DNA from: a virus
DNA length: 41,542 nt
Direction: 5' to 3' (one strand)
IMG/VR virus record: IMGVR_UViG_3300021960_000174
Coordinates: 1 to 41,542 of that record
Shown piece after piece: positions 1-41,542 of this stretch. Within the stretch, counting starts at the first letter, position 1. Each line of letters starts with the position of its first letter. The notes beneath the pieces are model-generated. The model was not told the origin of the DNA. It saw only the letters and a list, made by a program, of their open reading frames with translations, and searched no databases. A program made the translations under genes and the position numbers.

Positions 1-345
1 ATTTTTTTTGGCAATGTTAACAACATTTAAAAAATGGTTTTCATTGTTTAACTCACCGTGTGAATTAATACGTAATATAGTAGTAAATAATTTAGGCAAT
101 AGATCCCAATCAATAAGGTTACTTAATCGCTCTAAATTTCTTTTAAATAAAGGTATACAATTTTTTCTAAATGTTCTTAGCATACGTTGAGAATAACAAC
201 CTTTATCTTTTTTATTACTACAAATAATATTTGGGTTTTTACTGTTAAACATCGCATTGCAAAAATCAATACTAGTCGTATCAGTATTCAAAGAGTCTAG
301 ACCCAACATTTTTCCAGATCCTTTTGATATATGTAAATAAGTCAT
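1..345 (-). CDS. GP88-like phage protein, 3' end cut off by window edge
   Basis: An open frame starts at the ATG at 345-343 and runs leftward off the window, giving 115 residues without a stop. An AGAAAGG ribosome site lies 6 nt upstream. The protein has a CYSQRMLRTFRKN segment near residue 53 and, near residue 95, RINSHGELNNENHF, which resembles the R-x-H-x-(S)G-(D/E) core of the GP88 family of phage proteins of unknown function. The family call is from memory of the motif and is moderate. It is the last visible gene of a short leftward unit downstream of the nuclease gene. Confidence 0.6.
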   Translation of the reverse strand, partial: MTYLHISKGSGKMLGLDSLNTDTTSIDFCNAMFNSKNPNIICSNKKDKGCYSQRMLRTFRKNCIPLFKRNLERLSNLIDWDLLPKLFTTILRINSHGELNNENHFLNVVNIAKKN

Positions 346-423
346 TTTTTACCTTTCTGTTATTTAAAATATAATCTTATCATAATGAGATCTTTAAACA
401 AGTTTATTTTTATTGCTGCTTAA

Positions 424-475
424 AAGAACAAAAGTGGTACAGTTCCCAGAGAAAAAAGAACAAAGTAAGAACAAA
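424..475. repeat. Three direct copies of AAGAACAAA
   Basis: The 9-mer AAGAACAAA occurs at 424-432, 456-464 and 467-475, in the gap between the nuclease gene and the GP88-like gene. Spacings are 32 and 11 bp. This could be a protein-binding array controlling the left unit. The composition is simple enough that chance is possible. Confidence 0.4.
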
Positions 476-487
476 TTTGGCTTAAAT

Positions 488-952
488 TTACTTTAGAATG
501 ATTCTAATTAACTCTTCTATATTTTTGTTTTGTGATATGTGAATATAGGGTAGAGATTCACTATTCGGTAGAGATCTACTATCTGGTAGAGATTCACTAT
601 CTGGTAGAGTTCCACCCCGAAGGGGTGGAACAAAACGTGAACATCCGTTCACCTCTGTTCTAGGTACACGGATCTTGAGAATTTCGAAGCCTTGCTCCAA
701 GGTACACGGAACCAAGATAAAAACTTTGCCTCCAGATAAGATGTGTTTAATATGCCAATTAATTTGGTAGTTAGATAATCCTAAATTCTTACCCTTCTTT
801 GATTTTAATTCTAACCAGAAACTCTGACCGTTTATTAAACAGTGAACATCAGGGATTCCCTGAATAGTAAGACTTTCTATTCTAGTTAAGTGCCAACGTT
901 TATTGACCTTCTGTAATTGGTTCAGTTTTTTCCAAATAGAACTTTCTTTCAT
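488..952 (-). CDS. VRR-NUC-like PD-(D/E)XK nuclease with hairpin/repeat-bearing C-terminus
   Basis: A 154-residue protein. Residues 31-50 carry the nuclease core: GIPD (Asp35), then E48-L-K50, then Gln63 in the following helix. This is the D...ExK...Q arrangement of VRR-NUC and Holliday-junction-resolvase-like nucleases that cut branched or damaged DNA. After about residue 95 the nuclease similarity ends, and the protein continues into a low-complexity tail of six-residue repeats (LPDSES, LPDSRS, LPNSES) encoded by an 18-bp tandem repeat next to a GC-rich hairpin. The tail looks like an in-frame insertion rather than part of the fold. No clear ribosome site precedes the ATG at 952. It is divergent from the early operon. 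Confidence 0.75.
   Translation of the reverse strand: MKESSIWKKLNQLQKVNKRWHLTRIESLTIQGIPDVHCLINGQSFWLELKSKKGKNLGLSNYQINWHIKHILSGGKVFILVPCTLEQGFEILKIRVPRTEVNGCSRFVPPLRGGTLPDSESLPDSRSLPNSESLPYIHISQNKNIEELIRIILK
550..608. repeat. 18-bp tandem repeat of GGTAGAGAT type
   Basis: Three consecutive 18-bp units begin GGTAGAGAT and continue TCACTATTC, CTACTATCT and TCACTATCT; a fourth partial unit runs into the GC-rich hairpin at 609. The period is a multiple of three, so the nuclease frame stays open and each unit encodes six residues. The same GGTAGAGAT(T/C)TACT core recurs at 4819-4875 outside any gene. Confidence 0.8.
609..631. repeat. Perfect GC-rich hairpin inside the nuclease gene
   Basis: GTTCCACCCC at 609-618 is exactly complementary to 622-631 around a three-base GAA loop. 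It is followed by a second hairpin, GTGAAC (637-642) with GTTCAC (647-652). Such a stable stem is out of keeping with the surrounding AT-rich DNA. No T-run follows on either strand, so it does not look like an ordinary terminator. Confidence 0.85.
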
Positions 953-993
953 AACGGCAGTTTAAATTATTTTTTTATAAAATACAATTATTG

Positions 994-1021
994 TTGACAT
1001 TCTTTCTCCCATGAAGATAAT
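994..1021 (+). promoter_or_regulatory. Sigma70-type early promoter
   Basis: A perfect -35 box TTGACA (994-999) and a -10 box GATAAT (1016-1021, five of six to consensus) are separated by 16 bp. The start of the first early gene lies 41 bp downstream behind an AGAAAGGA ribosome site. It would drive the whole rightward operon 1062-4672 with host RNA polymerase. Confidence 0.75.
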
Positions 1022-1061
1022 AGTTAATAGGACATTTTTTTAATTTACAGAAAGGAACAAA

Positions 1062-1406
1062 ATGGCTTGGACAAGTACAAAAGAACCAGAAATAAAATCA
1101 GCTTCTGAGGAGTTGGTAAAACAATCCCTTAAAGATGGTTGGTCTTGGGAACTGCTTTGCGAAGGAGATCATCTTTGTAAGAGTAGTACAGACTTTAATG
1201 AAATCATGGATCACATACATAGTGTCGATGGAATTGTTGAAGTGCATATTCATAAGAAAGGTGAAAAGTCTGATTGGTGTAATATCATTCTATTTAATGG
1301 CGATCCAGATTGCGAGATCTCAGATTGTTATACAGATGGTTATATAGACAAGTGGACGGATCTGACCGATTTTGGTCAAAACATATTAGGAGAAAAAAAT
1401 GCCTAG
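1062..1406 (+). CDS. Small acidic early protein, unknown
   Basis: First gene of the rightward operon, 114 residues, with an AGAAAGGA ribosome site before the ATG. It is acidic, has five Cys, and carries a stretch around residues 50-75 (MDHIHSVDGIVEVHIHKKG) that looks like alternating beta strands. I recognise no family. Its end overlaps the next start by 8 nt, indicating coupled translation. First position after the early promoter fits a host-takeover role, which is inference. Confidence 0.8.
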   Translation: MAWTSTKEPEIKSASEELVKQSLKDGWSWELLCEGDHLCKSSTDFNEIMDHIHSVDGIVEVHIHKKGEKSDWCNIILFNGDPDCEISDCYTDGYIDKWTDLTDFGQNILGEKNA

Positions 1407-1632
1407 AAATAATTATAATCACATTAAAACAAATTTAGAAATTGTAACTTCCAATGCAGAAGCTTTAAAAAGATATATTGATAAGGGATGGATTGATTTT
1501 GCTAAAGTAGAAGCTAAATCACTTGTTGAGTGTTTAAACATCGTTAATACATACCTGAACAATATTATTGAAATTGAGGATCGTTATTGGAATCAACAAG
1601 CTGATTTACAAAAGGAGCGAGAAAATGGGTAA
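1399..1632 (+). CDS. Small helical early protein, unknown
   Basis: 77 residues, predicted mostly helical, with a charged C-terminus ending KERENG. An AGGAG site sits upstream. It overlaps both neighbours by 8 nt (1399-1406 and 1625-1632). No recognisable family. Confidence 0.75.
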   Translation: MPRNNYNHIKTNLEIVTSNAEALKRYIDKGWIDFAKVEAKSLVECLNIVNTYLNNIIEIEDRYWNQQADLQKERENG

Positions 1633-1804
1633 GTTAAACGATAGTGATTTTCATAACGTGGATAGTGAACTACCTCATTTTTTATCTCAAATAATTGATA
1701 TTCATATCAATTGGAACGATGAAAAAGAAGTAGATAACTTTCATGATTTTAGAAATAAATTTATTAAGTTAGTTGAAAAGCATTACTTACTAGGAGGCAA
1801 ATAA
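1625..1804 (+). CDS. Small early protein, unknown
   Basis: 59 residues beginning MGKLNDSDF. A longer frame opens at 1568, but the ATG at 1625 has AAGGAG at a suitable distance and an 8-nt overlap like its neighbours, so I use it. Acidic N-terminal half, basic C-terminal half. Its TAA overlaps the next ATG by one base. Confidence 0.7.
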   Translation: MGKLNDSDFHNVDSELPHFLSQIIDIHINWNDEKEVDNFHDFRNKFIKLVEKHYLLGGK

Positions 1805-1965
1805 TGTATTTATATTACGTATCACACAACAAACATGGTGTAAGAACACTAGAAGCTAAAAACACTTACAATGCGTGTAAGAAATTTGCTTCTCTTTTTA
1901 ACCTTAAAAGCACATCTGGTATTAGTGCTTATGTAATGACAAGAAAGGTGGTGGCAGATGAGTAA
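1804..1965 (+). CDS. Small phage protein with K(S/T)xxGISAY motif, unknown
   Basis: 53 residues starting MYLYYVSHNK, with TYNACKKFASLFNLK and then STSGISAYVMTRKV. The A-C-K-F...GISAY pattern is one I associate with short proteins in marine phages; no function is known. An AGGAGG ribosome site (1793-1798) precedes the ATG, which shares one base with the previous stop. It overlaps the next gene by 8 nt. Confidence 0.7.
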   Translation: MYLYYVSHNKHGVRTLEAKNTYNACKKFASLFNLKSTSGISAYVMTRKVVADE

Positions 1966-2137
1966 ATTAAAAGACTTTTTAATTGGTGTTGAGGAAGAGT
2001 TTTCTCAACACCTTGAAGATACTACAAACGATGTTGCTTTAAATAAAATAGAATACAAACACGGATCTATGGCAAGGCAACATTGTGAAGATTTATTAAC
2101 TGAATGGAATGGAGAATATAATGCAGAAAAAAACTAA
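1958..2137 (+). CDS. Small acidic early protein, unknown
   Basis: 59 residues, MSKLKDFLIGVEEEF..., acidic and probably helical. An AAGAAAGG site lies upstream. It overlaps the previous gene by 8 nt and the next (start 2121) by 17 nt. No family recognised. Confidence 0.7.
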   Translation: MSKLKDFLIGVEEEFSQHLEDTTNDVALNKIEYKHGSMARQHCEDLLTEWNGEYNAEKN

Positions 2138-2444
2138 TAAACAAAACAAACCTTATGATGATTTGAGAAAAGCAACCAACGTACATATTCTTAAATCAGT
2201 AAACTCGATGAGAAGGATATTAGAAAGTATAAGAGAGAGTGGGGGAAGATATATAACGCTTGGTGAAGTAGATGATCTAGAAGATGCAATGCTAGACACC
2301 ATTCGATTTTATAACTTAAAAAAGCAAGGTGGTATACCAGAGTATGACGACAATGGTAAGTATCAAGAATTCTGGCATAGTGATTATGTCAGTCCTACAC
2401 ACCCAGATGCTTTTGATCCTAAAAAAGTAAAAGAGGAGGATTAA
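2121..2444 (+). CDS. Early protein, unknown
   Basis: 107 residues from the ATG at 2121. An alternative start at 2109 adds four residues but lacks a ribosome site, whereas GGAG lies six bases before 2121. The N-terminus is basic (MQKKTNKQNK) and the C-terminal half acidic and aromatic, ending DPKKVKEED. Unknown function. Confidence 0.75.
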   Translation: MQKKTNKQNKPYDDLRKATNVHILKSVNSMRRILESIRESGGRYITLGEVDDLEDAMLDTIRFYNLKKQGGIPEYDDNGKYQEFWHSDYVSPTHPDAFDPKKVKEED

Positions 2445-2735
2445 ATGAAAAACAAATTAGTAACATTTGAAATAGCCAACGGAGAATTTACTGATAACCA
2501 ATATGCTATTTTTACTAACATAGATGATTGGACTAACAAGGATATCATTACAGAAGTTTATGGTATAGATGATGATGATACTTGGGATGCTGAACATGAG
2601 TTTTTAGAAATGGCTAGTGGTAGCAGAATAGTAAAAGTGTATTCTATTGATAACATTACAAACGACGAAGCAAAGGTATTGAAAAAGTTTCATATTGCCT
2701 TTGATGTTTGGCAGAATTTACATAACCCAGATTAA
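2445..2735 (+). CDS. Acidic early protein, unknown
   Basis: 96 residues with a strong AGGAGG site directly ahead. Very acidic middle (YGIDDDDTWDAEHEF). Starts right after the previous stop. Possible nucleic-acid or protein mimic from its charge, but no family is recognised. Confidence 0.75.
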   Translation: MKNKLVTFEIANGEFTDNQYAIFTNIDDWTNKDIITEVYGIDDDDTWDAEHEFLEMASGSRIVKVYSIDNITNDEAKVLKKFHIAFDVWQNLHNPD

Positions 2736-2744
2736 GAGGATTAA

Positions 2745-2936
2745 ATGAAAAAACATTATATAGATCTTACAAGTTTAGTTGTTGATGACATTACTTTTAA
2801 AAAAGTAATGTCTGGCACTTTCAATGTGAAAAGGTTTTTAAAAAGACTAATTGAGGATGATGTAATACAGATCGTCAATACAGATAATGCAGATGAAGAT
2901 GCTTTTGATTTAAAAAAATATATGGAGGATAAGTAA
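2745..2936 (+). CDS. Small early protein, unknown
   Basis: 63 residues, MKKHYIDLTSLVVDD..., with an acidic C-terminal third. AGAGGAT precedes the ATG. Its TAA shares a base with the next ATG (2936). Confidence 0.7.
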   Translation: MKKHYIDLTSLVVDDITFKKVMSGTFNVKRFLKRLIEDDVIQIVNTDNADEDAFDLKKYMEDK

Positions 2937-3136
2937 TGGATAGAAGTGAATGTTTTAGAGAGTTTATATTTGAGTTATCAAGACGATTAGCAGATGAGTC
3001 TGATTACGAAAAGGAATTATTACCTAAATTTAAAGAGTTACTGAATATGACTAATTGGATTATAGGAGAAGCTTGGGAGAATGGTTTAGGTGGTGAAGTT
3101 TTTAATAATAAAATGAAAGGGTTAAATAATGACTAA
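2936..3136 (+). CDS. Small helical early protein, unknown
   Basis: 66 residues, charged and probably helical, with a GGAGG site upstream and an 8-nt overlap with the next gene. No family recognised. Confidence 0.7.
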   Translation: MDRSECFREFIFELSRRLADESDYEKELLPKFKELLNMTNWIIGEAWENGLGGEVFNNKMKGLNND

Positions 3137-3332
3137 ATGGACATTAACTGAAAAACAAATAAAAGAACTAGAAAAAAAAGATTGGGAAGTAGTTCCTAAA
3201 GCAAGATATTTAGATTTATACCACGATGACTTCGAGGGAGATACTTGGCAACAAATATGCGAAGTTTTTGATAAGCAAAACGTTGCTGATAAATTAACTT
3301 TATTAGTAGTGGGAGTAAAAACCAATGAGTAA
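3129..3332 (+). CDS. Small early protein, unknown
   Basis: 67 residues, MTKWTLTEKQIKELEKK then DLYHDDFEGDTW; an amphipathic helix followed by an acidic segment. Ribosome site AAAGGG. Overlaps both neighbours by 8 nt. An opposite-strand frame at 3122-3349 is its shadow. Confidence 0.7.
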   Translation: MTKWTLTEKQIKELEKKDWEVVPKARYLDLYHDDFEGDTWQQICEVFDKQNVADKLTLLVVGVKTNE

Positions 3333-3603
3333 TGTTTTAAAAAAAGCACACAATCAATTGCAGGATATGTATGAACCTATAGCAAAAATTATAAATGATG
3401 AAAAAGAAAAAGAAATTATACTTACTTTAATTCAAGATTTGTCAGATAAACTTTTAGATCATTTAGATTATGATGTTAAAGAAAAGTACGAACATTTAGC
3501 AGAACAATTAGTTGGAGATGATGCTACAGAAAGATATACTCACGAAGAATTAATTGATGAAGTAAATAGATTAAAAGATATAGAGGAGAGAGAAAATGAG
3601 TAA
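3325..3603 (+). CDS. Acidic helical early protein, unknown
   Basis: 92 residues, almost all predicted helix, rich in Glu, Asp and Lys; the C-terminus (RLKDIEERENE) could form a coiled coil. GGGAG ribosome site; 8-nt overlaps at both ends. Confidence 0.75.
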   Translation: MSNVLKKAHNQLQDMYEPIAKIINDEKEKEIILTLIQDLSDKLLDHLDYDVKEKYEHLAEQLVGDDATERYTHEELIDEVNRLKDIEERENE

Positions 3604-3856
3604 AGAATATAAATACACTTACACATTTAGTGAGCAAACTGTTGATGTAAGATACTATAAAGTAGAATCTAATAAAAAACTTACCAGATCTGAGATGCAA
3701 GAAATAGCATGGGGTGTAGAACAGACAGAAGGAGAAACCTTTGAAGATGAAAACGGTAAGGCTACATTTGGTGGTACTGAATATGGAGATGATGCACAAT
3801 ATCAAATGGAGGAAGGCTCTGAAAACTTATTAGATGGAGATGATTATGATTGGTGA
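3596..3856 (+). CDS. Early protein with strongly acidic C-terminus, unknown
   Basis: 86 residues. The N-terminal half alternates hydrophobic and charged residues (EYKYTYTFSEQTVDVRYYKV), suggesting beta strands; the last 40 residues are very acidic, ending LLDGDDYDW. The charge pattern fits a protein- or DNA-mimic inhibitor, but this is inference only. GAGGAG ribosome site. Confidence 0.75.
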   Translation: MSKEYKYTYTFSEQTVDVRYYKVESNKKLTRSEMQEIAWGVEQTEGETFEDENGKATFGGTEYGDDAQYQMEEGSENLLDGDDYDW

Positions 3857-4025
3857 ATTGGTTAAAACAAAATGTGAAAAATGTGGAAATGTTCAAGATT
3901 CTCCACCAGAGGATATGAGTTATACTTCTGTAACTGATCTTCTATTATGTGATGATTGTTATACAGAATTAAGATTAGCTATAGCCTATCAATTAGATAT
4001 AGAACTATGGGAGGTAAATTTATGA
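3846..4025 (+). CDS. Zinc-ribbon early protein
   Basis: 59 residues from the ATG at 3846, chosen because GGAG lies seven bases ahead; earlier in-frame ATGs at 3834 and 3840 have no usable site. CEKC near residue 10 and CDDC near residue 38 form a Cys4 zinc ribbon. Role unknown; small zinc ribbons in early phage operons often contact nucleic acid or host polymerase (general knowledge). Overlaps the next start by four bases. Confidence 0.7.
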   Translation: MIGELVKTKCEKCGNVQDSPPEDMSYTSVTDLLLCDDCYTELRLAIAYQLDIELWEVNL

Positions 4026-4279
4026 GTAAAACATTTTTACCTATGAATGAGTATATAGCATACTCTAGTGATCTAGCAGATAAAATTATGCAAAAAATAT
4101 ATGGTAAAGATTATGATAATTTTATTATTTACAGTAAGACTTACCCAGATATTAGTTTTACAGAAAAAGGTCAAGATATCTACAATGAAATTATTGATAA
4201 AGTAGAAGAGTTTCTGGCAGATGTAGGCATCTACCCAGAATCAGAGGAGGATAGATTAAATGTTAGAGGAGATAAATAA
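4022..4279 (+). CDS. Early protein, unknown
   Basis: 85 residues from MSKTFLPMNEY, with GGAGG eight bases ahead. A longer frame opens at 3956 but overlaps the zinc-ribbon gene and lacks a site. Tyr-rich first half, acidic second half. Unknown. Confidence 0.7.
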   Translation: MSKTFLPMNEYIAYSSDLADKIMQKIYGKDYDNFIIYSKTYPDISFTEKGQDIYNEIIDKVEEFLADVGIYPESEEDRLNVRGDK

Positions 4280-4459
4280 ATGTGTAGTTTAATGGATGTT
4301 AATTTAATAGATATTAATAAGCATTTTAAAGAGCTTCAAAGTCAGCTCTCAGATGCTTTATGGGAGGGTGAACTAATAAAAGCTAAACACCTAAGAAAAG
4401 AAATAGATGAAACTCTGATAAAAATAAATAAAGGGGAACTTTATGTCCCAAAATTTTGA
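4280..4459 (+). CDS. Small helical early protein, unknown
   Basis: 59 residues, MCSLMDVNLIDINKHF..., mostly helix. It starts immediately after the preceding TAA behind GAGGAG, and overlaps the next gene by 17 nt. Confidence 0.65.
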   Translation: MCSLMDVNLIDINKHFKELQSQLSDALWEGELIKAKHLRKEIDETLIKINKGELYVPKF

Positions 4460-4601
4460 GTTAGAGTTAAGGATCTTAAAGGTTCATAGCATTCTAAAAA
4501 ACTGTGATCCAGATATTAAAGATAACTTTGTTTATGATTATTGGTCTGGAGTCATGGAAGCTTTAATGAATAAACTGAATGAAGGGAGGACGTTACACTA
4601 A
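4443..4601 (+). CDS. Small early protein, unknown
   Basis: 52 residues, MSQNFELELRILKVHS..., ribosome site AAGGGG. Its TAA shares one base with the next ATG. Unknown function. Confidence 0.6.
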   Translation: MSQNFELELRILKVHSILKNCDPDIKDNFVYDYWSGVMEALMNKLNEGRTLH

Positions 4602-4672
4602 TGAAACTGATACTAATCATTATCATAGCCGTTTTAATAATTGCTTGGTTGTTTGGCATAGATGATATTTAA
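4601..4672 (+). CDS. 23-residue membrane peptide
   Basis: MKLILIIIIAVLIIAWLFG then IDDI: a single hydrophobic span with one Lys at the N-side and two Asp at the C-side. GGGAGG lies 11 bases upstream, and the ATG overlaps the previous TAA. It is the last gene before the terminator region. The size and start overlap argue for a real gene; it may be a membrane-acting early peptide (inference). Confidence 0.55.
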   Translation: MKLILIIIIAVLIIAWLFGIDDI

Positions 4673-4679
4673 ATAAAAA

Positions 4680-4718
4680 AGAGGTAACTTTGACGCTAAC
4701 GCTATCTTAGTTACCTCT
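4680..4718 (-). terminator. Leftward intrinsic terminator
   Basis: AGAGGTAACT (4680-4689) pairs perfectly with 4709-4718 across a 19-base loop. Read leftward, the stem is followed by TTTTTT. Read rightward there is no T-run, so it mainly stops transcription coming from terS and the replication genes. Confidence 0.65.
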
Positions 4719-4818
4719 ACTTAAAGAAAAAGTTATAATTTCGATCACAGAAATTATAATAATTTATTTTACTAAATTTTTTAATATTTTTCAAATTATT
4801 TTTATTTTTTTTTATTCT

Positions 4819-4875
4819 GGTAGAGATCTACTACCATGGTGGTAGAGATTTACTGCATTCTGGTAGAGATTTACT
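4819..4875. repeat. Three GGTAGAGAT(T/C)TACT repeats with central palindrome
   Basis: Copies of GGTAGAGATYTACT lie near 4819, 4841 and 4862. CTACTACC followed by ATGGTGGTAG forms an 18-bp near-palindrome with one mismatch. The core matches the tandem repeat inside the nuclease gene at 550-608, four kb away. Confidence 0.75.
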
Positions 4876-4880
4876 TATAA

Positions 4881-4916
4881 AAAAAGCTGATGAATGACTA
4901 AAAACATCAGCTTTTT
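4881..4916. terminator. Bidirectional intrinsic terminator
   Basis: AAAAAGCTGATG (4881-4892) pairs with CATCAGCTTTTT (4905-4916) around a 12-base loop, giving a T-run after the stem on both strands. It separates the convergent early and terS units. Confidence 0.8.
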
Positions 4917-4991
4917 AACAGAAAGAAGATTATATTATGACTATATAATCTATACTTAGATTATAAAATATATTATAAAAGTCAATTGAAA

Positions 4992-5177
4992 TTACCAATT
5001 TTTTAAAACATTAATAATAATTGCTAAACAAGTAAGTATGTGTAGTAACACCCAAAATGTTCTCATAACTGCAATGACATCTGCTTTATTGTCATCATTA
5101 AAAGCTTTTGTACCTAAAGCTTTACACCAATATGTCCATGATTTTTTAAGAAAATTATTTTTTTTCTGGAGTAACAT
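4992..5177 (-). CDS. Small membrane protein after terS, possible holin
   Basis: 61 residues from ATG at 5177 (a TTG at 5180 is an alternative). N-terminal half basic (KKNNFLKKSWTYWCKALG), then one hydrophobic span near residues 38-57 (FWVLLHILTCLAIIINVL). It overlaps the terS end by 23 nt. I recall similar short proteins in marine phages; a holin-type role is possible from size and topology but not shown. Confidence 0.65.
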   Translation of the reverse strand: MLLQKKNNFLKKSWTYWCKALGTKAFNDDNKADVIAVMRTFWVLLHILTCLAIIINVLKNW

Positions 5178-5655
5178 CAATTATATTAACTCCCTCTCCA
5201 ATTTTTTTCTCTAATTCAACTAACCTTTGTTCTAACTGATCTCTACTCATACCCTCTAAACTAGAATGAGTTATTTCTTTTTTATCAATAAACATGCCCG
5301 CCATCTGTCCAGCTCTATACTCAGCGTTGATTGCTCCAGTATATTGACCTTTCATTTCTGCCCCATCCCTAAGTCTTTCAAATGTTTTGTAGCGTTTTAG
5401 TTTGTCTTTTTCATATTTTTCTTGTTCTTTTTGTAATCTTTTCTCTAAATATCTACATACATGAGGGTTTAGATCTGGATTTAAGAGTTTACTAGCCATT
5501 TCATAGGGTTTACCATTCTTAGATGTATACCCAGCTTTAATCGCTGCATCGACCCTCTTTATCTGACCCCAATTAGCAACTAGTATATCTACATAGCTTC
5601 TTTGTTGCGGTGTTAACTCAGCAGATGTTTTCATATGGTTTTTCTTTCTTGGCAT
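5155..5655 (-). CDS. terS: Terminase small subunit
   Basis: 166 residues. Residues 14-60 read LTPQQRSYVDILVANWG...AAIKAGYTS...ASKLLNPDLNPHV, the Terminase_2-type helix-turn-helix signature: a helix with F/Y-V, A-A-I-x-A-G-Y, then L-L-NP. The middle is a charged coiled-coil-like segment (residues 68-90) and the C-terminus a second helix (QLEQRLVELEKKIG), as in ring-forming TerS proteins that bind the packaging site. No large terminase gene follows; it must lie outside the window. The start at 5655 has only a weak ribosome site; Met8 is an alternative. Confidence 0.8.
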   Translation of the reverse strand: MPRKKNHMKTSAELTPQQRSYVDILVANWGQIKRVDAAIKAGYTSKNGKPYEMASKLLNPDLNPHVCRYLEKRLQKEQEKYEKDKLKRYKTFERLRDGAEMKGQYTGAINAEYRAGQMAGMFIDKKEITHSSLEGMSRDQLEQRLVELEKKIGEGVNIIDVTPEKK

Positions 5656-5720
5656 ATATCTTATATATACCCAATTTTTAAATTTATTTCTACCTTTTTC
5701 CTAAAATTCTATATAGCACT

Positions 5721-5760
5721 CCCTTACAAACTTTTTTTTTAAAAAAAAAAATTGCAGGAC
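5721..5760. repeat. T9A11 tract, first copy of a direct repeat
   Basis: CCCTTACAAAC, nine T, eleven A, then TTGCAGGACT. The second copy at 5911-5955 differs by a few bases. The T-run/A-run junction is self-complementary and expected to be strongly bent or easily melted. Confidence 0.8.
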
Positions 5761-5910
5761 TCAGTCCATAAGGAAATTAATATTTATATAATTATTTGAT
5801 ATTTTTCCTAGTTTTTAGGAATTTTTCCTGAAATTTTCCTAAAACTTATGTCTTAAAAATCCTTGTTTTCTGGTACTTAGAGGTGTATTTTCCTAGTATT
5901 CCTAGTTTTT

Positions 5911-5955
5911 TTCCTTAGAAACTTTTTTTTTAAAAAAAAAAGTTGTAAGGGACTG
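5911..5955. repeat. T9A10 tract, second copy of the direct repeat
   Basis: TTCCTTAGAAAC, nine T, ten A, then GTTGTAAGGGACTG, matching the copy at 5721-5760. Both copies continue to a (A/T)AGGAA motif (5770 and 5961), so the repeat is about 50 bp with decay. Confidence 0.8.
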
Positions 5956-5988
5956 CATTATAGGAATTTTGGGAAAACTGGGAAAATT

Positions 5989-6456
5989 TCAGGAAACCAC
6001 TGAGTCGAGAGCCGTGGTCATTGTTTCTCCAACCATGTTTAATATACTACGTCTATACATTAAAATATTCCTACGTATTTTATTACGCAACTTGTCATTT
6101 CTTTCTTGCATCATGGTTTTATATTTAACATCATATTTTTTCCATGCGACGTGTTTCGTGTTAAAACGCACAATTTTATTTTTACAAGCTTCTTTGTAAC
6201 TAAAGCGTATAATTTCTTTATCGACTTCAGCCCAGTCACATACTTGATGAAAAGCGTAATTATCTGACAAGATCCAATTATGAGCATTCATTTTAATTAG
6301 GCTAGACTTACGGTCAGTTTGATAGATGAGTGTTTCATCAAAGGCGTTAATGATCACGGCTCTCCAAAGCTTCTGTTCAGGGGTAGGGTTGTTATATAAG
6401 ATCTCTCTTGAGAAATTAATACCCATTATTTTCAGAAGATACGGAGAAGCTACCAT
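5989..6456 (-). CDS. Conserved phage protein, unknown
   Basis: 155 residues. NPTPEQKLWRAVIINAFDE at residues 23-41 followed by NAHNWILSDNYAFHQVCDWA resembles a pattern seen in many uncharacterised phage proteins (LW-A-V-I...A-x-W-x-x-S...VC-x-x-A). The second half is basic and helical (RNDKLRNKIRRN). Function unknown; DNA binding is possible. Its ATG overlaps the previous stop (TAATG). Confidence 0.75.
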   Translation of the reverse strand: MVASPYLLKIMGINFSREILYNNPTPEQKLWRAVIINAFDETLIYQTDRKSSLIKMNAHNWILSDNYAFHQVCDWAEVDKEIIRFSYKEACKNKIVRFNTKHVAWKKYDVKYKTMMQERNDKLRNKIRRNILMYRRSILNMVGETMTTALDSVVS

Positions 6457-6680
6457 TAATGTGCATATTTATCTATCAGACCTGAAATGAGTATTTTGTA
6501 ATTTTTAATAATTTTTTTTATTTCTTTATTTGGTTTATGTTCTTCAAAAACTGCTACATCAGAGTAGAGTTTATCAATGAAATCAACACGTTCCATATGT
6601 TCTAACGAACTTAAATCTATTACAAAACTATCTTCATAGTCCTTGTTAAGATTAAGCATATCGGATAAATTAATTTTCAT
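6456..6680 (-). CDS. Small protein, unknown
   Basis: 74 residues, MKINLSDMLNLNKDYED..., acidic N-terminal half, basic middle (KPNKEIKKIIKNYK). Start overlaps the upstream stop as ATGA. No family recognised. Confidence 0.7.
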   Translation of the reverse strand: MKINLSDMLNLNKDYEDSFVIDLSSLEHMERVDFIDKLYSDVAVFEEHKPNKEIKKIIKNYKILISGLIDKYAH

Positions 6681-6943
6681 ACCTTATAGCCTCCTTCTAT
6701 TACAGTAAATTTACGTAAACCACGTCTTACGATCTTTTTCTTTATCTTAGGTTGTTTTTTTTCTAAGATAAATTGACCGACCTCTATTGTAACATCTTGG
6801 GATGCTTTTGTAACATGCGACAGCATCTTTTTTTGTTGATCAGGGTTCATGCAATTTTCTAAAATTAAAGTACTAATATAGATATAATCATCAAATTGTA
6901 ATTTTTTAGCTAAAAAATCAAATATCTCTGCATAATCTTTCAT
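6677..6943 (-). CDS. Small protein, unknown
   Basis: 88 residues, acidic helical N-terminus and a strongly basic C-terminal patch (KKQPKIKKKIVRRGLRK). GAGG ribosome site; ATGA overlap with the HNH gene. Possibly nucleic-acid binding by charge. Confidence 0.7.
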   Translation of the reverse strand: MKDYAEIFDFLAKKLQFDDYIYISTLILENCMNPDQQKKMLSHVTKASQDVTIEVGQFILEKKQPKIKKKIVRRGLRKFTVIEGGYKV

Positions 6944-7311
6944 AATTCCTCTTTTATTTTCTTTTGTTTTTGATACGTGATATTTTTGCTCTTGTACGTT
7001 GGTAGCTGACTTTCACAGTTTGGGCAAACAAATCGTAGATTTTTAAGCCTGTTATCATTATTAATACCATTAATATGATCTAATACAAGTATTAATTTTT
7101 CACCCTTCCATGTTGGTAGAGTTTTACACACAGAGCAAATATAAGATATTAGCTTATATTCTATTATTCTTTGCTTTAAACGATGCCTAGCGTACGTAGA
7201 ATCTTTTATAAATACATCTTCGTTTTTATATTTTTTAAATCGTTGTTCTCTAAATTTTAAAGATTTAGTGGTGCCTTTATCTTTACGAGGTTTTTTCTTG
7301 GGAGTCAGCAA
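6940..7311 (-). CDS. HNH endonuclease
   Basis: 123 residues. C59-x2-C62 and C96-x2-C99 form the structural zinc site, framing LDHINGINNDNRLKNLRF (His79 and the N-x-x-N-L motif), the HNH core of free-standing phage HNH nucleases. The usual C-terminal His/Asn after the second Cys pair is Glu here (CPNCES), so activity is uncertain. The N-terminus is very basic. It starts with TTG at 7311, with AGGAG six bases ahead, and overlaps the DnaJ-like gene by 29 nt. Confidence 0.8.
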   Translation of the reverse strand: MLTPKKKPRKDKGTTKSLKFREQRFKKYKNEDVFIKDSTYARHRLKQRIIEYKLISYICSVCKTLPTWKGEKLILVLDHINGINNDNRLKNLRFVCPNCESQLPTYKSKNITYQKQKKIKEEL

Positions 7312-7504
7312 CCTTTACTCCTGAATGACCTGACCCACCACAATCTTCACAAGTTTTAGTGCGTAGGTGTATTTTTGATAAACGATCTGTAACGACATAA
7401 CCATTTCCTCTACACGTAGCACATACTATATATTGCTTCTTTTTTTTACGTCTGTCTAGAACCTTTTGTACACTTGATTTCCAAGCATCGTCGAATTGCC
7501 CCAT
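7283..7504 (-). CDS. DnaJ-type CxxCxGxG zinc-finger protein
   Basis: 73 residues with two zinc-finger half-sites, CATCRGNG at 28-35 and CEDCGGSG at 52-59, as in the cysteine-rich domain of DnaJ but without a J domain. Such single-domain proteins are common in phages; function unknown. Its ATG overlaps the upstream gene's stop (TGATG). Confidence 0.75.
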   Translation of the reverse strand: MGQFDDAWKSSVQKVLDRRKKKKQYIVCATCRGNGYVVTDRLSKIHLRTKTCEDCGGSGHSGVKVADSQEKTS

Positions 7505-7626
7505 CAGTCTTTACACTGACAAAGCTTTCCGAACAAACGTTTTTTTACCCATTTATATTTTTCTCCAAAGTATTTAGATACTTTTTTGTAGGGTCTAACA
7601 ACTTTTTTCTTTAAAAAATTTTTCAT
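7504..7626 (-). CDS. 40-residue basic peptide with KRLFGKL motif
   Basis: MKNFLKKKVVRPYKKVSKYF, then GEKYKWVKKRLFGKLCQCKD: highly basic, aromatic, ending C-x-C. AGGAG lies before the ATG, and its stop overlaps the next start. The KKRLFGKL motif recurs in a 25-residue peptide at 32509-32586. No known function; could bind nucleic acid or membrane. Confidence 0.65.
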   Translation of the reverse strand: MKNFLKKKVVRPYKKVSKYFGEKYKWVKKRLFGKLCQCKD

Positions 7627-7628
7627 TA

Positions 7629-7832
7629 TTACTCCTTGCTAGTACTATTTAATAACTTTTTTCTGTATTTGTCTACAGTGGTGTTATCCCTTTTTGCTTG
7701 GAATTCTAAATAATCATTTACTAATTTACCAATCATTGCTGCTGGTGCTCTGAACTTTTTCTCACACAAAGCCCTTAAAACATCATAATCCTCAACTCTT
7801 ACTGCTACACTTTTCCATCTTGTTGTATCCAT
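7629..7832 (-). CDS. Ribbon-helix-helix-like regulator
   Basis: 67 residues. WKSVAVRVEDYDVLRALCEK (residues 6-25) reads as a beta strand then helix; FRAPAAMIGKLVNDYLEF (27-44) as the second helix, the layout of Arc/MetJ/CopG-type DNA-binding proteins. The tail is basic. AAGGA ribosome site. It sits divergent to a small rightward gene, with operator-like inverted repeats between, which supports a regulatory role. The family call is from pattern, not search. Confidence 0.6.
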   Translation of the reverse strand: MDTTRWKSVAVRVEDYDVLRALCEKKFRAPAAMIGKLVNDYLEFQAKRDNTTVDKYRKKLLNSTSKE

Positions 7833-7850
7833 TGTCTTCCTTTCTATATA

Positions 7851-7869
7851 TAGTTACATAAGATAACTA
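7851..7869. promoter_or_regulatory. Operator-like inverted repeat near RHH start
   Basis: TAGTTA (7851-7856) and TAACTA (7864-7869) form a perfect 6-bp inverted repeat with a 7-base gap, immediately upstream of the RHH gene. A weak leftward promoter, TTGACT and TATCTT spaced 16 bp, lies at about 7870-7897, so a bound protein would sit at the start of that transcript. Confidence 0.5.
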
Positions 7870-7902
7870 AGATACTATATATATGGGATAAGTCAAGAGA
7901 TG

Positions 7903-7940
7903 TTGACATATAATAACAGCTAATGTTATTGTATAAATAT
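7903..7940 (+). promoter_or_regulatory. Rightward promoter with overlapping 7-bp inverted repeat
   Basis: A perfect TTGACA at 7903-7908 is followed by AATAACA (7912-7918), GCTAA, TGTTATT (7924-7930), a perfect inverted repeat. The -10 is ambiguous: TATTGT at 18 bp spacing or TATAAA (7932-7937) too far away. An operator covering the spacer would allow tight repression. Confidence 0.55.
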
Positions 7941-7951
7941 AAGGAGTAACA

Positions 7952-8131
7952 ATGAAACTTTTAAATGAAAAGATTGCATTAGAACATCTTTGGACTCAAT
8001 TGTACATAAAACATGGTGTTTACACACCTGCTATGGTTCCTTTAACAAATAAAATTAAGGAACTAACAAAGCAATTAATTGTACAAGACCAAAATAATAT
8101 GCATAAAAGATTTCACAACCAAGCTAAGTAG
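7952..8131 (+). CDS. Isolated rightward small protein, unknown
   Basis: 59 residues, MKLLNEKIALEHLWTQLYIK, then a helical basic tail ending HNQAK. AAGGAG lies five bases before the ATG and a TTGACA promoter further upstream. It is the only rightward gene among leftward ones between 4992 and 15460; its last 8 bases overlap the end of the polymerase gene. Divergence from the RHH gene suggests a regulated pair. Function unknown. Confidence 0.7.
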   Translation: MKLLNEKIALEHLWTQLYIKHGVYTPAMVPLTNKIKELTKQLIVQDQNNMHKRFHNQAK

Positions 8132-9995
8132 CTTGACCAAAGTCGTTGCCTAGAGCAACATCTATTACACTTGGAACATTCAATTCCACGCAAGACTCCA
8201 TCTCTCTCTTTATTTTCTCTACGTCCTCATTATTGGCAACGTTAAAACATAATTCATCATGTATTTGCACAATAGGTAAGTAACCTTTTTTAAAACAATT
8301 AACAATTGCTTTTTTAGTTTGATCGGCCGCTGATCCTTGGATCAATCGGTTTAATGCTTTGTATGTAAAACATCTTTTAATATTGTTACGTCCATATTTA
8401 GCAACGGCATTCTCAAAAGTTTCTGGACTATGTAAACCAAAATCTCTTGGCTCCCACATATTAAAACGACATTTACGTCCAAGCTTTGTTCGTATCACTC
8501 CCTGATCATTTGCTTTTTTCATACAACGATCCGACAATAATTTTACAAAAGGTACTTTACGATTATACTTAGCGATTAAACTATTAGCTTCTTCATATTC
8601 CAGGCCGAGCATCGTGGCTAGTTTTTTCTTACCCATACCATACATCAATCCTAGTCCAATAGTCTTTGCTTCTTTACGACCGATACCACAAATATCGGCT
8701 ACAGTTTGATGAAAGTCTGCATCTGCATTTGCATATGCTTGTACTAATTCTGAAGATCCTTGATACCCTTCACCAATACTACTAGCATAATGAACCACGA
8801 GCCGTGGTTCTTGCTGACTATAATCAAAACTTCCCCACTTGCAACCTTCTTCAGGTAAAAATAAACCACGTATCATTGGGCCGAACTCTTTGTTTCTGGC
8901 AGGCAATTGTTGGAGATTAGGATTCGACATTGATAACCTACCAGAAACGGTTCCACCAGAGTCGTTTCGGAGTTGTTGTATTTCAGCATGTATCCGACCC
9001 TTGTGTTCGTATTTCATTATACTAGATAAAAATGTATTATGAAATTTATTTATTTCTCTAGCTTCTACAATCAGTTTACTAATAGGTGCTTGAGAGTTAC
9101 TTAACCATTGTTGCGTGAAGCTTGGTTCACCAGTCTTTTCTGTTTTAGGGTACTCAATGTTTAATTTATCATAAGCCCAACTAATTTGTCTGGCGGCCCA
9201 AATGTCAATATCCTTACCGATAAGTTTTTTTATATCCTGTAATGTTTTCTTTTCTCTTACCTCAAATGTAGTTTTTAATTTTTCTGCTTTATCTCTATCA
9301 ACACGTACACCCTTTTGTCGCATCTTAATTAAGATAGGAAGCAGATCTCTCTCCAACTCCCAAATAGTTGTTAAGCTTTGCTTTTCCATTTCATGTTTAA
9401 AACGTTGCCATAAAAGATACGTGAGCCGTGCATCTTGTTCCGCATAATGTCCAACATGTTCAGCAGGCAACTTCCACATCTCAGCCTTTGGATCTACACC
9501 ATGAGCTTTTGCAGCTTCGTTCAAATCACCCTCTGCTTTTATCTCTCCTAAATATTCTCTTGCTAGTGCGTTTAATTTATACGTGTATCTGTTTTCATCA
9601 ATCAATGCTCCTGCGATCATGGTATCGACAATTTCCCCACGAACGTCGATACCATAAGCGTTCAACCATCCCACATCATATTGTGCGTTATGGAATATCT
9701 TACGACAAGGTAACTTACAAACATCATGCATGTATTTTAATACTTGTTCCTTGATTAAATTACCACCACCAAAATGTTCTATGGGGTAGTAACCTTCCCA
9801 ACCTTCTGTCGCAATTGCAAAGCCAACTATTTTACCTTTACCTGTTGCCCAACCTGCTCCTAAACCTCCATTGATCCCATCGTCTTTAGTTTCTAAATCT
9901 ATAGCGATCTCTTTTGCTCCTGATAAATCTTTGTATTCAGGTGGAGCAGTCCACAAATTCTTCTTATAGTTTAATATTAGCTGTAATGATGTCAT
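8124..9995 (-). CDS. polA: Family A DNA polymerase with 3'-5' exonuclease domain
   Basis: 623 residues from the ATG at 9995, which overlaps an upstream stop as ATGA and has a G-run five bases ahead; a TTG at 10013 is less likely. The exonuclease domain shows D33-x-E35, FHNAQYD (N103, D107) and YAEQD (Y184, D188), so proofreading looks intact. The polymerase domain has motif A DYSQQEPR (391-398), motif B RKEAKTIGLGLMYG with K444 and Y452, and motif C HDE (579-581). The position equivalent to E. coli Phe762 is Leu448, a variant known from marine phage polymerases and linked in the literature with slower replication. It replicates the phage genome with the neighbouring primase and helicases. Confidence 0.95.
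   Translation of the reverse strand: MTSLQLILNYKKNLWTAPPEYKDLSGAKEIAIDLETKDDGINGGLGAGWATGKGKIVGFAIATEGWEGYYPIEHFGGGNLIKEQVLKYMHDVCKLPCRKIFHNAQYDVGWLNAYGIDVRGEIVDTMIAGALIDENRYTYKLNALAREYLGEIKAEGDLNEAAKAHGVDPKAEMWKLPAEHVGHYAEQDARLTYLLWQRFKHEMEKQSLTTIWELERDLLPILIKMRQKGVRVDRDKAEKLKTTFEVREKKTLQDIKKLIGKDIDIWAARQISWAYDKLNIEYPKTEKTGEPSFTQQWLSNSQAPISKLIVEAREINKFHNTFLSSIMKYEHKGRIHAEIQQLRNDSGGTVSGRLSMSNPNLQQLPARNKEFGPMIRGLFLPEEGCKWGSFDYSQQEPRLVVHYASSIGEGYQGSSELVQAYANADADFHQTVADICGIGRKEAKTIGLGLMYGMGKKKLATMLGLEYEEANSLIAKYNRKVPFVKLLSDRCMKKANDQGVIRTKLGRKCRFNMWEPRDFGLHSPETFENAVAKYGRNNIKRCFTYKALNRLIQGSAADQTKKAIVNCFKKGYLPIVQIHDELCFNVANNEDVEKIKREMESCVELNVPSVIDVALGNDFGQAT
8792..8810. repeat. Perfect 8-bp hairpin inside polA
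   Basis: GAACCACG (8792-8799) pairs exactly with CGTGGTTC (8803-8810) around a three-base AGC loop. It contains one of four GAGCCGTG copies. It lies within the coding sequence of the polymerase palm. Confidence 0.7.
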
Positions 9996-10099
9996 GAAAC
10001 CCCCAGAAAACAAGGGTTTTTACCCCTAAATCCATTTAAATGGCCGTAGAAGGCCTGTAAACAATCTTTGCTTATGATTCTACCTTGAAAACTATTCAT
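9992..10099 (-). CDS. 35-residue linking peptide between DUF3310 gene and polA
   Basis: MNSFQGRIISKDCLQAFYGH, then LNGFRGKNPCFLGVS. Its ATG overlaps the DUF3310 stop by 8 nt and its TGA overlaps the polA ATG by 4 nt, so it fills the gap exactly. The start has only a poor ribosome site. The DNA carries a 12-bp palindrome (10032-10043) and a GGCC inverted repeat, so the region may instead be a leader with regulatory structure. Confidence 0.4.
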   Translation of the reverse strand: MNSFQGRIISKDCLQAFYGHLNGFRGKNPCFLGVS

Positions 10100-10427
10100 A
10101 ATCACGTTCTAATATCATTTCGCAATAGTGTATGGCTTTTCTTATGTCTTCAGCTTTACCTTTCTTAGAATGACGGCATATATATTTTAAAACATTACCT
10201 TCAGCAAACATTATTTTATTTTCATTTATAAATTGAGAAGGTTGTATCTTAAAATCTTTGTAATGGTTTCCTCCTTTCTGCCATAAGGTATCAACATCTT
10301 CGACATGCTCATACACTTTATTTACTAAAACAGAAAACTCTTCTACAAGTTTTTTAGGCACCTGGTCATTTTCTTCAAAAAACTTTAATAAGCTATGACA
10401 GATAGACGTATCTTTTTTATTTTTCAC
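10092..10427 (-). CDS. DUF3310 protein
   Basis: 111 residues starting with GTG at 10427. HYKDFKIQPSQFI at 53-65 and GNVLKYICRHSKKGKAEDIR near 77-96 match the DUF3310 (SaV-like) pattern: HY-x(n)-I-x-P-x-x-F/Y-I, N-x-x-KY-x-x-R-x-x-x-KG-x-x-D-x-x-K-A. Family members sit beside phage nucleotide and replication genes; a nucleotide-kinase-linked role has been suggested but is not established. It precedes polA in the same operon. Confidence 0.85.
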   Translation of the reverse strand: MKNKKDTSICHSLLKFFEENDQVPKKLVEEFSVLVNKVYEHVEDVDTLWQKGGNHYKDFKIQPSQFINENKIMFAEGNVLKYICRHSKKGKAEDIRKAIHYCEMILERDYE

Positions 10428-10560
10428 GTTTTTCTTTTACCTCTTTTTTAGTTACGAAGTAATTGTTTTCTTCTATAGTCATTAAAGTAAATCCCTTTGA
10501 CAATAAATTCCATAGCTTACCTTCTACTTCATGTTTGGTGGGTCTTGTTTTAAACTCCAT
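10417..10560 (-). CDS. 47-residue basic protein, unknown
   Basis: MEFKTRPTKHEVEGKLWNLL, then a Lys/Glu-rich end. It overlaps the DUF3310 gene by 11 nt. AGG lies directly before the ATG, a weak site. No family recognised. Confidence 0.5.
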   Translation of the reverse strand: MEFKTRPTKHEVEGKLWNLLSKGFTLMTIEENNYFVTKKEVKEKREK

Positions 10561-10584
10561 CCTATAATTTATAACATATTTCAA

Positions 10585-10653
10585 TTATAAAACACCTGAA
10601 TTTTGTAAACCTATGACTGTATAAACCAAGGTATATAATAATAAAAATCCCAT
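10585..10653 (-). CDS. 22-residue membrane peptide
   Basis: MGFLLLYTLVYTVIGLQNSG then VL: one hydrophobic span. A strong AGGAGGGG lies upstream, and the ATG overlaps the stop of the HTH peptide (TAATG). A real peptide is plausible; no function known. Confidence 0.45.
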   Translation of the reverse strand: MGFLLLYTLVYTVIGLQNSGVL

Positions 10654-10826
10654 TATTCCCCTCCTAAAGGTATATTATAAACTTCTCTTATTTTTTTTAA
10701 TAATTTTAAACTAGGGCCATATCTTTCAGCAATCAAATTTATTATGTGTGTAGAGGACACATCTAAATCAGAAGCCATTTGATGCACATCTATATTTTTA
10801 TCTTTCATTATTTTCTTTAACATCAT
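10653..10826 (-). CDS. Small helix-turn-helix (Cro/C1-like) protein
   Basis: 57 residues, MMLKKIMKDKNIDVHQMASD, then LDVSSTHIINLIAERYGPSL and a third helix. The pattern K-x-I-D-V-x-x-x-A-x-x-L-x-V-S-x-x-x-I-x-x-L fits a compact XRE-type helix-turn-helix. Its start overlaps the zinc-ribbon stop by 4 nt. Probably a DNA-binding regulator of the replication unit or of host genes (inference). Confidence 0.65.
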   Translation of the reverse strand: MMLKKIMKDKNIDVHQMASDLDVSSTHIINLIAERYGPSLKLLKKIREVYNIPLGGE

Positions 10827-10978
10827 TTTTCATCACCCTTATCAAACGTATGGTAAACAAGCACAAAAGTTTCACATTCAGGGCAACTTAAATTAGTTAC
10901 CATATCATGTTCTTCATCCTCTTCTGCGTCATGATCTCCACCCCATATTAATTCTGTTCCGCAATGCCAACACTTCAT
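10823..10978 (-). CDS. Zinc-ribbon protein KCWHCG/CPEC
   Basis: 51 residues. C3-x2-C6 and C32-x2-C35 form a zinc ribbon around an acidic loop (GGDHDAEEDEEHD). The pattern MKC-x-H-C-x-x-ELIWGGDH is one I associate with conserved short proteins of marine phages and cyanophages. GGAGG lies right before the ATG, overlapping the helicase stop region. Function unknown. Confidence 0.75.
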   Translation of the reverse strand: MKCWHCGTELIWGGDHDAEEDEEHDMVTNLSCPECETFVLVYHTFDKGDEK

Positions 10979-10979
10979 G

Positions 10980-12599
10980 TTATCCTCCTTCTTGTATATA
11001 AGTTAAATAGTCTTGTCCGATTGGATAGTTATACCTAAAGTCTGTTGATAAAATATGTAAGGAATCTTTTGCTCTAGTTACTCCAGTATAATACACTCTT
11101 CTTTCATCAGATCTTTCTGCAACATTCTTATGTGAAAAAGAAGCAGGCCAGTTTGCTTTTGAGTAAATACAAACGTGATTTGCTTCTCCTCCTTTTACAC
11201 TATGTATCGTGTCTATAATTATTTTAGGTTTATTGTTTAAACTTTTTTGACCATACTTTTTCAACAACTCAATAAAATATAACATTTGTTTATGTTGAAA
11301 GTTTCTTTTTAAAATTTCCCACCAAGGTTTTTTCTTGTCCTCTGCTAACATGTCTAAACCTGCCCACTCTAGTAGATCTTTAAAAGTAAAGGATTGTGAT
11401 ACAGGAATATCATTCCAAAATTTAGATGTACGAAAATCAAAATGTTTTAACTCTCTTATATATTTATACATATTCTCTGCTTGTTCTTTACTTATACTAT
11501 TATCTTTTGATACAGAAGTCCATGATTTAATGGCTTCCCACTGTCTAGAGTCAAATGATTTATTGCCTTGGTTGTCTGAAAAATACAAACCTTTACTCTT
11601 AGCAGACATCTTTAATTCATTTACAGTTGAGTGTACTCGTCCTAAAATATACCAACTTCCAGATAACTCATGAAAAGGTATTTCATAAAAATTAAGATAT
11701 CTTTTTATGTAACCAAATCCATCACCATGTTCATATTTTTTATCAACACTATCTAAAATACCTCTTCTTATTATAGAAGAAAAGTGATGGATGTTTTTAC
11801 CAAACCTTCTTGTCTTTCTTAATACTACCTTACGACCAGGAAAGTATGTAGTAAAAAATTTAGGGTCAGCACCGTTCCATCTGTAAATACCTTGGTCATC
11901 ATCTCCTGCTAAATAAATACGTTTTGTACTATCAGCCATTTTGTATATAACAGACCATTGCAATGGTGTAAAATCTTGAGCTTCATCTAATATTAATACT
12001 TCTAATTTAGGAAAGTCTACTTCATCAATAGCCCTTTCAATCATATCTGTAAAATCTATAAAGCTATCTTTTTTATAATGCTCATAAGCATTTATTTTTC
12101 TTGCAAATATATCTAGGTTATCTTTTTTGTAAGACTCTTTTTTATATACAAGCATTGGGTCAGCTAACATGTTTCTTGCTTTATCGTAAATACCAAGCGA
12201 CCAGTCTTTATACATAAAACCATCATCAGATAATCTCTTATCCGATGTTTTTATTATTTTAGTTTGCAAAGCATAATCTAGCATACAGTTTTTAGGATCA
12301 AATACTTCCTCTTCAAAGTAACGTCTACAATACTTATGTAGTGTTTTAAACCTTTGAAAGTCATCTAGTGTGTATTTAGTAAAGTGTGCTAAGGCTCTAT
12401 CCACGGCAGTATTTACTGCTTTGTTTGTGAAGGATATAAAAGCAATGTCTTTAGGATGCACTCCTTTTTGTAAATACTTCTTTAGTATACGTTCAATTAA
12501 CGTATATGTTTTACCTGTTCCTGGTGGACCAAATATCTTTACAGTCTTTTTATATATTTGTTTCTGTTTCTGGTTTTTTAAATTTTTCATGAAAGTCAT
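10980..12599 (-). CDS. UvrD/Rep-like superfamily 1 DNA helicase
   Basis: 539 residues. Walker A GPPGTGKT at 24-31, motif Ia around SFTNKAV (56-62), Walker B DEAQD (205-209), motif III GDDDQGIYRW (232-241), motif IV-like KTRRFGKNI, motif V HSVKGGEANHV and motif VI YYTGVTRAKD near the end are all present, so an active ATP-driven 3'-5' helicase is expected. It overlaps the primase gene by 50 nt, suggesting coupled synthesis of helicase and primase. Start could also be the ATG at 12590. Confidence 0.93.
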   Translation of the reverse strand: MTFMKNLKNQKQKQIYKKTVKIFGPPGTGKTYTLIERILKKYLQKGVHPKDIAFISFTNKAVNTAVDRALAHFTKYTLDDFQRFKTLHKYCRRYFEEEVFDPKNCMLDYALQTKIIKTSDKRLSDDGFMYKDWSLGIYDKARNMLADPMLVYKKESYKKDNLDIFARKINAYEHYKKDSFIDFTDMIERAIDEVDFPKLEVLILDEAQDFTPLQWSVIYKMADSTKRIYLAGDDDQGIYRWNGADPKFFTTYFPGRKVVLRKTRRFGKNIHHFSSIIRRGILDSVDKKYEHGDGFGYIKRYLNFYEIPFHELSGSWYILGRVHSTVNELKMSAKSKGLYFSDNQGNKSFDSRQWEAIKSWTSVSKDNSISKEQAENMYKYIRELKHFDFRTSKFWNDIPVSQSFTFKDLLEWAGLDMLAEDKKKPWWEILKRNFQHKQMLYFIELLKKYGQKSLNNKPKIIIDTIHSVKGGEANHVCIYSKANWPASFSHKNVAERSDERRVYYTGVTRAKDSLHILSTDFRYNYPIGQDYLTYIQEGG

Positions 12600-14121
12600 T
12601 GTCCATTTCTGATATATCTTCTTTCTTTATTTTCTTTTGTATTGCTTGATGGCTTACGAACTCTGGCATATCTACATACCATACATTTTTTTCACCTTCT
12701 TTATAATCTGCTCGCTTACAGTTTAACATACGTAAAGCATCTGCTGTAGTGTTAAAGGTCCTTGATGCGTGTTTCTTGAGAAACTTATCTAGTGTCAGCT
12801 TCTTAAAATAACATACGTTAGACTTAGAATCTAATACTACATACCCATCTTTTAATCTATCAAACTTATCTTGTTCAATGTGTGATTCAAAAAAGTCCTT
12901 GAGTACAGAATATCTTTCTTCCTCAACATTGTCCATGTACTGATGATCCGCAGACTCTTCTGCTTTTTCTACAATACTTTTCATTAACAGTTCAAAAGGA
13001 CTAGGCCCTTTTCTAGGTTTAGGTAGTGTCAACCAATATACTTTATGTCTAAGTAATCGTACACGCCATGCCTTCTCATCTTTCATATCTTCTGGAGATA
13101 CCGTGATGCGTGATCCTTTGTAATCGAACTCCCACCAAATATTCTTAGTGTCTTGAATATATACAATGTTTTCAAAATGACTAATGATATCTGGAACAAC
13201 ATCAGCTAACCCAAGCTTCCTTGTCTTACAAACATCCTTGTTACATATAGGACTATACTCTGGGTGTTTTGGTGGACATTGATAACTGTAACCAGATTTA
13301 TGAATAGACTTAGCTAAGGTCATGACCTCATTAGGAGGCAACGGTGCAGTAAAAATATCTTTATTACGTTCTTGCATGATTGTAAGTAAGTCTGAATAAT
13401 TAAGACCTGGATTTTTTTTCATCTCCAATACACATACATTGTATAAGTATTGATGACGCATACCACCACCCCATTTTTCTGTTACTAATTTTTGTACGCA
13501 AGGTGGGTAGTGTGACCACTGTGTTTCAATATCATTTTCTTTTACAACTAATTTAAAAAAGTCTGTTGGTTTAATTGTTCTTTGTTTAGCTATCTCTAAA
13601 AATTTACCTACCATAACAGGAGTATTATTTGAATCAAATGCAAATTCCATGGATGCATTCATATTAAAGTAAGGCATATTTAAAGCTTTATTACAGGGGA
13701 ATATCTCTAAGGCTAAAAAATACTGTTCGTTTATCTCACCCATTTTACTAACAATTTTATCCACAGGAGCGGACTCACTAAAGAATACAAATAGATGCAA
13801 TCCTCCAGATTTAGATTTCACTGGAACAAAAGGTAAGTTATAACGTTTTATAATCTCTACAACTTTTTTTTCTGAAAAGTCTTTATAGTTGTTAGGGTCG
13901 ATATCAATACAACCCCATGTGCAAGTGCCGTCTACTTCTGGTCTAAGACCTAAACGTAGTTCACCTTCTAAATGTTTTTTCCACACTTCAGCAGTAACTG
14001 GGCTGTGTATAGTCTTATACTTCGCACCCTTTTTACCCCTATCATCATCCTCTCCCGTAAGAGAGGATGTCAGATAGCGAGTATTGTCACACTGAAATAG
14101 CGACAATAGTTCTGAATGCAT
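12550..14121 (-). CDS. Archaeo-eukaryotic-type (AEP) primase
   Basis: 523 residues. GCIDIDP at 70-76 supplies the two metal-binding Asp (73, 75), and SGGLHLFVFF from 105 the AEP s-x-H motif, as in TOTE-type and other phage primase-polymerases. A Cys cluster in the middle (CPPKHPEYSPICNKDVC) may bind zinc. The C-terminal 200 residues are unassigned and could be the priming helper domain. It would make primers for the neighbouring family A polymerase. Its start overlaps the SSB-like stop (TAATG). Confidence 0.85.
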   Translation of the reverse strand: MHSELLSLFQCDNTRYLTSSLTGEDDDRGKKGAKYKTIHSPVTAEVWKKHLEGELRLGLRPEVDGTCTWGCIDIDPNNYKDFSEKKVVEIIKRYNLPFVPVKSKSGGLHLFVFFSESAPVDKIVSKMGEINEQYFLALEIFPCNKALNMPYFNMNASMEFAFDSNNTPVMVGKFLEIAKQRTIKPTDFFKLVVKENDIETQWSHYPPCVQKLVTEKWGGGMRHQYLYNVCVLEMKKNPGLNYSDLLTIMQERNKDIFTAPLPPNEVMTLAKSIHKSGYSYQCPPKHPEYSPICNKDVCKTRKLGLADVVPDIISHFENIVYIQDTKNIWWEFDYKGSRITVSPEDMKDEKAWRVRLLRHKVYWLTLPKPRKGPSPFELLMKSIVEKAEESADHQYMDNVEEERYSVLKDFFESHIEQDKFDRLKDGYVVLDSKSNVCYFKKLTLDKFLKKHASRTFNTTADALRMLNCKRADYKEGEKNVWYVDMPEFVSHQAIQKKIKKEDISEMDNDFHEKFKKPETETNI

Positions 14122-14915
14122 TAGAAGGGTGTATCTTCTTCTTTGCTTTTAGAAGCAACAGGCTCTTCATTGAAACTTACTTTACCAAATATTTCACTAG
14201 ACTTTGCAGTTTCGTAAAATGATTTAGTAGTTTCTAATGTAACAGAATCTGTTGGTTTATCTAAAAACCTTTCAAATTCTACAACCCAACCATACCAACT
14301 ATTTTGAGAGTTAGACTCTTTTGTAGTTACTAGTTTGTATGCAGTTGCCCATGAAGGAGGACAGAAAAAACCGTTCTTTCCTTTCATCCTTCTTGATTGT
14401 ATCATGGAGTTCCACAGTTTTGATTTCTTCTTCTGTGTTGACTTCATAGTAATCAAAGCACTTTCTAAAGGGTTGCCCTCTTTATCTAAGATATATACAA
14501 AGTGGTTACCAGTATCTTCAATATAGTTTCCACTTTCTAGTCTATCTTTCCCATCATCTGCTCTAGATGTTTTCTGCATGATAGAAGGATCGGTATGAAT
14601 GCCAATTGGTCTACCTGGACTATCTCCCCTATCTTTCCATTCATTAAAGGTATTAATATAAAGACATGGAACTACAATGATACCGTCTTTACCCTTATAT
14701 AAAGAGCCAGTAGTTTCATTATATATATCACCTTGTCTTGCCGTTTCTATAAACTTACCATCGCTTTCGTCTAGCACTGGTGAATTAGAATATAGGATCT
14801 TCAGGATAGGAAGCTTGGCATCACGAGCTGTGATGTTTTCTGCTCCTTGTCCTGCAAAGTCTTCCAAGTTCGTCAGAGTCGGAAGGTTCTCTTTAGTTTT
14901 TGCTACTTGAGTCAT
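14121..14915 (-). CDS. Candidate single-stranded DNA-binding protein
   Basis: 264 residues. No OB-fold signature can be proved by eye, but the protein ends SKSKEEDTPF, an acidic tail closing on Pro-Phe like the DDDIPF tip of bacterial SSB that recruits partner proteins. It lies between a primase and other replication genes. The core, with GDIYNETTGSLY and GIIVVPCLYINTFNEWKDR, resembles proteins annotated as phage ssDNA-binding or hypothetical. The role is inference from tail and context. Confidence 0.6.
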   Translation of the reverse strand: MTQVAKTKENLPTLTNLEDFAGQGAENITARDAKLPILKILYSNSPVLDESDGKFIETARQGDIYNETTGSLYKGKDGIIVVPCLYINTFNEWKDRGDSPGRPIGIHTDPSIMQKTSRADDGKDRLESGNYIEDTGNHFVYILDKEGNPLESALITMKSTQKKKSKLWNSMIQSRRMKGKNGFFCPPSWATAYKLVTTKESNSQNSWYGWVVEFERFLDKPTDSVTLETTKSFYETAKSSEIFGKVSFNEEPVASKSKEEDTPF

Positions 14916-14917
14916 GT

Positions 14918-15460
14918 TTATTCCTTTTTTGTTATTTTGGTTTGATTTCCGACATATACACCAAGTAAAGACATATCAATGTTATCTCCATTTTGTATGC
15001 GTTCCCTAGCGAACCCTTTCAATGTCATGGGTTCAATTTTCTCTTTACGAGAAACTGTAAAGCCTCTGTTTATAAGTTCGTCATACAGGGCTGCGGCTTC
15101 ATTATCTTGGGATCGATTAAAGTTAGCAGTCATCTGATTTTTAATCAAATCACCGTAACCGTTTTCTCTCATCCAAGTAAATGCTTCTTCCGTTTTCGAT
15201 GCAGGAATCTTCGCAGATACTACTTGTCTTAAATCTACTTTGTAGCCATCTGTAAGTTCAATAGATCGGACACCTGCTTGTTGCATTAAGTCTGGGATAC
15301 GTTGTTCAGAAATAAACCTTTCTTGTTCTTGAAGTTTTTTAGTTTCTTCTTGTTTCTCTTCGATTTGTTTCTGAAGTTCCAATAACTTATTACATTCATT
15401 TGCTATGTCACCAGTTAGACCTGTGTCAACGGTAACTTTTGCTTCTTGTTCTAAGTCCAT
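14918..15460 (-). CDS. Coiled-coil replication-region protein, unknown
   Basis: 180 residues. Residues 20-52 form a Gln/Glu/Lys-rich coiled coil (LELQKQIEEKQEETKKLQEQ), followed by RIPDLMQQAGVRSIELTDGY and AFTWMRENGYGDLIKN. I recall this arrangement in several marine phages next to replication genes, always without function. AAGGAGG precedes the ATG; first gene behind the leftward promoter at 15481. Confidence 0.75.
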   Translation of the reverse strand: MDLEQEAKVTVDTGLTGDIANECNKLLELQKQIEEKQEETKKLQEQERFISEQRIPDLMQQAGVRSIELTDGYKVDLRQVVSAKIPASKTEEAFTWMRENGYGDLIKNQMTANFNRSQDNEAAALYDELINRGFTVSRKEKIEPMTLKGFARERIQNGDNIDMSLLGVYVGNQTKITKKE

Positions 15461-15480
15461 AAGACCTCCTTTCTCTTATG

Positions 15481-15508
15481 ATAATATAAAAAAAACTTGC
15501 AATGTCAA
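15481..15508 (-). promoter_or_regulatory. Leftward sigma70-type promoter for the replication operon
   Basis: Read leftward: TTGACA (15508-15503), a 16-bp spacer containing eight consecutive T, then TATTAT (15486-15481, five of six). The first gene starts at 15460 behind AAGGAGG. It would drive the operon from 15460 toward polA and onward. Confidence 0.75.
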
Positions 15509-15539
15509 ATAAAAAAGTTAAGATAAGCAATATTATAAT

Positions 15540-16949
15540 ATGACACAGCAATTTACATACAAAACAAAACCTTTTGAACATCAGAGAAATGCTTTGAAAG
15601 CAGGGGCTAATCAAGATTATTATGCTTACTTTATGCAAATGGGTACAGGTAAAACAAAAGTAACAATTGACAACATGAGTTACTTATATGTTCAAAATAA
15701 AATTGATACTGTAGTAGTAGTTGCACCAAACTCTGTGTATCAGAATTGGTTAATTGAATTAGAGGTACATTGTTCTGTTCCCTATAAAACGTTTACACAT
15801 AAGTTAGATAAAAAATATAAGTACAAAGAAAAACATTTAAATTATTATCTTATAAATGTAGAAGCCTTTTCTCATACAAAAGGTTTTAAGTTAATTGAAA
15901 AGTTATTAGGAGAACGTGGTTTAAAACTAGCAATGGTAATTGATGAAGCTACTACTATTAAAAACAGAACTGCTAGTAGAACAAAAAATTTAATTAAGTT
16001 AGGGCGTGGTATAAAATATAAAAGAATACTTACAGGTTCCCCTGTAACAAAATCACCATTAGATTTATTTGCTCAATGTGAATTTTTAAAACAAAGTTTA
16101 TTAGGACATAAAAGTTTTTATACGTTTCAAGCACGGTATGCTATTTTAAAACAACTTAGTCTACCTGGTCAAAGAAGTACTATGATACCTATTGGTTCAC
16201 AAAACTTAGAAGAGTTAGAACAAAAAATAAAAACATTTTCTTTTAGAGTAACTAAAGAAGAGTGTATGGATTTACCAGATAAGGTTTATCAAAAACGAGA
16301 TGTTGTTTTAACTACAGAACAACAAAATTATTATGACCAATTAAAAAAACATAGTAGGGCTATGCTATTAGATGACATGGTTTCTTTCAATAATAAACTG
16401 ACTGAAATAATTAAACTACAACAAGTATGTAATGGTTTTGTTCGAACAGATAGTGGCGATACTATAGATCTAAAAGATGCTAAAATGAAAGAGTTGTTTC
16501 AGGTATTAGATGAGCATGAAGGCAAAGTAATTATATGGTCTAGCTTTGTTTACAATATAGAAACTATAATTAAAAAGTTAAATGAGAAGTTTGGTAAAGG
16601 TTCTACTGTAGCTATTTATGGAGCAGTATCTGTTAAAGATAGGAAAGACAATGTACATAAATTTCAAACAGATTCTAAAGTACGTTTCTTTGTAGGTAAT
16701 CCAGTGACAGGAGGTTATGGTTTAAATCTTACAAAAGCTACCTTAGTTGTATATTACAACAATAGTTTTAATTTAGAAGTACGAACACAATCAGAAGACA
16801 GAGCACATAGACATGGTCAGGAAAAACAAGTAACGTACGTTGACTTGATAGCCAAAGGTACAATAGATGAGTTTGTTGTTAAGAGTTTAAAAAGCAAACA
16901 TAAACTTAGTGCTCAAACACTAGGAGAAGAAGTAGCTGAGTTTTTATAA
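15540..16949 (+). CDS. SNF2-like superfamily 2 helicase
   Basis: 469 residues. Q-motif-like KPFEHQRNAL at 10-19, Walker A MGTGKT (34-39), motif Ia VVVVAPNSV, DEAT (135-138, in place of DEAH), motif III ILTGSP, motif V GGYGLNL and motif VI RAHRHGQEKQV (about 421-431) mark a SNF2-type ATPase of the kind phages carry for replication or recombination. It is rightward against leftward neighbours. TATAAT ends directly at the ATG with no ribosome site, and no upstream in-frame start exists. The 3' end overlaps the convergent nuclease gene by 37 nt. Confidence 0.92.
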   Translation: MTQQFTYKTKPFEHQRNALKAGANQDYYAYFMQMGTGKTKVTIDNMSYLYVQNKIDTVVVVAPNSVYQNWLIELEVHCSVPYKTFTHKLDKKYKYKEKHLNYYLINVEAFSHTKGFKLIEKLLGERGLKLAMVIDEATTIKNRTASRTKNLIKLGRGIKYKRILTGSPVTKSPLDLFAQCEFLKQSLLGHKSFYTFQARYAILKQLSLPGQRSTMIPIGSQNLEELEQKIKTFSFRVTKEECMDLPDKVYQKRDVVLTTEQQNYYDQLKKHSRAMLLDDMVSFNNKLTEIIKLQQVCNGFVRTDSGDTIDLKDAKMKELFQVLDEHEGKVIIWSSFVYNIETIIKKLNEKFGKGSTVAIYGAVSVKDRKDNVHKFQTDSKVRFFVGNPVTGGYGLNLTKATLVVYYNNSFNLEVRTQSEDRAHRHGQEKQVTYVDLIAKGTIDEFVVKSLKSKHKLSAQTLGEEVAEFL

Positions 16950-17644
16950 TACGTATCAACTTTAGCTAACCATTTTCTTTGATACATATCTAGCATCTCT
17001 TCATTCATAGTAAACTTTTGAAACAATAAATCTTTTGTGCATACAAGTATGACACCTTGTTTTACCTCTTCAAAATTATCACTATAGGCTTTACTGTAAG
17101 CTGCAATTTGATAATAATAATCTTCTATCCACTCTTCTCTTTTTGGTTTATTGGATTGTTTAAAATCTAGTATTGATAACTTACCATCATATACTCCTAC
17201 AACATCTGTAGATCCAGCATACAAATCTTTATAATGTAGTGTTACTTCTGTGCCCCATACTTCTGTAAATTTTTCTAAATTTTCTATAATAGTATGAGCC
17301 ATGAGGCGTGCTAAGTTGCCATTGGTTGACAAGTTCAAATACCCGTGGCCCTTGAGATATTGTTCTAGTACATAATGCATTTCTGTTCCACGTCTTGCAG
17401 CTTGAGCCGTGATCCGTGCTGCCTCGTCATAGCCTACTCTTTCACGCCACTTGTCTAAAGATTGTTTTTTCTCAGGAGGTTGTGTTGCACTGAGTATAGT
17501 AGTAACAGAAGGTATTTTCTTTTCACCTACATTATAGGTTCTACCTGTTTCTTCATCGTTCCTGGAATAGTCTTTATGATTGTATTTATTAACAATCTTA
17601 AAACCAGATACTGTAAAGGATTTATCAGTCTTTGTTATCTTCAT
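16913..17644 (-). CDS. RecB-like PD-(D/E)XK exonuclease
   Basis: 243 residues. RGTEMH (His90), E133, GSTDVVG (Asp147), LDFK (D160, K162) and YYYQIAAY (Gln179) give the full RecB/Cas4-type nuclease core H...E...D...D-x-K...Y-x-x-Q. No Cys cluster for an Fe-S site is seen. Likely a phage recombination or DNA-degradation exonuclease working with the SSB-like protein and helicases. It overlaps the upstream gene by 20 nt. Confidence 0.88.
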   Translation of the reverse strand: MKITKTDKSFTVSGFKIVNKYNHKDYSRNDEETGRTYNVGEKKIPSVTTILSATQPPEKKQSLDKWRERVGYDEAARITAQAARRGTEMHYVLEQYLKGHGYLNLSTNGNLARLMAHTIIENLEKFTEVWGTEVTLHYKDLYAGSTDVVGVYDGKLSILDFKQSNKPKREEWIEDYYYQIAAYSKAYSDNFEEVKQGVILVCTKDLLFQKFTMNEEMLDMYQRKWLAKVDTYYKNSATSSPSV

Positions 17645-18317
17645 CTACGTACAAGTTGTTAAAGGTATATTCAGGGTTCATGTAAGATTCGTCTTCTTCA
17701 GCACTAAACTCATATTGACTTGGTATAAAGTCTGGTGCACCTTGACCCGTGACCCATAAAGCAGGATTAGTTACTCGTACTCTATTGTTTGGTTGAGCTA
17801 CAATCTGTCCTTTAAACTCACCACTAGTAATGGCAAGTATGTGTGATTGTTTGTGTTGTGCTACATCATCACCTAACGCATTTATGTCATCACCGTTAGT
17901 GTAATCAATAGTAAAATAATATTTAGCATTGTAAAACTGACCATCTATTTTTGTAATCCAAGGACTACTACTGGTTCTATCATATTTTATAATAGTAAAA
18001 TCTCTACTCGAACAATCCCAAGGTTGTACAAAATGATTAGGTAATCTTGGAGGCCATACATCTAATTGCTCATCAGCTACTAATGATTGTATTGGCATTC
18101 GAGCCCACATAGCTCCACCATGAGGACCTTCTAACCGATTGTCTTCATCCTCACAACCTGTAAACACCACTTGAAACGACAAGGATCTATCTGGTATAGC
18201 AGTGACTGCAATGGCAAGTCCGTGTATGAACTCGCCATGATAGTCTTTATGATTGTTTGTAAATTCTTTTCTTACCCAACATTTAAAATAAGGTATGTTG
18301 CATGTTAAATAAGCCAT
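17625..18317 (-). CDS. Conserved phage protein, unknown
   Basis: 230 residues, aromatic-rich with many beta-like segments, e.g. SLSFQVVFTGCEDEDNRLEG and MWARMPIQSLVADEQLDVWP. Acidic C-terminus. I believe similar proteins occur in marine phage genomes but know no function. It sits between nuclease and virion genes, so it may be either a DNA-metabolism or a virion accessory protein. AAGG lies before the ATG. Confidence 0.75.
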   Translation of the reverse strand: MAYLTCNIPYFKCWVRKEFTNNHKDYHGEFIHGLAIAVTAIPDRSLSFQVVFTGCEDEDNRLEGPHGGAMWARMPIQSLVADEQLDVWPPRLPNHFVQPWDCSSRDFTIIKYDRTSSSPWITKIDGQFYNAKYYFTIDYTNGDDINALGDDVAQHKQSHILAITSGEFKGQIVAQPNNRVRVTNPALWVTGQGAPDFIPSQYEFSAEEDESYMNPEYTFNNLYVDEDNKD

Positions 18318-18354
18318 GCCTTATCATAACTAATTATAATAAGATTACAACTAG

Positions 18355-18744
18355 TTATTTTTTCTTTTTCTTAAAAGCTGCTAAATCTCTTTTACCAGAA
18401 GCTGTCAATCTACTTTTAGCAACAGGTTTTGTCTTAGTCATTGGATCTTTTCTAGTTAGTCTTGCAAAACCAGCTTTTGACAACACACCAGATTGCATGA
18501 GTCTATTAGCTACTTTGATATCATTTGCAGTAAACCTACCAGCTGTATTACCTGCTTTCTTAGCTGTCTTATCAAACTTACCAACATTATATCTAGAAGC
18601 ATTACTTTTCTGACCTCTTACTCCAATACCGTCTTTAGCTTTGATCATTTTAGCTCCGCCTTTAGAGTATCCTTTAGCCATTTTACCGCCTCTAGCTTTC
18701 ATCATTTTAGCTCCGCCCTTAGAGTATCCTTTACTTTTCATCAT
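18355..18744 (-). CDS. Lys/Gly repeat protein (KGYSKGGAKM)
   Basis: 129 residues. The N-terminus holds two 19-residue repeats, KGYSKGGAKMMKARGGKMA and KGYSKGGAKMIKAKDGIGV. Then a basic helical region (NDIKVANRLMQSGVLSKAGF) and an all-lysine tail. Strongly positive, so binding to DNA or packaged genome is likely. Similar YSKGG segments appear in the right-hand virion-region proteins. Start behind AGAGGAT; directly downstream of the PqqA-like peptide. Confidence 0.75.
   Translation of the reverse strand: MMKSKGYSKGGAKMMKARGGKMAKGYSKGGAKMIKAKDGIGVRGQKSNASRYNVGKFDKTAKKAGNTAGRFTANDIKVANRLMQSGVLSKAGFARLTRKDPMTKTKPVAKSRLTASGKRDLAAFKKKKK
18637..18733. repeat. Two 40-bp direct repeats, 57 bp apart
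   Basis: 18637-18676 and 18694-18733 share the run ATCATTTTAGCTCCGCC and flanks with only two differences over 40 bp. They encode the two protein repeats. The 57-bp period (19 codons) keeps frame, and so could expand or contract by recombination. Confidence 0.85.
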
Positions 18745-18759
18745 AATAGTATCCTCTAC

Positions 18760-18834
18760 TTATATTTCGGCACAAGCGTAGCAGTTGATCTCTAAGCCTA
18801 CACTAATTTCTTTGATTTCTGGTCTTTTCCACAT
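18760..18834 (-). CDS. pqqA: PqqA-like peptide (PQQ precursor)
   Basis: 24 residues: MWKRPEIKEISVGLEINCYA, then CAEI. Known PqqA peptides are 23-29 residues with W-x-x-P near the start and the E-x-x-x-Y pair whose Glu and Tyr are crosslinked to make pyrroloquinoline quinone. Here W2-x-x-P5, the V-G-(L/M)-E-(I/V) block with Glu15, and Tyr19 all fit, and the CAEI ending resembles alphaproteobacterial peptides. AAGGAG lies seven bases before the ATG. No PqqB-E enzyme is in the window, so the peptide would have to feed host enzymes, or be a different RiPP-type precursor. It overlaps an upstream basic mini-gene by 37 nt. Confidence 0.75.
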   Translation of the reverse strand: MWKRPEIKEISVGLEINCYACAEI

Positions 18835-18911
18835 AATAAACTCCTTATAATTTTTTTTTGTTTTAACGCTTTTTGTTCTTTTTTATAATACCATAAACTC
18901 ATTTTAGTCAT
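18798..18911 (-). CDS. 37-residue basic peptide upstream of the PqqA-like gene
   Basis: MTKMSLWYYKKEQKALKQKK, then IIRSLLCGKDQKSKKLV. It has the strongest ribosome site around (AAGGAGGTGATG). Its 3' end overlaps the PqqA-like gene by 37 nt in another frame, so translation through it could open the PqqA ribosome site. Could be a leader peptide or a small basic protein. Confidence 0.55.
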   Translation of the reverse strand: MTKMSLWYYKKEQKALKQKKIIRSLLCGKDQKSKKLV

Positions 18912-18999
18912 ACACATCACCTCCTTCAAGATAATGCGTTTCTTCAGCTTTATGCTTACTTCCGACCTAAGTCAAACGAATTTATATAATATTATTATA

Positions 19000-19650
19000 C
19001 TATTTATTTGACTCTATTTCAATCCATTGTCTACGTTTATTTAAAAAATCCAAATACACCTGAGTATCCGCATACCCTCGTCCTTCATTTATACACATAA
19101 GGTAATACTTAGGTTCATATATGATACAACTATTATCGTCATGTTCTACTTCATGAGCATATAACGGGGGCGTTAATGTAACAAAAAACTTTAAAGTAAT
19201 TCCTACTGACACTCCTATAAAAGCTATAGTTGCTACAGTAATAAAACCCCACTTGACATACTCCATAATTTCTTGTTGTTTCTTATGAGCCTTGGCCCGT
19301 GCTTCTTTAATCGCTTTTTTTCTTTTGTCTATACGTTTTTTACGCTCTTCTAAAATGTACTCCCAAGTTCCATGACCAAAACGCAGGTTAATTAATTGTT
19401 TCATCTCGTATAATTGTTCTTGAGCTAAACGAGCATTAATCACTTCCTTTGCGACTTCCTGTGTCGAAAAGGGATCGGCCCCAGACTTCTCTCTTTCTTT
19501 TATGACCTTCTTCTGTCCTTCAAAAGCGTTTTCTACATGACCAATTAGTTCACCAATATCCTGACAGGTACTGATATTTTTTTTAACAAACTCAACACTT
19601 TTGGTAACTAAAGCTATTCCTGTGAGGACCGCACTGACTGGCTCAACCAT
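19000..19650 (-). CDS. Membrane/coiled-coil protein, possibly lysis or virion
   Basis: 216 residues from ATG at 19650; a TTG at 19674 with AGAGG six bases ahead is a good alternative that adds eight residues. N-terminal MVEPVSAVLTGIALVTKSVE is weakly hydrophobic, residues about 95-130 a Lys/Arg-rich coiled coil, then a clear membrane span (WGFITVATIAFIGVSVGITL) and an acidic soluble C-terminal domain with two Cys. The gene overlaps the small membrane gene ahead by 8 nt. Function unknown. Confidence 0.7.
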   Translation of the reverse strand: MVEPVSAVLTGIALVTKSVEFVKKNISTCQDIGELIGHVENAFEGQKKVIKEREKSGADPFSTQEVAKEVINARLAQEQLYEMKQLINLRFGHGTWEYILEERKKRIDKRKKAIKEARAKAHKKQQEIMEYVKWGFITVATIAFIGVSVGITLKFFVTLTPPLYAHEVEHDDNSCIIYEPKYYLMCINEGRGYADTQVYLDFLNKRRQWIEIESNK

Positions 19651-19873
19651 TTGATTTCTCAATAAAACGATCAAGTTTATCCTCTAATCTACGAAGATGT
19701 TCGAGTATTTGATTTGTCTGTGACTGTGCATCGTCACGAGGCAGGTACTCTTCCCTGGTTTTATTGAGTAGTATTTGTAATCTCTTTACTTCATGAAACA
19801 TTCTATTGAATGCCCAACCGACTGCTGATAAAAGCACGGTTAGTAAAATATTCCATAACATCATGTTATCCAA
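19643..19873 (-). CDS. Small membrane protein with coiled coil (holin/XhlA-like layout)
   Basis: 76 residues: an N-terminal membrane span (MLWNILLTVLLSAVGWAF), then a charged coiled coil ending ILEHLRRLEDKLDRFIEKSN. The layout resembles spanin-like or XhlA-type lysis helpers, but the order is only suggestive. Overlaps both neighbours by 8 nt. Confidence 0.65.
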   Translation of the reverse strand: MDNMMLWNILLTVLLSAVGWAFNRMFHEVKRLQILLNKTREEYLPRDDAQSQTNQILEHLRRLEDKLDRFIEKSNG

Positions 19874-22800
19874 CTTGAGGTCCTCTGTTTGCGATAGCTT
19901 GACCTAAATCATCATCTGGAAATAATCCAGCATAGTTTTGAGCTTGTGCTTGAGGGTTCAATGCTCCGATACCTGATGATACTGGTTCAGGTGTAGGCAT
20001 TTCTGCTTGAGCTACTTGTTGTGGTTGTGGAACTGGAGGTATCTTTTGTGTGTCTGCAAATAAATTTACATCAGGGCTTGTTGGGCTCATAGAAATATTC
20101 ATGACTTCATTTACAGTAGGTTTAGGTGCAATCTCCTCAAGTTTTTTCATATCTAAACCAGTTTCAGTGCTAGATACACCTGTTATATCTCCTAATAATT
20201 GTGTAACAACCTGGTTATAAAATTTTGATTTTTTTAAAAAAGCATTTACACTGATTTCGTCAGATAAACTTTTAGGTATTTTTAAATTATTTAATTGTGC
20301 TAATTTTTTAGTTGCCTCTTTATCTGTTAATAGTCTTGCAAAAGATTTTTGATTAGCTTTTTCTGCTAATCTTAAACCAGCAGTTAATGCTCTACCTTCT
20401 GGAGTAAACATACCAACTCTTGTTCTCAATAAATGGTTCAAAGCCGTTGATGAAAAACCCTGTAATTTAAATTTAGAATCATCTTTTCTTGCCATTATTC
20501 TAATAGCTTTATGTATAGTTTCTATACCTTCCATATATCCAGGATCGTCTTTAAAAATTTCTTTCATTACTTTCATAGGACTATTTTCTTTACCTAAGCC
20601 AAAGAAATTTTCAAATCTTTGTACATCAAAATTACCATTTACTGTAATTCTGTCGTGCATTTCTTTTTGTAAAACAGTTTTTAATTTAGCTTTTTGCTTA
20701 GGATATTGATTCATAACACGCATAACGTCTTTAGAAAAATTCTTGTCATTCGCATCAAACATCTTATTAATAATGCTTGTTGGATTTAAATTATCTATTT
20801 TACCTAATGTGCTTTTTGCTAAATCTTTTCTTAAAGTTTCTAATCTTACGTTTTCTGCTTCTACTTTTTTTATTAAGTTACCTGCTTTTGTAATATCTCC
20901 ATAATCATCACCAAAAAACTTTTTTAAACCATAGCCATATCCTCTAACATCAGTTTCACTTACAAAAATTTTATGTAATTTTGGATCTGGCACACCATCT
21001 CTTACAACTTCCCTTTTATATAAATTAAGTATATTATTTTTATACGCATTCATGTTGTCAGGGTTATCTTTTAAAATATTATGTATTTCATCTATTCTTT
21101 CTTTGTACCCTTTAGCTTTAGGAGTAAAAGAAGTTTCAAATAAATCAGAATCTTGTATTTTTACTTTACCATTTTTTATAGCAACCATATCAGACAAAGT
21201 ATTAGTTAATTTTCTTTTTGCATTAAAATATCTTTGGTTTGTATCTTGTAATATTTTATATGTATTTTTTACTCCAGCATCAGTTGAATTTTTAAAAGAA
21301 TCCATGATACCACCAATTAAACGTCTTACCTCTGTTTCAGATACATCAGCAGCTACAGCCCCTGTTCTCATTTTTCTATCAAAAGCTTTTAAATCTTGCA
21401 TGGTTTGTATTAAATATTTAGCGTCTAATTTTTCACCTTTTTTTAATTTAAATAATTTATTTATAGGTAAAAAGTTTTTAAAAGCCGTATCTTTTCTTCT
21501 TTTTGTAATTTCTTGTAATACGCTTCTTAGTTGTGTGGTATTTACTTGTTGGTCTTTTGCTACTTCCATAACACCTTTAAAATCTTGAGCAAAATCTTTT
21601 TCTAAAGCGTAAACAGCATCACCTATAGCTGTTCTTATGTAAGAACCATCTGTAACATCACCACCACTTTTTGTTTTTAAGTTAGGTTTTACTTTTGTGC
21701 CTGAAGGCATACCTTCTATAACACTATCTAATTCTAATTTAGATGAATTTAAAATTCTATCTTGTTCTTTTCCAATGGTAGTATTTTGTCTTATACCAAT
21801 AATTTTCTTTACTTCATTCATTACCTCTGTGGTATCTACATCATCTTTCATACCCTTATAGGTTTTGTTTAAATTGTTAAAATATGCTTTTAACATACCT
21901 TTGTTTATATCATTCATTCCCTCTATTGCTTTTTTAACAGCAGGATCAGAATCCATTAAAGAATTTAAGTAAAATAAAGTTTCAGGATCTGCGGTAGATT
22001 CTCCTATACCAAAAAAGAATTTTTTATCTTTTAATTTACCACCTAATTTTATATCAGCCAGTTTTTGATTTATATTATCAGCAATAATTTGTGCTTCCTC
22101 TGCATTTTCAGATAATCCTTTTAAATCTTTTTTTGTTAATAGTTTTCCCGTTTTTAAAGACGCTCTAGCAACTTTTACTATTTTCTCAGCTATTGGACCA
22201 GCTAAAGCCAAAGCACCTGAAAAACGAGCATCACTTTGTACAACAGGGTCATTCATTATCTGCATCATTGTAAGATCATTATTATTATCATCAACATTTA
22301 AACCAGGAAAAAAAGTATTTCCTAATTTACTTTTTATAACTTCTCCTAGCATATTTCCATAATAAGATCCTCCAGCTAAACCTATAGCACCAACAGTCTT
22401 ACCACCCACTAACGTACCAGCAGGACCTAAACCCGAACCTGTTAAGGAACCAAACATTGTACCTCCTACAAAACCAAGTGTTCCTACTACTACTTCTGAT
22501 ATTAATTTAGTACCATCACCTAATAATGAGTTCATATCACCTATATCTAAACCAGCTGTGTTAACTAGCTGATAAGCATTAGCCTTTGGGTTGTAAAATT
22601 CTAAGTTACCTGTCTTAGGGTTTTGTCTTATAAATTTGTTTTCATCAATCAATTGTTGTGTTTCAGGGCCTACATTAATTCCAGATTTTTGATAATTATT
22701 TAATAGATAATCTTGTAAATAATTAATACCATCATCTCTTTGAACAGTTAAACTCATCATAGCTCTTGCTTTAGCTGTAGGTATAGCCTCATCTTCTGTA

Positions 22801-23321
22801 CCTACTAATGAGCCAGTAAGCTCTGTTAATTCTTTATTAGAATATTTAACTTCTCTTTTTGAAGCAGGTATTCCTTCTTTAATAGAACCTAAAGTCTCCT
22901 CATATCTAGGAGCCATTTGAAAAATAAAATCACCATATTTTTTAGTATTAATTCCTTGCATAGCAGAAATTCTTGCTTTACCAATAGCAAGTTCATTAAA
23001 CATTCTATCCGCTATTTTAGCATCAGATTCTTCTATCAGGTCAGGATTACTTTTGTAATTTTCTCTATAATTATTGGGTGATGCAAAAGTCCCATTAGGA
23101 TTGTAAGCTTTATAAAATTCTATAAAATCAACTTCTGGATTTTTTTTCTTTTCTTGATAATACTTATATACAGTAAGTTTATCATCAAAACTCATCGGTT
23201 TATCTTCAGCTGGAAGTTCAGCATAACCTTTTACTAATCGCTCATACTCTTTTTTATTATTAACCTTATATTGATCTATATTTTCTTCAACCTTTACTTT
23301 ATATGGTGCTTGTATTGTCAT
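19866..23321 (-). CDS. Very large internal virion / ejection-type protein
   Basis: 1151 residues, the longest gene here. The N-terminal 250 residues are charged and helical, then comes a Gly-rich hydrophobic stretch (about 270-330: VVVGTLGFVGGTMFGSLTGS) that could insert in a membrane, then a long Lys-rich helical region and a Pro/Gln-rich end (QKIPPVPQPQQVAQAEMPTP). Size, position after other ejection-type genes and the membrane-active stretch match the large inner-core proteins of T7- and P22-like phages (T7 gp16, P22 gp16/gp20) that form the DNA channel across the cell envelope. No lytic transglycosylase motif is seen. Assignment by analogy. Confidence 0.65.
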   Translation of the reverse strand: MTIQAPYKVKVEENIDQYKVNNKKEYERLVKGYAELPAEDKPMSFDDKLTVYKYYQEKKKNPEVDFIEFYKAYNPNGTFASPNNYRENYKSNPDLIEESDAKIADRMFNELAIGKARISAMQGINTKKYGDFIFQMAPRYEETLGSIKEGIPASKREVKYSNKELTELTGSLVGTEDEAIPTAKARAMMSLTVQRDDGINYLQDYLLNNYQKSGINVGPETQQLIDENKFIRQNPKTGNLEFYNPKANAYQLVNTAGLDIGDMNSLLGDGTKLISEVVVGTLGFVGGTMFGSLTGSGLGPAGTLVGGKTVGAIGLAGGSYYGNMLGEVIKSKLGNTFFPGLNVDDNNNDLTMMQIMNDPVVQSDARFSGALALAGPIAEKIVKVARASLKTGKLLTKKDLKGLSENAEEAQIIADNINQKLADIKLGGKLKDKKFFFGIGESTADPETLFYLNSLMDSDPAVKKAIEGMNDINKGMLKAYFNNLNKTYKGMKDDVDTTEVMNEVKKIIGIRQNTTIGKEQDRILNSSKLELDSVIEGMPSGTKVKPNLKTKSGGDVTDGSYIRTAIGDAVYALEKDFAQDFKGVMEVAKDQQVNTTQLRSVLQEITKRRKDTAFKNFLPINKLFKLKKGEKLDAKYLIQTMQDLKAFDRKMRTGAVAADVSETEVRRLIGGIMDSFKNSTDAGVKNTYKILQDTNQRYFNAKRKLTNTLSDMVAIKNGKVKIQDSDLFETSFTPKAKGYKERIDEIHNILKDNPDNMNAYKNNILNLYKREVVRDGVPDPKLHKIFVSETDVRGYGYGLKKFFGDDYGDITKAGNLIKKVEAENVRLETLRKDLAKSTLGKIDNLNPTSIINKMFDANDKNFSKDVMRVMNQYPKQKAKLKTVLQKEMHDRITVNGNFDVQRFENFFGLGKENSPMKVMKEIFKDDPGYMEGIETIHKAIRIMARKDDSKFKLQGFSSTALNHLLRTRVGMFTPEGRALTAGLRLAEKANQKSFARLLTDKEATKKLAQLNNLKIPKSLSDEISVNAFLKKSKFYNQVVTQLLGDITGVSSTETGLDMKKLEEIAPKPTVNEVMNISMSPTSPDVNLFADTQKIPPVPQPQQVAQAEMPTPEPVSSGIGALNPQAQAQNYAGLFPDDDLGQAIANRGPQVG

Positions 23322-25039
23322 TATTCTTTTCCCATTTTTGGAACTTTTTGTTTTATTTTATCACCCTCTGCACCTAACATAAAAACTTCTATATCTTTAT
23401 TTTCATTGTTTATTTTTTCTTCGGTAGATAATTCTTTTACAGTTTTATAATTTTTATATAAACGCCCTTTATAATTTAAATCCCAAAAACTTTGTGATTC
23501 CATAGGATCATCTATATTTTCTTTAGGTAATGCGTCATAAGGAGTATCTGTAATATTGTCATTGTAATATCTAAACACGTCTTGATAAGGTTTTAATCTT
23601 GGATCAGCATATAATTGTTTGTAATTAGTACTTTTATTAGTAATTGGATTGTAATAAGCATCCTCTGTATCAGCTATAATTTGTTCTACTTGTTGATCAA
23701 TAATATTTTGCATACCAGATTGTATTATAAATATATCATTACTGTTTGCCCCTACACTATTTAAAGCCATTTCAATATCAGGTACAGAAAATTTACCACC
23801 TGATTCTCTTGATTTTGCTAGTAAATAAGCAAACTGTGTCACATTAGATATAATTGCTTGAGTTGATACATTTGCTTGCTCGTTTTCACTTAAATTTCCA
23901 GATAAATATCTATATATTTTTTCTTCACGAGGACTTAGTTTTTCTTTTCTTTTCTTTTTATCATTTAAATATGTTTTTAAATTAATTTCTTGTCTTCTAA
24001 GATCCCTTTTTTGTATATTTTCTATTTCTTTATCTGTTTTACTTCCATCCTTGTTTATGTATCTTCTCATTACACTCATGCCTTCTCCTAAAAAAGCATT
24101 TATTTCATTAATACCCTTACTAATTCTACCTATGGAACCTGGTGAACCACCTTTTAGAAACTCAGCCTGTGTTTTATTCATTATAGTAATAAGTCCTTTT
24201 ACCCCTGATAAACGCTCTGCAACTTTAAGTTGTTTATTACTTTGCACAGTTTGCATTTTTTTAACTTCTTCTAACTCTGCTTTAGCTGATTCTGGTATAC
24301 CCCTTATCCAACCTTTTTTTTCTTTATTATCTGGAGATAAATTTTTCCATTTATTATAATCTACACCTTCTCTAGTTCTTTCAAAAATAGAGGTTCCTGG
24401 AGGTGCACCTTCCCAATATAAGTCTGCTTCTTCATAATCATCTATTGCATATTTTCTTACATAATTGTCTGGATCTTTTCTATATTTTTCTGCATCTATA
24501 TTAAAAGCTATGGAACCTATTTCTGCGGGTCGGCCTTGTAGGGGACCACTAGCATAAACAGCATTATCAACAGGATTTGCTGACATATTACCTGACGGAG
24601 CAAAAATATATGTTCCTGGTGCTGTTAAATTTGTTTTTGCTACAAAATCTTCAGGTAATAATTGAACTGATATATCCTCTCTTGTTGTATCAACAACATG
24701 TATGTTTTTTATTTTACCAGCTAAACTAGCTTCTTTACTTTTATACTCTTGTTCTTTTTCTTTTATACTTTGTCTTTCTTTAAATGTTGCTAAAGAAGCT
24801 GGACCTGTTTGAGCAATTGTTGAAAAAAAATCACCCATTAAACTTCCCGTGCTTGGAGCTTGCCCAATCATAGTTGCAAATGTAGCAGCTTCTAAACCTC
24901 TTTGTTCTCTTGGAGATAAAAACATATTAGTCGGATCAGGTGAATTGTCTGAAGGTAAGTCTTCTAAAGGTAAACCTAAATTAGGGTCTTCTACTTTTGC
25001 CGTTTCATCTATATTAATTGATTTAATCCCATTTGCCAT
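23321..25039 (-). CDS. Internal virion / ejection-type protein
   Basis: 572 residues, hydrophilic, mostly helical, with SLMGDFFSTIAQTGPASLAT near residue 70. AGGAGG precedes the ATG, which overlaps the upstream stop. Tight coupling with the 1151-residue and Gln-rich genes on either side supports an ejectosome component. No family is recognised by eye. Confidence 0.6.
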   Translation of the reverse strand: MANGIKSINIDETAKVEDPNLGLPLEDLPSDNSPDPTNMFLSPREQRGLEAATFATMIGQAPSTGSLMGDFFSTIAQTGPASLATFKERQSIKEKEQEYKSKEASLAGKIKNIHVVDTTREDISVQLLPEDFVAKTNLTAPGTYIFAPSGNMSANPVDNAVYASGPLQGRPAEIGSIAFNIDAEKYRKDPDNYVRKYAIDDYEEADLYWEGAPPGTSIFERTREGVDYNKWKNLSPDNKEKKGWIRGIPESAKAELEEVKKMQTVQSNKQLKVAERLSGVKGLITIMNKTQAEFLKGGSPGSIGRISKGINEINAFLGEGMSVMRRYINKDGSKTDKEIENIQKRDLRRQEINLKTYLNDKKKRKEKLSPREEKIYRYLSGNLSENEQANVSTQAIISNVTQFAYLLAKSRESGGKFSVPDIEMALNSVGANSNDIFIIQSGMQNIIDQQVEQIIADTEDAYYNPITNKSTNYKQLYADPRLKPYQDVFRYYNDNITDTPYDALPKENIDDPMESQSFWDLNYKGRLYKNYKTVKELSTEEKINNENKDIEVFMLGAEGDKIKQKVPKMGKE

Positions 25040-25935
25040 TACTTATTTGGTCCTCCTACGTTACCACCTGGGCCAACTAAATTATAAGTAGCATATGCAC
25101 CTAAGCCTGCTTGAGCTGCTTGTGCAAACGGATTAACACCAGGACCAGTTCCTGCGGTAATTTGTGAAGCAGCTGTAGGTAGAGTAGTCATAATCCCTTT
25201 TTGAAATTCCGCTCTTTGAAAAGGCTCATACGCTCTTGCAATCTCTGTCTGTCTTTGTGCCTGTAATGCTTGTTGTTGTACTTGTCTTTGTAGACCACCT
25301 AACTGAGCAGCTTGTCCTATATCTGCCTGTGATTGTTTCTGCTGTACTTGACCTAGTGTACCTAATTGTTGACCAGCTTGCATTTGTGTTTGTACTTGCT
25401 GACCTTGTTGTTGTTGTGCTAATTGAGCTGCTCTATCAAAACCTAACGCTTGTGCTTCTCCCACTTTTGCAAGCCTTGCTCTTTCTAATTCACCTTGAGC
25501 CACTCCTTCTCTTCCACCACCAAAGGCACCACTTTGAATAGCATTAGATGCTAAATTACCTTTTGCTATTTCAGATTGTCTGTTGATCTCATCGACCACA
25601 TAAGATTGAAACGGGTTTAAAAAAGCATCTATGTTTGGCCCTTGAGCCGCGGTTTGTTGAGCTCCTTGTATAGAAGCAATACCACTGGTTATAGTATCAG
25701 CCCCCACGCCAAAGTTAGCAGCCGCATCAGCAGCTTGGTTTTCCAAAGGAGACATTGGTGCTATTTGATAAGCAGGTATCTCAATTGGGTCTTTTGCTAA
25801 TTGTAACGCTTCATCATATAAAGCAAGTTTTCTTGCTTCAATCTCAGGAGCTTCTCTTGTAAAAGTTGTTTGTGTTCCTGATGAACTACCTGATGGTGCA
25901 GGTGCTGGAGAGCCCCCGCCAAATAAACCACTCAT
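25039..25935 (-). CDS. Gln/Ala-rich internal virion protein (P22 gp7-like composition)
   Basis: 298 residues. Gly/Pro/Ser N-terminus (MSGLFGGGSPAPAPSGSSSG), then a long helical Gln/Ala region (AAQLAQQQQGQQVQTQMQAG) and a Gly-rich end. Low-complexity Ala/Gln helices of this kind are typical of pilot or ejection proteins next to tail genes. Its ATG overlaps the previous stop as ATGA. Confidence 0.65.
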   Translation of the reverse strand: MSGLFGGGSPAPAPSGSSSGTQTTFTREAPEIEARKLALYDEALQLAKDPIEIPAYQIAPMSPLENQAADAAANFGVGADTITSGIASIQGAQQTAAQGPNIDAFLNPFQSYVVDEINRQSEIAKGNLASNAIQSGAFGGGREGVAQGELERARLAKVGEAQALGFDRAAQLAQQQQGQQVQTQMQAGQQLGTLGQVQQKQSQADIGQAAQLGGLQRQVQQQALQAQRQTEIARAYEPFQRAEFQKGIMTTLPTAASQITAGTGPGVNPFAQAAQAGLGAYATYNLVGPGGNVGGPNK

Positions 25936-26273
25936 GCTTTAATTTCCTTTCTCATTAGCACTGCTTGTTTTTTAAAACCAGGTAAAGCTCTTTGCCAACC
26001 TTCTCTACCTAAGATGTCAATAGCGTTAAAATAATTTTCTCTTGCAAAAACCTCTATGTCTTCTGAAATTTTCTTCATGTCTTCCATTTCACCGCCTCCT
26101 AAAGCTATACGTAAGGTATTCTTTATTTTTATACAAACAGCCGCACTTTTATTTCTAGTAAACAAAAAGCATTTATGACCATGAATTCCTTTTTCTAAAT
26201 CTTCTTTTGTGAACCCTTCACCTAAACTAGCAGCAGGCTCTAAAATTGCCCATATTTCATCAGTAAGCTTCAT
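25932..26273 (-). CDS. GNAT-like internal virion protein (T7 gp13 type)
   Basis: 113 residues. KCFLFTRNKSAAVCIKIKNT and then FNAIDILGREGWQRALPGFK with K-K-Q-A-V-L-M-R-K-E-I end: the GR-x-GW-x-R-x-LP-x-F pattern occurs in small GNAT-fold phage proteins placed beside ejection genes, including T7 gp13-like ones. No acetyl-CoA-binding R/Q-x-x-G-x-A/G motif is visible, so a structural rather than enzymatic role is likely. Confidence 0.6.
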   Translation of the reverse strand: MKLTDEIWAILEPAASLGEGFTKEDLEKGIHGHKCFLFTRNKSAAVCIKIKNTLRIALGGGEMEDMKKISEDIEVFARENYFNAIDILGREGWQRALPGFKKQAVLMRKEIKA

Positions 26274-27097
26274 TAGCTTACCATATCATAAATTCTTTTT
26301 AATTGAGCTTGATGTGTATAAAAGTATTTTGATCCCATTCTTCTCATTTCCTTAAAATCTTTTGGATCTGCACCTTGCATGATCCCTGCACCGAGAATCG
26401 CGTCTGCTCGACTTACAAATTCTCCATCCGCTAATTGAGCTAACATAGTGTCTTCATCTTTATTACCGTTACCTGAACCATCTTCTATGTAACCTTCTGC
26501 CCGTACATAATTGTTGTAGTCTTTTTCATCGTGATCCGTTTTACTTGGTAAGTAATTTACACCACCTTCTTTAAATCTTTTTATCTCTGCTAAACCACCT
26601 TCTTTTGCAGCATATATGTTTTGATTTGTAAAACCACCCATATCAGCATACTGAGCCCTATCTGCAATTCCTTTTGTATCTGCTCTTGCTCTTCCGTAAG
26701 CTGCGGCATATTCTTCAGGTGAACCCATTAGACCATCTTGCATTCCTTCTTGTTGTGGTCCTCCCATCATACCACTTGCTAATGTAGCCCCTCCTATTCC
26801 TATACCTACTTTTGTTGCTGGACTTGCTGCTGCAAATTTAGCTCCTAGTCCTGATAAACCACCACCGCCTCCTGCTGATGCTATGGCTGCATCTTTTGCT
26901 GCGGCTGGGGCATACTGTAAGGCCATGCTTGTTTTAGCTCCTGACCCTGCTGTGCCAGCAAAACCTCCGCCTCCTGCATACCCGCCTAACGCTCCAATTC
27001 CTCCTGCTATAAGTGCTTGTTTGTTCGATGCTCCAGACATTTTAGCTACGCCAAAACTTCCTACCCCAAATATGATTGCCAGTGTGACTGGGTCCAT
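26273..27097 (-). CDS. Gly/Ala-rich virion-region protein
   Basis: 274 residues. First 115 residues are Gly/Ala-rich and hydrophobic (ASNKQALIAGGIGALGGYAG), the rest hydrophilic with KRFKEGGVNYLPSK and EDTMLAQLADGEFVSRADAI, a segment found in many phage proteins of the virion cluster. AGGAG precedes the ATG. Possibly another ejection component; unknown. Confidence 0.65.
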   Translation of the reverse strand: MDPVTLAIIFGVGSFGVAKMSGASNKQALIAGGIGALGGYAGGGGFAGTAGSGAKTSMALQYAPAAAKDAAIASAGGGGGLSGLGAKFAAASPATKVGIGIGGATLASGMMGGPQQEGMQDGLMGSPEEYAAAYGRARADTKGIADRAQYADMGGFTNQNIYAAKEGGLAEIKRFKEGGVNYLPSKTDHDEKDYNNYVRAEGYIEDGSGNGNKDEDTMLAQLADGEFVSRADAILGAGIMQGADPKDFKEMRRMGSKYFYTHQAQLKRIYDMVS

Positions 27098-27127
27098 TTA
27101 AATCTCCTAGTTATAACTATGTCTATT

Positions 27128-27958
27128 CTACTCTGTATTGTCTAACTTATCAAGACCCACAGATATCATTTCATCTATTAAACGACCAGAATACTCATAT
27201 TCTCCTATATGTGTAATATATTCTGTAATCAAAGCCATACATTTACCACCTATTTTAGTCCATAATCTTGAAAAAGCAAAGTCTTCCCCATAATATAATT
27301 TGTTTTCTTTGTCATAGTACGTATCAAAAAAATTGTATAAATGTTTTCTATATTGTTGTGTTCCGTCTATCATCGTTTCTTGTTTTATAATAAGATCGGG
27401 ATAAGCTTGTATCATTTTATTTAATGCTTCTCTTTTTATCAACATACAACCTGTCATAGAATGTGATAGCTCAATCATTTCATCGCACATGTTTATATCG
27501 TCTTCTGCATCTTTTAAACGTACAGGGTATTTATTACCTGATGTAGACAATTGCGTAAAATCTAAATCAGGAATGTCTCTCCATTTGTCACATACTTTAT
27601 CCCATAATATATTTTTCATAGGATACGGTATACTCAATATCTCTTGATCTTTACATATCATTTTAAAAATAGACTCAGCACTAAACTGTATATCGCTATC
27701 AATAAATAACATATGCGTACAATCAGTAAGTAAAAATTCTGATACGCATAAATTACGACCTTGCGTTATCAAAGAAGATTTCATTAACTGTAACATGATA
27801 GGAATGTTTTTTTCATGACATTGTGCTTGTAATTTAAAAACAGATTGCATGTAGTGTATCGATACCTGACTATGCACAGGAGTAGCTACAAATAATTTTA
27901 TGTTATTGTTTTCTAACCATGTAGCGTCAGGCGTGTACAGAGGTTCTTGCTCTTTCAT
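27128..27958 (-). CDS. GT-A (family 2-like) glycosyltransferase
   Basis: 276 residues. KLFVATPVHSQVSIHYMQSV (21-40) is the nucleotide-sugar-binding strand, MLFIDSDIQF carries D87-S-D89 (DxD metal site), and SMTGCMLIKREAL the acceptor loop. A DxD motif indicates an active sugar transferase using a nucleotide sugar. It overlaps the GT4 gene by 32 nt, forming a pair inside the virion operon. Substrate unknown: virion protein, host surface or DNA are options. Confidence 0.8.
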   Translation of the reverse strand: MKEQEPLYTPDATWLENNNIKLFVATPVHSQVSIHYMQSVFKLQAQCHEKNIPIMLQLMKSSLITQGRNLCVSEFLLTDCTHMLFIDSDIQFSAESIFKMICKDQEILSIPYPMKNILWDKVCDKWRDIPDLDFTQLSTSGNKYPVRLKDAEDDINMCDEMIELSHSMTGCMLIKREALNKMIQAYPDLIIKQETMIDGTQQYRKHLYNFFDTYYDKENKLYYGEDFAFSRLWTKIGGKCMALITEYITHIGEYEYSGRLIDEMISVGLDKLDNTE

Positions 27959-28874
27959 TTAATATCCCAGTTAAAAAGTTAGTCCATTCTAATTTCTTTT
28001 TATCCCAACTATAAAACTTCTTTACAAAGTCTTGTTGCATTTGTAAATGTTCAAATACCCCTGGTTCGTGAAGCGTGGCTACTGAACTACGAATAGCGTT
28101 AGCAAATACAGTAGACAATCTTTTGTAATCCTTATCATAGGTAACATAAGCAGGGAACTCGGAACATGTTTCATATAAAGCACCATAATTAGTCACGATA
28201 CAATATAATCCTGCGGCCATAGCTTCTAATGCAGCATTACAACTTGTCTCTTCCCATATACTAGGGTAAGCAAACATGTGATAGCGGTACATAAACTTTT
28301 GTATAAATGAATGTTCTTTGTAACCAATATAGTTTACGTTCTCTAACTTTCTTGCTTGCTCATACAAAGGTTCATACTTAGCTTCATTTGCTTGTTCAAA
28401 TTCTTCCCCATATATTTTACAACTACTAAACACATCAAGATGTACATTACAATCTTGTAGTTGTTGCATTGCACCAAGCAACACATTTAAACCTCTCCAA
28501 GGAGTTACGTGAAATAACATTCGTACCATGTCCCCATGTTTGTAAGGAGTTAGAACAGGAAAGTTTGTTACTCCATTTTTAATTACATGACATTTGTGTG
28601 TGGGTATATCAAACTTGTATCTAAACTTTTCATAGTTCCAGTGTGAATTAAACACGTACCAGTCAAACTGGTTGTGGTTGTTTTTATCTTCAAACCAAGG
28701 GTATATATTAGGTTGATCGTAACTATTTTTTTGCCAAAGAATATTTACTTTATTATTATCAAGAGGTATTTTACCAGGTATAGAAGTGCATATTTGAAAG
28801 TTCTTTAATAACTCTTCGTCAACATAATGATCTAAAAAATGATGTTGTATCTCTGTGCCTCCTTTAGGAAACAT
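27927..28874 (-). CDS. GT-B (family 4-like) glycosyltransferase
   Basis: 315 residues. KGGTEIQ at 4-10 is the Gly-rich N-terminal loop; RMLFHVTPWRGLNVLLGAMQ (118-137) and YPSIWEETSCNAALEAMAAG (203-222) supply the donor site with E209-x7-E217, the hallmark of GT4 enzymes. About 60 residues shorter than bacterial GT4s, mainly in the N-terminal domain. Paired with the GT2-like gene. Confidence 0.85.
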   Translation of the reverse strand: MFPKGGTEIQHHFLDHYVDEELLKNFQICTSIPGKIPLDNNKVNILWQKNSYDQPNIYPWFEDKNNHNQFDWYVFNSHWNYEKFRYKFDIPTHKCHVIKNGVTNFPVLTPYKHGDMVRMLFHVTPWRGLNVLLGAMQQLQDCNVHLDVFSSCKIYGEEFEQANEAKYEPLYEQARKLENVNYIGYKEHSFIQKFMYRYHMFAYPSIWEETSCNAALEAMAAGLYCIVTNYGALYETCSEFPAYVTYDKDYKRLSTVFANAIRSSVATLHEPGVFEHLQMQQDFVKKFYSWDKKKLEWTNFLTGILNERARTSVHA

Positions 28875-29068
28875 TATTTCTTAGTCCCGCTTATTAAACT
28901 TAATGCTTCAGGAGGAATAAGGATATTTACATCTGTAACAATGTCTTCTTGTTTTGTATCTGTATTAGGGTTATCCACATCCTGTTGTGCCTCATTTTTT
29001 GAAGCATAAACTACATTAGTTTTTTTGTTTCTATAAGTTTCTTGTGATTCGCATTTTATCGTTTTCAT
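28874..29068 (-). CDS. Small virion-region protein, unknown
   Basis: 64 residues: YRNKKTNVVYASKNEAQQDV then a DVNILIPPEALSL end. Short proteins with this 'Y-x-N-K-K-T...S-K-x-E-A' start and DV-x-I-x-(V/I)-P end are familiar from marine phages beside tail genes. Function unknown. No convincing ribosome site (weak AAG only). Confidence 0.65.
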   Translation of the reverse strand: MKTIKCESQETYRNKKTNVVYASKNEAQQDVDNPNTDTKQEDIVTDVNILIPPEALSLISGTKK

Positions 29069-29105
29069 TAAAATATTGTATTATATCTAAATAAGTTGTC
29101 AACGT

Positions 29106-29666
29106 TTAACTGTACCAACTAACACAACTATAACGAACACCTTTTGTTATTTCTGTAACACTATGTGGATATAAAAAATTACTTGGAAACATTAATAAAT
29201 CACCTTGCTTTAAAGATACTTTTGAATAAGGCTCTGTAGTATGAGGGTGATAAAAAACTACATCTCCTCCTGTATATTCTTCATTTAAATTTATAATAAA
29301 AGACAATTGTCTATTTACTGTATGAAACGAATCAACATGTGTTTTATAAAAATTACCTTTTTTATATTTTAATAAACTTATATCTTGAGGGGAACATTGT
29401 CTTAAATAAGAAAATATTTTCGAATAACTTTTTAAAGAATTATTCATAACACTTAGTAAATAGTTAATATATATTTCATCGTTTGGGTTTTCTGGATCTA
29501 AACCATGTGTGTAAACATTTCTTTGACTTGTATCTTCTACATCTTTTCCATCAATTAATACTTTAGCCTTTTCAGTACATTGAACATCCATATATTTTAT
29601 TAAATTCTTACACCATTTTTGGGATAATGTTTTTTCTATTTTGTATATAGCTTGGTGTAATTGCAT
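29106..29666 (-). CDS. 2OG-Fe(II) oxygenase (prolyl-hydroxylase-like)
   Basis: 186 residues. H110-x-D112, then TGGDVVFYHP (strand), GDLLMFP and His168, with Arg178 for 2-oxoglutarate: the complete iron and cosubstrate set of the P4H/PiuC-type oxygenases common in marine phages. Role unknown; hydroxylation of a virion or host protein, or of a nucleobase, is possible. The start overlaps a small membrane-protein gene by 59 nt. Confidence 0.88.
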   Translation of the reverse strand: MQLHQAIYKIEKTLSQKWCKNLIKYMDVQCTEKAKVLIDGKDVEDTSQRNVYTHGLDPENPNDEIYINYLLSVMNNSLKSYSKIFSYLRQCSPQDISLLKYKKGNFYKTHVDSFHTVNRQLSFIINLNEEYTGGDVVFYHPHTTEPYSKVSLKQGDLLMFPSNFLYPHSVTEITKGVRYSCVSWYS

Positions 29667-29811
29667 ATGAGTAACTATGTAAATAACATACTAAACTTAA
29701 AATTAAAATTATAGGAAAAATATGATTTTGCCAAGTTTTTATTTTTTTAGGTTTTTGAAACCAAAAGCCTTTTGCTTTTAATCTACGCTCTCTGTCATCA
29801 AGCTTACCCAT
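29608..29811 (-). CDS. Small membrane protein, unknown
   Basis: 67 residues: basic N-terminus (MGKLDDRERRLKAKGFWFQK), a membrane span (IFPIILILSLVCYLHSYSYA) and a basic tail. The start overlaps the previous stop by 8 nt; the 3' end overlaps the oxygenase by 59 nt, which is unusual but in phage range. Confidence 0.6.
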   Translation of the reverse strand: MGKLDDRERRLKAKGFWFQKPKKIKTWQNHIFPIILILSLVCYLHSYSYAITPSYIQNRKNIIPKMV

Positions 29812-30145
29812 TAGAATCAGATCGATTAATTTCTAGTATAGCTGCTGTTCCTTCTATATCGTTAGCACTATCTGCCTGTACTCTTAATACATCGTTTTCT
29901 TCTAATACAATTGATCCATCAGATACTGATTGTGAATTACTAGTTGCAATGATATGTTTTGCAAAAGTAAATTGTGTAGTTACAGAACTGTCATAAATAT
30001 GAGCATGTACTACAACATTTCCTGAGCCAATGTTAGCCATATGTATATTTTGTACAATAGCTCTAGAGTTTGATGGAACTGTATAAATATCAGTTGCATT
30101 AGTAGTTGTTAAATCAAACTGTGCGTTTTTATAAATATTAGCCAC
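29804..30145 (-). CDS. Conserved beta-rich virion-region protein
   Basis: 113 residues with GTG start at 30145 behind AGGAGG. ATDIYTVPSNSRAIVQNIHM then NVVVHAHIYDSS and DVLRVQADSANDIEGTAAIL form repeated beta strands, as in small beta-sandwich decoration or tail proteins. A family seen in marine and cyanophage genomes, unnamed to me. Confidence 0.7.
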   Translation of the reverse strand: MANIYKNAQFDLTTTNATDIYTVPSNSRAIVQNIHMANIGSGNVVVHAHIYDSSVTTQFTFAKHIIATSNSQSVSDGSIVLEENDVLRVQADSANDIEGTAAILEINRSDSNG

Positions 30146-30317
30146 CTATACCTCCTGACTTAAACCAAGTGTAGCGTTCTACTTCATTTTTTAAATCTTC
30201 TTGGTAGGAAGTATTTAATTTTTGTACTATTTGATTCAAAGCTAAGTTTATTAATCTTTGGTTCTCTACACTATATTCTGCTTTTGGATCTGGTATGTTT
30301 GTAATTATTTTTGCCAT
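30138..30317 (-). CDS. Small virion-region protein ending YTWFKSGGIGG
   Basis: 59 residues: MAKIITNIPDPKAEYSVENQ, then a helix and VERYTWFKSGGIGG. It overlaps both neighbours (8 nt and 3 bases). Short proteins with this ending accompany tail genes in marine phages by my recollection. Function unknown. Confidence 0.65.
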   Translation of the reverse strand: MAKIITNIPDPKAEYSVENQRLINLALNQIVQKLNTSYQEDLKNEVERYTWFKSGGIGG

Positions 30318-32488
30318 TATCTTCTACCATCCATTTGTGTATCAGCTTTAAAAGTTCCATAACGCCATGTTTCATTTGTAGTAGTGTTTTCTATTTTTAA
30401 ACTAGCCGCTCTTGCTCTTGCTCTAGTATCTACTTTTTGTGTTGTAGGTGTTACTGTAAACGGTCCTAAACTACTACTTACTTCTGTATCACTTGGAAAA
30501 TCTTTTAAGTTTATAGTAACTTGTGCATTACCAGTGAGAGCTCTAAAGTCTGGTACAAATCTTCTTACCTTTATAAAAAATTCACCCATTCCATCTTGTG
30601 TAGTCACTTCAAAATCACCACTTTGTATACTTCCTATTATAGGGGTTGTTGCAGTATTGTTTACTTGATTGTTACCTACTTCATGTTCGTATAAAGTCGT
30701 TGCTCCATTTACATTTGTAACTCCTTGTATTGTAGGAAACGTTGGTATTCCAGTTGAGTCATAATCACTTGCATAAGGATTATCGAAAACTGTTTTGTCA
30801 TAATACGTTGTTCTTGCAAGAGAACCTACTGTCCAAACTTGTTCTAAATAATTATAAGTAACTACTCTATCTATTTGATTAGAATTTGCTGATGGGTAAA
30901 ACCAATTTATTTCACCAAATAAAGAATTGTAACCAGCAAATATAACATCAGAAGAATCAAAGTTTAAACCTAAATCACCATCATCAATAGTAGTAAAAAC
31001 AAAATCTTCGACTGAACAAGGTATTTTTTTCACAGTACCATCAAATAAATAAAAACCACCAGCTTGTCCCATCCAATAAGATACACCATTTACGGACACT
31101 ACTCCATGTTGTGATATCAAACCACAGTTTGCTCCAGCTTGTTCGATACCAAAAGTAAAAGGAGGTCCAATAAAACGCATAGTGTATGCCGCTGTATTTG
31201 TAAGAATTAAATTGTAAGAACCAGCATTTACGCCTCCTACTATTTTTGTACCATTATCTATTCTAAACGTACCAGCTGTGTTTACAGAAGTAGGAGCATA
31301 ATCTGTTAAACTTTCTTGATCTGAAAAACGTATAAACATTTTATCTTGTGTGCCACTAGCTATAGTTGGTTCTGTTCCTAAATGAATTAAATGTCTATCT
31401 CTATCAGAAACTAAAGTCATAACACTTTTTTCTGGTGCTCCTGATATTACTGTTGCTCTGGTTGTTAAAGGAGAAGAAGCACTAGGGTTCCATTGAAATG
31501 ATTTGTTGTTTCTTATAGTACCTATTAATATTTCACCAAAATTATCTAAAGACCAATTACCAGGTTCTAATACAGTTACAGCTTCATTTGTTGCATCTCC
31601 CCAACCAAAATAACTTGATGCTTCAATTACTGTTGCTCCATCATTGTGGGAGGCTGTTGCAGTGCCAGAAGCTCCTCTTGTTATACCTGTAAGATTTGCT
31701 CCAGCTTTACCACTATAAGTAATTAATTCATTATCTATTAATATAGTTCCACCAGTAGATAAAAAATTAGTAGTAGAATCTAAAGTAATACTTGTACCAG
31801 AACCACCTGTACCCGCACTATCATTTAACAAAGCACCATCTAATGTGTCTGATGCTATAGGAAAAGCTTCTCCACCATAACGACCAGTGCCAAAACCATA
31901 ACCTGCTACTTGTATAGAATCACCAATACTAAAATAAGGTGTGACGGTACAACTTCCAGCAGCAGACATAGCTGTTCCTGTTTCATTAGCCGACATAGTT
32001 ACTGTAAAACTGTCTGATAAAGCTGTTACTACTTGAAAAGTATTTGTTGTAAAATCAGCACCAGTAAAAGAAGTAGCTCCCCCACCAGGTAATGTAACAC
32101 TTGAAAATAAAAATAAATCTCCTTCTACTAATCCATGAGCTACTTTATTTATAGTGACTGTTGCTGAACCATTGGTAGAAGTAAAGGTGCAAGAAGTAAG
32201 TGCAGTACCTAAAGGAGAAATATCATAAAAAGCTCCAGCATAGTAAATAAATAAAGCTTTGTTTGTTCCTACAGCAATAAATCTTCGACCTAGTTTGTCA
32301 GCCCAAATGTGCATGGCTCTTGTAACACCTACTAATGTATTAGTAGATGCTTGTTCCCAACCACCTATTTTTTCAGGATAACCATAACGAAAACGAACAT
32401 TGTCACAATCAACCCATTTACCTTGTGCTCCTGTAGGAGTAACCTGTTTGTTAATACCAGGTGCTATTTTGATTTCACTTAAAGCCAT
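30317..32488 (-). CDS. Large tail protein (tail-hub / P22 gp10-like)
   Basis: 723 residues. The first 75 residues (INKQVTPTGAQGKWVDCDNV, RFRYGYPEKIGGWEQ) are the conserved start of a phage tail protein family; after that come beta-rich repeats of ITYSGKAG-type and NWFYPSANSNQIDRVVTYNY, ending in beta strands and DTRARARAASLKIE. The beta-propeller-like make-up fits tubular-tail or P22 gp10-type needle-hub proteins in short-tailed phages. Exact equivalence is uncertain. Confidence 0.7.
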   Translation of the reverse strand: MALSEIKIAPGINKQVTPTGAQGKWVDCDNVRFRYGYPEKIGGWEQASTNTLVGVTRAMHIWADKLGRRFIAVGTNKALFIYYAGAFYDISPLGTALTSCTFTSTNGSATVTINKVAHGLVEGDLFLFSSVTLPGGGATSFTGADFTTNTFQVVTALSDSFTVTMSANETGTAMSAAGSCTVTPYFSIGDSIQVAGYGFGTGRYGGEAFPIASDTLDGALLNDSAGTGGSGTSITLDSTTNFLSTGGTILIDNELITYSGKAGANLTGITRGASGTATASHNDGATVIEASSYFGWGDATNEAVTVLEPGNWSLDNFGEILIGTIRNNKSFQWNPSASSPLTTRATVISGAPEKSVMTLVSDRDRHLIHLGTEPTIASGTQDKMFIRFSDQESLTDYAPTSVNTAGTFRIDNGTKIVGGVNAGSYNLILTNTAAYTMRFIGPPFTFGIEQAGANCGLISQHGVVSVNGVSYWMGQAGGFYLFDGTVKKIPCSVEDFVFTTIDDGDLGLNFDSSDVIFAGYNSLFGEINWFYPSANSNQIDRVVTYNYLEQVWTVGSLARTTYYDKTVFDNPYASDYDSTGIPTFPTIQGVTNVNGATTLYEHEVGNNQVNNTATTPIIGSIQSGDFEVTTQDGMGEFFIKVRRFVPDFRALTGNAQVTINLKDFPSDTEVSSSLGPFTVTPTTQKVDTRARARAASLKIENTTTNETWRYGTFKADTQMDGRR

Positions 32489-32508
32489 AATACTCTGCTT
32501 TTTTTAAG

Positions 32509-32586
32509 TTAGTTGCTAGAGACATATAGTTTACCAAACAATCTTTTTTCAATCTTTTGATAAATTTTTTTTATTTTATTTTTCAT
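32509..32586 (-). CDS. 25-residue basic peptide with KRLFGKL motif
   Basis: MKNKIKKIYQKIEKRLFGKL, then YVSSN. Its ATG overlaps the previous TGA (ATGA). No ribosome site, so it depends on re-initiation. It shares MKN and KRLFGKL with the 40-residue peptide at 7504-7626, which argues that both are real. Confidence 0.5.
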   Translation of the reverse strand: MKNKIKKIYQKIEKRLFGKLYVSSN

Positions 32587-32990
32587 GTACTTTTTGCATC
32601 AAAAAAGTCTTTTCCATAAAATAATACCCATGTTTGGGTATCTTCTTTCCATACATAACTTTTTCCGTCATCTGGATATGCGACTGGTGCTTCCCATTGA
32701 CAAGTATCTTCATTCAATGTCCAGCTATTATAAGGCTTTGGAGGTATAAAAGCATCTTTACTAGCATCATATGTATAACCAACACCAGCATAGTTTTTTC
32801 TAAATGGTGTGCCACCTAGTTTATGTTCACCAGCAATAGTATTATAAGATGTTTGTTTATACGTTATTGTATTTTTATATAAATTTTGTAAAAAAGTTTG
32901 CCCTTCTGCTTCAGTAGGTGCATCACTATCTGCTACTACTATTACTTCTAAGACTAAATTGTTTTCATTTAATTTTGCGAAATGTGCCAT
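32583..32990 (-). CDS. Conserved virion-region protein (MAHFAK family)
   Basis: 135 residues. MAHFAKLNENNLVLEVIVV then TPFRKNYAGVGYTYDASKDA, FIPPKPYNSWTLNEDTCQWE and a W-rich end. This is the conserved core of a family widespread in cyanophages and other marine phages next to tail-fibre genes; function unknown. Its start overlaps the Gly-rich protein's stop (TAATG). Confidence 0.75.
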   Translation of the reverse strand: MAHFAKLNENNLVLEVIVVADSDAPTEAEGQTFLQNLYKNTITYKQTSYNTIAGEHKLGGTPFRKNYAGVGYTYDASKDAFIPPKPYNSWTLNEDTCQWEAPVAYPDDGKSYVWKEDTQTWVLFYGKDFFDAKST

Positions 32991-33886
32991 TATGCTGTGT
33001 ATGTTCCTGATGATGTGAATGTATGATAATAGTAACCTCCACTTGAAGTTACTGAGCCTCCTGTTCCTAATTGTGTACCACTTTGATATCTAATTATAAC
33101 TATGCCAGATCCACCAGACCCACCATTTCCAGAAGCACCTGGTGATGAACCACCACCTCCAGCACCACCTCCAGTATTTGCTGAACCATCAGCACCTGTA
33201 TTACTTGATATTGCACCATCTCCACCACCTCCATCAGAAGCAGTAGCACCACCTACAGCATCTCCTCTACCTCCACCACCTCCAGAGGCATAATATCCAT
33301 TATCTCCTGTTGATGTTGCAGTTGCCCAAGCTGAATAAGTATTACTACCTGTACCACCTTGACCTCCATCTTTAGCATCTTGACCTACACCACCAGCACC
33401 ACCTCCACCAGAACCTCGGTCATTATCTTGATAAACACTTCTTTGAGGAGAACCACCATCATTTCCTTGTCCAGAAGTTCCAGAACCACCAGTGTGAGAG
33501 CCATTTCGGTTTCCTCCACCTCCTGAACCTCCATCTTTACCAGACTCATGTCCTGATTGTTTACCACCAGCACCACCACCACCTATTGCAGTTTGAGTTG
33601 TTACTTCACCACCTGAAAAAACTGAGTTAGATCCATTTGTACCAATAGACGCAGGTGAAGCTCCAGCACCTACTGTTACAGTATAATCTGAGCCTGAATG
33701 AACTTCTAAACTTGTGGCGGCAAGCTGACCACCAGCACCTCCACCACCAGAGCCAAAACCATTACCACCAGAAGATGTAGTACCTCCACCTCCACCAGCA
33801 ATAACTAATGTATCTATATTATATGGAGCACCTAAAGAAGCACCACCAGAGCCAAAACCTAATATATTATATCCAAAACTAGTCAT
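32990..33886 (-). CDS. Gly-rich tail fibre / adhesin-type protein
   Basis: 298 residues. After a short N-terminus (FGYNILGFGSGGASLGAPYN), long Gly/Ser runs alternate with DYTVTVGAGASP and a C-terminal GGSGIVIIRYQSG followed by HTFTSSGTYTA. This is the layout of Gly-rich phage adhesins in which polyglycine helices carry receptor-binding loops. Located between tail fibre and MAHFAK proteins. The opposite-strand proline-rich frame is its shadow. Confidence 0.75.
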   Translation of the reverse strand: MTSFGYNILGFGSGGASLGAPYNIDTLVIAGGGGGTTSSGGNGFGSGGGGAGGQLAATSLEVHSGSDYTVTVGAGASPASIGTNGSNSVFSGGEVTTQTAIGGGGAGGKQSGHESGKDGGSGGGGNRNGSHTGGSGTSGQGNDGGSPQRSVYQDNDRGSGGGGAGGVGQDAKDGGQGGTGSNTYSAWATATSTGDNGYYASGGGGGRGDAVGGATASDGGGGDGAISSNTGADGSANTGGGAGGGGSSPGASGNGGSGGSGIVIIRYQSGTQLGTGGSVTSSGGYYYHTFTSSGTYTA

Positions 33887-33902
33887 ATGCTTAAATTAAC
33901 CT

Positions 33903-34976
33903 TTAAGTATCATTTGATGCGTCAGTTGTAAAAAATAATTTTATACCTAATAATCTAGCATCTCCTGATTGGTCATCAGCAGAAACATCTCTCATTACTT
34001 GAAAGAATACTTGATCTCCTGCTGCTGGTGAACCAGCTATAGTTACAGCTCCACTTTCTGCAGCAACATCTAAATCATTTGATGTTCCACTATGTGCTTT
34101 AGCAGTTGCAACTACGTTAGTTCCAAATGCTGTGTTGCAAGAGTCATTATCTGAAATTGCTACACCAGATAATCCCCAAGCTACTGTACCTGTGTTTGTT
34201 CCTGTAACTGTAAAAAATGCTTGAAAAGTTATTGTTCCTTCATTCCATGATTTAGGAAAAGCTACTGCAAATTGTGCATTTTCATCTGAACTAGCGTCAA
34301 AGTCTAATACCTTTATCTCAGGTCCATTACTTAATTCTACTTGAGCTGCTTCTGCACCATTTGTTGTATTAGGGTACATAGCATTTGCTGGCACCCATAT
34401 AGTTTCTTTACCTGGTAATTTTACTGTTTGAAACTCTAAAGCACTTGCTCCTGAGTTTACTGATAAAGATTGATTAGCACTACCTACAGAAGTTAAACCT
34501 GTACCACCTTTTGCTACAGTTACTGTTGGTAAACTTGCTACCCCAACAGCACCACCTAAAGTATCTAAAGACACTTCATTAAGATTAGTTCCATCAGCAT
34601 ATGCAAAGTACATTTTTGCTTGGTCGGTTACAAAACCAGAACCACTTGCTGTTTTAATTGTTAAGTTTGTAGGATTAGTTACTGCTGTTATATCAAAAAT
34701 ATACATTTTTTCTATACTGTCTGGAACAGTTACTACAGTAGCTCCTGATAGGGTAACAGAAGCTACTTTTATAACCATATTTCTTGCATTAGATATAGAT
34801 GCGTTTGACATAGCTAAAGCAACAGTTGCTCCACTACTAACACTTACTTGTTCAAAGCCACCTATTGCTTGTTGTACTAAATTTAAATTTGTATTTGTTT
34901 TTGTTCCCCATGTACCAGCGTTTTCACCAGTAGCCATGAGTTCCAGTTTTAAATCTGATGAGTATGTTGATGCCAT
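33903..34976 (-). CDS. Tail fibre protein
   Basis: 357 residues. STYSSDLKLELMATGENAGT followed by WGTKTNTNLNLVQQAI is the conserved N-terminal attachment segment of many marine phage tail fibres, then beta repeats, VAKGGTGLTSVG (the KGGTG hinge common in fibres) and a beta-rich C-terminal domain. AAGGAA precedes the ATG. Confidence 0.8.
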   Translation of the reverse strand: MASTYSSDLKLELMATGENAGTWGTKTNTNLNLVQQAIGGFEQVSVSSGATVALAMSNASISNARNMVIKVASVTLSGATVVTVPDSIEKMYIFDITAVTNPTNLTIKTASGSGFVTDQAKMYFAYADGTNLNEVSLDTLGGAVGVASLPTVTVAKGGTGLTSVGSANQSLSVNSGASALEFQTVKLPGKETIWVPANAMYPNTTNGAEAAQVELSNGPEIKVLDFDASSDENAQFAVAFPKSWNEGTITFQAFFTVTGTNTGTVAWGLSGVAISDNDSCNTAFGTNVVATAKAHSGTSNDLDVAAESGAVTIAGSPAAGDQVFFQVMRDVSADDQSGDARLLGIKLFFTTDASNDT

Positions 34977-34990
34977 ATTTTATTCCTTTA

Positions 34991-36220
34991 TTATGCCGCT
35001 GTTGTTATCTCGGTCCACGTTGTTTGTGTACCCGTGTTTATTTCTGACCATGATATTATTATTACACTTCCTACGTTGCTCGTCAATACTACACCTGTTA
35101 CATCATCTATTAAGCCAGTGCCTGTTACTTCTGTTGGAGCAACTGCTGTTGATGTAAGTGAAACACCAGTTACACCATAAGTAGATATAGGAACTATAGA
35201 ACCCATTGCTCCATTTACTGCAACACCAGTTACACTTGTAGATCCTGTTATTGAAAAAGATACACTTCCAATAGATGTTGTCGCTGATACTCCAGTAACA
35301 TTTACTAATGTAAGAGGTGCAATAATTGGTGTACCTGTCGATGATGTCATAGCTACACCAGTAATTCCTACAGTTGCATCTCCATCAAAATCAACTGTTC
35401 CTAAAGAACTTGTTATAGGTAAACCAGATACTGCTAAAGATACAGAGGTTGTTGTAGTGTTTCCTCCTATAGCAGAAGTTGTCGCTACACCAGTTACAGA
35501 TATAGTAAAGTCTGCTTTTGCTGTAGCTGTTCCAATAGATGTTGTTCCAACAACACCAGACACTGCTACTGTATAAGCAGCATCCCATGCTCTATTACCC
35601 CAAGAGCCACGACCCCAACCACTGTTTATCTCTCCAACAGGAGTAACAGATCCAACTGTACTAGAGACACTTAATCCAGTTGGTGATACTTCAGCTCCTC
35701 CTACATTTTGACCCCAGTTAAGTAAACCCCAAGAATTTCTACCCCAACCTAAACCAATTTCTGCATCAATTGTTGGTGTACCTATAGAGGATGTAGTGTT
35801 TACTCCAGTTACGGATAAATCTACATTATTTTGTGCTCCCCAATTACCTTCACTCCATGATAGTAAACCCCATGTGGTAGATGCTTCGGTATTAGCTGTG
35901 CCACCCATACCAGAATGATTAGAGCAATAGTAATAAAGAACTGGAGCAGAAGATGCAACTACGATAGTTGTTTTAGCACCAGCATTACCTGGTGTGCCAC
36001 TTGTAGTTACACCAGTAGTGTACTCACTTCCACTATTATGAGTACCATCTGAAGTAGTAGAAAACCTAAGAGGATGGTATTCATTAGAGCTATCAGCTTG
36101 ATCAAAAACATAAGTACCTCCTTCAGCTAATACAATAGTAGCTTGTTGAGCACCGTCTAAAAAATACTTATTCCCAGAACCTGGATTGGATACTGTAACT
36201 GTAATTGTTCTAGTAGTCAC
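34991..36220 (-). CDS. Tail protein with cupredoxin-like N-domain and VTGV repeats
   Basis: 409 residues with GTG start at 36220 (AAGGAG upstream). Residues 5-110 read as a cupredoxin fold: YFLDG, GGTYVFDQADSSNEYHPLRF and VLYYYCSNHSGMGG, with His49, Cys99, His102 and Met105 placed as type-1 copper ligands. About ten repeats of roughly 22-28 residues, built on (V/I)(T/S)G(V/L)...TSSxG(T/S), follow, with WGxxSWGxxxWG patches between. It is probably a fibre or tail-surface protein. Confidence 0.75.
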   Translation of the reverse strand: MTTRTITVTVSNPGSGNKYFLDGAQQATIVLAEGGTYVFDQADSSNEYHPLRFSTTSDGTHNSGSEYTTGVTTSGTPGNAGAKTTIVVASSAPVLYYYCSNHSGMGGTANTEASTTWGLLSWSEGNWGAQNNVDLSVTGVNTTSSIGTPTIDAEIGLGWGRNSWGLLNWGQNVGGAEVSPTGLSVSSTVGSVTPVGEINSGWGRGSWGNRAWDAAYTVAVSGVVGTTSIGTATAKADFTISVTGVATTSAIGGNTTTTSVSLAVSGLPITSSLGTVDFDGDATVGITGVAMTSSTGTPIIAPLTLVNVTGVSATTSIGSVSFSITGSTSVTGVAVNGAMGSIVPISTYGVTGVSLTSTAVAPTEVTGTGLIDDVTGVVLTSNVGSVIIISWSEINTGTQTTWTEITTAA

Positions 36221-36239
36221 CGAACCAAGCTCCTTTTAT

Positions 36240-36680
36240 TTAAGCTATTCTTAAAATAGCATTTGATGCGTCAGCAGTTGGAAACTGTATTGTAAATGTA
36301 CCTGAAGTAGCTGTTTTATCTCCACCAAAATCTAAAACTGCAACTGCTGGATCACCAGAAGCTGTGTCGTTATAAATTAAAGCACCTCTTGCTGTAAGTG
36401 TAACACCTACAAAAGATAAATCTGCAAAATCACAAACAGCAGTATCTGTACTCAAAGTTGGAGTTACATTTACTAATGCTTTACCACCTGAACTATAACC
36501 AGAAGGTGAAGACACTTGATTGTCTGTTGTGAAAGAAGTTGTTGATTTACCAAGAGTTGCACTTGATGTATACATACTTAATTTAAAACTATTTCCAGTA
36601 GGTGCTGCTGTAAAATCATGCACTCCTTTTAGAACGTCTGTTTTAAATACATTACATACCACACTTGTTGTTATTGCCAT
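36240..36680 (-). CDS. Conserved beta-rich virion-region protein
   Basis: 146 residues: VLKGVHDFTAAPTGNSFKLS, then YSSGGKALVNVTPTLSTDTA and ALIYNDTASGDPAVAVLDFG. A family I know from marine phage tail regions, without a name. GGAG ribosome site. Likely a tail or decoration protein. Confidence 0.75.
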   Translation of the reverse strand: MAITTSVVCNVFKTDVLKGVHDFTAAPTGNSFKLSMYTSSATLGKSTTSFTTDNQVSSPSGYSSGGKALVNVTPTLSTDTAVCDFADLSFVGVTLTARGALIYNDTASGDPAVAVLDFGGDKTATSGTFTIQFPTADASNAILRIA

Positions 36681-36698
36681 ATTTTACTCCTTTAAAAA

Positions 36699-37346
36699 TT
36701 AAGGTGATTTAGATTCCATGGGTAATCTTAAAACACCATCGTCATACTCAGAACGTCTTCGTCTACCCATTTGAGCATTCATAAACGTCTGCATCTCTTC
36801 ATTATACTTTGTTTGGTACAGTTTGTACATATCCATAGGGCCTTTTAAATAACTAAAACACTCTACTAAAACACCGTACAATAATAAATTTTCTTGATGC
36901 TTCGATAAAAAAGTTTCTGTAGTTGAATTAAAATGATCTGGATCTTTAATATAGTTTAATTGTATTTCATAAGCTTGATCAGGTACTGGTGCAAAAACAA
37001 TATTTTTATCATCCCAATTAGCAAAGTATTTTGGTAAACCTGTTGCATCTGTAGGATTAAATTCACCCATAAAAGATGTGTCTCTTTTTGCTAAAAAATC
37101 TCTAGTGCTACTACTTATTACTTGTACAGAACGTATAACTAAACAATCATCTGGTACATTTAAGTATCTTTGCGTTCCTGTAACAGCTGTCACATATTTC
37201 CTAATGTCATCATAATCAACTTTACCTGCAATATCTAATTCAGTGTTTCTAATAAACTGATCCATTAAAGTATCTGTCAAAACATTAGAATCTACTTCTG
37301 TATAAGATCGAACTTGAGTTAAAAAATTTGCATGTGATATAGTCAT
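36699..37346 (-). CDS. Tail tubular/adaptor protein (T7 gp11-like position)
   Basis: 215 residues. VRSYTEVDSNVLTDTLMDQF then IARNTELDIAG-type helix and LNVPDDCLVIRSVQVISSST with LPKYFANWDDKNIVFAPVPD: the helical-plus-strand build of phage tail adaptors that bridge portal and nozzle. C-terminus basic (MGRRRRSEYDDG). Overlaps the previous gene by ATGA. Confidence 0.7.
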   Translation of the reverse strand: MTISHANFLTQVRSYTEVDSNVLTDTLMDQFIRNTELDIAGKVDYDDIRKYVTAVTGTQRYLNVPDDCLVIRSVQVISSSTRDFLAKRDTSFMGEFNPTDATGLPKYFANWDDKNIVFAPVPDQAYEIQLNYIKDPDHFNSTTETFLSKHQENLLLYGVLVECFSYLKGPMDMYKLYQTKYNEEMQTFMNAQMGRRRRSEYDDGVLRLPMESKSP

Positions 37347-37720
37347 GATATTACTATGGTTACCTCCCCAATAGAAGATGTTGCTTCAAAACTTGTTAAA
37401 TTAGTTCCTAGTATACCATTACTTTGGTCTGCTGTCATACTCGCACCGCTATTTATTCCGCTATCACCACCTTCAGTAAAAAAACCTGAAGTAATATAAA
37501 GTAAAAAATCTCTATTATCATCTTTTTGTCTAGGTCTTGCGTTTGCTAAAGCAACAGCATCTGCTTTAATATGCTTTCTTCTTATTTGTGGATGTTTTGG
37601 TTCAAACTCAGAACGATGAACAAAAGAACCATTCCACTCTGTTACCATTTCATTATAAGGAAAAGCCATACCTGATCTATCTGATATTGCTTTTGCATAT
37701 TTACCTCTAGCGTATGCCAT
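37343..37720 (-). CDS. Conserved virion-region protein (ARGKYA..ISDRSG family)
   Basis: 125 residues. MAYARGKYAKAISDRSGMAF then PYNEMVTEWNGSFVHRSEFE PKHPQ: in the related family known to me, this N-domain is a zinc finger, but here the Cys positions are replaced (SDRSG, HRSEF), so it is a metal-free version. Role unknown, usually between adaptor genes. TAATG overlap upstream. Confidence 0.7.
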   Translation of the reverse strand: MAYARGKYAKAISDRSGMAFPYNEMVTEWNGSFVHRSEFEPKHPQIRRKHIKADAVALANARPRQKDDNRDFLLYITSGFFTEGGDSGINSGASMTADQSNGILGTNLTSFEATSSIGEVTIVIS

Positions 37721-37926
37721 TAATACACCTTAAATGTTCTTGGTTTCATAGAAGCCCCTTGTCCTTTAATCAGGCCCCCACTGTTTTTTTTAACAATTTT
37801 TGGTTTTTTTCTAGTGCCTTTTTTACGTCTTACACTATCTTTAAGTTTATCTATTTCAGTTAATGGATTAAAACCCATTATCCCGCTTAAAGAAGTATGT
37901 ACTTTAAATTTTTTCTCGTCTGACAT
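37720..37926 (-). CDS. Small basic virion-region protein
   Basis: 68 residues, KLKDSVRRKKGTRKKPKIVK in the middle and MKPRTFKVY at the end. Basic and probably unstructured. Stop/start overlaps on both sides. Confidence 0.65.
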   Translation of the reverse strand: MSDEKKFKVHTSLSGIMGFNPLTEIDKLKDSVRRKKGTRKKPKIVKKNSGGLIKGQGASMKPRTFKVY

Positions 37927-38615
37927 TACGCACCTTGAGGATAGTAAGTTTGAGGAGTAATGAAAACAGAAGTTCTTTGTCCATCTTCAGTCAAAGCTCT
38001 ATTTAACTCATCTTCATATAAAAGTTTATTTTGTTGCACCAACTGTGGTGCTCTTTTCATACTCAAGTAGTAGGCAAGACCAGCCACCATACATGGAATA
38101 AATCTAAAGACCACGTCAGCTTGATTAGTATAGTTGCCTGCATCTTGAATCCTTTTTAAATAATAATATTTTAAATGTGTGTAAGTAGTAGCATCAGGTG
38201 TTTGATATAATGTAATAGTAGGCACTGTTTGTCTATCTACATAATACTGACTAGGCTGACCTTGTGAACCTTTATTAGGTAAAGCTGCATACTCACTCCT
38301 TGAAATCTTCGTCAAGGATACTTCGTTCGTTGCAGTCGTTACTGCTGTTGTAGTGCTTATGTAAGCTTCTAAGATATCGTTTGCATCGGTTGGTGCGGTA
38401 TAAGTCCTGGTACCCGCTGTCAGTGTTTGTTCTTGAAGATGAACCTTCCAAAGATGCACTCCTCGGTTTCCCCATTCGCTGAAAAGAATGTTTAAACTTC
38501 TTCTTGCCGATTTTAAATCGTACCCACTATTAGTGCGTACTCCACACCTTTCATAGGCCTCCTCTATAATATCGTCTATGTTTAAATCGAATGTTGTTGT
38601 TCCTGATGTTGCCAT
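37926..38615 (-). CDS. Head-tail adaptor (P22 gp4-like)
   Basis: 229 residues. DIIEEAYERCGVRTNSGYDL then SARRSLNILFSEWGNRGVHL: the helix pair of P22 gp4-type adaptors that bind the portal. Then LTAGTRTYTAPTDANDILEA, ISRSEYAALPNKGSQGQPSQ and YYVDRQTVPTITLYQTPDA, all matching the family layout. This strongly implies a short-tailed phage. Confidence 0.85.
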   Translation of the reverse strand: MATSGTTTFDLNIDDIIEEAYERCGVRTNSGYDLKSARRSLNILFSEWGNRGVHLWKVHLQEQTLTAGTRTYTAPTDANDILEAYISTTTAVTTATNEVSLTKISRSEYAALPNKGSQGQPSQYYVDRQTVPTITLYQTPDATTYTHLKYYYLKRIQDAGNYTNQADVVFRFIPCMVAGLAYYLSMKRAPQLVQQNKLLYEDELNRALTEDGQRTSVFITPQTYYPQGA

Positions 38616-38623
38616 TAGTCACC

Positions 38624-39277
38624 CTAACCTTTAAATATTTTACTCGGATCTTTTACACCTTTGATAGCCATACCACCAAAACTTCTTTTAGTCATGCCTC
38701 CTGCCTTGTAGCCTTTTTGTTGTTGAGTATATTGTGAAGTTACTTTATTGTTTGCTTTAGGTGTAGTAGTTTTTTTTCTTGCGGTAAGTCCTCTTTGTTG
38801 ATTTAAATATGCATTTAAAGATAAACCTGATTTAGCTAATTGTTCTTTAGTTACAGCCGCCAACATTTTTTTCCTATCTTTATCGTAAAAAACACCAGAT
38901 CCAGGTTTACGACCTATTGCTTCATCAGCAGCTCTACCTTTTTTAACAGAATCTATTTTTTTCATATCTACTTTATTACCTTGTATAGCATTTCGTAAAA
39001 TTTTAGGAATATCTTGTCCTTTTTTTATTTCTGTTTTTTTTGTAGAAGTACCTTTAAGGTTTTTTGCTCTTCTTGCGTTGTTTTGTGATCTTTCTACTGC
39101 TGTTTTAAATTGTGATTTTTTATTTGCAACAGGTTTTTTAGTTGTTTTATTTGTTTTACTTTTAAACACAGTTGCTTTAGGAGAACCTTCTGGACGTGCT
39201 CCTTTACCAGGTGCAGATACTGGTTTTTTACCACTTGCTAAAAACTTTTTAAATTTACTCATTGTTTCACCCGCCAT
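38624..39277 (-). CDS. Basic virion-region protein, unknown
   Basis: 217 residues from ATG at 39277 (AAAGGAG ahead); an upstream in-frame start would add 23 residues with no site. Lys-rich throughout, with GKKPVSAPGKGARPEGSPKA and a C-terminal YKAGGMTKRSFGGMAIKGVK. Possibly DNA-binding core or scaffold-like; unknown. Confidence 0.65.
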   Translation of the reverse strand: MAGETMSKFKKFLASGKKPVSAPGKGARPEGSPKATVFKSKTNKTTKKPVANKKSQFKTAVERSQNNARRAKNLKGTSTKKTEIKKGQDIPKILRNAIQGNKVDMKKIDSVKKGRAADEAIGRKPGSGVFYDKDRKKMLAAVTKEQLAKSGLSLNAYLNQQRGLTARKKTTTPKANNKVTSQYTQQQKGYKAGGMTKRSFGGMAIKGVKDPSKIFKG

Positions 39278-39278
39278 T

Positions 39279-39827
39279 TTAAAATACTCCTTTAAATTTA
39301 GTTCCACGAATAGCTCTTCTACCACCCCTTGAATGATCTTCAACAAACTGACCGTCTTTAGCCATTACTTGAGGTTTTTGGTTTTCTTGATTTTTTTGAT
39401 TATCTGGGTTTTTCATTGGTTCGTTTCCATAAGCAGTTGCATACTTGTTATAAGCTTGTCTATATGCTTGTGGGTCTTTTATTGCTTGATCTCCTTTAAT
39501 CCTAGAAAACATTTCTTTTATTTTATCTTGACTAAAAATTTTACCTAAAAAAGCTCCTTGCGGTTTTTTCATTTTAGCTCCAGCAATTCTATCTGCTTTA
39601 GTTGGGTTAGGGTTTTTATCAATACCAGCTTTTACAGACAACATACCAAAGTCTGTGGAACCTTTTTCTGCTTTTGCAGAACCTCCAACAGCTTTGTTAT
39701 CTATTTTTATTTTTTTTACTTTATATTTAGTAAGATCTTTAGTAGTACCTTTTTTTTTCAATCTTTTAAGGTAATCACCTTTTTTAAAATCATCTCCAAA
39801 TTTTTCTTTACCTATCTTTACCGTCAT
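39279..39827 (-). CDS. Basic virion-region protein, unknown
   Basis: 182 residues, Lys-rich N-terminus (DYLKRLKKKGTTKDLTKYKV), a helical middle (SQDKIKEMFSRIKGDQAIKD) and a Gln/Asn-rich then basic tail ending RAIRGTKFKGVF. It overlaps the previous stop (TAATG). Unknown. Confidence 0.65.
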   Translation of the reverse strand: MTVKIGKEKFGDDFKKGDYLKRLKKKGTTKDLTKYKVKKIKIDNKAVGGSAKAEKGSTDFGMLSVKAGIDKNPNPTKADRIAGAKMKKPQGAFLGKIFSQDKIKEMFSRIKGDQAIKDPQAYRQAYNKYATAYGNEPMKNPDNQKNQENQKPQVMAKDGQFVEDHSRGGRRAIRGTKFKGVF

Positions 39828-40120
39828 TACAAAACTCCATTATAATATTTATCTGCCATACCGCCTTTAAAGGCTGTAAATGTTTTAACATTTGTTGGCT
39901 TACCACCAACACCTTGAGCTTTTGCTCTTTTTCTTTTCACTGCACTTCTTTTTTCGCCTTCTGTCATTCTTTGTGCTTTTGCAAGTGGTACACATTTAGG
40001 ATACTTTCTTTTTGCATCTGCTTTTTGTTTACTTCTTCCACACTTAGAATAACTTCCATCTTTTTTCTTACTTCCTACATCAACCCACTTTTCAGAAAAC
40101 CATTTCTTCAGTCCTGACAT
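39827..40120 (-). CDS. DUF5872-like protein
   Basis: 97 residues. WFSEKWVDVGSKKKDGSYSK then CGRSKQKADAKRKYPKCVPL, AKAQRMTEGEKRSAVKRKR: the W-V-D-(I/V)-x-x-K-K-(K/D)-G...C-G-R...YPKC-x-P...KA...MT-x-x-E-x-x-SA pattern of DUF5872, frequent in marine phages. Function unknown, possibly DNA binding. Confidence 0.8.
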   Translation of the reverse strand: MSGLKKWFSEKWVDVGSKKKDGSYSKCGRSKQKADAKRKYPKCVPLAKAQRMTEGEKRSAVKRKRAKAQGVGGKPTNVKTFTAFKGGMADKYYNGVL

Positions 40121-41037
40121 TAATCTAACAAATCTTTATAATAAGCTTGAGCAGAAGCGTTAGTAAAACTTTCATCACCGTCAATGTCTTGTTTTATATA
40201 AGAACCTGATCCTGTTGGCTCAGGCATACCGCCTCCAGCCAAACCTTGTGTTTCTTTTTTAGTTATACCTGATGCTTTTTTATCTTCAGGCATATTGTTT
40301 TTCTTTTTATTCATTGATTGATATTTTGCCATACCTGCCAAACCGAACATTGGTAATAACGCTCCTTTGCCTCTAATGTCATCTTTAAACATCATGGCTG
40401 CCCCCATATTTGCTTTTTTAATTTTCATGTTTCCACCTTTGCTGTATTTTTCAAATTTATCATCTGGTTTTTTTGTTTTTTTATAATTAGGTCCATAAGT
40501 CTGATAATGAGCCTCTCTTACTGTAGTTTGACCTGCCCTAGGTAAAAAATCTCTAGTAGGGTTTTTTCTATTTCTTTTTTTTAAGACTAGTTTTTTAAAT
40601 TGTGCAAACTTATCTTTACCTTTGCTATCAAATCTTTTTGTAGGAATTTTTAAACCATATTTTTTACCTTCCATTTTTGTACTAATCGGAAGTTGATTTC
40701 TTCTTGCCGCAGCAACCTGTTCTGTGGTCATTGGTTTTTTCTTTTTTACTTTAGCTTTACTTACCCCTTTACCCCCACCTGGAACAAAACCAGTTTTACT
40801 CATTCTTTCTGCTAAGGGATCAATTCGTTTTACTTTTACTTCATCACCTTTATTATACTTTTTCATCATAGCTCCTTTATTAGCTTTTTTAGGTCCCCAA
40901 TCTTTTCTTTTAACACCACTTGGGTCTTTGGCTTTGCCTGCACATATTTTTGAAGCATACGCATTTGCATAAGCTGAAGGATAAACCTTAAACTTTCTTT
41001 TTGCTGCTGCTTTACCTCTTGGACATAATTTAGTCAT
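40120..41037 (-). CDS. Basic protein with Cys-rich N-terminus and YSKGG motif
   Basis: 305 residues. MTKLCPRGKAAAKRKFKVYP SAYANAYASKICAGK resembles the 'K-x-K-x-(W/Y)PSAYAS...C' domain (DUF6321-like) of phages. The rest is Lys-rich and low complexity, with YSKGGNMKIKKANMGAAMMF and an acidic end (IDGDESFTNASAQAYY). AAAGG precedes the ATG. Confidence 0.65.
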   Translation of the reverse strand: MTKLCPRGKAAAKRKFKVYPSAYANAYASKICAGKAKDPSGVKRKDWGPKKANKGAMMKKYNKGDEVKVKRIDPLAERMSKTGFVPGGGKGVSKAKVKKKKPMTTEQVAAARRNQLPISTKMEGKKYGLKIPTKRFDSKGKDKFAQFKKLVLKKRNRKNPTRDFLPRAGQTTVREAHYQTYGPNYKKTKKPDDKFEKYSKGGNMKIKKANMGAAMMFKDDIRGKGALLPMFGLAGMAKYQSMNKKKNNMPEDKKASGITKKETQGLAGGGMPEPTGSGSYIKQDIDGDESFTNASAQAYYKDLLD

Positions 41038-41068
41038 ACTATATTTTAAACCTTTTTGTTAATTGTGT

Positions 41069-41185
41069 CTACACGACCTTTTTTTTAACTTTTTTAATTG
41101 CTTTACCTTTTCTTGCTTTTAAAAACTTTTTCTTTTGTGGAGGCTTAGTTATTTGTTGCCTCATACTTCCTCTATTCATCGCCAT
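41069..41185 (-). CDS. 38-residue basic protein
   Basis: MAMNRGSMRQQITKPPQKKK, then FLKARKGKAIKKVKKKVV. Very basic. I recall MAMNRGS-x-x-QQITKPP starts in marine phages. Weak ribosome site. Likely a small DNA-binding virion protein. Confidence 0.6.
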   Translation of the reverse strand: MAMNRGSMRQQITKPPQKKKFLKARKGKAIKKVKKKVV

Positions 41186-41199
41186 TTATTTTTTATCCA

Positions 41200-41542
41200 T
41201 TATCTTAATCTATACCTTGTTTGACCTTGTTCATTTTTATAAGCTTCTTTATAGTCATGTTTATTATAACCTTTATCAAAAGAAACATGTACCCATCCTG
41301 AATGCGGTCCTTCTTTTTCATTATAAAATTCTAATATAAGTTGATCATACTCTAAATTAGTGTGTATCCAATCACTAAGTTCTAGATTACTAACTCCTAA
41401 TACTTCTATATCAGCTGCTTGACCTAACACATGTTGTGATGTTTTACTTCCACCTATTTTAGTATTTAATTCTTTACATCTAAAACCAGAACTAATAATC
41501 ATGGGTTTCATAAAATGATTTCTTACAGGTTGTAAAACACCT
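41200..41542 (-). CDS. Peptidase M15 endolysin, 5' end beyond window
   Basis: The frame is open through 41511 to the right edge, with LQPVRNHFMKPMIISSGFRC the usual start of M15 (D-Ala-D-Ala carboxypeptidase-like) enzymes, so the ATG at 41511 is internal and the gene is truncated by the window. SQHVLGQAADIE carries the zinc-binding H and D; HSGWVHVSF supplies the last His. It would cleave peptidoglycan cross-links during lysis. Confidence 0.85.
   Translation of the reverse strand, partial: GVLQPVRNHFMKPMIISSGFRCKELNTKIGGSKTSQHVLGQAADIEVLGVSNLELSDWIHTNLEYDQLILEFYNEKEGPHSGWVHVSFDKGYNKHDYKEAYKNEQGQTRYRLR

Follow-up and report, generated by a model that had tools for sequence, protein, structure and literature searches.

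A stand-alone pqqA gene in a phage genome and short PqqA genes across viral contigs

We report that a PqqA precursor peptide is encoded on the minus strand at positions 18,760 to 18,834 of the window, by which we mean the whole 41,542-nucleotide stretch of viral DNA analysed here; this assignment is confirmed far above chance, and the gene sits in a real phage genome, that of a marine phage. PqqA genes of 23-27 residues were found by the hundreds in the viral contigs scanned. We consider it probable that the gene encodes a genuine PqqA acting as a substrate-only auxiliary metabolic gene, while its expression, its processing by host PqqDE, a resulting rise in PQQ and a benefit to the phage are all inferred.

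A PqqA peptide encoded in a phage genome

The gene is an open reading frame of 24 residues running from ATG to TAA at window positions 18834-18760, and its features are as follows.

18760..18834, minus strand: pqqA, encoding the 24-residue PqqA precursor peptide MWKRPEIKEISVGLEINCYACAEI (TIGR02107 and PF08042 over their cut-offs)
18841..18846, minus strand: Shine-Dalgarno motif AAGGAG, 6 nt before the pqqA ATG (from the sequence)

The initial annotation, which gave no strand, had described a 24-residue gene with a good ribosome site, a close match to PqqA and an alphaproteobacterial-like end, and had proposed a PF08042 profile search as a check. The reading frame and ribosome site proved exact, and the proposed search was significant (27.3 bits, E = 3.5e-6, against a curated cut-off of 21.1 bits). 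The NCBIfam equivalog model for PqqA, TIGR02107, scored 35.1 bits (E = 8.6e-9; curated cut-off 20 bits). All of the expected motifs are present, namely W2-x-x-P5, V12-G13-L14-E15 and E15-x-x-x-Y19, the last of which holds the Glu15 and Tyr19 pair that is joined by PqqE, and the peptide ends in YACAE, as does alphaproteobacterial PqqA. A profile search of the whole 41,542-base record returned no PqqA match other than this one. The peptide also scored 52 bits against a PqqA PSSM built from 126 cores, the window's own among them; in a control search of 3.3 Mb of reversed sequence, no candidate exceeded 5 bits.

The phage genes of the window include a family A DNA polymerase, a UvrD-type helicase, an AEP-type primase and an SNF2-type helicase, together with SU10-type adaptors and virion structural proteins. 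Judged by its helicase, the nearest cultured relative is Pelagibacter phage HTVC023P (67% identity; host HTCC1062), in which no PqqA was detectable in a search of phage records, and a megablast of window positions 17000-41542 against known phages gave no match. The claim that the phage carries PqqA without PQQ enzymes also held: models of PqqE, PqqD and PqqB found no match anywhere in the record (PqqC was not covered by a model of its own), and the usual bacterial arrangement beside pqqBCDE is not seen. The completeness of the record, a linear IMG/VR contig of 41.5 kb, is unknown, and this absence is therefore valid for this record only. Nor do the missing pqqBCDE neighbours exclude membership in the PqqA family, since stand-alone pqqA copies are known in bacteria.

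Two further genes of the window were recorded in passing. A 2OG-Fe(II) oxygenase at 29106-29666 (minus strand), near a glycosyltransferase at 27927-28874, is another possible auxiliary gene. A 230-residue protein at 17625-18317 (minus strand), which adjoins an exonuclease, carries the PHROG label 'ferredoxin' (phrog_3704) and has no Pfam match; we regard that label as doubtful.

Genomic neighbourhood and predicted control

A glutamine riboswitch just upstream of pqqA, overlooked in the initial annotation, leads a unit in which a small ORF comes first and pqqA second. The unit and its surroundings comprise the following elements.

18355..18744, minus strand: downstream gene, a 129-residue basic protein with KGYSKGGAK repeats, function unknown (ORFs and alignments)
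18798..18911, minus strand: small ORF of 37 residues, MTKMSLWYYKKEQKALKQKKIIRSLLCGKDQKSKKLV (ORFs and alignments)
18920..18926, minus strand: AAGGAGG ribosome site of the small ORF (sequence and RNA fold)
18933..18980, minus strand: glutamine riboswitch aptamer, RF01739 (Rfam, 47.7 bits against a gathering score of 35)
18994..19022, minus strand: promoter-like TTGAAA-17-TATAAT, 11/12 consensus, before the riboswitch (consensus scan)
19000..19674, minus strand: upstream gene, a 224-residue protein of unknown function, the upstream boundary of the site in relatives

The riboswitch is identified by a covariance model; that it binds glutamine and controls the pqqA unit is inferred, without binding data. 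Expression of pqqA would probably begin at a promoter ahead of the riboswitch, with the caveat that the count of promoter-like sites in the region is not above that in shuffled sequences. In the predicted fold, the AAGGAGG site is paired within a hairpin whose first bases belong to the 3' end of the riboswitch, and such a hairpin over the ribosome site would suit a translational switch; the support for this is weak, as the fold energy is not unusual (whole-region z = -1.06). The small ORF lies directly behind the riboswitch, is conserved at about 37 residues (MxKMxLWYxKKEQ...) and overlaps with its 3' end the start of pqqA in another frame.

The same order recurs in three related contigs (L201, L392 and L400), in which a glutamine riboswitch is likewise found upstream of pqqA, and pqqA stands, as in the window, between a relative of the small ORF and the KGYSKGGAK-repeat protein. 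The latter has no PHROG or Pfam match and forms the downstream boundary of the pqqA insertion. A further relative, L298, is about 90% identical to the window in several neighbouring proteins and has the riboswitch (by sequence) and both flanking neighbours, including a relative of the small ORF, without pqqA, from which it follows that pqqA was gained or lost cleanly at this site. Of 50 relatives by helicase, most of them fragments, only 4 had PqqA, and near relatives of the window lack it; the gene is therefore dispensable or host-specific. We considered a general link between the riboswitch and pqqA but discarded it: the riboswitch occurs without pqqA in L298, lies 3' of pqqA in L180 and L217, and is far from pqqA in L078 and L177.

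Distribution among sequenced phages and viral contigs

We searched 50,697 phage records with four PqqA queries. PqqA was found in nine records of Methylophilales/Methylophilaceae phages (Venkman, P19250A, MEP301, MEP401, MEP402 and four Melnitz) and in the uncultured spring phage ctXG6705; none of the other phages in these records whose host is named gave a credible match, and the Pelagibacter phages, of which the collection holds many, gave none. A weak match of 41.7% (MT837118) was left out of the count. The nine records also omit MEP431-434, on which we found no publications, as well as Venkman EXVC038S, HIM624-A (a partial genome) and MG-MTP1, and should not be taken to represent all OM43 phages. 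One record, 'Acinetobacter phage MD-2021a' (CAKLQF020000010.1), was rejected, given that it contains a bacterial pqqBCDE operon and ppk and looks like mislabelled chromosomal DNA; a second PqqA-matching record bears the same name (CAKLQH020000055.1), and the rejection applies to the first alone.

Methylophilales phages infect methylotrophs, in which methanol is oxidised by PQQ enzymes. According to the papers describing them, Venkman (in one genus-level cluster with P19250A), MEP301, the myovirus Melnitz and MEP401/402 (Zobellviridae) belong to distinct groups. The gene is annotated as pqqA in none of these phages, being either missing or covered by a hypothetical protein on the wrong strand (QZI94433.1 and UOF77531.1; MZ577095.1 74848-74943 in Melnitz-1; MW202481.1 2067-2195 in ctXG6705). 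The published accounts of these Methylophilales phages that we searched mention no PQQ genes, and in one of them PQQ appears only as an ingredient of the medium.

Viral contigs in IMG/VR extend this distribution. A first scan with the pattern W..P....x..G.E[IV]..Y gave at least 120 matches; among the 120 matches listed, 119 are short ORFs for PqqA, most of them preceded by a Shine-Dalgarno motif, and the remaining one (L077) is not PqqA. Two types of viral PqqA can be distinguished, an alpha type (VGLEI-N-[CS]-YACAE) and a beta type (RFGFEVTMY). A second scan directed at the alpha type again gave at least 120 matches, and scans with exact 20-mers, which ran to completion, yielded 106 (six also in the first scan) and 11 (six also in the alpha set). 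Extrapolation, which assumes that the scans traverse the collection in a fixed order, puts the IMG/VR total at about 2,100 for the general pattern (rough 95% range 1,000-5,700) and about 220 for the alpha type (144-513). Every one of the 232 viral copies measured is 23-27 residues long, and a Shine-Dalgarno motif precedes 117 of 121 alpha-type copies. The default minimum of Prodigal, a common gene caller, is 90 nt, and viral pqqA is shorter, which would account for its lack of annotation; the finding points to a metabolic gene whose small size has kept it largely out of annotations.

Enzymes of the pathway were rarely met alongside the peptide. PqqE exceeded its cut-off in 0 of 50 PqqA-bearing viral records and PQQ alcohol dehydrogenase was present in one of the 50 and absent from the other 49, such that these phages would depend on host enzymes. 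Two individual contigs are noted here for their content: L070 (record G089, 72 kb) encodes a PQQ alcohol/methanol dehydrogenase at 34049-35731 in addition to PqqA, like the Lake Baikal virus VP_266, and L124 carries a phage permuted alphaproteobacterial tmRNA (1479-1772, minus strand) about 200 bases from pqqA.

Likely hosts

A scan of genomes for G[LM]EINCYACAE returned 66 loci, all alphaproteobacterial save for a few labelled 'Proteobacteria' and one 'Gammaproteobacteria'. The cellular PqqA closest to that of the window is MWKRPEIREVAVGLEINCYACAEL, from a marine single-cell genome of 1.2 Mb and 29% GC, in which the gene is followed by what reads as pqqB. More generally, the nearest cellular PqqA peptides were found in marine alphaproteobacteria of 1.0-1.7 Mb, and the genomes with the closest ones resemble the AEGEAN-169/HIMB59 group, a tentative name. 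The host of the window phage may thus be among the low-GC marine Alphaproteobacteria that hold the closest PqqA, an inference drawn from a 24-residue peptide. The initial annotation had suggested looking for pqqBCDE in hosts, and PqqE was indeed over its cut-off in 19 of 20 of these genomes, although the hosts themselves are only inferred; PQQ alcohol dehydrogenase was over its cut-off in 19 of the 28 genomes in the family of the MWKRPEIREVAVGLEINCYACAEL genome. The window helicase was not found in genomes of the host family, in which infected single cells were sought without a positive control, so that this negative carries no weight.

In some low-GC marine alphaproteobacteria (L230, L237, L240, L292 and L231), an orphan pqqA is flanked by a LysR-type regulator on one side and a transporter on the other. 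It is a second copy where an operon copy was also found, and some of the orphan peptides are identical to viral ones.

Role of the phage peptide

In PQQ synthesis, Glu15 and Tyr19 of PqqA are joined by PqqE (with PqqD), then excised and oxidised to PQQ. One PqqA peptide is spent for each PQQ formed, and PqqB, PqqC, PqqD and PqqE persist as catalysts or carriers. If host transcription drops during infection, the supply of PqqA would be the first to stop, because PqqA is used one-for-one while PqqB-E are reusable. A phage that makes PqqA alone may thereby allow the pre-existing host PqqB-E to keep producing PQQ, and sustained PQQ could enable periplasmic PQQ-dependent dehydrogenases of the alcohol/methanol type to feed respiration during virion production. 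The one-for-one consumption of PqqA would explain why pqqA travels alone.

Two observations from bacteria bear on this mechanism. A cell-free extract of Gluconobacter turned added PqqA into PQQ at 70-80%, as cited in PMC9851590, and of the five pqqA copies in a Hyphomicrobium mutant that overproduces PQQ, the two with the strongest expression included an unlinked one (PMC9851590). PqqA supply alone can therefore be enough; whether it is limiting in the hosts considered here is unknown. That phage pqqA boosts host PQQ is an inference, but one that fits the surroundings of the gene: the crosslinked residues show no loss of the kind a decoy would, the likely hosts carry pqqABCDE and PQQ-dependent dehydrogenases, and among phages with a named host only the nine Methylophilales records have the gene. 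Against it stands that the nearest isolate, HTVC023P, is a phage without PqqA that infects Pelagibacter HTCC1062.

A peptide encoded alone, without enzymes, is also what one would expect of an inhibitor, that is, a decoy that occupies PqqD/PqqE and lowers host PQQ synthesis. We judge this improbable. A decoy would profit from losing Glu15 and Tyr19, and a lack of their conservation in relatives was named in the initial annotation as grounds for refuting the PqqA reading; both residues are nonetheless kept wherever the search did not force them, in 121 of 121 alpha-type copies (both positions free in the search pattern) and 97 of 97 beta-type copies (for which the pattern fixed only the first seven residues after Met). 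This restriction to unforced positions matters, as the pattern used in the first two scans itself dictated some of the PqqA conservation seen there. Several viral peptides are moreover identical to cellular ones (MWKSPVVKEVAVGLEINCYACAEI), and starving a methylotroph of PQQ would hurt the phage's own energy supply.

It is also conceivable that pqqA is a neutral passenger, a small cassette moving between phages and hosts whose retention is unrelated to PQQ. A stretch of about 85 bp spanning pqqA is 90.6% identical between ctXG6705 (MW202481.1 2107-2190) and Venkman (MT375522.1 around 9977-10045) and is the only near-identical DNA between Venkman's 10-kb region and the unrelated ctXG6705, which on sequence grounds suggests single-gene transfer; in addition, hairpins follow pqqA in several isolates and the gene is often in opposite orientation to its neighbours. 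Purifying selection on the peptide nevertheless leaves neutral carriage only a slim chance. Between the window and L201, pqqA differs by 8 synonymous changes and 1 nonsynonymous change (13.6 and 58.4 sites, respectively), and in moderately divergent pairs, at codons unforced by the pattern, pN/pS is 0.21 for the beta type and 0.51 for the alpha type; codon comparisons thus show purifying selection, with the reservation that the alpha value is only moderately below 1. The presence of the gene across separate lineages, and its confinement, among isolates whose host is named, to a single host group that depends on PQQ, likewise argue against a passenger.

We give very little credence to a third possibility, that the peptide is a signalling peptide or the precursor of a product other than PQQ (another radical-SAM RiPP). 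Short radical-SAM substrates can be reused, and one metagenome paper describes a PqqA-annotated RiPP family co-expressed with defence systems (PMC11118758). The match of the window peptide is to an equivalog-level PqqA model, however; the peptide is near-identical to the PqqA whose gene directly precedes pqqB in likely hosts (L238 and L229), and no other modifying enzymes were recognised in the window. Finally, 24-residue ORFs are common, but a chance ORF or a mis-binned host contig is refuted by the TIGR02107 E-value, by the phage replication and virion genes of the window and by the missing pqqB, pqqD and pqqE, the true bacterial contig filed as 'Acinetobacter phage MD-2021a' differing in having pqqBCDE attached.

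Returning to PqqA as a substrate-only auxiliary gene, a broader proposal can be framed, on which we consider the evidence evenly balanced: that phages of PQQ-dependent bacteria have repeatedly taken only the consumable part of the pathway, as a gene of fewer than 30 codons that is hence overlooked by gene callers, almost universal in phages of methylotrophs, also present in marine alphaproteobacterial phages and controlled by a glutamine riboswitch in the window's clade. If this broader proposal is true, infection of these hosts would commonly be limited by the supply of PQQ. Known auxiliary metabolic genes mostly encode enzymes; pqqA would supply a peptide that is consumed one-for-one. Viral pqqA also links phages with the oxidation of methanol and alcohols by marine bacteria that are abundant, and virus-host pairs that already exist (Venkman, MEP301, MEP401 and Melnitz) would allow the idea to be tested directly.

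Comparison with known systems

Viral pqqA has been reported previously (PMC7678222, PMC13188868), and it is the breadth of its occurrence, the host pattern and the annotation gap that appear to be new. In a search conducted largely without subscription literature, we met no publication that describes stand-alone pqqA in marine phages of the alphaproteobacterial type or in OM43 phages in culture, or that describes how widespread it is. The Lake Baikal methylotroph virus VP_266 encodes methanol dehydrogenase and PqqA (PMC7678222), and there, as here, viral pqqA is read as an auxiliary metabolic gene; VP_266 is a freshwater methylotroph virus that has pqqA together with methanol dehydrogenase, whereas the alpha-type pqqA of the window is alone. 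In reservoir sediments, viral pqqA, pqqE and pqqD were counted as auxiliary metabolic genes and interpreted in terms of phosphate solubilisation; pqqA is likewise treated as a viral gene in that study, the accessible part of which contains no analysis of the peptide (PMC13188868).

The OM43/LD28 phages Venkman, P19250A, MEP301, MEP401/402 and Melnitz resemble the window in having PqqA without annotated PQQ enzymes nearby, and differ from it in that their unannotated peptides (23-24 residues) are of the beta type (GFEVTMY) and that of the window is of the alpha type. The orphan pqqA copies of PQQ-making bacteria (Hyphomicrobium pqqA3-5, PMC9851590; L230, L237 and L240) also stand alone, away from pqqBCDE; those copies are chromosomal, and the window pqqA is viral. 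Compared with the PqqA family at large (TIGR02107 / PF08042), the window peptide is alike in length, in its W-x-x-P, V-G-L-E and E15-x-x-x-Y19 motifs and in its YACAE end, and the window copy is set apart by being phage-encoded, by having no pqqB, pqqD or pqqE alongside and by its place behind a predicted glutamine riboswitch.
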